DNA from: a virus
Virus record (IMG/VR): IMGVR_UViG_3300042307_002118
Span: 1 to 43,559 of that record
Strand: one strand, 5' to 3'
Length of the DNA stretch: 43,559 bases
How positions within the stretch are numbered: position 1 is the first letter of the stretch; each line of letters starts with the position of its first letter. A model generated the notes under the pieces. That model was not told where the DNA came from. It made no database searches and was given only the letters and a program-made list of their open reading frames with translations. A program made the translations under genes and the position numbers. Positions 1 to 43,559 of the stretch are shown here, one piece after another.

Positions 1-754
1 CTGTTAATTGATTAATAAAAGAATCAAAGCTTGTTGATAAGGGAATATTAAATGACTGAAAGAGCCATTCAGAAGAAGATAAGACAATTCCTTTTGTTGC
101 TAAAAAGCTACTAGTAGCTTGATCTAAAAGATTAAAATATCCAGACAAAGGAGCAGTGGGAGACAAATCAAAATATTGCTTGTCGTCGTATAGTTCTTCT
201 ACTTGGACTACTAAAGAATTTTGTAATGCAGAGAAGCTTGGAAGGGTTGTATATAGACTCGAAGAAAGTTCGTTATTGTTTGTAGAAAAATTTTCGAGTA
301 AATAATTGTAAATTTGTTGTTCTACTCCAGCAGTAGTTCCAGTTGTGTTATACCGTAATTTTGTATTTTTAAGTTGTTTGCGAAGTTTTAAATAATAAAG
401 AGCAATATCTCTTAACTTTCTTGCAAAGTATGGAATAGCTTGTAATAATTCACGTTCGTCAGCTAAATTAACTTGAGAGTACCATGTATTTTTTTCTTCT
501 TCTGTAAAGAACAACTGAAGTTGATCTAGCAAATATAAATATTTTTGACGAAGAATAAATGTCTGAGATATAGTTTTTTGCTTATTTTTATCAAACCAAT
601 CGAGAACATACGTGTTGTAGTGATAAACAGCGTCCTTTTCAATAATTGAAGGCAACCGTTCTTTCCATTCTAAAAAAGAATACGGAGCATTAATGTCTGA
701 CGCCCCTCCTTGCGGAGTAATGTTAACTAATTGTTTGAGATAAACTGATTCCAC
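1..754 (-). CDS. Phage structural protein, partial (C-terminus outside the window)
   Basis: The reading frame is open from a GTG at 754-752 to the window edge, about 251 codons. The visible protein begins VESVYLKQLVNITPQGG. No ATG lies near the start, and the frame is the same as that of the upstream gene, whose TAA ends 9 bases before the GTG; the TGA at 757-755 separates the two. The sequence is rich in aromatic and charged residues (LEWKERLPSIIEKD, YLYLLDQLQLFFTEEE) and has no signal peptide or membrane segment. It follows the gp6-type wedge gene and the large propeller protein, so it is probably another baseplate or tail-periphery protein. I do not recognise the family. The GTG start is inferred. 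Confidence 0.7.
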   Translation of the reverse strand, partial: MESVYLKQLVNITPQGGASDINAPYSFLEWKERLPSIIEKDAVYHYNTYVLDWFDKNKQKTISQTFILRQKYLYLLDQLQLFFTEEEKNTWYSQVNLADERELLQAIPYFARKLRDIALYYLKLRKQLKNTKLRYNTTGTTAGVEQQIYNYLLENFSTNNNELSSSLYTTLPSFSALQNSLVVQVEELYDDKQYFDLSPTAPLSGYFNLLDQATSSFLATKGIVLSSSEWLFQSFNIPLSTSFDSFINQLT

Positions 755-763
755 TCAAAGTAA

Positions 764-3700
764 TTATTGCTCGTAAAGCTGTTTTGTAAGTAAATTATTG
801 AACATTGTTTCAACTAATCCACCATCTCCATACCATTCTTCGTTAGTAGAAAGTGTATATGGAACTGTAGTAAACAAAGAATCCCAGTTAATTAAATTTC
901 CAGTATATCCATTGGAATTTTGTTCATTGTACTCAAAAAAATGATAGTTGTTAACAATGGGTGTTCTGAAGCCTTCTACGTCAACTGAAAGTAACGGATA
1001 TGTAGTAAACCCATTAACTGTATTAGCATAGATTAATTGGTATGTATCATACCTTTTGTCTTTAACAAAATAATAACGGTTTGCTGTAACTAGAGACGTT
1101 TCTGTTAGTACAGCTCCAACGTTATTCATGACGTCCGCTTCTAAATTAGGTACGCCTCTTAATTGATTTTTAGGCACAGAAAATATATTCAATAAACGGT
1201 TGATTGCTACAGGAAATTCAGTACCAAACGTTTTAGTATCTACAGCCATTTCTTTTGCAATAGACAATAATTGATCAATTTCAGCAGTTTCAAAATCTCC
1301 ATGAGTTGATACAAAGTTTGCAATTCTTTCATATATTACTCTTCCTGCACTTTCTTTTGTTGGATTACCGTCACCAACTACGGCAGCAAAAAACTCATCA
1401 AACAATGCCGTGTTTTGATTAAGAATTTCTGGAAGCGCAAGAGATTTAAAATAATTTGCGCAATTAAACTCTTCATTAACTTTTGCTACTTGAAATGAGT
1501 TGTTGATATCATACAATCTAAAAGGAGCAGAAATGCCTTGAACAGGTATAGAACCATAAGTTCCAGAATATTTTTGATACCAACGATTTCCAGTCCAATC
1601 CCCACCAGCTTGAGCAGAGCGTACGTTGTCGGCAGGAACATCAGTAACATAATTTGTATTGGGTAATACAACATAATTCGTATCAGCTGGAGGAATGATA
1701 TCAAACATACGGAAGTTTGTTGGATCTGTAGTTCCAAATACAGCTGTTATATTATTAACTGAATCTATAACCCAAACTCTATCATATACATCAACAGCAA
1801 GACCACCCCATATTTCGTCTGTTTCGTAAGCTTTAACTTGATCAGCAGAAGTGTATGCAGTAATGCTTATAATTTGCTGAGGTTTAGTAGAAACTTTCCA
1901 TGTACTAATTGCTGATGTTGTGGTATTGTATACACTGCAAAGATCGTATCCGTGAGCTACCCAGACATTACTAGAACGATCCACTGCAATATAACTTGGC
2001 TTAAGAAATCCTGATACTGTTGCAATAAGAGTTCCGCTAGAAGTATAGTTAAGCAAGTTATTTGTATTTTTACAAGCAACCCAAACTCCATTTGTAGCAT
2101 CGATTGCTAAAGAAACCGGACAACTATTAGTTGGAAGAGCACTAGCTTGAAATAGCTCGGTGCCATTGGAATCAAATTTGACTAACAAGCTACTTAAAGA
2201 AGCAGAGTAGCAAGCCCAAATATTGCTGTCCACGTCTGTTTCAACAACTGGAGGAGAAAGAAAATATGCTTCTGTTGGACCTCCGCTAAGAGCTGGGGCA
2301 GCAGAAAGTAAATAATTTAAATTAGAATCAAATTTCAGTAGCTTGTGGTCATCAAATAACGAAATCCAAAGATTGCCGGATTCGTCAATTGAAATATAAG
2401 ACGGAGCTAGCGTTTCACTTAATGCTATTGAAGAAAGTTGAATTGATGTTAGTTGAGTCGTTCCGGAACTATAACTTGTAAGAAAATTTTGATCTGCATC
2501 GCAAGTATACAACCTATTTTTAACAGGATTGAATGCCATTCCATATACGTTAGAAGTTCCGGACAATGTATAGTTTAATAAATCAGTAGAAGTTAATGCT
2601 GGAATTGTTATAAATGATGCCGTACCTTCAATTAAAGTTCCCATGTTTTTGTAATAGTTAACATTATCACAATCAGCGGGATACGTTACAATATTAATTT
2701 TATTAATTGTATTTTTCTTTGGATGAGAAATATATACTTCAGGATAAATTGGATATCCAACTGGAAAACTAAAAGAGTTGAGAGATTGAGTTAGTTGATT
2801 TGAAGCAATCGTGCTTGCGGCAACTACAACGGTTGAGTTGATAACAGAAAGAGGAGTAATTGTTGTAAAAATGTATCCACTAGAAACATTGTTGTATTCA
2901 TCAGTTGCTTTAAAATATAAATCATTCGATGCTGTAAAATGAATTCCAGATGTCAGCATTCCATACACATCTGAAGATAGGGTTAATACTACATTGTGTA
3001 GTGCCCCAACCTCATTTGATTTAGGATAAGATAGAACAGTAGTTGTCGCACTTGCTGCACTGTCGAAACTTGAAAGTTGAGCTGTGTCAAATTCGCAAGT
3101 TATCATTACAGGAATTGGTATATTAGCCCATTTTACTGGATATACATCATTTAAAAAGTTTTCGGTAACTTTTAACTTAGTTGGAACTACATCATTAATT
3201 TGCCAAGCTATTACGGCTCGAGTCACTTCGCTATTGCTGTAACTAGCGTATGGATAAATTAAAGATTCTGGAGGATATGAAAATCTTTCAGTGCTCAGAG
3301 TTGCTGCAAGTAACAAAGGACAATCATTATTTAGATCTGATCCAGTTGATAAATCGTCAATATAATAAAACGTAGCTTCACCTTTGACAGCAACTATTTT
3401 AGAATCTTTATAAATTGGAATAGCTGAAATTGGAATTGCTCCTTCTAAAATTTGATTAGTAGAAGCATCAACAAATTTCCAATTTGGCGTAATAAAACTC
3501 CACTTATCAGGAACAGCATAATGAGGAACTGATTTAGTATTAAAAGATTGAAAAACAATTGAGAGAGGCTGGTCAATCTTAGCTGACGTGAGCGAAACAG
3601 TAAAAGGCTCGCTTGCTTTGAGTCCCGGAGTGCCATACGTCGAGGGAATATGCGAAAACAGTATAGCATCTCGATATACATAGTCAACATTAACGGTCGC

Positions 3701-3937
3701 TTTGTCAGTATAAATTAACCCATAATTAGTCCAAGCTGACAAACCAACAGTATAAATGCCTGGATAATCGTAAGTGTGAGTTACAGAACTTTTATTGTAT
3801 TCAATAACCTTATCCCCAAAATTCCAAGCAAAAACATTATATTCCGAAGGCAACTGAGCAGTAAACGTAAATTCAGTACCGTATACGTCACCTTGTTGAC
3901 TGCTTGGAGATACTGTAAAGTTTGTTGGGATTTGCAT
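764..3937 (-). CDS. Large virion protein with PKD-like domain and NHL-type beta-propeller
   Basis: A 1057-residue protein. Residues about 15-85 look like a PKD/Ig-like domain (WNFGDKV, then THTYDYPGIYTVGLSAW). Residues about 465-745 contain repeated blades with motifs such as SYISIDESGNLWISLFDD, SLAIDATNGVWVACKN and SYIAVDRSSNVWVAHGYD, typical of NHL/SMP-30-like propellers. The C-terminal 250 residues are different and may anchor it to the particle. It starts 14 bases after the gp6-like gene and is probably expressed with the late tail genes. Its place after gp6 suggests a baseplate wedge or periphery protein (the gp7/gp8/gp10 slot in T4), but sequence similarity to those is not evident. PKD and propeller domains commonly bind glycans or proteins, so a host-binding role is possible. 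Confidence 0.8.
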   Translation of the reverse strand: MQIPTNFTVSPSSQQGDVYGTEFTFTAQLPSEYNVFAWNFGDKVIEYNKSSVTHTYDYPGIYTVGLSAWTNYGLIYTDKATVNVDYVYRDAILFSHIPSTYGTPGLKASEPFTVSLTSAKIDQPLSIVFQSFNTKSVPHYAVPDKWSFITPNWKFVDASTNQILEGAIPISAIPIYKDSKIVAVKGEATFYYIDDLSTGSDLNNDCPLLLAATLSTERFSYPPESLIYPYASYSNSEVTRAVIAWQINDVVPTKLKVTENFLNDVYPVKWANIPIPVMITCEFDTAQLSSFDSAASATTTVLSYPKSNEVGALHNVVLTLSSDVYGMLTSGIHFTASNDLYFKATDEYNNVSSGYIFTTITPLSVINSTVVVAASTIASNQLTQSLNSFSFPVGYPIYPEVYISHPKKNTINKINIVTYPADCDNVNYYKNMGTLIEGTASFITIPALTSTDLLNYTLSGTSNVYGMAFNPVKNRLYTCDADQNFLTSYSSGTTQLTSIQLSSIALSETLAPSYISIDESGNLWISLFDDHKLLKFDSNLNYLLSAAPALSGGPTEAYFLSPPVVETDVDSNIWACYSASLSSLLVKFDSNGTELFQASALPTNSCPVSLAIDATNGVWVACKNTNNLLNYTSSGTLIATVSGFLKPSYIAVDRSSNVWVAHGYDLCSVYNTTTSAISTWKVSTKPQQIISITAYTSADQVKAYETDEIWGGLAVDVYDRVWVIDSVNNITAVFGTTDPTNFRMFDIIPPADTNYVVLPNTNYVTDVPADNVRSAQAGGDWTGNRWYQKYSGTYGSIPVQGISAPFRLYDINNSFQVAKVNEEFNCANYFKSLALPEILNQNTALFDEFFAAVVGDGNPTKESAGRVIYERIANFVSTHGDFETAEIDQLLSIAKEMAVDTKTFGTEFPVAINRLLNIFSVPKNQLRGVPNLEADVMNNVGAVLTETSLVTANRYYFVKDKRYDTYQLIYANTVNGFTTYPLLSVDVEGFRTPIVNNYHFFEYNEQNSNGYTGNLINWDSLFTTVPYTLSTNEEWYGDGGLVETMFNNLLTKQLYEQ

Positions 3938-3951
3938 AGTTGTTAATACTT

Positions 3952-5751
3952 TTATGTTTCCTCAACAATGTCAATTTTTGAATCAATTGTAGATAGACTA
4001 TCAAAATATAAAAGTTCAAATTCTTTCATTGATGTATTATTAACTACTGTTTGTTTGTCAAGTTCTGGATAAGTTGGATTCCACATAAACAAAGATAAAC
4101 CATCAAATGTTTCCTGTGTGTCAATTCTTGTTGTACGAATTCTTGAAACTCCGTCAACTGCTAGTATCTGATTAACAAGAGAGCTATAGTCGAGCACAAC
4201 TCCCAATTTGGTATTCATTGGATCAAAAAACGTATTAAAAATTGTTACCACTTCTTGCTGGATGCTTCTTATTGATCTACGAGTGGAAGACGTTTTAATA
4301 ACTTGAAATCTGCAAAGGTCCTTATCGGTAATTACTACTTCATCGTTTGTCTTTACACCAAAAGCTAATGCTTTAAATATTGGATCTAAAAACGTGACTT
4401 CAGTAGTTAGCGTTTTTAATGGCTGAATGTTGGAAGAGATAATTTCTTTTTGAGCTGGAAGCAAATACTTCAAAGAAGATCCTTGAGATACTTGTGGAAC
4501 AGCGCAAATATATACGTTATTGAAATTACAAGCATCTGCATAAAGAACCTGGTTTAAAAGAATTTGACGAAACCCAGCTGGACTAACGTTAATGTCATTA
4601 AAATATTTTAAATATTTCCCAGTATAATCCCAATTTGAGAATACTTTAACATCTGAAATAAAATTAGCAAAATTTGTTTTAACAAAAGTTTCAAAATCGC
4701 TTTGAGTTACTAAGCGATATTGGCTTTTAAAATTAGAAGGAGCGTTATTGCGAATACTATCAGCACTTTCAATATTTTTTGGCATTGTGGAACCAACAAC
4801 GTTGTTGAATATAACACTCTTGAATTGTCCTGCAGAAATATAGTCAAATTGTTCTTCATTGACGTCTGGTAAAATGCTGCTAAAATTGGTTGTTGAAAAT
4901 ATTACTTGGCTGTTTTTAGCATCACTTAATGCTCCAGGACCAACAACTCCTTGTTCTCCAGAGCTCTGCAAATAGTAAATTGCTACTTGATCTCCGGCTT
5001 CTAGTTGACGACCATTGATTCCGTCACCAAACGTTACTTCATAAAGGAAGTTAGAGTTTAATCGTTTTTCAAATGAACGAGAAGACGATTGTTCGGTATA
5101 AAGATTTGGTACGTTTTTATATTGAATCCAAGTTGCCTGTCTTGTTTCATAAACATAAACATCGAGATTAAAATGATCTACTGAAGCATCAGAAACATTA
5201 ACAGTAACTACTTCGCTAGCATCACCAGCTGCAGTATAGATAGGAGTTTCACGGAATACGCCTTGATATAAAAGCTTTTTATTAGAAAGGTCAGAAAGCT
5301 CTACAGATGTAAAATCAAATGGAACAGTAAAAGAAATGTCTTCGTTAAACGAAAATGGAATTCCTCCAACCATGATGTATGAGTATCTTGGAATTGTATA
5401 AATTCCTTTAGAAAATGAATTGTCAGCAGAGCACGTAAAAGCAAGAGTTGATGTTTGATAGCCAATTGGCTTATAGTCAAGAAGCTTTACAATTCTGCTA
5501 ATGTTTTCATAAAGCTGAGCTTCCGTAAATGTTGATTCAGTGCTTGTTCTGTTGAGATAATAAATTAGTGTATTGAACGAATAAGAAATAATGTCAATAA
5601 TTGAGGCAAGGTTTGATCCGATATAATTTTGATCGGTAAGAATTCCTTGATCGTTCAATCTTTGAATAATAAGATTACGAAGAGATATTGCATCAAAAGC
5701 AGCATAGCTATCTTTTGGAAGAGGAAATTCAAAAGTTGGTCCGTTGGCCAT
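3952..5751 (-). CDS. 6: Baseplate wedge protein, T4 gp6-like
   Basis: A 599-residue protein (T4 gp6 is about 660). The N-terminus has features seen in gp6 and gpJ-type wedge proteins: a short lead, then IIQRLNDQGILTDQNYIGSN, LIYYLNRTSTESTFTEAQ and LLDYKPIGYQTS. The middle holds FGDGINGRQLEAGDQVAIYY, a baseplate-J-like signature. In T4, gp6 forms the core ring of the wedge with gp7, gp25 and gp53; gp25 and gp53 homologues are both in this window. It starts at ATG 5751, with the late-type motif AATAAGTA 7 bases upstream and no Shine-Dalgarno. An inserted tnpB separates it from gp25. Confidence 0.85.
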   Translation of the reverse strand: MANGPTFEFPLPKDSYAAFDAISLRNLIIQRLNDQGILTDQNYIGSNLASIIDIISYSFNTLIYYLNRTSTESTFTEAQLYENISRIVKLLDYKPIGYQTSTLAFTCSADNSFSKGIYTIPRYSYIMVGGIPFSFNEDISFTVPFDFTSVELSDLSNKKLLYQGVFRETPIYTAAGDASEVVTVNVSDASVDHFNLDVYVYETRQATWIQYKNVPNLYTEQSSSRSFEKRLNSNFLYEVTFGDGINGRQLEAGDQVAIYYLQSSGEQGVVGPGALSDAKNSQVIFSTTNFSSILPDVNEEQFDYISAGQFKSVIFNNVVGSTMPKNIESADSIRNNAPSNFKSQYRLVTQSDFETFVKTNFANFISDVKVFSNWDYTGKYLKYFNDINVSPAGFRQILLNQVLYADACNFNNVYICAVPQVSQGSSLKYLLPAQKEIISSNIQPLKTLTTEVTFLDPIFKALAFGVKTNDEVVITDKDLCRFQVIKTSSTRRSIRSIQQEVVTIFNTFFDPMNTKLGVVLDYSSLVNQILAVDGVSRIRTTRIDTQETFDGLSLFMWNPTYPELDKQTVVNNTSMKEFELLYFDSLSTIDSKIDIVEET

Positions 5752-5758
5752 GATTATC

Positions 5759-5766
5759 TACTTATT
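5759..5766 (-). promoter_or_regulatory. Late-type promoter motif before gp6-like gene
   Basis: On the minus strand this reads AATAAGTA and ends 7 bases before the ATG. It resembles the T4 late -10 box TATAAATA. A start about 6-7 bases downstream would make the mRNA leaderless. The assignment is inferred from recurrence before most late genes in the window. Confidence 0.5.
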
Positions 5767-5841
5767 AGACATCTATTAAATAATGAAGAAAATATTTTTA
5801 ATCAAATACGAGATTTTTAAATTGTTTTGATTAAATAAAAT

Positions 5842-5905
5842 ATAGAGTAATCTTTAGAACTACGAATTCTAAAGAAACCAGCACACTAAACTGGCTGTCC
5901 TCTAT
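5842..5905 (+). ncRNA. Predicted branched RNA element upstream of tnpB
   Basis: Three stems nest as a three-way junction. The closing stem is ATAGAG (5842-5847) with CTCTAT (5900-5905). Arm one is TCTTTAGAA (5851-5859) with TTCTAAAGA (5867-5875), a perfect 9-bp stem with a 7-base loop. Arm two is CCAG (5878-5881) with CTGG (5891-5894). The element ends 21 bases before the tnpB ATG. It could be a 5' leader control element, the left-end hairpin of an IS200/IS605-like element, or a remnant. The pairings are seen in the sequence; the function is unknown. Confidence 0.5.
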
Positions 5906-5917
5906 ACAATATATTTA
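5890..5917 (+). promoter_or_regulatory. Candidate TGTCC-type promoter for tnpB
   Basis: The sequence ACTGGC-TGTCC followed at a 16-base spacer by TATTTA matches the layout of the early promoters further right, but both boxes are poor. The -10 box ends 9 bases before the ATG. The TGTCC lies inside the closing part of the structured element. Confidence 0.35.
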
Positions 5918-5926
5918 CACACTAAA

Positions 5927-7549
5927 ATGACTAAAGCAACGAAAAGTTCAAAGCAAACTACGATCGGTAGTTACTCTTTTTATTCAAAAGATCTTAACAC
6001 AAAGAAATTTGATCTCTTTGTAAAGAAAGCAGAAGCAATAAGAGATTACAAGAATGCTTTATCTTTAGAAGTTTGCTCTAAATTACTTTGCTATGCTGAG
6101 AAGTCTAAGTTCGATCTCATAAATTTATTTGGAAATAAACAAAGCCCCCTTAAACCTAGTTCTGTTATGAGAACAAACGATATACAAAGATCTGTTTCAG
6201 ATGTATTCGATGCATATCAGAGTAAAGCAACTCGAGTTAAACAAAAGATGATTTTTGTTGTTCAAAAGAGTATTGAAGTAGAATATTACAAAAAGAATAC
6301 CAAAAAGAATAAGAAGGGAGATGTGAGATCTTTTGAGATTAAAACAAAAAGCACTCCTCTTTCAAAGACTTTGTCGTTTCTGGCTCGTTATGGAACAGAA
6401 GATACTCTAGATTACGTTATCGAGAGATTGGAAAGCAAAGAAGACGACAAAAAGGCTTTTTATGTGACTTTAAAAAGTCACATTGAAAAGTTTGGTTTAA
6501 AAAGACTTTTAACGTTAGCTTTACATAAACGAGAAAGAATTCTTCGTTTTTATAATCATCCTATTGAGTTTAAATCTCTTTCTTATAGATCTTCAATTCA
6601 ATCAAAAAGACCATTGCTTCAAAACACAAAGAACAAGAATTTTTGCAACGGAATGGTTCATATTTCAAATTTTGTTATAGGAGTTGATTTGAACGTTCCT
6701 GTTTCTTTTAACATAAATCATCACGGCCACCTAAATCAATACAAATCAAAAGAGTATGTAGTTCGTATTGACGAAAGAAGGAAAAGAATTAGATTTATTA
6801 TTACAAAAAATATGTCTAATGTCATTTATTCCGAAGGAGCAAATTACATTGGCGTTGACACAAACGTCAAACATAATCTATTTGTTACTTCTGAAGGATC
6901 TGAGATCGATATGGACAGAGATCTTTTTAAAGGTTATGTTGCGTTCTTGAAAAAGCATCAAGAAAAGAAAGAACACTCAAAAGGAGAAGAACAGCAATTT
7001 GATCTCTGGCAAGAAAGAACTCTTTGCATGCTCAAGAAAAAGACACGAGAGCTAGTGGATTTAGCAATAAAACAAGGAAAAGATCATATTGTTATGGAGG
7101 ATCTTTCTTCTTTTGCAAAGTCTTTTGTCAGATCAGAAGAATTTGCAGGATTTAAATATACGAGGTTGGCAAAGTTGCTACGTCTTTCGTCTCTAAACAA
7201 AATTGTTAAAGGAATTTGTAAAAAGCTTGGTGTTAGTTTAACTCTTATTCCTTCTCACTACACAAGTCAGTGGTGCTTTCATTGTGGTCATATTGATCGT
7301 TCTAATAGACCAAATCAAGAAACTTTCTCATGCGTTTGTTGTAATCATACTTCAAATGCAGACTTTCATTCTTCGCAAGCCATCAAATTGATAGGTTCTT
7401 CAGACGTTCTGAGGAGCTCCATGCTTGTGAAGGACAAATCATCTGATTGGGTCCCAAAGAAGCTCACAAAGAGCTTTATTAAGAAACAATTGGAAGACAT
7501 AACTCCCAAGTTAGCTATTCAGCTAGATTGTCAAAAACTTATTTTATAG
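5927..7549 (+). CDS. tnpB: TnpB-like RNA-guided RuvC endonuclease (stand-alone)
   Basis: A 540-residue protein. The C-terminal half carries a complete TnpB/Cas12-type RuvC domain: RuvC-I YIGVDTNVKHNLF (Asp near residue 310), RuvC-II HIVMEDLSSFAKS (Glu near 395) and RuvC-III SNADFHSSQAI (Asp near 486). A zinc ribbon lies between II and III (CFHCGHIDRS, then CVCCNH). All three acidic residues are present, so the nuclease should be active. It is longer than common TnpB (about 400), with a Lys-rich N-terminus. No tnpA lies beside it and it sits between two baseplate genes (gp6 and gp25), antisense to both, as homing-type genes do. TnpB works with an omega RNA encoded near its 3' end; only 49 bases separate the stop from gp25, so the RNA would overlap the tnpB 3' end. 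A compact phage Cas12 is the alternative, but no CRISPR array is visible. Confidence 0.85.
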   Translation: MTKATKSSKQTTIGSYSFYSKDLNTKKFDLFVKKAEAIRDYKNALSLEVCSKLLCYAEKSKFDLINLFGNKQSPLKPSSVMRTNDIQRSVSDVFDAYQSKATRVKQKMIFVVQKSIEVEYYKKNTKKNKKGDVRSFEIKTKSTPLSKTLSFLARYGTEDTLDYVIERLESKEDDKKAFYVTLKSHIEKFGLKRLLTLALHKRERILRFYNHPIEFKSLSYRSSIQSKRPLLQNTKNKNFCNGMVHISNFVIGVDLNVPVSFNINHHGHLNQYKSKEYVVRIDERRKRIRFIITKNMSNVIYSEGANYIGVDTNVKHNLFVTSEGSEIDMDRDLFKGYVAFLKKHQEKKEHSKGEEQQFDLWQERTLCMLKKKTRELVDLAIKQGKDHIVMEDLSSFAKSFVRSEEFAGFKYTRLAKLLRLSSLNKIVKGICKKLGVSLTLIPSHYTSQWCFHCGHIDRSNRPNQETFSCVCCNHTSNADFHSSQAIKLIGSSDVLRSSMLVKDKSSDWVPKKLTKSFIKKQLEDITPKLAIQLDCQKLIL

Positions 7550-7598
7550 GTTTCGATAGTTATTAGGAATTATTCGTATGTTGGTTCATTTACTACAT

Positions 7599-8099
7599 TC
7601 ACCTATTTCTTGAAGTTTCTATGAAAATGAATGATTGATTCTTAATGTCTAAAGCAGTATTTATACTTGTTGTTGAGTTTAGAATAGGGATATCAACAAT
7701 AATTGTTATGTCGTATTGATTGTCATCTGGCATAGCAACAACATTACATTGTCGAAGCGTTACTCTTGGTTCAAAATTTTCAATAGATTTTACAATTTTT
7801 TCGCCAATAATTTGACCGTTGAATTCAGTTACTGCTTCAAAAAGATATTGATTAAGATCTAATCCATAAAGAGGAAATAAAAATCTCTGGCCTGGTTTTG
7901 TATTAAAAAGATTTTTTAAAGAATTTCTTATAGCACTTTCGTCAAAATCTACTTTAACGTCATTGCCTTCAATCTTTCTATTCAAAGATGTAGAAAAATT
8001 GCTGCTTTTTTCAAAGTCTAAATGCAAATCTTTATAATAATAAGCTTTTTGCTTATATTGATCAGAAATTTGCTGAAGGTTAGAGATCTTAATTGCCAC
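7599..8099 (-). CDS. 25: Baseplate wedge protein, T4 gp25-like
   Basis: A 166-residue protein of the GPW/gp25 family. Visible signatures are AIRNSLKNLFNTKPGQRFLFP near residue 58 and LDLNQYLFEAV, followed by IENFEPRVTL, the conserved ENFEPRI-type segment, and a terminal beta strand pair. In contractile tails and type VI secretion this protein joins the wedge to the sheath as a lysozyme-fold-like initiator. It starts with GTG at 8099 (no in-frame ATG), and CATAAATA on the minus strand lies just upstream as a late-type promoter. tnpB was inserted between it and gp6. Confidence 0.9.
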   Translation of the reverse strand: MAIKISNLQQISDQYKQKAYYYKDLHLDFEKSSNFSTSLNRKIEGNDVKVDFDESAIRNSLKNLFNTKPGQRFLFPLYGLDLNQYLFEAVTEFNGQIIGEKIVKSIENFEPRVTLRQCNVVAMPDDNQYDITIIVDIPILNSTTSINTALDIKNQSFIFIETSRNR

Positions 8100-8132
8100 A
8101 TTATTATTTATGGCAAGAGAATTTAGTTTGTA

Positions 8133-8972
8133 TTAAGTTTTAATACAATAAAGAAGAGGTATATTTTTGGGGCGAGTTTCTGTTCCGCCCTCAGGATTAA
8201 TACCATGAGCGTGTCGTGCTGATGCTCCTGCTGTTGCATTTGTAGGATGATTTGGACTAAGAACTCCCGTATCAGATCCAGCGCGGACGCTCGTTGCTCC
8301 GCTACCTAAAAAAGCTGCTCCGTGACTGTGGTCTGGCGAATCAGTTCCAGTAATTCCTCCGTGACTATGAGATCCAAAAGCATCTGCTTGCTTCCTACCA
8401 AAAGTCCCAGCAGCTGTTCCGTCAGTATGTGTTCCGGAACCTCTTACAAAATGTCCTCTTAGATCTGGTAATCTGAATGTTGAGGATCCATCTCCTTGAC
8501 TAAATGCTCCATAGGCACTCAAAGAAGTCCATTGAGCATCTGTAACAATATTTCCGCTAGAATTTGCAAATGACCAAAGAGCTGACTGAGCTGCTCTTGA
8601 AAGTAGCTGTCCACTTAGTGCTAACCAACCTGTAGGAGCAATAATGCACGGAAACACGACGACAGCTCCGGTCGGAACAAAGTTTAAAGAACTTGTTAAA
8701 ATGTCAGCACTCAAAGTTCTTGTAGTGGAATTGTATGTAAGATCAATTGTTGGCGAATCTACTACAGTAATAGTATTTGAGGATAAAGAATTCACACTTG
8801 TGTTAAGAGCAAACTTATTGTCAGCTGTAGCAGACAAGCTATCCAACTGAACTTTAGAAGCAAATTTATCGCCTGCAATTTTATAAGTTGATCCACTCCT
8901 CGAAAGAGGAAACTCATCAGCAGCTAGCAAATTTGTTACAGGCGGTAGAGATGAAATTTTTTGACCAGGCAT
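8133..8972 (-). CDS. Tail fibre with phage tail-collar domain
   Basis: A 279-residue protein. The N-terminus (KISSLPPVTNLLAADEFPLS, then SGSTYKIAGDK) resembles particle-attachment segments of marine T4-like fibres. A middle module, VDSPTIDLTYNSTTRTLSAD, is also found in the proteins at 16958 and 19807. Residues about 100-180 form a Phage_Collar domain (PTGWLALSGQLLSR, then TFRLPDLRGHFVRG). The C-terminus has a His-rich GSHSHGG and DHSHG region, as in T4 gp12-like metal-binding receptor tips. It is probably a short tail fibre that binds the host surface. Confidence 0.85.
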   Translation of the reverse strand: MPGQKISSLPPVTNLLAADEFPLSRSGSTYKIAGDKFASKVQLDSLSATADNKFALNTSVNSLSSNTITVVDSPTIDLTYNSTTRTLSADILTSSLNFVPTGAVVVFPCIIAPTGWLALSGQLLSRAAQSALWSFANSSGNIVTDAQWTSLSAYGAFSQGDGSSTFRLPDLRGHFVRGSGTHTDGTAAGTFGRKQADAFGSHSHGGITGTDSPDHSHGAAFLGSGATSVRAGSDTGVLSPNHPTNATAGASARHAHGINPEGGTETRPKNIPLLYCIKT

Positions 8973-8978
8973 TGTAAT

Positions 8979-8986
8979 TTATTTAA
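8979..8986 (-). promoter_or_regulatory. Late-type promoter motif before collar fibre gene
   Basis: The minus strand reads TTAAATAA, ending 6 bases before the ATG at 8972. It belongs to the recurring late motif set. Confidence 0.5.
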
Positions 8987-9016
8987 TCTCAATTTGATGA
9001 TTTTGAAGAAAAATTT

Positions 9017-9024
9017 GATAAATA
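9017..9024 (+). promoter_or_regulatory. Late-type promoter motif, rightward
   Basis: GATAAATA lies 5 bases before the ATG at 9030. It is the same motif as on the leftward late genes but in the opposite orientation, divergent from the collar fibre gene. Confidence 0.5.
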
Positions 9025-9029
9025 AAAGC

Positions 9030-9563
9030 ATGAGTAACTTTGATACATTGTTTGAAGCTGAAAGCGAAAAATTTCAGAATGGCGGATTTATGGTTGGCCA
9101 GAGAGTTTACTTCAAACCAGACGCTTTAAAAAGCGATTACGTTAAAAACCGCGCTCAATCTTTTCAAGATATTATTGCAGCTTGCATGAACCCTTCTTTT
9201 GATTTAAATCTTCGTATTGGTGCAATTAAATCAATTTACCCAACAACTACTCAAAATTATGGTAACGGAACTCAACAATCCGCTGGTGTCTTCTTTGATG
9301 TATATATCGAATATGCACCGGGTTTGTTTCGCAACCCCATTACAATTCCACTAGAAATAGTAGAACCAATTGAAGAAGAGGGGAGAGGACCAATTCCAAA
9401 CAGTCTCAAACGTCCAAATAACATCCACGGACCAAAAGAACAAGAAGCTAACTCAGACATCAAAGCTGATGTCAATCTAACAAACAAAAACGTTCAGCTT
9501 CCAGGAGCTAATAAATGGGATGACACCCAACCTGGTGGAGGAAACTTCAAGCCAAAGCGCTAA
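9030..9563 (+). CDS. Conserved phage protein, probable late virion-associated
   Basis: A 177-residue protein starting MSNFDTLFEAESEKF. The ATG at 9030 was preferred over upstream codons because GATAAATA ends 5 bases before it. The core holds GQRVYFKPDALKSDYVK and an Ala/Ile-rich strand region, FFDVYIEYAPGLFRN. The C-terminus is Pro/Asn/Gly-rich and probably disordered. The start resembles the protein at 32915-33397 (MSKFDLIFENAMLSL), a short shared lead. A similar short protein occurs in T4-like phages of aquatic bacteria, but I cannot assign a function. Confidence 0.75.
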   Translation: MSNFDTLFEAESEKFQNGGFMVGQRVYFKPDALKSDYVKNRAQSFQDIIAACMNPSFDLNLRIGAIKSIYPTTTQNYGNGTQQSAGVFFDVYIEYAPGLFRNPITIPLEIVEPIEEEGRGPIPNSLKRPNNIHGPKEQEANSDIKADVNLTNKNVQLPGANKWDDTQPGGGNFKPKR

Positions 9564-9611
9564 TGTTAAAATTTGTATAAAAATTTTACGCACGAACTGT
9601 CTCAAAAAATA

Positions 9612-9797
9612 ATGAAAACTTTTTATTATAAATTGTTGGTACTGTTTTTTTATTATGTTGGAGATATTGCTTGTAGATTTAATTTTGAAAAGGCATTTGA
9701 AATTTATCAAAAAGCTATGATGCTTTCCTTCGATTATGATGAGAAGATTGGCTTCTGGTGGTGGAAAGAGCCAATAAACAAACACGAAAATTTATGA
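9612..9797 (+). CDS. Small conserved phage protein coupled to nrdB
   Basis: A 61-residue protein starting MKTFYYKLLVLFFYYVGDIACRF. The hydrophobic N-terminus could be a membrane segment. The end, LSFDYDEKIGFWWWKEP, is typical of a widespread small phage family of unknown role. Its TGA overlaps the nrdB ATG (ATGA at 9794), which indicates translational coupling. The ATG at 9612 was chosen over the TTG at 9573. Confidence 0.7.
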   Translation: MKTFYYKLLVLFFYYVGDIACRFNFEKAFEIYQKAMMLSFDYDEKIGFWWWKEPINKHENL

Positions 9798-10783
9798 AAA
9801 CTAACAAACCAAAAATATTTGACGAACAAATTGCAAGAAAGCCTGATTATTACAGTTGGGCTAACGACTTCATCCATGCCATCCACTCGGGGTTTTGGAC
9901 AGTAAATGAGTTTAACTTTAAATCAGATGTGCAACAATTTAAAGTTACACTGAGCGATCAAGAACGAGAAATTATCGTAAGAACTCTTTCTGCTATTGGT
10001 CAGATTGAAATTGCTGTCAAAAAGTTCTGGGCAAAATTAGGGGAGAATCTACCTCATCCAAGTCTTGCAGATTTGGGTTATGTGATGGCCAATACTGAAG
10101 TAATTCACAATAATGCCTATGAGCGTCTTTTGGATGTTCTTGGATTGAACGCTATCTTCGAAGAAAATCTAAAGCTAGAATGGATTCAAGGTCGCGTAAA
10201 CTATCTTCGTAAATACACACATAAGTTTTATAAAGATTCCAAGAAACAATATCTTTATACAATTATTTTGTTTACACTATTCGTTGAAAACGTTTCGTTG
10301 TTTAGTCAGTTCTATGTTGTTAACTGGTTTGCAAGATTTAAGAACGTTCTTAAAGATACAGATCAACAAGTGAAATATACTCGCAATGAAGAAAACCTTC
10401 ATGCTTTGATTGGTATTAAAATTATCAATACGATTCGTGAAGAATATCCAGAATTGTTTGACGACGAGCTTGAAGAAAAAATTCGCCAAGAAGCTCAAGA
10501 AGCATACAAGTCAGAAGCAAAGATTGTAGACTGGATGGTAAACGGTATTCAAGAAGAAGGATTAACGGCTCCAATCCTTAAAGAATTTATTAAGAATAGA
10601 ATTAACGAATCATTGAAACAAATTGGTTTTAAAACAGTTTTTGAAGTTGATAAAGATTTATTAAAGTCTACAGTATGGTTTGATGAAGAATTACTCGGAG
10701 AGAATGCAACAGATTTTTTCCATTCAAGACCAACATCATACGCAAAGAAAAATCAATCATTTTCTGAAGACGACCTTTTTTAA
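9794..10783 (+). CDS. nrdB: Ribonucleotide reductase class I, beta (radical) subunit
   Basis: A 329-residue protein. It houses the diiron centre and tyrosyl radical that NrdA needs to make deoxynucleotides. Visible metal ligands are the Glu and His of NTEVIHNNAY with the radical Tyr in the expected position, Glu in FVENVSLFSQFY and Glu/His in RNEENLHALIG. The first ligand seems to be Glu in QIEIAV rather than the Asp of E. coli. The C-terminal tail, SFSEDDLF, is the usual acidic NrdA-docking peptide. It starts at ATG 9794, overlapping the upstream gene, and lies 6 bases before nrdA. Confidence 0.95.
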   Translation: MKTNKPKIFDEQIARKPDYYSWANDFIHAIHSGFWTVNEFNFKSDVQQFKVTLSDQEREIIVRTLSAIGQIEIAVKKFWAKLGENLPHPSLADLGYVMANTEVIHNNAYERLLDVLGLNAIFEENLKLEWIQGRVNYLRKYTHKFYKDSKKQYLYTIILFTLFVENVSLFSQFYVVNWFARFKNVLKDTDQQVKYTRNEENLHALIGIKIINTIREEYPELFDDELEEKIRQEAQEAYKSEAKIVDWMVNGIQEEGLTAPILKEFIKNRINESLKQIGFKTVFEVDKDLLKSTVWFDEELLGENATDFFHSRPTSYAKKNQSFSEDDLF

Positions 10784-10789
10784 AATTAT

Positions 10790-12439
10790 ATGAACGAAAA
10801 ATACTACTGGCTTAACAAAGACTCCCGAAAGTTCCTCGAAAGAGGTTATCTTCTTGAAGGAGAAACACCTGAACAACGAATCCGAGATATTGCACAAGCT
10901 GCTGAAAAGTATTTAAACATTAAAGGATTTGCAGATAAATTTGAAGAATATACTGCACGTGGATTTTATTCAATTTCTAGTCCCATCTGGAGTAACTTTG
11001 GAAGAGAGCGAGGACTTCCAATTAGTTGTTTTGGTTCGTACATATCAGATACAATGGAGTCTATTTTATATAAAGTAGCTGAAGTTGGTATTATGACAAA
11101 ACATGGAGGAGGAACGAGTGCTTACTTCGGAGATGTTCGAGGAAGAGGTACTCCAATTTCTTGTGGAGGAGAGTCCACGGGTTCTGTTCACTTCATGGAA
11201 CTTTATAACAAACTAATGAATGTAGTATCACAAGGAAACGTTCGCAGAGGTTCATTTGCTGCTTATCTTCCGATTGATCACAAAGACATTGAAGAATTTC
11301 TTGAAATCCGATCAGAGGGCCATGATATCCAAGAAATGTCATTTGGCGTTTGTGTTTCAGATCAATGGATGAAGGAGATGGTTGAAGGAGATAAAGAAAA
11401 ACGCAAGGTTTGGTCTAAGGTTATCAAAAAGCGTTTCGAAACAGGATACCCTTATATTTTCTTTTCTGATACAGCTAACAATAATGCTCCACAAGTTTAT
11501 AAAGACAAAGGGTTGAAGATTAATAATAGCAACTTGTGCACAGAAATTTTCTTGTCAAACTCAGAAGAAGAATCGTTTGTATGTGATTTGTCGTCTTTGA
11601 ATTTAGAAAAATGGGACGAGATTTCACAAACTGATGCCATAGAAACTTTGGTATATTTTCTTGATGCGGTAATGTCAGAGTTTATCAATAAAACAGAAGG
11701 AATGACATTTATGGAAGCTCCAAGAAAGTTTGCAATTAATCAAAGAGCTCTTGGACTGGGAGTTCTTGGATGGCATTCGTTGCTCCAATCTAAGATGATT
11801 GCTTTTGAGTCATTTGATGCAAAAATGCTCAATGTTCAAATTTGGAAAACTATTAGAGAACGAACTGATAAAGCAACTCAAGAGCTTGCAACTATTTTTG
11901 GAGAACCGGAATTGCTTAAAGGATATGGTAGAAGAAACGCAACAACATTAGCAATTGCACCAACTACTTCAAGTGCGTTTATTCTTGGTCAAGTTTCCCA
12001 ATCAATTGAGCCATACAATTCGTGTTATTATGTTCGTGACTTAGCTAAAGGTAAGTTTTCGTACAAGAACCCATACCTCAAAAATTTGCTAAAACAAAAA
12101 GATCAAGATACAGACGACACGTGGAAATCAATTCTTGAATACGGAGGGTCTGTTCAACATCTAGATTTTTTATCAGAACAAGAAAAGGATGTATTTAAAA
12201 CTTTCGGAGAGCTTTCCCAAAAGGAAGTTGTTATTCAAGCTGCACAAAGACAAAAATATATTGATCAGGGTCAATCGTTGAATGTTATGGTTCCTCACGA
12301 TGCCAAACCAAAAGACGTAAATGAACTTTTAATCTTTGGTTGGGAGCAAGGTATTAAGAGTTTTTATTACCAAAGATCTTCATCACCGACACAGAAACTT
12401 GCAAGATCGATTATGGCTTGTAAATCTTGTGAAGGATAG
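10790..12439 (+). CDS. nrdA: Ribonucleotide reductase class I, alpha (catalytic) subunit, short form
   Basis: A 549-residue protein. Together with NrdB it reduces NDPs to dNDPs for phage DNA synthesis. Catalytic residues are all present: the Cys of ISCFGS, the Asn-x-Cys-x-Glu active site in SNLCTEIFL, the partner Cys in SFVCDLSSLNL, the Tyr pair in KSFYYQRSSSP for radical transfer and a C-terminal CKSC swinging-arm pair. It is about 200 residues shorter than E. coli NrdA and begins close to the barrel, so it lacks the N-terminal ATP-cone. The overall activity switch is therefore expected to be missing, as is common in phage enzymes. Confidence 0.95.
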   Translation: MNEKYYWLNKDSRKFLERGYLLEGETPEQRIRDIAQAAEKYLNIKGFADKFEEYTARGFYSISSPIWSNFGRERGLPISCFGSYISDTMESILYKVAEVGIMTKHGGGTSAYFGDVRGRGTPISCGGESTGSVHFMELYNKLMNVVSQGNVRRGSFAAYLPIDHKDIEEFLEIRSEGHDIQEMSFGVCVSDQWMKEMVEGDKEKRKVWSKVIKKRFETGYPYIFFSDTANNNAPQVYKDKGLKINNSNLCTEIFLSNSEEESFVCDLSSLNLEKWDEISQTDAIETLVYFLDAVMSEFINKTEGMTFMEAPRKFAINQRALGLGVLGWHSLLQSKMIAFESFDAKMLNVQIWKTIRERTDKATQELATIFGEPELLKGYGRRNATTLAIAPTTSSAFILGQVSQSIEPYNSCYYVRDLAKGKFSYKNPYLKNLLKQKDQDTDDTWKSILEYGGSVQHLDFLSEQEKDVFKTFGELSQKEVVIQAAQRQKYIDQGQSLNVMVPHDAKPKDVNELLIFGWEQGIKSFYYQRSSSPTQKLARSIMACKSCEG

Positions 12440-12493
12440 TAATTAATTTTAGCAATACACACACAATTGCTTAGAGAGGAGTTTACACACACT

Positions 12494-12706
12494 ATGTCAA
12501 AAAATGCTTACGAAATTCGTTTAGACGTTCTTCAAATGGCTCATGCAGATGCACAAATGCACTATTTGGAGAAGCTTAATACTATTAGAGACAATACAGG
12601 AAAAGTTACAGATCAAAAAATCATTGACGATCTATTTCCAAAACCAGCTGATGTTATTAAACGAGCTGAAGAACTATATAAATTTGTTGAAGACAGAGGT
12701 CTTTAA
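12494..12706 (+). CDS. Small conserved T4-like phage protein (NAYEIR type)
   Basis: A 70-residue protein starting MSKNAYEIRLDVLQMAHADAQ. It is predicted to be mostly helical and acidic. Small proteins with this start recur in T4-like phages of aquatic bacteria; the function is unknown. The ATG at 12494 was chosen over an upstream TTG at 12467. A GAGGAG lies about 12 bases upstream, one of the few Shine-Dalgarno-like sequences in the window. A terminator follows directly. Confidence 0.7.
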   Translation: MSKNAYEIRLDVLQMAHADAQMHYLEKLNTIRDNTGKVTDQKIIDDLFPKPADVIKRAEELYKFVEDRGL

Positions 12707-12722
12707 TAATTGAGTCGAACCC

Positions 12723-12761
12723 GAGCCCTTTGGAGCCACCAACTTCAAGGGGCTCTTTTTT
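12723..12761 (+). terminator. Rho-independent terminator after the nrd block
   Basis: GAGCCCTTTG (12723-12732) pairs with CAAGGGGCTC (12746-12755), with one G-T pair, and is followed by six T. It lies 17 bases after the stop of the 70-residue gene. Confidence 0.9.
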
Positions 12762-12847
12762 GTTGAAAAACTTTTAAATTTTAAGATAATTAAAAACGTC
12801 TGATGCTCGAAAGAGGTCAGACAAAAATAAACATAGATTATAAAATT

Positions 12848-13327
12848 ATGAATACATTACAAACATACGTCCCTGGACATTTTTCGTCCACTGAGCGGGT
12901 ATATCGCCAACTGCCTGCTTTGTTCAACGATAGTTGGCTTAACAACATATTCGGAGAAGTCGACAAAGCGTTTGACGTTCCGAATGCTGTATATCCTTAC
13001 AATGTATTGCAAGTAAGGAACTCGAAGGAAGAGGTAATTCAATATGAAGTTGAAGTAGCTCTTGCTGGAGTTGGTAGAGATAATATTGATGTGAAAGTTC
13101 GCGATGGCAAACTACAGATCGAAATTAACAAAGACAAAGATGAGCTATCAGATACAGTAACGTATTTGAAGAAAGGAATTAGTCAAAGGAAAGGAAGCAT
13201 GACTTTCAACCTTGACGAAAAAGTCAATTCCAAGAAGATTAGTTCTTCTTATAAAGATGGTCTACTCAAAATCATTATTCCTGCCGTAAAGCCGGAAACA
13301 ATTGATATTGATATCAAAGTAGAGTAA
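12848..13327 (+). CDS. hsp20: Small heat shock protein, Hsp20/alpha-crystallin family
   Basis: A 159-residue protein. The alpha-crystallin domain spans about residues 55-155: YEVEVALAGVGRDNIDVKV, then LQIEINKDK, a central ISQRKGSMTFNLDEKV and the conserved YKDGLLKIIIPAVKPE. It is an ATP-independent holdase, probably helping to fold virion proteins or protecting host proteins during infection. Hsp20 genes are typical of T4-like cyanophages and relatives. The ATG at 12848 was preferred to an upstream start at 12803 because the conserved N-terminus begins there; TATAAAA lies just before it. Confidence 0.92.
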   Translation: MNTLQTYVPGHFSSTERVYRQLPALFNDSWLNNIFGEVDKAFDVPNAVYPYNVLQVRNSKEEVIQYEVEVALAGVGRDNIDVKVRDGKLQIEINKDKDELSDTVTYLKKGISQRKGSMTFNLDEKVNSKKISSSYKDGLLKIIIPAVKPETIDIDIKVE

Positions 13328-13348
13328 TCAACTAAACATTAATAAACT

Positions 13349-13382
13349 AAAGAGGGCTTCTGAAGAAGGAGTCCTCTTTTTT
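13349..13382. terminator. Bidirectional terminator between hsp20 and leftward fibre gene
   Basis: AAAGAGG (13349-13355) pairs with CCTCTTT (13373-13379), with an inner GCTTC/GAAG pairing. It has an A-run on one side and a T-run on the other and lies between convergent genes. Confidence 0.8.
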
Positions 13383-14448
13383 AGTTAAAAAGAGAGACTA
13401 AAAATCCTGTTTGATTCGTATGGTTTTCGTTCATTTCAGCGGTTACTCCAATTCCTGTTAAAATGTTTTCAAACATTTGAAGATAGTTATATCCGGTAGT
13501 GAACGATTTTATTAATTGAGCTTGAGGTGTCATGTCTGAACCTCTAAGTTCACTTACTATCATAAACCCTTGTCCAAGAGTTGGAGCAGTTTCGTTGTTT
13601 ATACCAAGTGCAGTATATGTTACAAGTTGAGTAAGGTTTGCATAATAACTTGCGTATACTTGAGAAGTCATATTCACCAAAGTTATATCCCCATTAATAA
13701 ACGAAAATCTATTGTTTCTTCCTTGATTGGTTGCTGTTGGATTAACTCTTCTCCATCCTGTCCACCCATCTGGTGCAATACCTACAGCGTTATAACTCCC
13801 GACTTCGAAGCTATAGCATGTTACTGGAATGATATTTTGTGCATTCCATAAATATTGTTTTGGACTTGACCCTCCTGCTATGTTGTCTCCAAATGATTGC
13901 TCTGATTGACCTGCGGCAACTGTTCTCAAACAACCCACCAACCTCTTGTGTGGTTCTGAAGGCTTTACTGCTACTGTGTCTTGATATTCTCTTATTGGTA
14001 AAGTCCCGCCTGCGACACTAGAAGACCAAGCAACAAATTCCGCTTTAATTGTTCCTGCATCTTCAAACAAGAAAATTTCATAGTTCGTGTCTGCAGCTAA
14101 AGTAGCCAAAGAAAAAGAAAGAGGAGCTAGTATTTTATAACTAAACCATTTATTTTCTACTGGATTAAATAAAGGAATTATATTACCTTTGTATGGATGA
14201 ACGTACAGAGTAGTGGCATTTTTAATATCCATTAAAGGAGTTGCGGTCGTTGCTGAGTAGGATAATCTTATACCAATTAGCGTAGGAGAGGAACCTCCAA
14301 TAACCTCTTCAATTTGAGCTACCCTGCTTTCCAAATCACAACCAGCAGTTTCCAGTCCCGAAAAATTAGAATTAATCTTTACTAAAGAATTTCCAATACA
14401 TTCGGTTCTTTCAATTTCTTGTACAATGCCGTCACAAAAAGTAGCCAT
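13381..14448 (-). CDS. Tail fibre/adhesin with shared CIGNSL attachment module
   Basis: A 355-residue protein. Its first 45 residues carry TECIGNSLVKINSNFSGLE and a following Cys, the module shared with the proteins at 17475, 16958 and 19807, which suggests a common docking site on the particle. A short helical segment (LESRVAQIEEVI) follows, then a beta-rich, Gly/Ser/Thr-rich body. The role as a late virion fibre is inferred. The enclosing fibre island suggests diversification by module exchange. Confidence 0.75.
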   Translation of the reverse strand: MATFCDGIVQEIERTECIGNSLVKINSNFSGLETAGCDLESRVAQIEEVIGGSSPTLIGIRLSYSATTATPLMDIKNATTLYVHPYKGNIIPLFNPVENKWFSYKILAPLSFSLATLAADTNYEIFLFEDAGTIKAEFVAWSSSVAGGTLPIREYQDTVAVKPSEPHKRLVGCLRTVAAGQSEQSFGDNIAGGSSPKQYLWNAQNIIPVTCYSFEVGSYNAVGIAPDGWTGWRRVNPTATNQGRNNRFSFINGDITLVNMTSQVYASYYANLTQLVTYTALGINNETAPTLGQGFMIVSELRGSDMTPQAQLIKSFTTGYNYLQMFENILTGIGVTAEMNENHTNQTGFLVSLFN

Positions 14449-14474
14449 ATCTTTAATTATTCAAAAAAATTTAA

Positions 14475-16550
14475 TTAGCGACTGACTTCCTCCCAATCAA
14501 GTGATCCATAAACCAATTCTGTATTAGTACTAGCTGTTACCGCAAGTGTAAGTTCGTATGGAGTACTCGTTAAGCTGTTTCTTTCTAATTGAAATTTAAA
14601 CAAAGCTTCTTTTAAGATATCTATTGTTGTAGCTCCTTGTGTATTTGAAGTAAAAAACCCGCCTGCAAGAATTCTTCCTCCGGAAACAGAAGTAGCATCA
14701 AGTTTATATTGAACAGCAGAATCGTCTCCTGCACTGATCCACGTGCCGCTTCCTCCTGAAGTTGTTCCGGATGCAATAACTTGCCAATTATATATACCGG
14801 ATCCAGTACCCATCAAAGAAATAGCTGTCAGTATTACAATTGCATCTAATCTATTTGGAGACGGTTTTAATCTAATTGTAACTACAGGATAAAAAGTTCC
14901 TGCTGTTGTTAGATCTTTTGGAGACAAAATAGATGTTCCAATTGCTTGTTGCAGACCTCTTAATTCATAACCACCTTCAGAAATTACTGTAGAGCAAATT
15001 TGCTTCATTGTACGAGAACCATCAGTTGCTCCTTTATTAGTAATCTCATATCTTAAAGGTAAAGAAGCAGTTGTGATATATGTCGAAAAAATTAAATTTG
15101 CATGATGAAAGGAATGACATAGAATAAATTGGCCGTTGATTATAAAGCCAGTTCTAACAGTTCCAACTCCAAGCCATTCAATGTCCATCCATTGGATTTG
15201 AGCTTTTGTAACATCTAGTTTAAAACCGGATGGTCCTGTTCCGTCGAGCTTGTCGCCATTCCATGCTGATAATGGAACAATTGTTTCTGAAGACGGAGAC
15301 CCGTTTACTAAGCTTCTTTCAACAAAACTCGGTGTGCCTTCATCAAGCTGAAAATAAATTCCGTTGTCTTGACCATAATAACCAACTTTTTGAATAACAT
15401 TTTGAGCAGATGGAGCCATTACAAAAGTATTCATGACAAGTAGTCCTTTGCCCGATTGGTAACTAAAGACTTTTGTTGTTTCACGAATCACCGAAGAACC
15501 AGACAAATTGCTAACAGTCATCTCAATTAAACCTTGATTTTGGCTAAATGAAGTTGAACCACCAACTGCTGTCAAAGAACTCCAGAGATTATTGTCCCTA
15601 TATCTATGAGAAGAATCAAAAAGCGTGAGAGGGCTGGAAACTCTTAAGCGACCAAATGCATCAGTATTCAGAGCACCAGCTACAAAAGAAACTGGAACAG
15701 GATTTGTTACATTAACGTTTAAAGAAGAAGTTGCGGGTGTTACAGAAACGTTGTTATTTCCAAGATCTTTTAGAGCAATTGGATTGAGAACATTTACACC
15801 AGTCGTTGGATTTGTTACCGTAACGTTTCCTGAGATTGTAACTGTATTAGAAACGTTTACTGCGGTAGTTGGGTTTAAAATAGTAATGCCCGTGAGTTGG
15901 TTTGTAATAGAAACTGAACTAACGGGATTGAGAACCGTAAATGCAGAAATTTGATTTGTAATAGAAACAGAGCTTACGGAGTTTATTACTGAAAGACTTC
16001 CGGAAATTGCTACTGTATTGAGAATATTTACAGCTGTTATCGGATTTGTTGTTGTAACACTTCCAGAGATTGCAACGGTATTTAAAACGCTTACTGAAGT
16101 AATTTGATTAAGAATTGTGAGACCTGTTAACTGGTTTGTAACGCTTACTGCTGTTACTGGTGCTACTTCAAGAATTCTTAGAGCACTGAGAGATTGATTT
16201 ACTGCTGCAAAATTTCCAGATTTGTCGCCAATTGTTATATCATCAACCAAAGATTCTAAATCTTGAGTAAGAACTTTTAAAGCATTTCCTTGACCCGTTC
16301 CAAGAGAAACAATAGAGGCTCTAATGCTCGGATTAACTCCATCCGCAAGTTCCACAGATCCAATGTTGATATCCGAAGCACTTAAAGAAATTGAGAGATC
16401 GTTTAAGTTTGTAATATAACCGGCTCTTGCAAAGAGTGGTCTGTTTGCATCATTTTCAACAGGAACCCATGAAAACGTTTCAGCCATTCCAACATTGTAT
16501 GAAGGAGGTTGACCAGGAGTACCGGTAATAATCGGAGTAAGAGTAGCCAT
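14475..16550 (-). CDS. Tail fibre with degenerate beta-solenoid repeats
   Basis: A 691-residue protein. Residues about 120-290 consist of repeats of roughly 18 residues built around ISGSVTTTNPITAVNILN, alternating ITNQLTGITIL-type units, consistent with a trimeric beta-helical shaft. The C-terminal 400 residues are a beta-rich head, with ending WEEVSR. There is no recognised enzymatic motif. It starts at ATG 16550, 7 bases after AATAAATA on the minus strand. It is probably a long fibre or part of one; receptor binding is inferred. Confidence 0.75.
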   Translation of the reverse strand: MATLTPIITGTPGQPPSYNVGMAETFSWVPVENDANRPLFARAGYITNLNDLSISLSASDINIGSVELADGVNPSIRASIVSLGTGQGNALKVLTQDLESLVDDITIGDKSGNFAAVNQSLSALRILEVAPVTAVSVTNQLTGLTILNQITSVSVLNTVAISGSVTTTNPITAVNILNTVAISGSLSVINSVSSVSITNQISAFTVLNPVSSVSITNQLTGITILNPTTAVNVSNTVTISGNVTVTNPTTGVNVLNPIALKDLGNNNVSVTPATSSLNVNVTNPVPVSFVAGALNTDAFGRLRVSSPLTLFDSSHRYRDNNLWSSLTAVGGSTSFSQNQGLIEMTVSNLSGSSVIRETTKVFSYQSGKGLLVMNTFVMAPSAQNVIQKVGYYGQDNGIYFQLDEGTPSFVERSLVNGSPSSETIVPLSAWNGDKLDGTGPSGFKLDVTKAQIQWMDIEWLGVGTVRTGFIINGQFILCHSFHHANLIFSTYITTASLPLRYEITNKGATDGSRTMKQICSTVISEGGYELRGLQQAIGTSILSPKDLTTAGTFYPVVTIRLKPSPNRLDAIVILTAISLMGTGSGIYNWQVIASGTTSGGSGTWISAGDDSAVQYKLDATSVSGGRILAGGFFTSNTQGATTIDILKEALFKFQLERNSLTSTPYELTLAVTASTNTELVYGSLDWEEVSR

Positions 16551-16557
16551 TAAAACT

Positions 16558-16565
16558 TATTTATT
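16558..16565 (-). promoter_or_regulatory. Late-type promoter motif before repeat fibre gene
   Basis: The minus strand reads AATAAATA, 7 bases before the ATG at 16550. It is one of the clearest matches to the late motif. Confidence 0.55.
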
Positions 16566-16581
16566 AGTTTAAAGTATTTTA

Positions 16582-16953
16582 CTAAGGTTTTTCTGGCCAA
16601 ACTACTTCTTTGGGAGTTTTAAAAGTGCTTGGAAGATCTCGAAGAGCTTGTCTGTAGGTTAGCCAAGCTTCTTTGGAAGGTTTGGGTGCAGAATCAGCAA
16701 GAACAACCCAATCAGAAGCTGTTAAGAGAGCATCTCTTTTTGATCTGATTTGATCCCAAGTAGGAGGAACTGCTGGAGGGACAATAGCGATTGGATAGCC
16801 TTTTTTGTCAGGAACAATTTGCTTTCCCTGAGATTGTTCATTTAAAAGATCTGCATGTTGTTTACTTGTAATTTGGACTGCATCAGATGGAATATTTGTT
16901 CCGTGAATTTCATCACAGTAAAATCCTTTAGTTGTTTTTGAATAGTAAATCAT
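16582..16953 (-). CDS. Tail fibre assembly chaperone-like protein, copy 1
   Basis: A 123-residue protein. The N-terminus (MIYYSKTTKGFYCDEIHG) resembles Caudo_TAP tail fibre assembly proteins. The C-terminal half is a Phage_tail_APC-type sequence: WDQIRSKRDALLTASDW, then WLTYRQALRDLP and a final VVWPEKP. Such proteins help fold or trimerise adjacent fibres. It lies directly after the short fibre at 16958 and is nearly identical to the copy at 19428-19802. Each copy follows one short fibre, so each may serve its neighbour. Confidence 0.85.
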   Translation of the reverse strand: MIYYSKTTKGFYCDEIHGTNIPSDAVQITSKQHADLLNEQSQGKQIVPDKKGYPIAIVPPAVPPTWDQIRSKRDALLTASDWVVLADSAPKPSKEAWLTYRQALRDLPSTFKTPKEVVWPEKP

Positions 16954-16957
16954 AAAA

Positions 16958-17464
16958 TTAGTATCCTATTGCATGCCAATAAACAGCATTTGCTCCAATT
17001 GACAAATTAATGTGATACGACACAATATTAAATGAGGTGTTGCCTGCAGTCGTTTGTACAAAAATTAAAGCCGATGTTTGAGGTGGTACATTGGGTGCAG
17101 ACGTTCCTGTTATATTTAAAACTCCGTTAGGAAATGCTATCGGAAAAGTTCCTGTAAATACCGTTCCGTATGCTACCATTGCTACTCCCCACTGAAAAAT
17201 TAAACCGCCTGGTAATTTTTGATAACCATTTGATGTTAAAGATTGATTAGTTCCTGTAAAATTTGAAGAAAGCAAATAGCTTGTAGTAACATCTGCACTC
17301 AAAGTTCCTGTAATAGAATTATAAGAAAGATCAATTGTCGGAGAGTCTACTGCAGTAATAAGATTTGCTTTATATGAAGAAAGAGTCTGAAAAGCACTAT
17401 TAATATATTGAAGAGAATCTCCAATACATTGATTTTCTGAAATAGGAATGCCGGCTAAAATCAT
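16958..17464 (-). CDS. Short tail fibre, copy 1 (QKLPGGLIFQWG type)
   Basis: A 168-residue protein. It starts with the attachment module NQCIGDSLQYINSAFQTL, then the VDSPTIDLSYNSITGTLSAD module and TGTNQSLTSNGYQKLPGG with FQWG, a receptor-tip type sequence seen in many tail fibres. The beta-rich end, HINLSIGANAVYWHAIGY, matches the fibre at 19807, which has the same closing MWFAIGY-like residues. It is paired with the chaperone-like gene 4 bases downstream. Confidence 0.8.
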   Translation of the reverse strand: MILAGIPISENQCIGDSLQYINSAFQTLSSYKANLITAVDSPTIDLSYNSITGTLSADVTTSYLLSSNFTGTNQSLTSNGYQKLPGGLIFQWGVAMVAYGTVFTGTFPIAFPNGVLNITGTSAPNVPPQTSALIFVQTTAGNTSFNIVSYHINLSIGANAVYWHAIGY

Positions 17465-17470
17465 ATGAAC

Positions 17471-17478
17471 TTATTTAA
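17471..17478 (-). promoter_or_regulatory. Late-type promoter motif before short fibre copy 1
   Basis: The minus strand reads TTAAATAA, ending 6 bases before the ATG at 17464. It overlaps the stop region of the upstream gene. Confidence 0.5.
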
Positions 17479-19418
17479 CCGTTAAAGTCGACTTTCCAAC
17501 CAAGAACATAGGCTGGTTTAGAAAACGTATCAGAAAGACCATTTCTTCTTGCAAAAAACTTTACGAGATCTCCAGCCAAATATCCAGGAAATGTTTCAAA
17601 GTCAGCAAATACAGTTGTTTGATTAACTGTTCCATATGGTCCTGGGAAAGAAGAAACGCTGATATAATTTGTAAAATCCATTGACAAGCTCATTCCAGGA
17701 GAACATACTTGAGCTCCAAATTGCCAATTGACTGATGACAAAGATGCTGTAGAAAGACTTTCATCTATTCCATTAACACGAGCTAAATAAAATCTATCGC
17801 TACTGTTAACTTTAATAAACGTTCCTCCAATAATAACAGAATTTGCAAAACGAGATAGACCTTGGTTGATTAGTACTGGGCCGCTTTCTAAGCTTACGTT
17901 CCAAATAAGACTAGTAGCTTCTACTACGTTGTTATAACTTTTTTGAAGAGCTGCAGCATATCCAGCTGATGAGTTGTTAACTTTAGTGAACCTTCCATAA
18001 CAATATACATAGCTACTAAAACTGCTATCATGAAAAGCAAAATTAGTAACTGGACCATTAAAGTTTGGTTTCCAATTTGATTCTAACGTTGGACTAATGG
18101 ACGTTGAAGCATTAAAACAAATTGCATTATATGCTTTTGTTGTATCATCATTTATTCTTGGATTAGAATAAAACTGAGACGCTGTATGAAACGTTTTAAA
18201 ATCTCCACCAACATAGAGATAATCTCCATCAACTGACATTGTATAAACATCACCACCAATAATTGGTTTCCATGTGAGATCTTGAGTACCATCACTATTT
18301 AAAATAGCAAGCCCTCTTGCAGTTAAATTAGAAACACTACCAATACTAAACGAGCCTCCAATATAAATTGTTCCGCTTTTTTGGTCAATTGAGTTAATTG
18401 TTGCTGGACCTGAGAATAATCCTCTTGTTGTGCTCGCAAAACTTAAATCAATCGAACTATTCGGAAAACCAATTAAAGTGCTCAATGAAATTTTAATCAA
18501 ACCATTTGTATAAACTCTTAGTCCAGAAATAACGGAAACGCTTTGAGCAAGGTAGTTGATGTAATCAAATGTTCCTCCGACATAAAGATCCGTTCCAACA
18601 ACTAAGAGATCGTTTACAACACCATTCACATAAAATGGATAAACAATACCAGTAGATCTATCGAGAATTGTTAATCCTTTTCCTTTTGCAACACTTTCAA
18701 AAGATCCTGCAACAATTATTAAATCTCCGGATTCAGCAATTGCTTGAATTGTTCCAACTGTTCCTAAATCTCCGTATGCAGATAATGGATTACCAACCAA
18801 AGAACCAACAGCTCCGAGCGTTGGATCAACAGCTCCTCCAGATATATTAAGAGCACAGAATTTCTTACAATCAACTCCACCAACGGTTGTAAATTCTCCA
18901 CCAACATACAGAACATTTCCAGAGGAAAGCAGTGAAGTTATTGGACCGTTAAAATGAATTGGACCTTCATCGGACGGAGAAGATGAACTATTAGTAGCAT
19001 ATACGGTTAAGTTATCTGATCCAGAAGCGGTCCAGAATAACGTAACTTTAGGAGTTGCATCAGTTAGAGAAGCAGTCGAGAATATTGCAAGAGGTTGTGT
19101 ATCACCAACGGTGCTGATATAAGGAAATGTAGTAACTGGAGTTGTTGTTCCGTCTGCTAAAGTAATTGTCGAAGATGTTGCAACGGTTTTATAATCAAAA
19201 TTTACATCATATACAAACGAATTCTTAGTAGAAACTCGAATTGCTGAATTATTTTGTTCAGAAACTTCAAAGTCAGTAACTATTCCAACTCCTGGCAGTA
19301 CATCTGGAATGTCACATAATCCTTCATCAAGTGCTGAGAAATTAGCATTAAATGTTGCTAGAGAATCCCCTAAGCAAGTATTTGGAGAAACAAGTTGTGT
19401 ATAATTGCAAACAGACAT
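17475..19418 (-). CDS. Fibre/adhesin with delta-60-type beta-propeller repeats
   Basis: A 647-residue protein. It starts with the shared module NTCLGDSLATFNANFSALD and a following Cys. Residues about 150-560 contain repeats such as NVLYVGGEFTTVGGV, DLYVGGTFDYINYLAQ, TIYIGGSFSIGSVS and YLYVGGDFKTFHT, each followed by an LNISGG- or LNSDGTQD-like stretch; this is the delta-60/DUF5122 propeller repeat. The C-terminus is beta-rich. A propeller on a docking module suggests a receptor-binding or carbohydrate-binding virion protein. Confidence 0.8.
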   Translation of the reverse strand: MSVCNYTQLVSPNTCLGDSLATFNANFSALDEGLCDIPDVLPGVGIVTDFEVSEQNNSAIRVSTKNSFVYDVNFDYKTVATSSTITLADGTTTPVTTFPYISTVGDTQPLAIFSTASLTDATPKVTLFWTASGSDNLTVYATNSSSSPSDEGPIHFNGPITSLLSSGNVLYVGGEFTTVGGVDCKKFCALNISGGAVDPTLGAVGSLVGNPLSAYGDLGTVGTIQAIAESGDLIIVAGSFESVAKGKGLTILDRSTGIVYPFYVNGVVNDLLVVGTDLYVGGTFDYINYLAQSVSVISGLRVYTNGLIKISLSTLIGFPNSSIDLSFASTTRGLFSGPATINSIDQKSGTIYIGGSFSIGSVSNLTARGLAILNSDGTQDLTWKPIIGGDVYTMSVDGDYLYVGGDFKTFHTASQFYSNPRINDDTTKAYNAICFNASTSISPTLESNWKPNFNGPVTNFAFHDSSFSSYVYCYGRFTKVNNSSAGYAAALQKSYNNVVEATSLIWNVSLESGPVLINQGLSRFANSVIIGGTFIKVNSSDRFYLARVNGIDESLSTASLSSVNWQFGAQVCSPGMSLSMDFTNYISVSSFPGPYGTVNQTTVFADFETFPGYLAGDLVKFFARRNGLSDTFSKPAYVLGWKVDFNG

Positions 19419-19427
19419 GAAAGTTAC

Positions 19428-19802
19428 TTATTGAGGCTTTTCTGGCCAAACTACTTCTTTGGGAGTTTTGAATGTACTCGGAAGATCTCGAAGAGCTTGT
19501 CTGTAGGTTAGCCAGGATTCTTTGGAAGGTTTGGGTGCAGAGTCGGCAAGAACAACCCAATCAGAAGCTGTTAAGAGAGAATCTCTTTGACTTCTAATTT
19601 CTTCCCAAGTAGGAGGAATTACTGGAGGGACAATAGCAATTGGATATCCCTTTTTGTCCGGAACAATTTGCTTTCCTTGAGATTGTTCATTCAACAGAGT
19701 TGCGTGTTGTTCCTTTGTAATTTCAACTGCATCAGATGGAATATTTGTTCCGTGAATTTCATCACAGTAAAATCCTTTAGTTGTTTTTGAATAGTAAATC
19801 AT
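19428..19802 (-). CDS. Tail fibre assembly chaperone-like protein, copy 2
   Basis: A 124-residue protein, almost identical to the copy at 16582-16953, with differences mainly at VEITKEQHATLL and VIPPTWEEIRSQRDS. It contains the same Caudo_TAP-like N-terminus and APC-like W-IR-RD-LL and WLTYRQALRDLP segments. It follows the short fibre at 19807. The near identity at DNA level indicates a recent duplication or gene conversion between the two cassettes. Confidence 0.85.
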   Translation of the reverse strand: MIYYSKTTKGFYCDEIHGTNIPSDAVEITKEQHATLLNEQSQGKQIVPDKKGYPIAIVPPVIPPTWEEIRSQRDSLLTASDWVVLADSAPKPSKESWLTYRQALRDLPSTFKTPKEVVWPEKPQ

Positions 19803-19806
19803 AATT

Positions 19807-20364
19807 TTAGTATCCTATTGCAAACCACATGGCGCCAGTATTTACTTCTACACTATTATCTAAAGTAATTGTACTTGCATTAAACGACACCACGTTTAAA
19901 GTAACGCTATCCAATAGTGTTCCGTATTTAGAAACAAGTGCTGCTAAAGTTGCATTTGGAAAGCTCTGAGGATAAGTTATAGTAATACCTGTAGATCCCG
20001 GCACAAGAGCATTACCCCACTGAATAATCAAACGACCTGGTAATTTTTGATAACCATGTGATGCTAAAGATTGATTTGTTCCAGTAAAATTTGAAGAAAG
20101 CAAATAACTTGTAGTAACATCTGCACTCAAAGTTCCTGTAAAAGAATTATAAGAAAGATCAATTGTAGTAGAATCAACTACGGAAAGATTATTTGCTTTA
20201 GTGGAAGAAAGAGAAGTTACAGAACTAGAAAGCGCAGTAACCTTTGTAATAAGATCACAAGCAGCATCTCCAAGAGTCGAAAAATTTGTATTAATTTTTG
20301 GAAGAGAATCGCCAATGCATTCGGATCCGTTAATTGATTGGATTGTTACTTCAGGACATGCCAT
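19807..20364 (-). CDS. Short tail fibre, copy 2
   Basis: A 185-residue protein. The attachment module SECIGDSLPKINTNFSTLG is followed by a Cys and a short helical stretch. It then carries DSTTIDLSYNSFTGTLSAD, TGTNQSLASHGYQKLPGR and IIQWG, close to copy 1 at 16958, while the distal tip differs. This is a plausible receptor-binding pair made by duplication and divergence. The late motif GATAAATA lies upstream. Confidence 0.8.
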   Translation of the reverse strand: MACPEVTIQSINGSECIGDSLPKINTNFSTLGDAACDLITKVTALSSSVTSLSSTKANNLSVVDSTTIDLSYNSFTGTLSADVTTSYLLSSNFTGTNQSLASHGYQKLPGRLIIQWGNALVPGSTGITITYPQSFPNATLAALVSKYGTLLDSVTLNVVSFNASTITLDNSVEVNTGAMWFAIGY

Positions 20365-20372
20365 ATTATGAT

Positions 20373-20852
20373 TTATTTATCGTCAATTTCAATAACTTCT
20401 GCTTTTTCTTGACCAAAAAGCTTCTTCATAATTTCTTCACGAGATGCTACAAGAATGTTGTTATTAGTAATTTGTTGGGGACCTTGTGTAAGCTGAGCAA
20501 CTTCTTTTCTTCCTTGGATTTTAATCTGTTCTAGTTGTTCGTCCCTATCTGCTTTCTTATCAATCAAAGCAGTCTTCTGAAGTGCTTCTAAAGCTTGTGA
20601 AGCACTAGTCATTAATTTAGACAAAGCTTCGATTTCCCTTGCATCTCCTCCAGAAACAATACCGCCTGTTAAATCTTGGATTGCTCCAATGCTCGTTTCG
20701 ACTAGAGCTTTTGATTTATTTAAAACATATTGTTGCAAATCTTCTGGCTTTAGAGGAGTTTCATCTAAAGTAGCTCGCTGAGTATTTGGAGCAGGCATAT
20801 CAAATGAAGAAAGTTCATCTAAAAGGCTTGATATGTCGTCGGAGTTATCCAT
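20373..20852 (-). CDS. Candidate terminase small subunit (gp16-like)
   Basis: A 159-residue, largely helical, acidic protein. Residues about 40-110 read as two helices with GDAREIEALSKLMTSASQALE and then LQKTALIDKKADRDEQLEQ. A beta segment near residue 130, ITNNNILVASREEIMKKLFG, resembles the closing part of small terminase subunits of T4-like cyanophages. In that role it would recognise phage DNA and start packaging with the large subunit, which is not in the window. A virion scaffold protein with a coiled coil is the alternative. Confidence 0.55.
   Translation of the reverse strand: MDNSDDISSLLDELSSFDMPAPNTQRATLDETPLKPEDLQQYVLNKSKALVETSIGAIQDLTGGIVSGGDAREIEALSKLMTSASQALEALQKTALIDKKADRDEQLEQIKIQGRKEVAQLTQGPQQITNNNILVASREEIMKKLFGQEKAEVIEIDDK
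20374..20381 (-). promoter_or_regulatory. Late-type promoter motif before short fibre copy 2
   Basis: The minus strand reads GATAAATA, ending 9 bases before the ATG at 20364. It overlaps the stop codon end of the upstream gene (20373). Confidence 0.5.
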
Positions 20853-20869
20853 TACATTTAATTATCCCT

Positions 20870-20898
20870 GTTGATTAGTTTATTAACAGTAGTATATT
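20870..20898 (+). promoter_or_regulatory. Promoter for the 20907 operon
   Basis: TTGATT (20870-20875), a 17-base spacer and TATATT (20893-20898), ending 8 bases before the ATG at 20907. It lacks the TGTCC element but has the same near-leaderless geometry. Confidence 0.65.
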
Positions 20899-20906
20899 GA
20901 TTCTGT

Positions 20907-21104
20907 ATGCAAATTACTATTCAAACACGTGCTGGTCTATTCATTGTACCAGATTCAAAAGAAATGGAACTTGTTAATTGGTTGCAACAAAATGCAATTA
21001 AAACCGGCAATCAAACGGTTTATGAACAAGGTCAGACGGTTTCACAAAATCCTTATACTGGCCGTCAATTGATCAGCGAAGGTGTTTATAAAGGAGAGTT
21101 TTAA
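20907..21104 (+). CDS. Small hypothetical protein upstream of dUTPase-like gene
   Basis: A 65-residue protein, MQITIQTRAGLFIVPDSKEM onward, with an internal LVNWLQQNAIKTG helix and TGRQLISEGVYKGEF end. It looks like a small beta-alpha fold. It is 2 bases upstream of the dUTPase-like gene and driven by the promoter at 20870. The family is not recognised. Confidence 0.7.
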   Translation: MQITIQTRAGLFIVPDSKEMELVNWLQQNAIKTGNQTVYEQGQTVSQNPYTGRQLISEGVYKGEF

Positions 21105-21106
21105 GT

Positions 21107-21628
21107 ATGAAACACATTCTAGGACCCAACTCAAGAAGTACTTTAACAAACGTTCAAGAAGGAGATAGTCAGCCAAATGCTGTAGACCTTCGTTTGGATA
21201 AAGTGTTTAAGATTCTTCCAACCGTTTTTGAGATTTCTGATGATCATAAGAAGTTGAGAAAGACTCAAGAAGTGCTTCCTGATGAAGAAGGTTATTTTAA
21301 TCTTGAGGTAGGAAGTTATGAAGTAGTTATGTTGAATGTAATTAGCGTTTCAGAAGGAGAATCTGGATGGGTGATTACAAGATCTACACTCAATCGTTCT
21401 GATATTTTTATTACAAGCGGATTGTATGACTCTGGATATGGAATCGACGTTGAGACAGGAACTGTTACAGGAGGGGTCATGGCGGGATGTCTACATGTTG
21501 GAACAGGACCAGCGCGGATTAAAAAAGGAACTAGGATTGCACAATATTTAAGCTTTGATGCTGAAACTCTTCGTATGTATGATGGCTCTTATGGCAATCA
21601 TAAAAGTCATGATAAAAAGTATCAATGA
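21107..21628 (+). CDS. dUTPase/dCTP deaminase family enzyme
   Basis: A 173-residue protein. Family motifs in order are NAVDLRLDKVF (motif 1) near residue 25, SEGESGWVITRSTLNRSD (motif 2), ITSGLYDSGYGIDVETG (motif 3) near residue 105 and ARIKKGTRIAQYL. It would hydrolyse dUTP to dUMP or deaminate dCTP, keeping uracil out of phage DNA and feeding thymidylate synthesis. A choice between the two activities is not possible from motifs alone. Its stop overlaps the ATG of the clamp loader stub (ATGA), which shows the original operon order was this gene followed by the clamp loader. Confidence 0.85.
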   Translation: MKHILGPNSRSTLTNVQEGDSQPNAVDLRLDKVFKILPTVFEISDDHKKLRKTQEVLPDEEGYFNLEVGSYEVVMLNVISVSEGESGWVITRSTLNRSDIFITSGLYDSGYGIDVETGTVTGGVMAGCLHVGTGPARIKKGTRIAQYLSFDAETLRMYDGSYGNHKSHDKKYQ

Positions 21629-21723
21629 GTGACTTCAACGGATTATTCATAGAACGCTATAGACCCAAGACTCTTGATGATATTGTATTGTCAAAAGAGG
21701 ACAGAGAGTTCTTTGAGTCTTTG
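21625..21723 (+). pseudogene. 5' stub of clamp loader gene left by endonuclease insertion
   Basis: The 33 codons from ATG 21625 (MSDFNGLFIERYRPKTLDDI, then VLSKEDREFFESL) match the first 34 codons of the complete gene at 22834. At 21724 the similarity stops and the antisense GIY-YIG gene begins (stop at 21727). An uninterrupted frame continues to 21840, but its sequence after codon 33 is antisense endonuclease sequence. The ATG overlaps the dUTPase-like stop, so this was the gene's original start. Confidence 0.85.
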
Positions 21724-21726
21724 CCG

Positions 21727-22728
21727 TTAGCTTGTTTGAGCATGGTGAACAATTTGCTTTCGAGAACGTTTTCGAGCCCGAATGGGAAACTCATTAGTAG
21801 TGCTCCACTTAAATCCATACGATGTCCGTTTAGTTTTTAAACTTTTGCGAATATTAACATCCGCATATTCTTTTGGAAGATCCGACTCATCTACTGCTTG
21901 TTTTACGCTATTATAAATTTTTAATAAAGATCCATCCAGTGTCCATTGGTATATAGTTGTATATTTTTTATGTGTAGCATACGGATCGTATTTTCCTGGA
22001 GATTTAAATTCATTGGTCCATCGAAATCCGAATAACGATGCTTTATTTGTTATTGCTTTGTATATCTGGTTACCTTTTCTATTAAATTGTACTGTTGCTT
22101 CAGTGCCATTAATAAATTTATTAACAAAATTGCCTTCCAAATCCCATTGATATACTGGTTTCTTTCTACCTCCAAAACACCAATTAAGATCTAACTCCTC
22201 TTCAGCATAAGCCCAAAGATATCCCCAGGCTGTGCGTCGTTTTTGTTTTTTTCTGCAACACATCGTAATAGCACAACTTTTTTCATGGCAAAAATTTCCT
22301 GCTGCTAAACAACTAGGAAATGTTTGAATATATTCCCCAAACAAATTATATTGTTTAACTGGTCTAGAAAGGCTCGGAGGGTTGTCTCCTCCTAAACTTA
22401 TATTTGTAAGAATTCCGTCTTCATCGTATCCGCTCCTTCCCCACTTCGCAATCAGTCTTTTTTCTTCTTCGAATACAAGCTTGACATCAGAACTTTCAAA
22501 TACTATTTTGTATTTGGGTTTATAACCTAATTTTTTTAATTTTTCTATTTTTCTCGATTTGTGCAGATTAATTTTTTTATTATAAGCACAATTATAATAA
22601 TGAGATTCTACTCGATTGCCTTTTCCTTTTCCAACATAAAAAGGTTGATTATTTCGTGGGTCTATGAGAACATAGACGTAGTACATAGAACCTGCAGGTA
22701 TTTTTTGATTTTCGTTTGACATAAGCAT
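21727..22728 (-). CDS. GIY-YIG homing endonuclease with NUMOD1 repeats
   Basis: A 333-residue protein. The N-terminal catalytic domain (residues about 15-110) has YYVYVLIDPRNNQPFYVGKG, catalytic Arg in GNRVESHYY and Glu in VFEEEKRLIAKWG. Three C-terminal DNA-binding repeats of NUMOD1 type follow, starting VKQYNLFGEYIQTF, VYQWDLEGNFVNKF and IYQWTLDGSLLKIY, each ending in a FGFRW- or YGFKW-like segment. It is antisense to the clamp loader and inserted at its 5' end. Its sequence starts MLMSNENQ with ATGs at codons 1 and 3. It is probably expressed late. Confidence 0.92.
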   Translation of the reverse strand: MLMSNENQKIPAGSMYYVYVLIDPRNNQPFYVGKGKGNRVESHYYNCAYNKKINLHKSRKIEKLKKLGYKPKYKIVFESSDVKLVFEEEKRLIAKWGRSGYDEDGILTNISLGGDNPPSLSRPVKQYNLFGEYIQTFPSCLAAGNFCHEKSCAITMCCRKKQKRRTAWGYLWAYAEEELDLNWCFGGRKKPVYQWDLEGNFVNKFINGTEATVQFNRKGNQIYKAITNKASLFGFRWTNEFKSPGKYDPYATHKKYTTIYQWTLDGSLLKIYNSVKQAVDESDLPKEYADVNIRKSLKTKRTSYGFKWSTTNEFPIRARKRSRKQIVHHAQTS

Positions 22729-22810
22729 AATTACTTATGCTCAAGCGCTTAATTTTTTTGGTTTGTTTGACATAAGCACTCTTTCACCAATTTAAGCGCT
22801 TGAGCTTTTT
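22714..22810. promoter_or_regulatory. Control module upstream of first GIY-YIG gene
   Basis: An inverted repeat, GCTCAAGCGCTTAA (22739-22752) with TTAAGCGCTTGAGC (22792-22805), is perfect over 14 bp and followed by a T-run on the plus strand, so it should terminate rightward transcription. GTTTGACATAAGCA is repeated at 22714-22727 and 22765-22778. AGCATAA (22724-22730) with TTATGCT (22735-22741) forms a hairpin holding the start codon and the late motif ATAAGTA on the minus strand (22738-22732). Confidence 0.75.
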
Positions 22811-22827
22811 GTTTATTCCTGTATTAT
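22800..22827 (+). promoter_or_regulatory. Promoter for intact clamp loader gene
   Basis: TTGAGC (22800-22805) lies in the 3' arm of the inverted repeat, followed by a 16-base spacer and TATTAT (22822-22827). The -10 box ends 6 bases before the ATG. The inserted cassette thus appears to give the rebuilt gene its own promoter. Confidence 0.5.
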
Positions 22828-22833
22828 TTTTAT

Positions 22834-23769
22834 ATGTCGAATCCTTTCCAAAATTTGTTCGTAGAACGCTATAGACCCAAGACTCTTGATGAAGTTGTAT
22901 TGTCAAAACAAGATAGGGAATTTTTTGAATCTTTGAGAAGCAAACAAGAAATACCTCATTTGTTATTTGCTGGACCAGCTGGAACAGGAAAATCAGCAAC
23001 TGCAAAGGCAATTATAAATGACGTGTTAGGAGGGCCTAATTTTTTGTATATTAACTCGTCGGACGAATCCGGAATTGATACTGTTCGTTCGAAAGTTATT
23101 TCATTTGCTCAAACAAAATCATTTGATGGCAAAATGAAAGTCATTCTTCTAGAAGAAATTTGCGGTCTGAGCGGACCGGCACAGGATGCTCTTCGAAACA
23201 CAATTGAAGAGTATTCATCTAATAACAGGTTTATCATGACGTGTAATTATTTACACAAAATTACGAAACCAATTCAAAGCCGCTGCCAAATAGTAAATTT
23301 GAACCCACCCCTTGAAGGAATCGTTGCACGTGTTGTGAGTATTCTTAAATCTGAGAACATAACAATTCCGGAAGATCAGAAGCCACTCCTCCTCAAACAC
23401 ATCAAAGCTAATCTTCCAGATCTTCGAAGGATTATTAATGACATTCAGAAATTTTCAATAAATTCTGTTCTGAACATTCGTTGTGATGATTCTTCAGAGT
23501 TTGCTGAGAACATATTCAAAAAAATTTGCAATAAAGGAAATCTAATAGACATTCGCAAAGAAGTTATAGAGAATGAAAAAGCTTTTTCACATGACTACAG
23601 AAGCTTGCTCAAGCAATTGTTTGAGACAGTTTTTAAATCTGAGTTACCTTACGAAAAGAAAACAGACTGTTTACTAATCATTTCAAAAGCGCTCGAAACG
23701 GATTGCATGGTTATTGACAAAGAAATCAACGCTTTTACTGCTTTTATTAACCTCGCCCGCACTCTTTAA
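22834..23769 (+). CDS. 44: Sliding clamp loader ATPase, T4 gp44 / RFC small subunit type
   Basis: A 311-residue AAA+ ATPase (T4 gp44 is 319). Visible motifs are the RFC-type start ERYRPKTLDEVVLS, Walker A GPAGTGKSATAKAI near residue 47, Walker B VILLEEICGL (Glu-Glu in place of Asp-Glu) and the SRC motif QSRCQ. In T4 four gp44 and one gp62 load the clamp gp45 on primer junctions. Partners are not in the window. Its 3' end overlaps the antisense second GIY-YIG gene by 23 bases. The 5' 100 bases exist twice (see stub at 21625). Confidence 0.93.
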   Translation: MSNPFQNLFVERYRPKTLDEVVLSKQDREFFESLRSKQEIPHLLFAGPAGTGKSATAKAIINDVLGGPNFLYINSSDESGIDTVRSKVISFAQTKSFDGKMKVILLEEICGLSGPAQDALRNTIEEYSSNNRFIMTCNYLHKITKPIQSRCQIVNLNPPLEGIVARVVSILKSENITIPEDQKPLLLKHIKANLPDLRRIINDIQKFSINSVLNIRCDDSSEFAENIFKKICNKGNLIDIRKEVIENEKAFSHDYRSLLKQLFETVFKSELPYEKKTDCLLIISKALETDCMVIDKEINAFTAFINLARTL

Positions 23770-24562
23770 ACGTTTTATAGTTTAATTTTTTGTAGCTTGC
23801 AGGAGCTTGGTCGGATAAAGTCCATTGAAAATTATAAGCAGAACGTTTTGTTTTTATTGCAACTCTAATGCTACTAGTGCTTGCTTTTGGTCCAATACTT
23901 AAAGCAGCATCGGTTAAGCGAGCATGCTTACCAACAAATTCTCCTAGTAAAGTCCACTGATACACAATATTCCTACGGCTCTGTCCAACACACCAATCTA
24001 AATCGAGTGCAGTTCCATGATGAGCCCAAAGAAACCCGTGAGCACTTCTTGCAGTCTTGCTTGATTTTGTGCAACATACTGATATATTGGTTGCGCTATT
24101 TTTACCTCCACACCACTGAGCAGCCTCTTTGTTACTTGAAAATGTTTGAATATAATTTCCAAACATATCATATTGATCAACTGCTCTTAAATTTGGGTTG
24201 TCTTTTGTATTAGAGTATGGATTTTTTCCTCCAGGAGAGATATTTGTTAAGATTCCTTTTTTGTCTATGTGCAGTCTTCCCCATTTAGCAATTAATTCTT
24301 TTTCTTTGTTATAAACTTCTTTTTCGTCAGCAGACTCAAAAACTATTTCCCATTTTGGTTTAAACCCTTGTTTTTTTAATTTTTTAATTTTTCTTACTTT
24401 ATGAGGATTGATGGATTCAGATTGATTCCAATAATGTGTTATGACTCTGTTATTTTTTCCTTTTCCTACATAAAAAGGGAGATTGGTACAAGGATCTATA
24501 AGCACATAGACGTAATATAAAGACAGGGGAATATAGTTTTGGATTTTAGTAGACATAAGCAT
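23747..24562 (-). CDS. GIY-YIG homing endonuclease, second copy
   Basis: A 271-residue protein, a paralogue of the enzyme at 21727. The GIY-YIG domain has LYYVYVLIDPCTNLPFYVGK with Arg in NNRVITHYW and Glu in VYNKEKELIAKWGR. Two NUMOD1-like repeats follow (VDQYDMFGNYIQTFSSNKEA; VYQWTLLGEFVGKH), one fewer than in the first copy. It abuts and overlaps the clamp loader 3' end, so its target is probably there. It has the same upstream module as the first copy. Confidence 0.92.
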   Translation of the reverse strand: MLMSTKIQNYIPLSLYYVYVLIDPCTNLPFYVGKGKNNRVITHYWNQSESINPHKVRKIKKLKKQGFKPKWEIVFESADEKEVYNKEKELIAKWGRLHIDKKGILTNISPGGKNPYSNTKDNPNLRAVDQYDMFGNYIQTFSSNKEAAQWCGGKNSATNISVCCTKSSKTARSAHGFLWAHHGTALDLDWCVGQSRRNIVYQWTLLGEFVGKHARLTDAALSIGPKASTSSIRVAIKTKRSAYNFQWTLSDQAPASYKKLNYKTFKECGRG

Positions 24563-24638
24563 AATTACTTATGCTCGAGCACTTTATTTTAAGCTGTAGA
24601 CATAAGCACTTTGTAGCTGAAGTGCTTGAGCTTTTTTT
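24549..24638. promoter_or_regulatory. Control module upstream of second GIY-YIG gene
   Basis: GCTCGAGCACTT (24573-24584) pairs with AAGTGCTTGAGC (24620-24631), with one G-T pair, followed by seven T. GTAGACATAAGCA occurs at 24549-24561 and 24596-24608. The start-codon hairpin AGCATAA/TTATGCT (24558-24564 and 24569-24575) contains ATAAGTA on the minus strand. The T-run overlaps the stop of the leftward gene at 24637. Confidence 0.75.
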
Positions 24639-24942
24639 ATCTTCCGCAGCATCGTCTAGGTGCTGACGGAGAAGGTTGAGCAAATCCTTGAACAGGTTGA
24701 GCAGGAGCTGATCCTGGTTGTACAGGGCTTCTTCTTACTGGAACTAAATGATTTGATGAAGCACTCCGAAGAGTAGGCTTTTGTACAATAATTGGTGTTG
24801 TTGAAGCAATGTGATTAGAAATTTCACGAGAAGCCATTACTGGATCTTTATGAATATTTGTAGTAAAGACTACTTCGTCATTAAGCAAAGCATAGCCAAC
24901 ATAACCTCCATTTTCCGGAACAATTTTTGTTTTGTACTTCAT
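24637..24942 (-). CDS. Small late protein with proline-rich tail
   Basis: A 101-residue protein, MKYKTKIVPENGGYVGYALL onward. The N-terminal half looks like a small beta fold; the C-terminal half is Pro/Ala/Ser-rich and ends RRCCGR. It lies 12 bases downstream of the hub candidate and so is probably co-expressed with baseplate genes. The family is not recognised. Confidence 0.65.
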   Translation of the reverse strand: MKYKTKIVPENGGYVGYALLNDEVVFTTNIHKDPVMASREISNHIASTTPIIVQKPTLRSASSNHLVPVRRSPVQPGSAPAQPVQGFAQPSPSAPRRCCGR

Positions 24943-24953
24943 ACAATTAATTA

Positions 24954-26777
24954 TTATTGACCGTCAATTGTTGTACCAAAAGTTTCTTTTAGCGTGTCAT
25001 ATCTATGAAGCTTTACAGCATAGATAACATTCATGTAAATTCCAGTTTCAAAAAGATGATCAACTTTTACTACAAACCACTGACCGTATAGTTTGTTATT
25101 ATAGTCATTGTCGACACACCCTTGAGCTTTATCAATGCCAATAAACGTTCCAGACTCCCTCAGAGTTAACCCGATTGTTTTAAAACATATACAAGCATTC
25201 TGAAACAAGCCGGTGTAAATTAAATTGTGTAGACCGTTTTTTTGTCTGACTGTCGAGTTGGTTCCATTTAATGAAAACGTTGGAAAGACATTCAAATCCT
25301 TTTTAGTTTTATGAATAGTAGGAAGAAAAAGCTTCTCTTCATCTGAACCTTTCTTATAAAGATTTGAGATATATGATTTTGAAATTACGTTTCTTGCGGA
25401 AGATACATCATTACCCGTAAATTGGATATTAAATTTTCTTTTGCCAATATCTACAGAATATACTGGAGTAGTGCAAAACATATTACTGTTAACAGAAGGA
25501 GACATGTCTACAAAGCTGTATGAAATAATTTGTCCGTACTTGTCAGTTTTAACATCAACGTTTTTATTATTTCCTCCTAGTGGAGCTCTGTATACTCTAT
25601 CAGCAGTTTCTTGTTCATTTGTAAAGCTAGTAACAAAAAAATGTTCTTTTTGTAGTTCTCCTGGTTCTGTTCCAGACGATCCCGCTTTTTCAAAAAAATC
25701 AGAAAGAGGCGTAAGAGCAATTGGTTCCAGTTTACCAAATTCTGTTGCTCTGTCTGTATGAAGCAAGCACATATCATTAACATTTAAGCCCAGTCCTTTT
25801 AGTTGTTTGTCAGCAACATGATGAGAATAAACATACTCAATATCATCAGCAGCTGAATGTTGAGCAGGAGACGTATAAAATAATTCTGATTTGCCTTTAT
25901 TCCAATCTAGAAAATCAAGTGGAATTTTAAATTCTTCACATCCTCCGTTTTCTGGTTTTGCTAGAGCTTCATTAAAGATATCTTTTAACGTATCTCCAGT
26001 ATGAAGTACGCCTTGGTTAATTGCTACTTCGGAATTAAAATTTGGAACAAAACTTTGATCTTTTGGAATTGCAGTTGAATATTCTAAATTAGCTGTCCGG
26101 AGCATTTGATATCGAACGTCGTGGAATTTTAACTTCAAGCATTTCATATACGCTGCTGAAAATCCTTTTAGTTCTGGAATATCATTAACATCTTCAATGT
26201 CGTATACAGAAAACAAATAAGAAAGCATCCACTTTGTGTCTTTTTGATCTATTTGAATAGCATCCTTAGCATATCCATTTTTGGGAGTAGCTTTAGGCAT
26301 TATCATAACTCTTAATAAATCAAATCCGTCTCCTCTGAATTGATACGTGTTGAGTGTTTTACCATTTTCAAGAGCAGCTTGCTCTATTCCTTTTATATTT
26401 GTTTGTTTGCTTTGACCTGCTGTTGTTTTAGAAATTGGAGGAGCTGGTTCTGGAAGATACAAAAATGTTATTGATCCATCAACAACCCAATCATTAACAG
26501 TGTCGCTCATGTGCATTCCAAGCACTGCAGCAGGATTAATATAATAACGTTTTGGGTTTTTTTGAATATCAAAGTTTCCACTATTTTCTAAATATAGATC
26601 TACGTTGTGAAGAATTTCGTTGTATTTTTGTTCAGCATAAACACCAGAATCAAACCGACTTGTCGGAGTAGTAGCAGACTCTGCTCCAACTGGATTAAAA
26701 GAAGCATTAGGATTTGAAGTGGGAGCTGCAACTCCTCTATCAATTGTTGGTCCAGTTTGATTTGTAACATCAGCCAT
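24954..26777 (-). CDS. Candidate baseplate hub protein
   Basis: A 607-residue protein. The end, GQWFVVKVDHLFETGIYMNV followed by IYAVKLHRYDTLKETFG, resembles the closing segment of hub proteins of the gpD/gp27 type. The N-terminal 45 residues are Pro/Asn/Thr-rich. Its position, 4 bases after a gp53-like gene and beside the tube-end and tape-measure genes, supports a hub role in which it would carry the tail tip. There is no obvious lysozyme motif. Confidence 0.6.
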   Translation of the reverse strand: MADVTNQTGPTIDRGVAAPTSNPNASFNPVGAESATTPTSRFDSGVYAEQKYNEILHNVDLYLENSGNFDIQKNPKRYYINPAAVLGMHMSDTVNDWVVDGSITFLYLPEPAPPISKTTAGQSKQTNIKGIEQAALENGKTLNTYQFRGDGFDLLRVMIMPKATPKNGYAKDAIQIDQKDTKWMLSYLFSVYDIEDVNDIPELKGFSAAYMKCLKLKFHDVRYQMLRTANLEYSTAIPKDQSFVPNFNSEVAINQGVLHTGDTLKDIFNEALAKPENGGCEEFKIPLDFLDWNKGKSELFYTSPAQHSAADDIEYVYSHHVADKQLKGLGLNVNDMCLLHTDRATEFGKLEPIALTPLSDFFEKAGSSGTEPGELQKEHFFVTSFTNEQETADRVYRAPLGGNNKNVDVKTDKYGQIISYSFVDMSPSVNSNMFCTTPVYSVDIGKRKFNIQFTGNDVSSARNVISKSYISNLYKKGSDEEKLFLPTIHKTKKDLNVFPTFSLNGTNSTVRQKNGLHNLIYTGLFQNACICFKTIGLTLRESGTFIGIDKAQGCVDNDYNNKLYGQWFVVKVDHLFETGIYMNVIYAVKLHRYDTLKETFGTTIDGQ

Positions 26778-26780
26778 AAC

Positions 26781-27125
26781 TTACTTTTGAATTTGAGCTA
26801 AAATTTCTTTTACAACAGACATTATTGGAATTTTAATTATATCTCCATTTACTAATGGTTTTGTTGGATCTTGAATGTTATTTGCAAGAAGAATAATCCA
26901 CCAAAGGTTTGGAGAATTTAAAGTTTTATGAGAGATGAAAGGCCATGTATCTCCATACTTGATTGTATAAGAAATAAACAAATTAAGAGGAAGATCAGTA
27001 GGAAATACAATTGTTTGAAGCAAATTATAAAAGTACATACCGTCTTGGTCTCGATACACGTCAAATATGTTTTCCATGTTTTCGAAATCTAAGTTTGTTA
27101 GTTCTTTTATTTGATTTTGTTTCAT
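26781..27125 (-). CDS. 53: Baseplate wedge protein, T4 gp53-like with LysM-like end
   Basis: A 114-residue protein. FYNLLQTIVFPTDLPLNLFI, YTIKYGDTWPFISHKTLN and PNLWWIILLANNIQDPTKPL match gp53-type wedge proteins, with a LysM-like end (NGDIIKIPIMSVVKEIL). In T4 gp53 completes the wedge with gp6 and gp25, both also present here. It starts with ATG 27125. Confidence 0.8.
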   Translation of the reverse strand: MKQNQIKELTNLDFENMENIFDVYRDQDGMYFYNLLQTIVFPTDLPLNLFISYTIKYGDTWPFISHKTLNSPNLWWIILLANNIQDPTKPLVNGDIIKIPIMSVVKEILAQIQK

Positions 27126-27159
27126 TTGTTATTTTATATTTTTATCAAGTTAATATTCA

Positions 27160-28200
27160 TTAGGCTGCGTTTGTTACAACAGTAGTAGAATTAACAAAAG
27201 ATCTGGCTTCTCCCTCGCTAGCAGCAAACAATTGGTTTTTACTTGGCATGACCATTTCAGACAAAGTTAAAGTAACTTGATATGCGTCAGGTACGACATA
27301 CCCGTTTATCATTCTGACGTTGCCTAAATTTTTAGCAACAATATTAGTCATTGAAGCAGCCCAACAATAGTATTGATTTGGTACGTATACACTATAAAAT
27401 ACAGGAGGAGCTCCAGTAATATAATCTCGTTTGTTGAATAAATTTTGATATGTTAAAAGATATATTAGATCTCTATTTTTACTCCAATCTCCATCAGCAA
27501 ACGTATTATAAAGAGGAAACGTAATTGTAGTCTGCCTTTCCGAGTGACCAGCAAAGACTCTTGGTCTGTCGTACGAACCAGCTTGAGGATATTGAGCTTG
27601 CAAAGCAACTTCACTAGCTGCTTGGGTTAAATCTATTCCACCTTTAAGAAGCGAAGCATATTCTTTAGGTAAAGCCAAATCAGCTACACCGCCAATTCCT
27701 TTTTTAATAGCTTCTGTAGCAGATTCCATTTGATTCCAATTTGGAGTAGAAAGTTCAAACGCTGTGTCATTAAAATAAGGAAACCAATAAGAAAAGTTGG
27801 TAGGATCTTCTTGAGAAAATACTGTTTTATAAGGATCCATTACAGGTTTTTTTTCACCACCAGCTCGTATTGCATTTAACCCACCTTCTTCAAAAGTTCT
27901 GGCATACGCAGCAAGGTTTCTCATAATTGCTGACTCGTTGCATTTAAACTCTACAAGTCTAATGTATGGGACTTCATCTCTAGCTTCTTTAGGAGATAGC
28001 GTCCACGGGTAATCTTTGACTACATTTATTTGTCCAGGACTCCAACTTCCTTCAGTACCCCCAGTTATTCTTGGAGACAGTGCAGGAGCAGCACTTCCTT
28101 GGCCAACGGATTGAAAAGCTTTTTCTTCTATTTGCGTAAAATCTCTATTACGACTAGCAAATAATTTAATTGGAATTGGAGTGCTTTTTTCGTTTGCCAT
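27160..28200 (-). CDS. Baseplate tail tube cap-like protein (gp48-type candidate)
   Basis: A 346-residue protein. Core segments DRPRVFAGHSERQTTITFPL, YLLTYQNLFNKRDYITGAPP and VPDAYQVTLTLSEMVMPS are beta-rich and typical of tube-proximal baseplate proteins of myoviruses. In T4 gp48 and gp54 cap the hub and start the tube. The position immediately after the tape-measure gene fits that. Similarity to gp48 itself is not certain; a tail-tube-related protein is the alternative. Confidence 0.6.
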   Translation of the reverse strand: MANEKSTPIPIKLFASRNRDFTQIEEKAFQSVGQGSAAPALSPRITGGTEGSWSPGQINVVKDYPWTLSPKEARDEVPYIRLVEFKCNESAIMRNLAAYARTFEEGGLNAIRAGGEKKPVMDPYKTVFSQEDPTNFSYWFPYFNDTAFELSTPNWNQMESATEAIKKGIGGVADLALPKEYASLLKGGIDLTQAASEVALQAQYPQAGSYDRPRVFAGHSERQTTITFPLYNTFADGDWSKNRDLIYLLTYQNLFNKRDYITGAPPVFYSVYVPNQYYCWAASMTNIVAKNLGNVRMINGYVVPDAYQVTLTLSEMVMPSKNQLFAASEGEARSFVNSTTVVTNAA

Positions 28201-28208
28201 AACAGTAT

Positions 28209-30428
28209 TTAAGCAGCTCGGAATCTAGGACCTTCTATGAATTTTTTTCTGAAATCCGAAATATCAGAATTTCCAACATTTGCATATTGTGCAGGAGATG
28301 GTCTAGATTGAGTTTGTTGTCCATTAACGATATTGTTGACAATTGGAGCTTGGTTGATTGCTCCAGAATTTTTTAATTCTCTAGCTAGATTATTAAAACC
28401 GTCAATTAAGCTTGATACACTTCCGTTAGTTAATCCGGTATTGTTGGCAATTTTTTCTAAAATTGACTCAGCTTTGTTAAACGATAAAATGCCAGGTTCT
28501 TTTACTTGAGTTTGTTTGTCTGTTGTGGGTGCAGCAATAATTCCGTCATTTTTGCTAATTTGAAATAAAGAACCTTCTGTCGGAGAAGATACTACAAGCC
28601 CACCATCTGGTTTTATTTGAGCGTCCCCAACTTGTTTAATAGGAGTTGCTGGGTTGGAAGGAGTTTCAGATGACATTGGTGCATTTTCGGGAATAATTAC
28701 TTTCGGTCCAATACCAAATAATTCAGCAACCTTTGCTCTTAATGGATATCCAAAAACAGTTTCTGGAATATAGTCAAGCACCTTGCTGAGAATATTATTT
28801 TTCATTCCAGAAAAAAATTCTTGTGCTTTTGTTAAGCCTCCAGATATATCTTTTGTAGCAGCTTTTCCGATATCTGTTTGCATAAACTGTTCGAGCATTC
28901 CTAACGCTGGACTGATGTGAGCAAACTGTTTAAAAGCCTCTGACCAATCTTGATTGAGAATAGCTTGTATCCCTTTAATTGCTGGACCAATAATAGGAAG
29001 TTTAGTCATTTTTTCACCAAGCCACTCGCTAATCTCTCCAACCCAATTCATTGTTCCTGCAACAACTCCAGTAGCTACTTTTGTTGGTTCGCTCGTATTT
29101 TCATCTCCAAGCATTGCTCCAAGAAATTCAAAAGCTGGATTGATATAAGCAAATTGTTTTAATGCTTCTAACCAATCGCCAGCAATAAGAGATTTAGCAG
29201 ATTTAACTGCTGGACCAATAATTGGAAGTTTTATAATTTTTTCTTCTATCCATTTTCCCATTCCTTTTAATAAATCAAGCTTTGCTCCAGTTTGTTTTCC
29301 TGTAGCACCTCCAGATTTCATGTCAAGAAACGCGTTTAGACCATCAAGTGCTAAAGACACTCCGGTACCAATACCAGGAAACAGACCAGCGATACCTGAA
29401 AGAACTTCAATTCCTCCACCAACCAAATCTCCGGATTTAAAACGACTGACTGCATATCCTAATGTTATTAATGAACCGATAAATGGAATTTTTTTTAAAA
29501 AAACAGTCGTTCCTTTTAAAAATTTAGGAAGAAACTCCCCAAGTTTTCCGAGCCCTGCTTTTGCTGCGTCTCCTCCTACTTCTCCAAACAAATTTCCAAT
29601 AGAACTTCCAAATGATTTTATAAGTTTTATCGGCAATGCAACTAGTTTTTCTCCTATGCTTTGTACTACTGTAGTTAAAGGAGACAATAATTTGCTAGCT
29701 CCGGATCCTGCTTTTGTTAACATTCCACCAATTTTTTCAAAAACTCCTCCAATAGAACTTCCAAACGACTTTATGAGCTTCATTGGAACTTCTAGTAAAA
29801 AATCAGAAATATTTGAAATAAAAAGCTGAAGAGGTTTTGTAAAAATTTTGCCTATTTCTAGCATTCCTTTTCCGGCTAATTTAGCAAGGCCCTTAAACGG
29901 ACCTTCTGTTTGCAGTCCGTATAAAAGTGTGAATACTCCGCCAATTATAGAAAGGACCCCCAACGCTCCTTTAACAATTCCCAAACCAGGAAAGTCAAAA
30001 GTTCCTTTGTCTTCCTTTTTCTTCTCTTGTTGATTTGTAATTTGTTTAGTAAGTCCAGATTTAATAATTTCTGGTAATTCTTTTGTTAGTTCTTTTAATC
30101 CTTCCGGAGTAAATCCTGCAAACAATATTGGTGTCAGTTCTTGTTTTTTTTCTAACGAACTTTTTGGTTCTTGCTTCTGCTCTTGAGTTATAGGTGGCTC
30201 TGGTTTTTTAGCAATTCCAGTAACAGAATTTTTTTGCGAAGCGATTGGTTGTTGTGGTAACGATTTAGCTAAAAATGTTTGATTAGTGTTAGTTTTGCCC
30301 AACAAGCTTTTTGACATGCGACCAACAAGTCCGTCTAGAAACGCACTAGGTTTTAAGTTTAGCTTCTGTACTATTTGTTCAGCAACTGACTTTGAAATTT
30401 CTTCTAATGTTGGATTTTGGCCGGTCAT
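28209..30428 (-). CDS. Tape measure protein
   Basis: A 739-residue protein. The N-terminus is polar and Gln/Lys-rich. A hydrophobic Gly/Ala-rich segment, GALGVLSIIGGVFTLLYG (residues about 155-172), is followed by long amphipathic stretches. Internal repeats are visible: VPMKLIKSFGSSIGGVFEKI with LPIKLIKSFGSSIGNLFGEV, and IIKLPIIGPAVKSAKSLI with MTKLPIIGPAIKGIQAIL. At about 1.5 Angstrom per residue a tail of roughly 110 nm is implied. T4 gp29 is the functional equivalent. The gene follows the two gp26-type genes. Confidence 0.8.
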   Translation of the reverse strand: MTGQNPTLEEISKSVAEQIVQKLNLKPSAFLDGLVGRMSKSLLGKTNTNQTFLAKSLPQQPIASQKNSVTGIAKKPEPPITQEQKQEPKSSLEKKQELTPILFAGFTPEGLKELTKELPEIIKSGLTKQITNQQEKKKEDKGTFDFPGLGIVKGALGVLSIIGGVFTLLYGLQTEGPFKGLAKLAGKGMLEIGKIFTKPLQLFISNISDFLLEVPMKLIKSFGSSIGGVFEKIGGMLTKAGSGASKLLSPLTTVVQSIGEKLVALPIKLIKSFGSSIGNLFGEVGGDAAKAGLGKLGEFLPKFLKGTTVFLKKIPFIGSLITLGYAVSRFKSGDLVGGGIEVLSGIAGLFPGIGTGVSLALDGLNAFLDMKSGGATGKQTGAKLDLLKGMGKWIEEKIIKLPIIGPAVKSAKSLIAGDWLEALKQFAYINPAFEFLGAMLGDENTSEPTKVATGVVAGTMNWVGEISEWLGEKMTKLPIIGPAIKGIQAILNQDWSEAFKQFAHISPALGMLEQFMQTDIGKAATKDISGGLTKAQEFFSGMKNNILSKVLDYIPETVFGYPLRAKVAELFGIGPKVIIPENAPMSSETPSNPATPIKQVGDAQIKPDGGLVVSSPTEGSLFQISKNDGIIAAPTTDKQTQVKEPGILSFNKAESILEKIANNTGLTNGSVSSLIDGFNNLARELKNSGAINQAPIVNNIVNGQQTQSRPSPAQYANVGNSDISDFRKKFIEGPRFRAA

Positions 30429-30437
30429 TCCGCCAAA

Positions 30438-30444
30438 TACTTAT
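30438..30444 (-). promoter_or_regulatory. Late-type promoter motif before tape measure gene
   Basis: The minus strand reads ATAAGTA, ending 9 bases before the ATG at 30428. It overlaps the start of the intergenic gap after the upstream gene. Confidence 0.5.
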
Positions 30445-30445
30445 G

Positions 30446-31231
30446 CTAACGAAGCGAGAATAGCGAGCCGTCAATTGGTACAATCTGACCATCGATGGTC
30501 AAGCATTCATCAATAACTTTTTTGTATTTTTCAATGTATTCAATTACTTTTTGAATTAAGGAAGCAGGAAGAGACTCAATTGTCTTGAGTCGAGATTTAA
30601 ACGTAACTGTAGAAAAATCAAGAGTTTTATCTCCAATTGTTATTGAGTAGATAGCCTTTGCAATCTCATTAATAAATGCTTCTCCAAGAACTTTCCTTAG
30701 CTCATCAGCATCATCAACGTTTAAATTAATGTTTTTATAAAGTTCTTCGTTTAATTGAGCTTCAGTAGCTAGCTCTGCTACACCAAAATGAATAGTAAGT
30801 TGACCTTCTGTAGCAGTGGATGAAACTAATAAATTAGCATTTTCTTTAAGTTGTTGCTCAAGTTTTTTATTAATTTCGTCAAAGTTTACAATAACCGTAG
30901 TATCTTGATTTTTGATACTCATGGTTGGAGAAAGAGAGTGAGTCCGAGTAGCAAGAATAAACAACAAGCGATCAATAACATTCAAACGTCTTCCTGGTAA
31001 TTCAATTAAAGATTCCTTAAAAATTTTAGTTGCAGTAGAATTAAAAGCAGCTTGAGTAAGCGGACTATCAACAATTGTTTTGATTAACTCTTTGAGTTGA
31101 GAAGTCGAAAGTTGTTTACAGTTAACTGTTTCGCATTCTCCTGCTTCATTAGGAGAAAGATCTAAGGAAAACACTTGCTCTTCTACAATTGAATTTAAAA
31201 GATCATAAAATTCTTTATTTTCTGTACTCAT
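30446..31231 (-). CDS. T4 gp26-like baseplate/tail assembly protein, B
   Basis: A 261-residue protein. The segment LPGRRLNVIDRLLFILATRT with SLSPTMSI matches the T4_baseplate (gp26) family, which is needed for hub assembly in T4. It is related to the gene immediately upstream (31240), which has the same motif, NVIDLFCLLLDVRINSLG. Adjacent related genes before a tape measure recall tail assembly chaperone pairs, but there is no frameshift between them. Confidence 0.7.
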   Translation of the reverse strand: MSTENKEFYDLLNSIVEEQVFSLDLSPNEAGECETVNCKQLSTSQLKELIKTIVDSPLTQAAFNSTATKIFKESLIELPGRRLNVIDRLLFILATRTHSLSPTMSIKNQDTTVIVNFDEINKKLEQQLKENANLLVSSTATEGQLTIHFGVAELATEAQLNEELYKNINLNVDDADELRKVLGEAFINEIAKAIYSITIGDKTLDFSTVTFKSRLKTIESLPASLIQKVIEYIEKYKKVIDECLTIDGQIVPIDGSLFSLR

Positions 31232-31239
31232 AATATTAT

Positions 31240-32139
31240 TTAAATTGATTCTTCAAGAAGTCCAGGATCTTCTTCATCTGGCGAAAAATCTTCTTCAGTT
31301 TGATCAGGAGAAGATTGTTTAGGAGACAAGACGTTTTTTAAACAAGTAACAAAATAATTGTATTCACCGACAGCTGAATTTTCTATGTACTCAGCATTCA
31401 TATGTCCGTGATGAGACAAGTAGAACAAGTTGTCATAGAATGATTCCAAGGACTCATTGAATATTAATTTAGTAAACCAAATCAACGAACTTAATGAAGG
31501 AAGAAAGTTCAAAGTTTGATCCTCAATTCCATACCGAGAAAGAAAATTTATCCCAGTAGCTGATTTTACAAACAATTCAAATTGTTCGATAATTTGTAAA
31601 GAAACTTTTGGAGAAAGCTTTTCAAAAAACATTTGAGCGTGATCGTTTGTTGTTATTTCTATAAATTTTGCGGAATTGTCTTTGTTAATGTATGAACCTT
31701 TTATAAAAGACAAGTATTCTTCGTTTGCGTTTTGAAGCAATCTCTCTATAGATGGACATTCAAACTCTACTTTTATGTTGTTTTGCTCGATTGTTGTGGA
31801 TAATACACTGAATACATTTTTTAAATCGTCTCGAATAAAATCTAAACGAAGCTCGAGATTCATTTTCTTGTCATCTTTTGTTATAACAACTTTACAAATA
31901 TCTCCTAAAGAATTAATTCGAACATCAAGCAACAAACAAAACAAATCAATTACGTTTAGTTTTTTAAAATATTCTGCTGGCTTGTTAGTAATTTTAGAAA
32001 AGAGTTCGCTGATCGTTTCAATAAAAATTAATTGATTTACATCATCTCCATACGTACACTTTAGTAGTTCTTTATAATCCTTAACTTGTAGTTCAGAACA
32101 AATTAAAGTATCTTTTGATAATTCACTAACAAATTTCAT
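31240..32139 (-). CDS. T4 gp26-like baseplate/tail assembly protein, A
   Basis: A 299-residue protein. The motif KKLNVIDLFCLLLDVRINSL plus LELRLDFIRDDLKNVFSVL fits the same family as gene B. The C-terminus is acidic (TEEDFSPDEEDPGLLEESI) and may be disordered. It is 8 bases upstream of B and shares direction and probably function. Confidence 0.7.
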   Translation of the reverse strand: MKFVSELSKDTLICSELQVKDYKELLKCTYGDDVNQLIFIETISELFSKITNKPAEYFKKLNVIDLFCLLLDVRINSLGDICKVVITKDDKKMNLELRLDFIRDDLKNVFSVLSTTIEQNNIKVEFECPSIERLLQNANEEYLSFIKGSYINKDNSAKFIEITTNDHAQMFFEKLSPKVSLQIIEQFELFVKSATGINFLSRYGIEDQTLNFLPSLSSLIWFTKLIFNESLESFYDNLFYLSHHGHMNAEYIENSAVGEYNYFVTCLKNVLSPKQSSPDQTEEDFSPDEEDPGLLEESI

Positions 32140-32140
32140 T

Positions 32141-32899
32141 TTAAGCTATACGGCTCGTCGTTTCTATTTGTTGACGACTAAATGGATTCGATACAGCCAT
32201 TGTTGGTTTTAACGAAGGAGCAGTATTCTCTATCGGATAAGAGTTAACCGTGTAGCTATGATATACAAATCTAGCTTCTCTTTCTAGAGGAGCAGTTGCT
32301 GTTTGATAATTGTACTCTTCTTCTGAAACACTAATGCAACAAACTCCATTAAATGAAATTGTTTGTCTTATAACTGGCCCGCTTGGAGTAATACCAAATT
32401 TGTGACAAGTTAGGTTTGTTCTATACATTACATCACTTCTTGCAACCATTCCAAAATTTGCTGTAGCTAATGCCCAACCTCTTAAAAACGAATCGCAAAA
32501 TGAAACATGAGTATCAAGAAATGTCATTCTCATTTCCGGAAAGTTTGTTCTTCCTCCACCAACGTATGATCTAATAAAAGCATTTTGAGTTGCTCTTCCA
32601 CCAATGTCACCATCAACGTTAGCGTTTGTAGATTCCCCAGGAAGCCCAATTGCTTGACAAAATAAACACCCTTTGTTTGTTTGATATTCAGGTCCAAGAA
32701 TTATTGCTGCAGCCTCTTCAGTATTCCATGCTCCAATTGTATTTGGTTCGCGTCCGTATGCTTTAGTAATTGATGGAAGAATGCCTTCCAAATTATCAAA
32801 TACTACTGCCCATTGAGCTCCTTTAGGAAGAGAGGACGCAGGTCTTGATAAAAATTTATTAAGAAAGTCTACAGGATTTCCTTTGTTTTCGCCAGCCAT
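32141..32899 (-). CDS. Tail tube/baseplate-like protein (gp54-type candidate)
   Basis: A 252-residue protein. MRMTFLDTHVSFCDSFLRGW, VMYRTNLTCHKFGITPSGPV and ISFNGVCCISVSEEEYNY show the strand pattern of tube-type proteins that cap the baseplate. It has an unusual number of Cys for a tube protein. It is the second gene of the leftward tail operon and lies upstream of the gp26-like pair. A tail-tube initiator such as gp54 is likely, but this is inferred. Confidence 0.55.
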   Translation of the reverse strand: MAGENKGNPVDFLNKFLSRPASSLPKGAQWAVVFDNLEGILPSITKAYGREPNTIGAWNTEEAAAIILGPEYQTNKGCLFCQAIGLPGESTNANVDGDIGGRATQNAFIRSYVGGGRTNFPEMRMTFLDTHVSFCDSFLRGWALATANFGMVARSDVMYRTNLTCHKFGITPSGPVIRQTISFNGVCCISVSEEEYNYQTATAPLEREARFVYHSYTVNSYPIENTAPSLKPTMAVSNPFSRQQIETTSRIA

Positions 32900-32914
32900 T
32901 AAAGCTACTTATCT

Positions 32915-33397
32915 TTAAACATTAGGAAGTGCAGATTCTTCAGCTCCTGGTTGAGCTTCTCCACCTTCAGCAGGAGGGAGTTGATCTACTGCTGCTTCAG
33001 GAGCCAAACCTTGAAGAGTAGCAGTTTTAATATAAGTCAAAACGTCATCAAAAATTGTTTCGAGCATTGAGTTCGAAAATTCTTTTTGCTTAGAAGGATC
33101 TTTAAGATCAATAACAGTTACTGAAAATGATTCTGAATCAGACTCTTGTTTTAGCCGAAGCTTCATTGGAGGAATTGACTTCTCTTGAGTATCTAAAACA
33201 ACTTCCTTGACGTTGTTTGGTTGATTCATGACGTTTTTAACAACCATCTCGACATCTTTTGATGAACTAATATAATCATTATCTTTGAGAGCTTTGATTA
33301 ACAATCGAGCATTGTCTGCGAAAGTAGAATTAATATATTCTTGTTGCTCTCTCAAAGAAAGCATTGCGTTTTCAAAAATCAAATCGAACTTGGACAT
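32915..33397 (-). CDS. Late acidic protein with disordered tail
   Basis: A 160-residue protein. MSKFDLIFENAMLSLREQQE is followed by a helical region and then by a Pro/Glu/Ala-rich tail (DQLPPAEGGEAQPGAEESA). The start at ATG 33397 is supported by two late-type motifs just upstream. The lead resembles the 9030 protein. No function is known. It is the first gene of the leftward late block. Confidence 0.7.
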   Translation of the reverse strand: MSKFDLIFENAMLSLREQQEYINSTFADNARLLIKALKDNDYISSSKDVEMVVKNVMNQPNNVKEVVLDTQEKSIPPMKLRLKQESDSESFSVTVIDLKDPSKQKEFSNSMLETIFDDVLTYIKTATLQGLAPEAAVDQLPPAEGGEAQPGAEESALPNV

Positions 33398-33401
33398 AAT
33401 G

Positions 33402-33422
33402 TTATTTAATAATTTATTTATA
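33402..33422 (-). promoter_or_regulatory. Late-type promoter pair before leftward tail block
   Basis: TATAAATA (33422-33415), a perfect match to the T4 late -10 box, and TTAAATAA (33409-33402) lie 17 and 4 bases before the ATG at 33397. Either could start the leftward transcript of the tail block. Confidence 0.65.
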
Positions 33423-33431
33423 ATTTTTTTG

Positions 33432-33460
33432 TTGCTTTGTCCACATGTTCTCTCTATCAT
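33432..33460 (+). promoter_or_regulatory. TGTCC-type promoter, rightward, at the divergence point
   Basis: TTGCTT (33432-33437) then TGTCC with a 17-base spacer and TATCAT (33455-33460). It faces away from the late block. No good short gene follows before 33583, so it may serve a leader or act with the next promoter. Confidence 0.6.
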
Positions 33461-33547
33461 TCTCTCTAAGGGATCTCTCTAGCAAAACACATCACTCAAA
33501 AAAACAACAACATCATTTTTTCCAGACCAACTCAAAATTCTTTGATG

Positions 33548-33576
33548 TTGAGCTGTCCTCATACTTTTGTGATAGT
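33548..33576 (+). promoter_or_regulatory. TGTCC-type promoter for RadA-like gene
   Basis: TTGAGC (33548-33553), TGTCC, 17-base spacer, GATAGT (33571-33576), 6 bases before the ATG. Confidence 0.8.
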
Positions 33577-33582
33577 ATTCCC

Positions 33583-34500
33583 ATGATGCAAGTAATCACC
33601 AACTCCAATACCAATAAAAACTTCACACGTGCTTCTGCTGTTGTGATTCCTGAGATCTACAATCGTCGCTTTAAGACTGGTAAAGAAGATCTTGATAATA
33701 TGTTTGGTGGTAATGGTTTCTTGCCTGGCTTTACTTTTACTCTTGCTGCTGCACCAGGATCCGGCAAAACTTCGATGTTGTTGCAAGTACTTGAGTTGCT
33801 CGAGCAAACTGGTAAACGTACTGCCTACATTTCCGGAGAAGAAAATCTTGAACAACTTGCTTTTACATCAGCTCGTCTTGGAGTAAATCAAGTTCCTCTT
33901 GCTAACATTACTGATATTGATGAACTTTGCAATGCTATTGTTGAGAACAAGTTTGATTTTGTTGTAGTTGATTCACTTCCAGCGATTACTTCTAAGCACA
34001 AGATGAACAAGAAGCAGCTCGAAGAGTATATTACTACTAAGTTGATCAAGACTGCGAAAGAGAATGAGATTGTAATTGGTACTATTCTTCACTTTACAAA
34101 AGCTGGTACGTACAAAGGTAGTACGCTTTTGCCTCACAGTGTTGATTGTAACGTGATTATGACTCGTAACAAAGAAGACTACAATCTTCGTGATGTTGAT
34201 GTTACCAAAAATCGCTTTGGATCAGCCGGACAAGCGATCTTTGAGATGACTTCACGCGGATTTAGCTTCGAAGCTGTTGAGTCTGAAGCTCCTATGCAGC
34301 AAGGCTCTAAGAGCAAGAAGACTTCTAAGCGAGATCTTGTTATCGAAACTCTTGACGCTGAGAAGACTGTAGAAGCTATTGTTAAAGATTCTGGAGTGTC
34401 TGGTTCATACTTGACAACTCTTCTTCGTGAGTTAGTTACAGAAGGTGTTGTAACTAAGTCTGGCAAAGGAGCTTCTGCAACATACATGAAAAAAGCTTGA
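33583..34500 (+). CDS. RadA/RecA-like ATPase with C-terminal winged helix
   Basis: A 305-residue protein. It has Walker A APGSGKTSMLLQ near residue 60, RadA-type AYISGEENLEQLAFTSARLG, Walker B FDFVVVDSLPAI and the RadA signature KNRFGS. RadA in bacteria promotes branch migration. The zinc finger and Lon-like domain of RadA are missing; the last 60 residues instead look like a winged helix (EAIVKDSGVSGSYLTTLLRE, then VTKSGKGASATYMKK). It is a likely phage recombination ATPase, in the place of T4 UvsX. The ATG at 33583 (or 33586) is set by the promoter at 33548; an upstream frame from 33445 is not conserved in style. Confidence 0.85.
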   Translation: MMQVITNSNTNKNFTRASAVVIPEIYNRRFKTGKEDLDNMFGGNGFLPGFTFTLAAAPGSGKTSMLLQVLELLEQTGKRTAYISGEENLEQLAFTSARLGVNQVPLANITDIDELCNAIVENKFDFVVVDSLPAITSKHKMNKKQLEEYITTKLIKTAKENEIVIGTILHFTKAGTYKGSTLLPHSVDCNVIMTRNKEDYNLRDVDVTKNRFGSAGQAIFEMTSRGFSFEAVESEAPMQQGSKSKKTSKRDLVIETLDAEKTVEAIVKDSGVSGSYLTTLLRELVTEGVVTKSGKGASATYMKKA

Positions 34501-34524
34501 TCTGTCTGACTCATAGTATAGAAT
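34497..34524 (+). promoter_or_regulatory. TGTCC-type promoter (TGTCT variant)
   Basis: TTGATC (34497-34502), TGTCT, 16-base spacer, TAGAAT (34519-34524), 9 bases before ATG 34534. The TGA stop of the RadA-like gene lies in the -35 box. Confidence 0.75.
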
Positions 34525-34533
34525 AATTCAACA

Positions 34534-34740
34534 ATGAATAAAACGCTTTACGCAGATGGGTTAGAGAAAGCTCTAATTGGAGTTGGAACCCAATTTAATA
34601 AACAAATTGCTGTGTACAGCAAAGCTAAGGTGCTGGATATCTTGCAAAAATTTATGTCTTTAGAAGAAGCTGAAGAGTACTTTGACTATAACATTGCTGG
34701 AGCATATGTTGGAGAACACACTCCAGTCTTTTTGGATTGA
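34534..34740 (+). CDS. Small conserved phage protein
   Basis: A 68-residue protein. LIGVGTQFNKQIAVYSKAKV, then AEEYFDYNIAGAYVGEHTPV belongs to a common small phage family of unknown role. It has a promoter of its own and is probably expressed early. Its stop overlaps the next promoter. Confidence 0.8.
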   Translation: MNKTLYADGLEKALIGVGTQFNKQIAVYSKAKVLDILQKFMSLEEAEEYFDYNIAGAYVGEHTPVFLD

Positions 34741-34765
34741 CTTGTCCAAGCCAAAGACCTATACT
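34737..34765 (+). promoter_or_regulatory. TGTCC-type promoter
   Basis: TTGACT (34737-34742), TGTCC, 17-base spacer, TATACT (34760-34765), 10 bases before ATG 34776. The upstream stop TGA forms part of the -35 box. Confidence 0.8.
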
Positions 34766-34775
34766 CACTATTGAA

Positions 34776-34922
34776 ATGACAACTAATACGACAAATCTAC
34801 AAGACTGCTTGAGAGACCTAATTGATGTCCTCGTCGACAAATCGCTTTGGAATCTTCTGACTGACAAGGAAAGAGAAAAAGTATCAAAAGTAATTCAACA
34901 ATCAATGGAAGTACATGAATAA
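34776..34922 (+). CDS. Small hypothetical protein
   Basis: A 48-residue protein starting MTTNTTNLQDCLRDLIDVLV, predicted helical. The ATG at 34776 fits the promoter spacing; a longer frame from TTG 34737 would begin inside the -35 box. It overlaps the next gene by 8 bases, suggesting coupling. Function unknown. Confidence 0.65.
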   Translation: MTTNTTNLQDCLRDLIDVLVDKSLWNLLTDKEREKVSKVIQQSMEVHE

Positions 34923-35151
34923 CAAAACAACAAAAGAGCATGCTCAGATCCTAGCTCAATACATCTATGACTCTGATGTTCAGCATATTGACTATTCAGA
35001 TCATTGTGAACATAACCAAGATCCTCGCGAACATATTTTGTGGAGTGCTGCAGAAGTCCTTGGACTAGTTGATAGTGAAGGGTTTGCTGCAGAGCTTCAA
35101 GTTTGGGATGACAAGCAAACAGTTAAGAAACGTAAGCAAGGCACTTGGTGA
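34915..35151 (+). CDS. Small hypothetical protein
   Basis: A 78-residue acidic protein, MNNKTTKEHAQILAQYIYDS onward, ending in a basic KKRKQGTW. Its start overlaps the upstream gene. No domain is recognised. It shares the 34737 promoter. Confidence 0.65.
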   Translation: MNNKTTKEHAQILAQYIYDSDVQHIDYSDHCEHNQDPREHILWSAAEVLGLVDSEGFAAELQVWDDKQTVKKRKQGTW

Positions 35152-35162
35152 AGAATCTAAAA

Positions 35163-35504
35163 ATGAAAACTAAGAAGAAAGATAAATTTGTATATCTTGT
35201 TTATTGCAACACAGATCCGATTGTGTATGGAGTTTATAGCAACAAGCAGAGTGCTGTTCGTTATGCAATTCACTTGATTCGATATCGCAAAAAGCGAGCT
35301 AAAGAAAGAGGACACGAATTTGGTTATTATCATTTCCATCCATTGATGCAGCCTGTACAACTTAAATGGGCAAATGACTCTAATAGTCCGTATTACCATG
35401 ATCTTACAATGTTTTCGGCTTGTTTAAAGATTAAAGATGGAGCTAAAGATTATTCTGATGATGGTTGTAACATTAAGGTGCAACGAAAAATTTTAAATGA
35501 TTGA
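35163..35504 (+). CDS. Small hypothetical basic protein
   Basis: A 113-residue protein. The start KTKKKDKFVYLVYCNTDPIV and the following VYSNKQSAVRYAIHLIRYRK give a beta-alpha pattern found in many small phage proteins. ATG 35163 was chosen; GTG 35148 overlapping the upstream stop is possible. Function unknown. Confidence 0.65.
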   Translation: MKTKKKDKFVYLVYCNTDPIVYGVYSNKQSAVRYAIHLIRYRKKRAKERGHEFGYYHFHPLMQPVQLKWANDSNSPYYHDLTMFSACLKIKDGAKDYSDDGCNIKVQRKILND

Positions 35505-35509
35505 ATTTA

Positions 35510-35538
35510 TTGAGCTGTCTACAATGGCTCGCTAAAAT
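35510..35538 (+). promoter_or_regulatory. TGTCC-type promoter (TGTCT variant)
   Basis: TTGAGC (35510-35515), TGTCT, 17-base spacer, TAAAAT (35533-35538), 10 bases before ATG 35549. Confidence 0.75.
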
Positions 35539-35548
35539 CATTCCCAAT

Positions 35549-35863
35549 ATGAAAACCCCTAAAGTCACAAACGACTCATCAAAAGCTAGTGGAACATGCT
35601 TCATTGGTTATCTTCCTACTACCTATGACACTCTTCGAGAGAAACTTGGAGAACCTCTTACTGGATACTCTGGTGATGAAAAAGTAACATGCGAATGGAT
35701 TATTGAGTTTGAAAATGGTTCAGTAGGAACAATTTATGATTGGAAGACAAACGCAACTCCTCTCAATGAATACAACTGGCATGTTGGAGGTCGAGGTATC
35801 AACACTCTTGACAAAGTCGGTAGGTTTGTTGGACTCGATACTCGTCAAACTCTTTTTGCATAA
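35549..35863 (+). CDS. Conserved phage protein (EWHVGG type)
   Basis: A 104-residue protein. YDTLREKLGEPL, VTCEWIIEFENGSVGTIYDW and YNWHVGGRG match a small family common in many phages, with unknown function. The ATG is set by promoter spacing; the longer frame from 35501 spans the promoter. Confidence 0.75.
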   Translation: MKTPKVTNDSSKASGTCFIGYLPTTYDTLREKLGEPLTGYSGDEKVTCEWIIEFENGSVGTIYDWKTNATPLNEYNWHVGGRGINTLDKVGRFVGLDTRQTLFA

Positions 35864-36135
35864 TTATTTGCATTGATTATTTTTAATTGTATTTAATTGA
35901 ATTTCCCGTACGTAAACCGTTAAAATTTAATCATTAAAATAATACAAAAATTAGTATTATTTCTTGATTTTGAATAAAATTTGCTGGATTGAATGTACTA
36001 AAAAAGGTGCACGAATTTATTTAATAATTTTCTCGTAGCAAAATTTGCATTTCCCGTACGTAAAAATGATTAAAAATAATGATAAAATGATCGTTTCTTT
36101 TTAGTTTTAAAATACAAGAATAGTCGACAAATCAA
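35864..36135 (+). other. AT-rich gene-free region with 16-base direct repeats
   Basis: About 270 bases without a reading frame, much more AT-rich than the neighbours. ATTTCCCGTACGTAAA occurs at 35901-35916 and 36049-36064, 148 bases apart, each with the palindrome CGTACG. It has runs such as TTAAAATTTAATCATTAAAA. It could be a replication origin or a protein-binding region. No promoter of the main type lies inside. Confidence 0.55.
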
Positions 36136-36164
36136 TTGACTTGTCCAAAGCAATAATGCAGAAT
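36136..36164 (+). promoter_or_regulatory. TGTCC-type promoter
   Basis: TTGACT (36136-36141), TGTCC, 17-base spacer, CAGAAT (36159-36164), 8 bases before ATG 36173. Confidence 0.7.
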
Positions 36165-36172
36165 AGCACGCA

Positions 36173-36346
36173 ATGAAGAAAGAATTTGTTTCTGGCGAAT
36201 ATATTGTGACTAAAGATGGACACAGAGGATATGTCATCGAGAAGCTTGGAGACATGAATATGTATCAAATTCGTCTTGCAAGTGGTTACACAATTCGCTC
36301 TGGACAAGATATCGAGCATGACAGCTTGATGGATGATATAGAATAA
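36173..36346 (+). CDS. Small hypothetical protein
   Basis: A 57-residue protein, MKKEFVSGEYIVTKDGHRGY onward, ending DDIE. The gene sits at the proper distance from its promoter. It looks like a small beta barrel (GEYIVTKDGHRGYVIEKLG) of the type seen in many phage operons. Function unknown. Confidence 0.75.
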   Translation: MKKEFVSGEYIVTKDGHRGYVIEKLGDMNMYQIRLASGYTIRSGQDIEHDSLMDDIE

Positions 36347-36349
36347 TTC

Positions 36350-36378
36350 TTGACCTGTCCTTTAAACCGCAAGAACAT
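36350..36378 (+). promoter_or_regulatory. TGTCC-type promoter
   Basis: TTGACC (36350-36355), TGTCC, 17-base spacer, GAACAT (36373-36378), 7 bases before ATG 36386. Confidence 0.7.
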
Positions 36379-36385
36379 ACATAAT

Positions 36386-36538
36386 ATGAAAAAAGCACTA
36401 ATTCGATTCCTAGATGGAACTTTGGTTGACGTAAAGTATAAAGTTACTGGAGACAATGAAATTTATATAGAATGGTCAAATTCGTGTAATGCAAAGCAAA
36501 CAATCTGGATTACGCTAGATCGCGTTGAACTTGTATGA
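36386..36538 (+). CDS. Small hypothetical protein
   Basis: A 50-residue protein, MKKALIRFLDGTLVDVKYKV onward. The predicted fold is beta-rich. It overlaps the next gene by ATGA (36535-36538), which suggests coupling. Function unknown. Confidence 0.7.
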   Translation: MKKALIRFLDGTLVDVKYKVTGDNEIYIEWSNSCNAKQTIWITLDRVELV

Positions 36539-36894
36539 CCCATTCATTAGTAACAATTTATCGGTTGCCTTGGTCTGTCGATCACCACAAGATTCGAGAA
36601 GACTGGTTTCAAGAGAGACAAGAAGTCTTTCACTATCGCTCTGAGCTTGAAGGAGAAAAAGCTGCAGAAGAAGCATTTCATATTACGAATGCTCCAGACG
36701 AATGCTTGACGGACGATCAAAAGACGATCATTGCAATGAACGAATTCAAAGGACCTTCTCTTAGTGTTGGAGATGTTGTTCGAGTAAAGCCATTTGAAAC
36801 AAGTACTCTCCCAACATATTATCTCTGCAAGTCTTTTGGTTGGGAGAAGTTCGAAGGAGATGTCATTAAGTTGTTGAAACTCTTTTCTTGGTAA
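36535..36894 (+). CDS. YodL-like phage protein
   Basis: A 119-residue protein. YRLPWSVDHHKIREDWFQ, AEEAFHITNAPDECLT, then GPSLSVGDVVRVKPF and YYLCKSFGWEKF give the order of the YodL-like family seen in many phages and plasmids (LSVSDVV...YYVDSFGF). Function unknown. It is coupled to the preceding gene. Confidence 0.75.
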   Translation: MTHSLVTIYRLPWSVDHHKIREDWFQERQEVFHYRSELEGEKAAEEAFHITNAPDECLTDDQKTIIAMNEFKGPSLSVGDVVRVKPFETSTLPTYYLCKSFGWEKFEGDVIKLLKLFSW

Positions 36895-36897
36895 AAT

Positions 36898-37158
36898 ATG
36901 ATCTGTAAAGTTTGTAACAAACCCATTGAGCAAGAACGATTATCAATTCTCCCAAACACAGTATTCTGTGCCCCATGTGCCCAGAAGTATAGTAAAGTGG
37001 AGGCACGAAAAGGAATTATGGTATTTGACCAAAAGACCGGCGGAACTCTTTGTACGATGCCAGCATCTTACTACAATAGCAACCGACAGTACTTTAAGCC
37101 AAACGGCAAGAATGGACGCTCTGTAATGAAGAACTTTTCGAAAAACATTTGCACATGA
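36898..37158 (+). CDS. DksA/TraR-like C4 zinc-finger protein
   Basis: An 86-residue protein. CKVCNKPIEQERLSILPNTV is followed by a second CAPCA, matching the C4 zinc finger of DksA/TraR proteins, which act at the RNA polymerase secondary channel. The coiled coil of DksA is absent, so a role on RNA polymerase is only a possibility. The C-terminus has GGTLCTMPASYY. The HNH cassette starts at its stop. Confidence 0.75.
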   Translation: MICKVCNKPIEQERLSILPNTVFCAPCAQKYSKVEARKGIMVFDQKTGGTLCTMPASYYNSNRQYFKPNGKNGRSVMKNFSKNICT

Positions 37159-37947
37159 TTATTTTATACAACGTCCTTTTGCTGCACAAGCTCGACTACA
37201 ATACTTTTTTTGTTTGAGTTTGCCAGGTTTGCCGTGTATGAATTTACCACAATGGTTGCAAGGTTTAGATGACATGCTTACGCGTTCTGCAACTGCTCGG
37301 GGTTTTCCTTTTCTATAGGCATTTACACAAGCATGAGAACAAAATACTCTTTTTTTAATTTCATTAGGCTGAGCCTGAAATAAAGTTTCACAATTTAAAC
37401 ATTTTTTGTTTGATGTTTTAATTCGAGACAACTTCGCACATTTAGGCGTACAAAATTTTCTATGATTGTTCGTTGGAGTAACAAAAAAATCAGAGCTACA
37501 GTGTAAACACTTCTTTTTCACTTCTTTTTTCATGCTTTTGTATTTGCATTTCGTGTTGCAAAATTTTCTATTCAAACATTCTAATGCAACTATTTCCTTT
37601 TCGCAATAATGACAATTAGTAACCACTTTAGGTTTCCATTTATTTTTCCTTTTTAACCAACCATACATTTTATTTCCTTTTCGTCCTGAATTACTCTTTG
37701 TGGTATATGTCATTATATACACAGCTCTCCAAAGCCCTACGTGATTTGGGTAAATTTTTACCAATAATTGATGGCAAACGTAGTGCTCTTCTGGTGTTAA
37801 AGCAACAATGTTTTCTCTTTCGTCAGTTCCACCCATACAACGAGGAATAATGTGGTGATTTTCTATATAACCTACTATTGAATCCCTTGTTTTAGCTCGA
37901 TTTACAATTTTTTCGTATATTGCTTTATAGTATGCTGCACTTTTCAT
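37159..37947 (-). CDS. HNH homing endonuclease with tandem zinc fingers
   Basis: A 262-residue protein. The HNH motif is ENHHIIPRCMGGTDERENIV with the final His in EEHYVCHQLL. Four Cys4 fingers with CxxC and CxxxC pairs follow from residue about 112 to 258, starting CHYC, CLHC, CLNC and CNHC. It is antisense to the early genes and abuts the zinc-finger gene stop. Expression is probably late from an ATAAGTA motif, as for the GIY-YIG genes. Confidence 0.9.
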   Translation of the reverse strand: MKSAAYYKAIYEKIVNRAKTRDSIVGYIENHHIIPRCMGGTDERENIVALTPEEHYVCHQLLVKIYPNHVGLWRAVYIMTYTTKSNSGRKGNKMYGWLKRKNKWKPKVVTNCHYCEKEIVALECLNRKFCNTKCKYKSMKKEVKKKCLHCSSDFFVTPTNNHRKFCTPKCAKLSRIKTSNKKCLNCETLFQAQPNEIKKRVFCSHACVNAYRKGKPRAVAERVSMSSKPCNHCGKFIHGKPGKLKQKKYCSRACAAKGRCIK

Positions 37948-38050
37948 ATTTTAGTCATAAATACTTATCGCTCAAGTCCTGTTTTTCTGGTTTACTTTTC
38001 ATATTTTAGTCGATAGAAATTGTGGTTAGAAACAGGACTTGAGTTTTTTT
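37939..38050. promoter_or_regulatory. Control module upstream of HNH gene
   Basis: CTCAAGTCCTGTTT (37971-37984) pairs perfectly with AAACAGGACTTGAG (38030-38043) over 14 bp, followed by seven T on the plus strand. ACTTTTCATATTTTAGTC is repeated at 37939-37956 and 37994-38011; the first copy contains the HNH start codon. The late motif ATAAGTA lies at 37968-37962 on the minus strand. The same layout occurs at both GIY-YIG genes. Confidence 0.75.
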
Positions 38051-38051
38051 A

Positions 38052-38080
38052 TTGAGCTGTCCTCCAGCTCTTGCTATAGT
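38052..38080 (+). promoter_or_regulatory. TGTCC-type promoter for GP88-like gene
   Basis: TTGAGC (38052-38057), TGTCC, 17-base spacer, TATAGT (38075-38080), 10 bases before ATG 38091. Confidence 0.85.
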
Positions 38081-38090
38081 CTTTTCTGTA

Positions 38091-38765
38091 ATGAGCACAC
38101 TACTTGCAACCAACACCAAACTCGAAAAAGGATCAACATTCAATTGGACATCGAGAGGTCTTTCTCTTGCTCCTGCAAACCTTTCTGGCAAACAGCTTTG
38201 CCCCCATCGTTCTCCAGGATGTGAGTTCTCTTGTCTGAACACTGCAGGAATGGGAAAGTTCTCGTATGTTCAGGAAGCTCGTATTAAAAAGTCTAAGATG
38301 TTGATTGAGAATAGAGAAGAATTTCTCACAAAGCTCAACAAAGAGCTTGAGTCTCTTAATAAGAAAGCTTTGAAGGGCACGCAAATTGCTGTCCGTCTGA
38401 ATGTTCTGTCGGACGTTCCTTGGTACAACATGATTGATATGGAGTCTTACAAGAACCTTCGCTTCTATGACTACACTCCTAACGCCGGACGAATGATCGA
38501 GTTCCTGCAAGGCAAGCTTCCAGCTAACTATCATCTAACCTTCTCGCGCAAAGAGAATAACCAAGCCAAAGTTGAGTTGATCTCTTCGATGGGTGGCAAT
38601 GTGGCAGTAGTGTTCGACAAGCTTCCGGAAACCTATCTCGGAAAGCCAGTTATTGATGGAGATGCAAGCGACTTGCGATTCCTTGATCCAAAAGGAGTTA
38701 TTGTTGGCCTGAAAGCCAAAGGAAAAGGCAAAAAGGACACATCAGGCTTTGTGATTAAAGCTTGA
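38091..38765 (+). CDS. GP88-like family protein
   Basis: A 224-residue protein. CPHRSPGCEFSCLNTAGMG near residue 40, VRLNVLSDVPWYNM, FYDYTPNAGRMIEF, NYHLTFSRKEN and DGDASDLRFLDPKGVIVGLK match the GP88-type family found in many phages. The three Cys near the N-terminus could bind metal or an iron-sulphur cluster, but this is not proven. Function unknown. It is codon-richer in GC than its neighbours. The ATG is set by promoter spacing. Confidence 0.8.
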   Translation: MSTLLATNTKLEKGSTFNWTSRGLSLAPANLSGKQLCPHRSPGCEFSCLNTAGMGKFSYVQEARIKKSKMLIENREEFLTKLNKELESLNKKALKGTQIAVRLNVLSDVPWYNMIDMESYKNLRFYDYTPNAGRMIEFLQGKLPANYHLTFSRKENNQAKVELISSMGGNVAVVFDKLPETYLGKPVIDGDASDLRFLDPKGVIVGLKAKGKGKKDTSGFVIKA

Positions 38766-38790
38766 GCTGTCCACCATCAACCTCTAAGAT
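38762..38790 (+). promoter_or_regulatory. TGTCC-type promoter
   Basis: TTGAGC (38762-38767), TGTCC, 17-base spacer, TAAGAT (38785-38790), 10 bases before ATG 38801. The stop TGA of the upstream gene lies in the -35 box. Confidence 0.85.
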
Positions 38791-38800
38791 CAATCCTGTA

Positions 38801-39283
38801 ATGAGCACTACTACTATCAAATTCAACGAAGAGGTCTGCACTCTCACGAGCATGTCGAAGCTAGAATCCTATAGTTCGAAGCAGAAGCACACAATGGTTA
38901 GCATTTGCAATCCCTTTGATCCTGAAGAGCTTAACTGGAATGGAATTACAGAACGACCAGAGTATTCTGTCAAAGGAGATGATAAAGCTATCGACAAGCT
39001 GTGGAGGAAGTACAACAAGGCAGAGCTTGAGATTCAACGAGTTATTATCAATCAAGCCGTCGAAGCAGGCTTGATCAAAGACAACATTGCTAAACAGCTA
39101 AAGTGGTCTCGCACAGCCATGTGTAGTTGTGGCTGCAGCCCAGGATGGAAAGCAAAGGATTTCGGTCGTCAAACTATTTGGTTGACAGTAACTTCTCCCT
39201 CCAAAGAGCAAGAGAAGAAAGAACGCAGGCAAGCACAAGAGTCGGAGAAAGAACAAAGGACTCTTGCCTCAATGATCATTTGA
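38801..39283 (+). CDS. Hypothetical protein
   Basis: A 160-residue protein. A Ser/Lys-rich start is followed by helices and a Cys pair region (MCSCGCSPGWKAKDFGR) that could bind metal. The C-terminus is charged (KEQEKKERRQAQESEKEQ) and probably a helix. No family recognised. It is preceded by its own promoter. Confidence 0.75.
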   Translation: MSTTTIKFNEEVCTLTSMSKLESYSSKQKHTMVSICNPFDPEELNWNGITERPEYSVKGDDKAIDKLWRKYNKAELEIQRVIINQAVEAGLIKDNIAKQLKWSRTAMCSCGCSPGWKAKDFGRQTIWLTVTSPSKEQEKKERRQAQESEKEQRTLASMII

Positions 39284-39308
39284 CCTGTCCAAGAGGAATC
39301 TGTAGGAT
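39280..39308 (+). promoter_or_regulatory. TGTCC-type promoter
   Basis: TTGACC (39280-39285), TGTCC, 17-base spacer, TAGGAT (39303-39308), 7 bases before ATG 39316. The stop of the previous gene is in the -35 box. Confidence 0.85.
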
Positions 39309-39315
39309 ATAAAGC

Positions 39316-39498
39316 ATGAAAGAACACGAAATGGAAAGCTACTTGATGGAAGTCCTCGATTGGGCACAAAACGAGGACGGAATGATTGTGGATATAGACA
39401 CATTCGAGAGTGCTGGATTGATGACGAATAATCAAGGTCTAGTTCTTAAAATGAAGGACGGAAGTCAATTCCAGCTCAAGATCACCAAGTCAAAATAG
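39316..39498 (+). CDS. Small hypothetical protein
   Basis: A 60-residue acidic protein, MKEHEMESYLMEVLDWAQNE onward, with a beta hairpin end (LVLKMKDGSQFQLKITKSK). Function unknown. One gene, one promoter. Confidence 0.75.
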   Translation: MKEHEMESYLMEVLDWAQNEDGMIVDIDTFESAGLMTNNQGLVLKMKDGSQFQLKITKSK

Positions 39499-39501
39499 TT
39501 C

Positions 39502-39530
39502 TCGACCTGTCCACCAACACTCTGTAAGAT
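39502..39530 (+). promoter_or_regulatory. TGTCC-type promoter
   Basis: TCGACC (39502-39507), TGTCC, 17-base spacer, TAAGAT (39525-39530), 9 bases before ATG 39540. Confidence 0.8.
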
Positions 39531-39539
39531 TATTCCATA

Positions 39540-39746
39540 ATGAAAACGCAACTGACAGAAGACCAAATCGACAAGCTCAACAACTTGATTGAGTTCACCA
39601 TCCTCCCAGCTCTGCAAGAAGACATCTGCATTCCAGACATGAGCGACAAGAACGAAGAAGACGAAGGATTCGAAGAATGCTACGACGATCGTGTTCAAGT
39701 TCTTTATCGTCAAGCTACTAACTATCTCCGCAACAACATTATCTAA
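39540..39746 (+). CDS. Small acidic hypothetical protein
   Basis: A 68-residue protein, MKTQLTEDQIDKLNNLIEFT onward, acidic in the middle (DKNEEDEGFEEC). Predicted helical. Function unknown. Followed at 39750 by a second small gene on the same transcript. Confidence 0.7.
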   Translation: MKTQLTEDQIDKLNNLIEFTILPALQEDICIPDMSDKNEEDEGFEECYDDRVQVLYRQATNYLRNNII

Positions 39747-39749
39747 GAC

Positions 39750-39893
39750 ATGAAACACTACGAGATCAAAGCATATTCAAATTGGCAACGTCCACAAACA
39801 TTCGTTGTCGATACAGAGTCTGAACGAGAAGAGTTGATCCTTACTTTGAAGGACCAGCAATACAAAGTCGAGTGGGAAGAGATTCAAGATTGA
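39750..39893 (+). CDS. Small hypothetical protein
   Basis: A 47-residue protein, MKHYEIKAYSNWQRPQTFVV onward. It lies 3 bases after the previous stop and shares its promoter. Its TGA stop is part of the next promoter's -35 box. Function unknown. Confidence 0.65.
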   Translation: MKHYEIKAYSNWQRPQTFVVDTESEREELILTLKDQQYKVEWEEIQD

Positions 39894-39918
39894 TCTGTCC
39901 ATAATTACTCTCTAAGAT
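39890..39918 (+). promoter_or_regulatory. TGTCC-type promoter
   Basis: TTGATC (39890-39895), TGTCC, 17-base spacer, TAAGAT (39913-39918), 10 bases before ATG 39929. Confidence 0.85.
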
Positions 39919-39928
39919 TATTCCTGAA

Positions 39929-40240
39929 ATGATTCTTATATACAAACACAAAGCAGAATACGATAAAGACGCAGGTAGTATGACGATTATGAAAGCAGAT
40001 TTTGTTGCTTTTAGAGATGAGAACAACCAATTTTCCGTTGTTAAATCTCGTTATACCTTACGTGGGGAACGGAACATACAACAATTGGTTGAGGCATTAA
40101 AAACCACAATTCAAGAATATAGTAATATCCCTGAAAAGACGAAAGACATGTATTTTGAAACTCTGCCAAAAGACGTCGAAGAGATTGTAGTAAAAGGAAT
40201 TAGGTATAAGAGAAAGACCAGTTGGGAAAAGATTTCTTGA
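39929..40240 (+). CDS. Small hypothetical protein
   Basis: A 103-residue protein, MILIYKHKAEYDKDAGSMTI onward. Alternating strands and helices; basic C-terminus (RYKRKTSWEKIS). Function unknown. Confidence 0.7.
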   Translation: MILIYKHKAEYDKDAGSMTIMKADFVAFRDENNQFSVVKSRYTLRGERNIQQLVEALKTTIQEYSNIPEKTKDMYFETLPKDVEEIVVKGIRYKRKTSWEKIS

Positions 40241-40265
40241 AGTGTCCGAACGAATCCTCTAAGAT
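40237..40265 (+). promoter_or_regulatory. TGTCC-type promoter
   Basis: TTGAAG (40237-40242), TGTCC, 17-base spacer, TAAGAT (40260-40265), 10 bases before ATG 40276. The upstream stop is in the -35 box. Confidence 0.8.
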
Positions 40266-40275
40266 TGATCCCAAG

Positions 40276-40512
40276 ATGAAAGCAACAATCGCTCCTAATG
40301 AAATCAAAGTAGAGTATTCAATCCGTCCGGACGTTGGTAGAGAGTTCTTGACAATTGATATCGAAGGCTGGGATGATGTTAAGAAGCTCACAAAGAAAGT
40401 CCTTGTCCATGAAGGAAAGAAGTTTACATTTACAGGATGGTGCTCAGATAAGAATAAATGTTACTTTGCAAAGCCAATCAATGGAGAAGCGAGTACTGCA
40501 AAGATAGTCTAA
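40276..40512 (+). CDS. Small hypothetical protein
   Basis: A 78-residue protein, MKATIAPNEIKVEYSIRPDV onward, predicted mixed alpha/beta. ATG 40276 fits promoter spacing; the frame from 40222 spans the promoter. Function unknown. Confidence 0.7.
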   Translation: MKATIAPNEIKVEYSIRPDVGREFLTIDIEGWDDVKKLTKKVLVHEGKKFTFTGWCSDKNKCYFAKPINGEASTAKIV

Positions 40513-40520
40513 CAAAAGAA

Positions 40521-40549
40521 TTGTATTGTCCACTTCAATCCTATAATAT
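40521..40549 (+). promoter_or_regulatory. TGTCC-type promoter
   Basis: TTGTAT (40521-40526), TGTCC, 17-base spacer, TAATAT (40544-40549), 7 bases before ATG 40557. Confidence 0.8.
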
Positions 40550-40556
40550 CTTATCC

Positions 40557-40853
40557 ATGATTGCTAATCCATATTATACTGATTCAACATCCCTTCCTAC
40601 ATTCCTCCCAATTCCTCACGTCTGTGCATCTGTATTCAAATGGATTGACGGAGTAGGAACTGCAAAAGCTTCAGACCTATTTTCAAATGCAAATAATGTT
40701 CCTCCGACCTTTGCAATGAAATCTCCATTGACAGGAAAAGTAAAGTTATTTGATTATTGCTTGGAAGAAGCTGTAGAAAATGAGTATTGGGACGGAGAGT
40801 TTCAAAAATTCACTACAAGCTGTGGACTTATAGCAATTGTTTGGAATTGTTAG
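40557..40853 (+). CDS. Hypothetical protein
   Basis: A 98-residue protein, MIANPYYTDSTSLPTFLPIP onward, with FKWIDGVGTAKASDLF in the middle. The last gene before the repeat region. Function unknown. Confidence 0.65.
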   Translation: MIANPYYTDSTSLPTFLPIPHVCASVFKWIDGVGTAKASDLFSNANNVPPTFAMKSPLTGKVKLFDYCLEEAVENEYWDGEFQKFTTSCGLIAIVWNC

Positions 40854-40940
40854 CCAAAATGACCTTGCACAAATTCAGGAAAGGTCTTGAGAATCATATA
40901 CTTCCGTTGAGTGTTTAACTTCAAGATCTCAAAGATTGTT

Positions 40941-41075
40941 CGCAGATAGAACAGAACTTGTAAAGATTCTGCAGAGATAGAAAAGAATTTACAGTATTTT
41001 TACAGGATTTTGCAAAGATAGAAAAGAATTTACAGGATTTTTGCAGGATTTTGCAGAGATAGAAAAGAATTTGCG
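40941..41075 (+). repeat. 41-base tandem repeat array
   Basis: A 41-base unit begins GCAGAGATAGAAAAGAATTT, with copies at 40971-41011, 41012-41052 and a partial at 41053-41075, and a degenerate copy from 40941. It lies in a gene-free region of 438 bases (40854-41291), together with the next array. No hairpin structure typical of CRISPR is present. Confidence 0.8.
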
Positions 41076-41138
41076 TAGCTGTTTAACAAGACACTTAGTT
41101 GGTCAATTAATTTAAGTCTCTTTACAGCCCTATACATA

Positions 41139-41243
41139 ACCTGCCAAATCTCTTGCAGTACCTGCCAAAGTCTCTGCAGTACCTGCCAAAGTCTCTGCAG
41201 TACCTGCCAAATCTCTTGCAGTACCTGCCAAATCTCTTCTACC
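41139..41243 (+). repeat. 21-base tandem repeat array
   Basis: Five directly adjacent 21-base units start ACCTGCCAAATCTCTTGCAG; two units have AAAGTCTC instead. The last unit is degraded. There are no spacers. The array could bind a protein or serve as iterons of an origin; the sequence does not decide. Confidence 0.85.
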
Positions 41244-41291
41244 CCACTCCCCTCAAAATTATCTCCCCACTCTTAATAAGTATTCTATAGA

Positions 41292-41480
41292 ATGCCTACC
41301 TACGAGCCTTATACTACTTTCACAAAGCAAAGTAAAGAAATTGAAAGACTCTCTTCTGCTCTGGAGAAAGCTCTGGAACTCAATCATACCCACTTGCAAG
41401 AAATTGAATATTTGAAAGCTTCTCTGGAGACTTTGAGGAATTGTTGTGCAGTAGTTGATATTAAGACATTTGGCAATTGA
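41292..41480 (+). CDS. Small coiled-coil protein
   Basis: A 62-residue protein, MPTYEPYTTFTKQSKEIERL onward, with heptad-like ERLSSALEKALEL, then QEIEYLKASLETL. It has the late-type ATAAGTA 8 bases upstream of the ATG, plus TATTCT. Related in style to the next gene (PTYE start). Function unknown. Confidence 0.65.
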   Translation: MPTYEPYTTFTKQSKEIERLSSALEKALELNHTHLQEIEYLKASLETLRNCCAVVDIKTFGN

Positions 41481-41504
41481 CTTGTTAAATTATTAAAGTA
41501 TTCT
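41477..41504 (+). promoter_or_regulatory. TTGACT promoter (TGTTA variant)
   Basis: TTGACT (41477-41482), 16-base spacer, TATTCT (41499-41504), 6 bases before ATG 41511. The stop of the previous gene is in the -35 box; TGTCC is changed to TGTTA. Confidence 0.6.
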
Positions 41505-41510
41505 TCTTGT

Positions 41511-41642
41511 ATGGATTCTACTGAGCCTACCTACGAAGAACTTGTTCTGATTATTGATAAGCTTACTAAGGAGAATGCAAGATTGCAATATATCTTAGAT
41601 TCAATTCCCGATGAACCTTCTGTAGAGAGTATTACACTATAG
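41511..41642 (+). CDS. Small acidic coiled-coil protein
   Basis: A 43-residue protein, MDSTEPTYEELVLIIDKLTK onward, ending VESITL. A 14-base stretch, TTCCCGATGAACCT (41605-41618), is repeated at 41694-41707 inside the RNA candidate. Function unknown. Confidence 0.65.
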   Translation: MDSTEPTYEELVLIIDKLTKENARLQYILDSIPDEPSVESITL

Positions 41643-41645
41643 CTG

Positions 41646-41674
41646 TTGACCTGTCCTGAGATTGGATATAGACT
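41646..41674 (+). promoter_or_regulatory. TGTCC-type promoter driving the structured RNA region
   Basis: TTGACC (41646-41651), TGTCC, 17-base spacer, TAGACT (41669-41674). The expected start is at about 41681, 3 bases before an ATG, but what follows is structured and GC-richer than the genes. Confidence 0.75.
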
Positions 41675-41680
41675 AATTAA

Positions 41681-42121
41681 AGAATGGAGGAGGTTCCCGA
41701 TGAACCTCTGGGACTGGGAATACCTGGTCGAACTCAAAATCGGAAATTGTTCTCTACCAGAGGTAGGAAACCTACAGAGGCTTCACCGGTGAGCCAGCTA
41801 TGCGAATCAGCGGTATTGATTTTTGACATTTTATTTTTGCTGAACTGGGGGAAATGGGGCTTCATGCCCTGTCCTGTAAGCGTAGATTATACCCTGCTAT
41901 GTGGGGAAGCGCGACAAAGGCTTACCCCAGTGCGGCTAATTTTTAGCAGACCCGCCATGCCTCTGCTTGCAAGAAGTAGTTTCTGAAGTACAAAGAAATG
42001 AAAGCGAGACCCATGCACACTTTGGCGGGTATTCTTTATATGGCCGGCGGATGAGAGAGTAAGCGACAGAAACGATCACCTGTGGGCTCCAATAATGCCG
42101 AGTATACCCGGCCACCTTTTT
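41681..42121 (+). ncRNA. Large structured noncoding RNA candidate next to tRNAs
   Basis: About 440 bases, clearly richer in GC than neighbours. Paired segments include GAGGTTC/GAACCTC (41690-41696, 41702-41708), GTAGG/CCTAC (41763, 41771), CCAG...CAGC with GCTG-AA-CTGG (41794-41811, 41839-41848), TGGGGAAGC with GCTTACCCCA (41902-41910, 41920-41929), and TGGCCGG/CCGGCCA (42041-42047, 42108-42114). A pseudoknot is possible: AGCAGA/TCTGCT (41945, 41962) crossed by CCCGCCA/TGGCGGG (41951, 42023). A T-run ends it. The context (phage, beside tRNAs) recalls the ornate GOLLD and ROOL RNAs; membership is not proven. A 100-codon frame (41684-41986) crosses it but has no recognisable protein character. 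Confidence 0.65.
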
Positions 42122-42124
42122 AAT

Positions 42125-42200
42125 AACAGGGTAGCTCAATTGGTAGAGTAGCGGTCTCCAAAACCGTTTGTTGAAGGTTCAAGTCCTTCTCCTGTTGCCA
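42125..42200 (+). tRNA. tRNA-Trp (CCA anticodon)
   Basis: 76 bases. The acceptor stem pairs AACAGGG with TCCTGTT; the anticodon loop is CTCCAAA, giving anticodon CCA. The T arm is GAAGG-TTCAAGT-CCTTC. The CCA end is encoded (42198-42200). It fits the standard cloverleaf. Confidence 0.95.
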
Positions 42201-42208
42201 CCTTTTAT

Positions 42209-42310
42209 AGAAGTGTAGCTCAGTTGGTAGAGCTGCAACCCACTCATGGTAAAGGACCTAACGCTGTGGGGAAAAGCAAGCCGTTGGTTCGAATCCAACC
42301 ACTTCTTCCA
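42209..42310 (+). tRNA. tRNA-like gene with abnormal anticodon arm (Met CAT possible)
   Basis: 102 bases. The acceptor stem (AGAAGTG with CACTTCT), D arm (GCTC/GAGC) and T arm (GTTGG-TTCGAAT-CCAAC) are perfect and the CCA end is encoded. The 48 bases between D and T arms do not fold into a 17-base anticodon arm. The best pairing, CCCA with TGGG, encloses CTCAT and about 17 extra bases. It may be a tRNA-Met with an insertion beside the anticodon, a class II-like form or a decayed tRNA. Confidence 0.65.
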
Positions 42311-42343
42311 ATTTGTCGCAGTATCCGATCAGGCAGGTTTAAA

Positions 42344-42394
42344 TGAGTATCTGACGTCCAACGGGTTAAAGACCCGGTAGCCAATGCAGACTCA
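42344..42394 (+). ncRNA. Structured hairpin after tRNAs
   Basis: TGAGT-AT-CTG (42344-42353) pairs with CAG-ACTCA (42387-42394), and inside it CGGGT (42362-42366) pairs with ACCCG (42372-42376). It lies directly before the next promoter. It could be part of an RNA processing unit or a further RNA element. Confidence 0.5.
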
Positions 42395-42398
42395 GCTG

Positions 42399-42426
42399 TT
42401 GACATTCTCTCTAAATGTAGTATGAT
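42399..42426 (+). promoter_or_regulatory. Consensus sigma70-like promoter
   Basis: TTGACA (42399-42404), 16-base spacer, TATGAT (42421-42426), 7 bases before ATG 42434. This is the nearest to the bacterial consensus in the window. It has TTCTCTCT in place of TGTCC and again just after -10. Confidence 0.8.
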
Positions 42427-42433
42427 TCTCTCT

Positions 42434-42559
42434 ATGGATATGTTTATTACTTGCTTGCAGTACTTCTGCTACGGCTACACAGCTGTAACATTGACTGGCA
42501 CTTTCCTTATTTTCTTTCTGACTTATTGGGCAGAGATTAGAAACAAAGATTCTGAATAA
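42434..42559 (+). CDS. Small membrane protein
   Basis: A 41-residue protein, MDMFITCLQYFCYGYTAVTL onward, with a single membrane segment (AVTLTGTFLIFFLTYW) and a charged end (AEIRNKDSE). It has the strongest promoter in the region. The role is unknown; small phage membrane proteins often act on the host envelope or in exclusion. Confidence 0.7.
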   Translation: MDMFITCLQYFCYGYTAVTLTGTFLIFFLTYWAEIRNKDSE

Positions 42560-42579
42560 GAATTCTTTGGAATTCTTTT
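42558..42579 (+). terminator. AT-rich terminator-like hairpin
   Basis: AAGAATTC (42558-42565) and GAATTCTT (42570-42577) form a perfect 8-bp stem with loop TTTG, followed by four T in all. It overlaps the stop of the small membrane gene. The T-run is short. Confidence 0.5.
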
Positions 42580-43126
42580 GCAATTTTTAAACTGTCTTTT
42601 CTCTCTGAACTAGTTGGGTCAATCTTTATTCAGCTTGGTATCTGGAAGGTTATCATTTCCTAACAACAGATTTATAAACCGTCACCTACTCTTTAAAGAC
42701 GTCAGTCAGTTAGAATGTTTTGAAGTATCTTTGATTGTTCTCTCTCTCAGTTCTTTTGGGTCTTCAGCGTTAATCATCTGCCATATAGGACTTACTGTGT
42801 AGCCGTCACCAACCGAACATCATAAGAGTTCTCTCTGGATATTTCAACTTTTATTTATCAATTCTCTCTTATTTTTTTCGAGATATTGAAGATCAATGGT
42901 TTAGAAGATTTTTCCTCCAACTGGAAAGCATTGTGGAGCAATGATTTGGACAAGTCAAATCTCTTCTATAACTCCCTCCCTTCAAAAGCTTTACGTAAAC
43001 AATTATCAATCAACGAGCTACACAAGATCTTTTAAAGGCAGCCCTCCGTCCCCTACTCTCGGAGTCTTACGTCCTGTTCGCCCTGGTCTTTGGTCGAGGC
43101 TCACCTTCTTCCCTGATTGTTCATAT
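42580..43126. other. Gene-free region with recurrent TTCTCTCT motifs
   Basis: I see no convincing coding region here on either strand. TTCTCTCT-like runs recur near 42597, 42742, 42828 and 42860, as they do just after promoters at 33460 and 42426. CCGTCACC occurs twice (near 42679 and 42803). The right part, from about 43040, is GC-richer and includes CTCCG/CGGAG (inverted on the minus strand). A TTGACTTGTCC on the minus strand (42958-42948) resembles a leftward promoter with a weak -10 box. Leftward transcription from 43127 should cross this region. Confidence 0.4.
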
Positions 43127-43155
43127 ATTATCGAGACTCCTGGAGGACAGCTCAA
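43127..43155 (-). promoter_or_regulatory. TGTCC-type promoter facing left
   Basis: On the minus strand: TTGAGC (43155-43150), TGTCC, 17-base spacer, GATAAT (43132-43127). An ATG follows after 2 bases, but it is stopped after 7 codons, so a noncoding RNA or antisense transcript is the more likely product. Confidence 0.6.
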
Positions 43156-43181
43156 CAGAAAAGAGAACTAGAATTTTTGGA

Positions 43182-43313
43182 ATGGATCAAGCGAGCCTGG
43201 ATCTTCTTGCCAGATTCTACACAAAACAATTTTTACGCGATCCTCACGCCAAGAATCGCTGTGTCTTGCGCCGGGCTTTGAAAGGAATATTCCGAGACGA
43301 TTCCAGAATCTAG
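43182..43313 (+). CDS. Small basic hypothetical protein
   Basis: A 43-residue protein, MDQASLDLLARFYTKQFLRD onward, basic and predicted helical (NRCVLRRALKGIFRDDSRI). It precedes the next promoter, whose -35 begins right after its stop. It lacks an obvious promoter of its own; TAGAAT lies 7 bases before the ATG without a -35 box. Confidence 0.55.
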   Translation: MDQASLDLLARFYTKQFLRDPHAKNRCVLRRALKGIFRDDSRI

Positions 43314-43342
43314 TTGAGCTGTCCATCATGATTGCTGATAGT
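43314..43342 (+). promoter_or_regulatory. TGTCC-type promoter
   Basis: TTGAGC (43314-43319), TGTCC, 17-base spacer, GATAGT (43337-43342), 10 bases before ATG 43353. Confidence 0.85.
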
Positions 43343-43352
43343 CTTCCCTGTA

Positions 43353-43559
43353 ATGAATACAACATCCGATACTATTAACGACTACATCAAAGCACTCCGG
43401 GAGCGAGCCAATCAAGTTGGAGGACTGGATTATGCAATGGGGTACCTTCACACCACGCTAGAGCAACTCAAGCTTCAGAGCTATGAGCTAGAGCAACTTC
43501 AAAAAGACGCTGAAAATCTTCGCATCATGATTGCTGAAGATAATATTGACCTGTCCACC
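43353..43559 (+). CDS. Small coiled-coil protein, partial
   Basis: At least 69 codons, open at the window edge. It starts MNTTSDTINDYIKALRERAN and contains LEQLKLQSYELEQLQKDAE, probably a coiled coil. At 43546 a further TTGACC-TGTCC box (probable next promoter) lies inside or at the end of the coding region; its TGA is out of frame here. Function unknown. Confidence 0.65.
   Translation, partial: MNTTSDTINDYIKALRERANQVGGLDYAMGYLHTTLEQLKLQSYELEQLQKDAENLRIMIAEDNIDLST

Follow-up and report, generated by a model that had tools for sequence, protein, structure and literature searches.

T4 is the textbook case of a phage whose genes have leaders and are translated from Shine-Dalgarno (SD) sequences. 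Its middle promoters carry a conserved MotA box near −30, with constant spacing to the −10 box. Leaderless expression in a phage has been described for phiYS40, which infects Thermus thermophilus and whose middle and late mRNAs are mostly leaderless (PMC3594737). Among bacteria, the motif TANNNT found about 10-12 bp before a start codon that lacks an SD sequence is a sign of leaderless genes, referred to below as TA-led genes (PMC3160421; PMC12340547). A search of the open-access literature, with most subscription papers lying outside its scope, found no leaderless T4-like phages.

The DNA analyzed here (the window), a virus record 43,559 bases long, has the gene content of a T4-like phage. 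More than 20 of its proteins are shared, at identities of up to 90%, with a 217-kb contig, G001, that encodes the gp23 major capsid protein, a T4-type DNA polymerase (gp43), the late sigma factor gp55 and a tail sheath. The T4-superfamily markers gp23, gp43 and gp55 are thus all present in this relative, the window being a fragment without them. The gp23 protein of G001 shares only about 34% identity with those of phages in the annotated collection. Its relatives are encoded in 331 IMG/VR stretches, of which 80, all at least 77% identical, were kept. Thus, the lineage is common, yet has no near relative in the annotated phage collection.

The window contains 21 copies of the motif TTGANNTGTC, where shuffling predicts 2.6 (mean of 100 shuffles, none of which reached 21; shuffle maximum 8). 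A generic sigma-70 scan gave 33 matches against 24.8 by chance, which is hardly an excess; the signal is carried by the specific motif and not by a generic sigma-70 pattern. Between 33.5 and 43.5 kb, 14 ORF starts, each set at the first ATG in the longest ORF, are preceded by TTGANNTGTCY (or one mismatch from it) and by a −10 box. The copies are listed below, with the 14 sites labelled as early promoters; leaders are predicted, +1 being set at the eighth base after the −10 box.

33432, plus strand: weaker copy, TTGCTTTGTCC, TATCAT; no ATG at the right distance
33548..33576, plus strand: early promoter, TTGAGCTGTCC-N12-GATAGT; RecA/DnaB-like ATPase gene, ATG 33583 or 33586, to 34500
34497..34524, plus strand: early promoter, TTGATCTGTCT, 16-bp spacer, TAGAAT; ATG 34534
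34737..34765, plus strand: early promoter, TTGACTTGTCC ... TATACT; ATG 34776, leader 3
35510..35538, plus strand: early promoter, TTGAGCTGTCT ... TAAAAT; ATG 35549, leader 3
36136..36164, plus strand: early promoter, TTGACTTGTCC ... CAGAAT; ATG 36173, leader 1
36350..36378, plus strand: early promoter, TTGACCTGTCC ... GAACAT; ATG 36386, leader 0
38052..38080, plus strand: early promoter, TTGAGCTGTCC ... TATAGT; GP88-family gene, ATG 38091 to 38765, leader 3
38762..38790, plus strand: early promoter, TTGAGCTGTCC ... TAAGAT, overlapping the stop codon of the preceding gene; ATG 38801, leader 3
39280..39308, plus strand: early promoter, TTGACCTGTCC ... TAGGAT; ATG 39316, leader 0
39502..39530, plus strand: early promoter (TCGA), TCGACCTGTCC ... 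TAAGAT; ATG 39540, leader 2
39890..39918, plus strand: early promoter, TTGATCTGTCC ... TAAGAT; ATG 39929, leader 3
40237..40265, plus strand: early promoter, TTGAAGTGTCC ... TAAGAT; ATG 40276, leader 3
40521..40549, plus strand: early promoter (TTGT), TTGTATTGTCC ... TAATAT; ATG 40557, leader 0
41646..41674, plus strand: promoter copy, TTGACCTGTCC ... TAGACT; no convincing ORF, a G+C-richer stretch and two tRNA genes downstream
42930..42958, minus strand: promoter copy, TTGACTTGTCC ... CACAAT; no ORF at the right distance
43127..43155, minus strand: promoter copy, TTGAGCTGTCC ... GATAAT; no ORF
43314..43342, plus strand: early promoter, TTGAGCTGTCC ... GATAGT; ATG 43353, leader 3, gene extending past the contig end
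43546..43559, plus strand: promoter box truncated by the contig end

Counted from the first T of TTGA, the −10 box starts 23 bases further on in 13 of the 14 sites, giving a 17-bp spacer; the site at 34497 has 16 bp. The gap between the end of the −10 box and the ATG is 6-10 nt throughout, and the predicted leaders are 0-3 nt long when the site at 33548 is counted with its second ATG, 33586, which is in frame, lies 9 nt past the −10 box and fits the relatives better than 33583. At most sites the first base of the −10 box lies 13 or 16 nt before the ATG, in agreement with the TANNNT position of TA-led genes and, as in those genes, without an SD sequence: SD 4-mers are near chance level before the early-motif genes. 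An earlier note on this DNA had counted at least fifteen sites of shared layout. Those it named lie at the coordinates it gave, and 14 copies precede ORF starts; the copies at 33432 and 41646, for the reasons listed above, do not fit. The note had also depicted the genes or gene pairs as independent modules, one promoter to each. Most genes of the block do have a box of their own; four (at 34915, 36535, 36898 and 39750) have none and are presumably co-transcribed. Moreover, terminator-like sites are not enriched (6 against 7.0 in shuffles), so the modules are probably not transcriptionally isolated, read-through between them is likely, and a rule of one promoter per gene holds only approximately.

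The minus-strand copies at 43155 and 42958 were absent from the earlier count. The copy at 43155 is conserved in G003, one of the contigs described below, together with about 65 bases downstream, and this stretch could possibly specify a small RNA. The folding energy of the candidate RNA is not unusual in the window (z 0.26) and weak in G003 (z −1.47).

Scanning IMG/VR for the whole promoter layout identified four more viral contigs with several copies each (G001-G004), bringing the total to about 100 gene starts. G003 contains 32 reverse-strand copies, nearly all within 4-43 kb. Starts with at most one mismatch numbered 76, whereas permuted motifs gave 0.8 on average and never more than 8. 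Altogether, 102 sites pass the filter, and the distance from box start to ATG falls mainly at 36 bases (27 sites) or 39 (48 sites), with fewer at 35, 37, 38 and 40. In a count that did not impose the −10 box, A at −11 and T at −7 were nevertheless found in 93% and 94% of the sites, respectively. In the longer class, corresponding to a leader of 3, the predicted +1 is G in 90% of the cases and is preceded by T or C in 98%, the leader triplet being mostly GTT or GTA followed by ATG. The gene at 39316 retains the leader 0 class in its G001 and G003 orthologues, and small-gene orthologues are conserved from the predicted ATG onward. Motif, geometry and conservation can all be read from these sequences. 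Some other contigs of the same lineage (G008, G014 and G018) have a few copies and many lineage fragments have none. In other contigs, GP88-gene relatives are found without the motif, indicating that it travels with the phage group and not with this gene. The wider search thus sustains, within the window and in the four contigs, the prediction of leaders of about 0-3 nt leaving no room for an SD sequence.

Since the boxes sit between tightly packed genes, they might be conserved intergenic elements of a polycistronic mRNA, such as processing or binding sites, rather than promoters. The pairing of TTGA with a −10 box at 17-bp spacing, the pyrimidine-purine step at the predicted start and the opposite-strand copies without a gene make this most improbable. 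The earlier note proposed that TGTCC could be contacted by a phage or host activator; it may serve as a contact either for host RNA polymerase or for a phage factor. The TGTCC sequence, at about −29 to −25, varies no more than TTGA, whose A is the base most often changed (12 of 38 mismatches, counted over sites with one or two each). T is found at −12 in just 60% of the sites, a low figure for a −10 box working unaided. A search of 84,980 prokaryote species genomes for a GTW-ATG form of the pattern gave a single match, so that the early promoter element looks phage-specific. These features would suit a model in which the whole of TTGANNTGTCC (−35 to −25) is the site for a phage or injected transcription factor, in the manner of the MotA box, with TTGA not acting mainly as a −35 element; transcripts would still be leaderless. 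However, TTGA followed by a 17-bp spacer and a −10 box is the classic sigma-70 layout, and the true host may simply be missing from the genome collection. A search for a MotA-like protein gave no match anywhere, controls included, and thus had no positive control. We regard this model as a real possibility, if on the doubtful side.

The single genomic match of the GTW-ATG form, in Rhodomicrobium, was taken as chance and this genus was discarded as host. Aligning gp23 against the genome collection in search of the host found no relative. A leaderless habit would be in keeping with an actinobacterial host; no match supports such a host, and the presence of bS21 ribosomal protein genes in two lineage contigs, G001 and G014, argues weakly against it because the Corynebacterium control has no bS21. 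PDB matches of the phage bS21 name no host. These genes might possibly be linked to translation initiation; a search for IF3-like genes returned nothing above the cut-off.

Late genes were analyzed in the same way. T4 late transcription begins about six bases past the TAARTA box. The end of this T4-type box lies 4-9 nt upstream of the ATG in 26% of the genes of the window, 20% of those of G003 and 25% of those of G001, against about 1% in shuffles. Examples from the window are:

5759..5764, minus strand: late box TAAGTA, ending 7 nt before ATG 5751
16558..16563, minus strand: late box TAAATA, ending 7 nt before ATG 16550 of a virion protein gene (14475-16550)
19425..19430, minus strand: late box TAAGTA, ending 6 nt before ATG 19418
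28206..28211, minus strand: late box TAAATA, ending 5 nt before ATG 28200
31237..31242, minus strand: late box TAAATA, ending 5 nt before ATG 31231
32906..32911, minus strand: late box TAAGTA, ending 6 nt before ATG 32899

The same count in T4, P-SSM2, S-CAM9, Mosig and OC gives 0-2%, the box lying mostly 15-54 nt upstream in these phages. SD 4-mers precede 8-12% of the genes in the lineage, as opposed to 22-63% in the same five. If transcription starts as in T4, about six bases past the box, the late mRNAs of the lineage should be nearly leaderless too. The late-box geometry and the difference from other T4-like phages are plain from these counts, and they support the earlier note's view of the layout as unusual for a T4-like phage. 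Its description as a feature of a block of about 10 kb was too narrow: the layout is present there but not confined to it, late genes having an equivalent with a different promoter. Neither box adjoins the ATG in most genes of the lineage, box-bearing genes being a minority in each contig; the remaining genes are operon-internal or served by signals not recognized here. One operon-internal gene, g23, is preceded by the SD sequence AAGGAG in most relatives; thus, SD-led starts are used as well.

The placement of the boxes could also be a by-product of genome compaction, 35-40 nt from stop codon to ATG being enough for a promoter and not for a leader, with proteins made mainly from upstream read-through mRNAs. 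Consistent with this idea, many boxes touch or overlap the stop codon of the gene before them, 30 of 101 sites using its TGA as part of TTGA, and terminators are not above chance. Read-through mRNAs, however, would equally be without SD sequences, and other compact T4-like phages have the late box mostly 15-54 nt away. In addition, the leader classes are discrete (0 and 3 nt). We therefore consider compaction an unlikely cause. That two unrelated promoter types both lie at this leaderless spacing from the ATG argues for selection acting on the mRNA 5′ end and against accident.

Contig ends in the relatives provided an indirect view of late transcripts. Among g23 contigs of up to 3.6 kb, 26 of 29 end no more than 130 nt after the g23 match, compared with 1 of 24 longer contigs, and several of the short ones stop within a terminator hairpin or where it ends. 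Judging from these ends, and not from sample records, many short g23 contigs in IMG/VR look RNA-derived. Two of them (L148 and L149) begin with ACC-ATG and CC-ATG of g22, at −3 and −2, and two others (L215 and L158) begin just inside g22. At the sheath gene, six short contigs start between +10 and +22, and none of about 15 starts between −100 and +9; a simple uniform model, with bounds chosen after seeing the data, puts the chance of six starts within a 50-nt window at about 5e-5. Leaderless mRNAs would give such starts if their 5′ ends were slightly trimmed, as assumed here. The contig ends thus agree, as indirect evidence, with transcripts that begin at the ATG or just within the gene in two late operons of the relatives, g22 and sheath. 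No RNA-like contigs of early genes were seen, contigs matching early genes all being at least 9 kb long.

Together, the sequence data make it probable that a T4-superfamily lineage moved largely to leaderless expression, early as well as late, from promoters placed at the start codon. In the early region, most genes would have their own sigma-70-type promoter, made up of TTGANN, a 17-bp spacer opening with TGTCC, and TAnnnT. Transcription would start on the start codon in the short class (leader 0) and about 3 nt before it in the long class (GTT/GTA-ATG), and ribosomes would initiate on the 5′-terminal or near-terminal AUG without SD pairing. Genes internal to the same mRNAs would be read by coupling, or by an SD sequence as at g23 of the relatives, and late genes would depend on T4-type (gp55) promoters with the TAARTA box ending 4-9 nt ahead of the ATG. 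For the early genes, we infer the RNA start sites, the SD-free translation, the early timing and the use of host RNA polymerase. A bolder version, in which a widespread T4-superfamily lineage has early and late leaders of 0-3 nt, a phage-specific 11-base early box, TTGANNTGTCC, recognized by a phage factor of its own, and translation machinery modified to favour 5′-terminal AUGs, seems to us less likely than not in full.

Two unrelated promoter types on the start codon in a T4 relative would offer a natural test of why leaders exist. Promoter placement could serve to recognize true gene starts in these phages, and the leaderless habit is a clue to the host, presumably one translating leaderless mRNA well. 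A new promoter-specific phage factor may be involved. The group represents little-known T4-like viruses of aquatic bacteria in which an unusual mode of translation start is suggested.

Among known systems, phiYS40 is the nearest precedent, as a phage with genome-wide leaderless expression. It is not shown to be T4-like and differs in promoters and host; its leaderlessness was measured, with changes in IF2 and IF3, whereas that of the present lineage is predicted and includes early genes and T4-type late promoters. TA-led bacterial genes, for example those of Actinobacteria and Deinococcus-Thermus, share with the lineage a TANNNT near the start and the lack of an SD sequence; what sets the lineage apart is that it is viral, that its promoters combine a strong −35 region with TGTCC, and that some of its leaders form a second class of 3 nt. 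Like the box of T4 middle promoters, that of the lineage lies near −30 with constant spacing to the −10, but its sequence is unlike that of the MotA box, and the lineage has TTGA at −35. Finally, T4, T4-like cyanophages and pelagiphages have core genes, gp55 and the TAARTA late box in common with the lineage, and differ from it in having frequent SD sequences and a late box mostly 15-54 nt upstream of the ATG.

Two genes of the window share near-identical upstream sequence, CAATAGGATACTAA, and match one and the same place in G001, a 217-kb viral contig with the same early promoter.

Window 16582-16953, minus strand: first gene of the pair
Window 19428-19802, minus strand: second gene of the pair

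Together, the shared upstream sequence and the common match point to a probable duplication of a gene or domain. Near-identity of upstream stretches (GGCTGTCCTCTA...AATATATTTACAC) was also seen between a transposase-like gene of the window and a gene of G003, another contig with this promoter; the window's stretch includes TGTCC.

Window 5927-7549: transposase-like gene
G003 30177-31391, minus strand: gene with the near-identical upstream stretch

Further features are listed below.

Window 40930-41230: short repeats, in two runs, within non-coding sequence of the early region
Window 41646-42110: promoter copy, then a G+C-richer stretch
Window 42209-42307: second tRNA-like gene (Rfam tRNA match, 47 bits)
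Window 43155-43040, minus strand: early promoter copy and downstream bases
G003 43572-43665, plus strand: counterpart of the preceding

The last two lie at the same early/late gene junction. About 65 bases 3' of the promoter are conserved in G003 and no ORF follows the window copy; these bases may constitute a small RNA. The tRNA-like gene, not called by ARAGORN, has some 25 extra bases in its anticodon arm and could contain an intron or be an unusual tRNA. The G+C-richer stretch holds no convincing ORF; an abiF RNA match at 41951-42030 is weak, under threshold. The repeat units are approximately GAATTTACAGGATTTTTGCAG and CCTGCCAAATCTCTTGCAGTA.

Genes for tmRNA and for bS21 were found in relatives, including G004, which shares the early promoter, and G014, which has a few copies of it.

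G001 24603-25036 (L129 4603-5036): tmRNA gene
G004 41052-41508 (L139 1052-1508), minus strand: tmRNA gene
G001 216525-216686: phage-encoded ribosomal protein bS21 gene
G014 10290-10451, minus strand: phage-encoded bS21 gene

The bS21 protein is encoded by two lineage members, and the tmRNA tag peptides, as read by ARAGORN, are alike, long and end in EYELAA.
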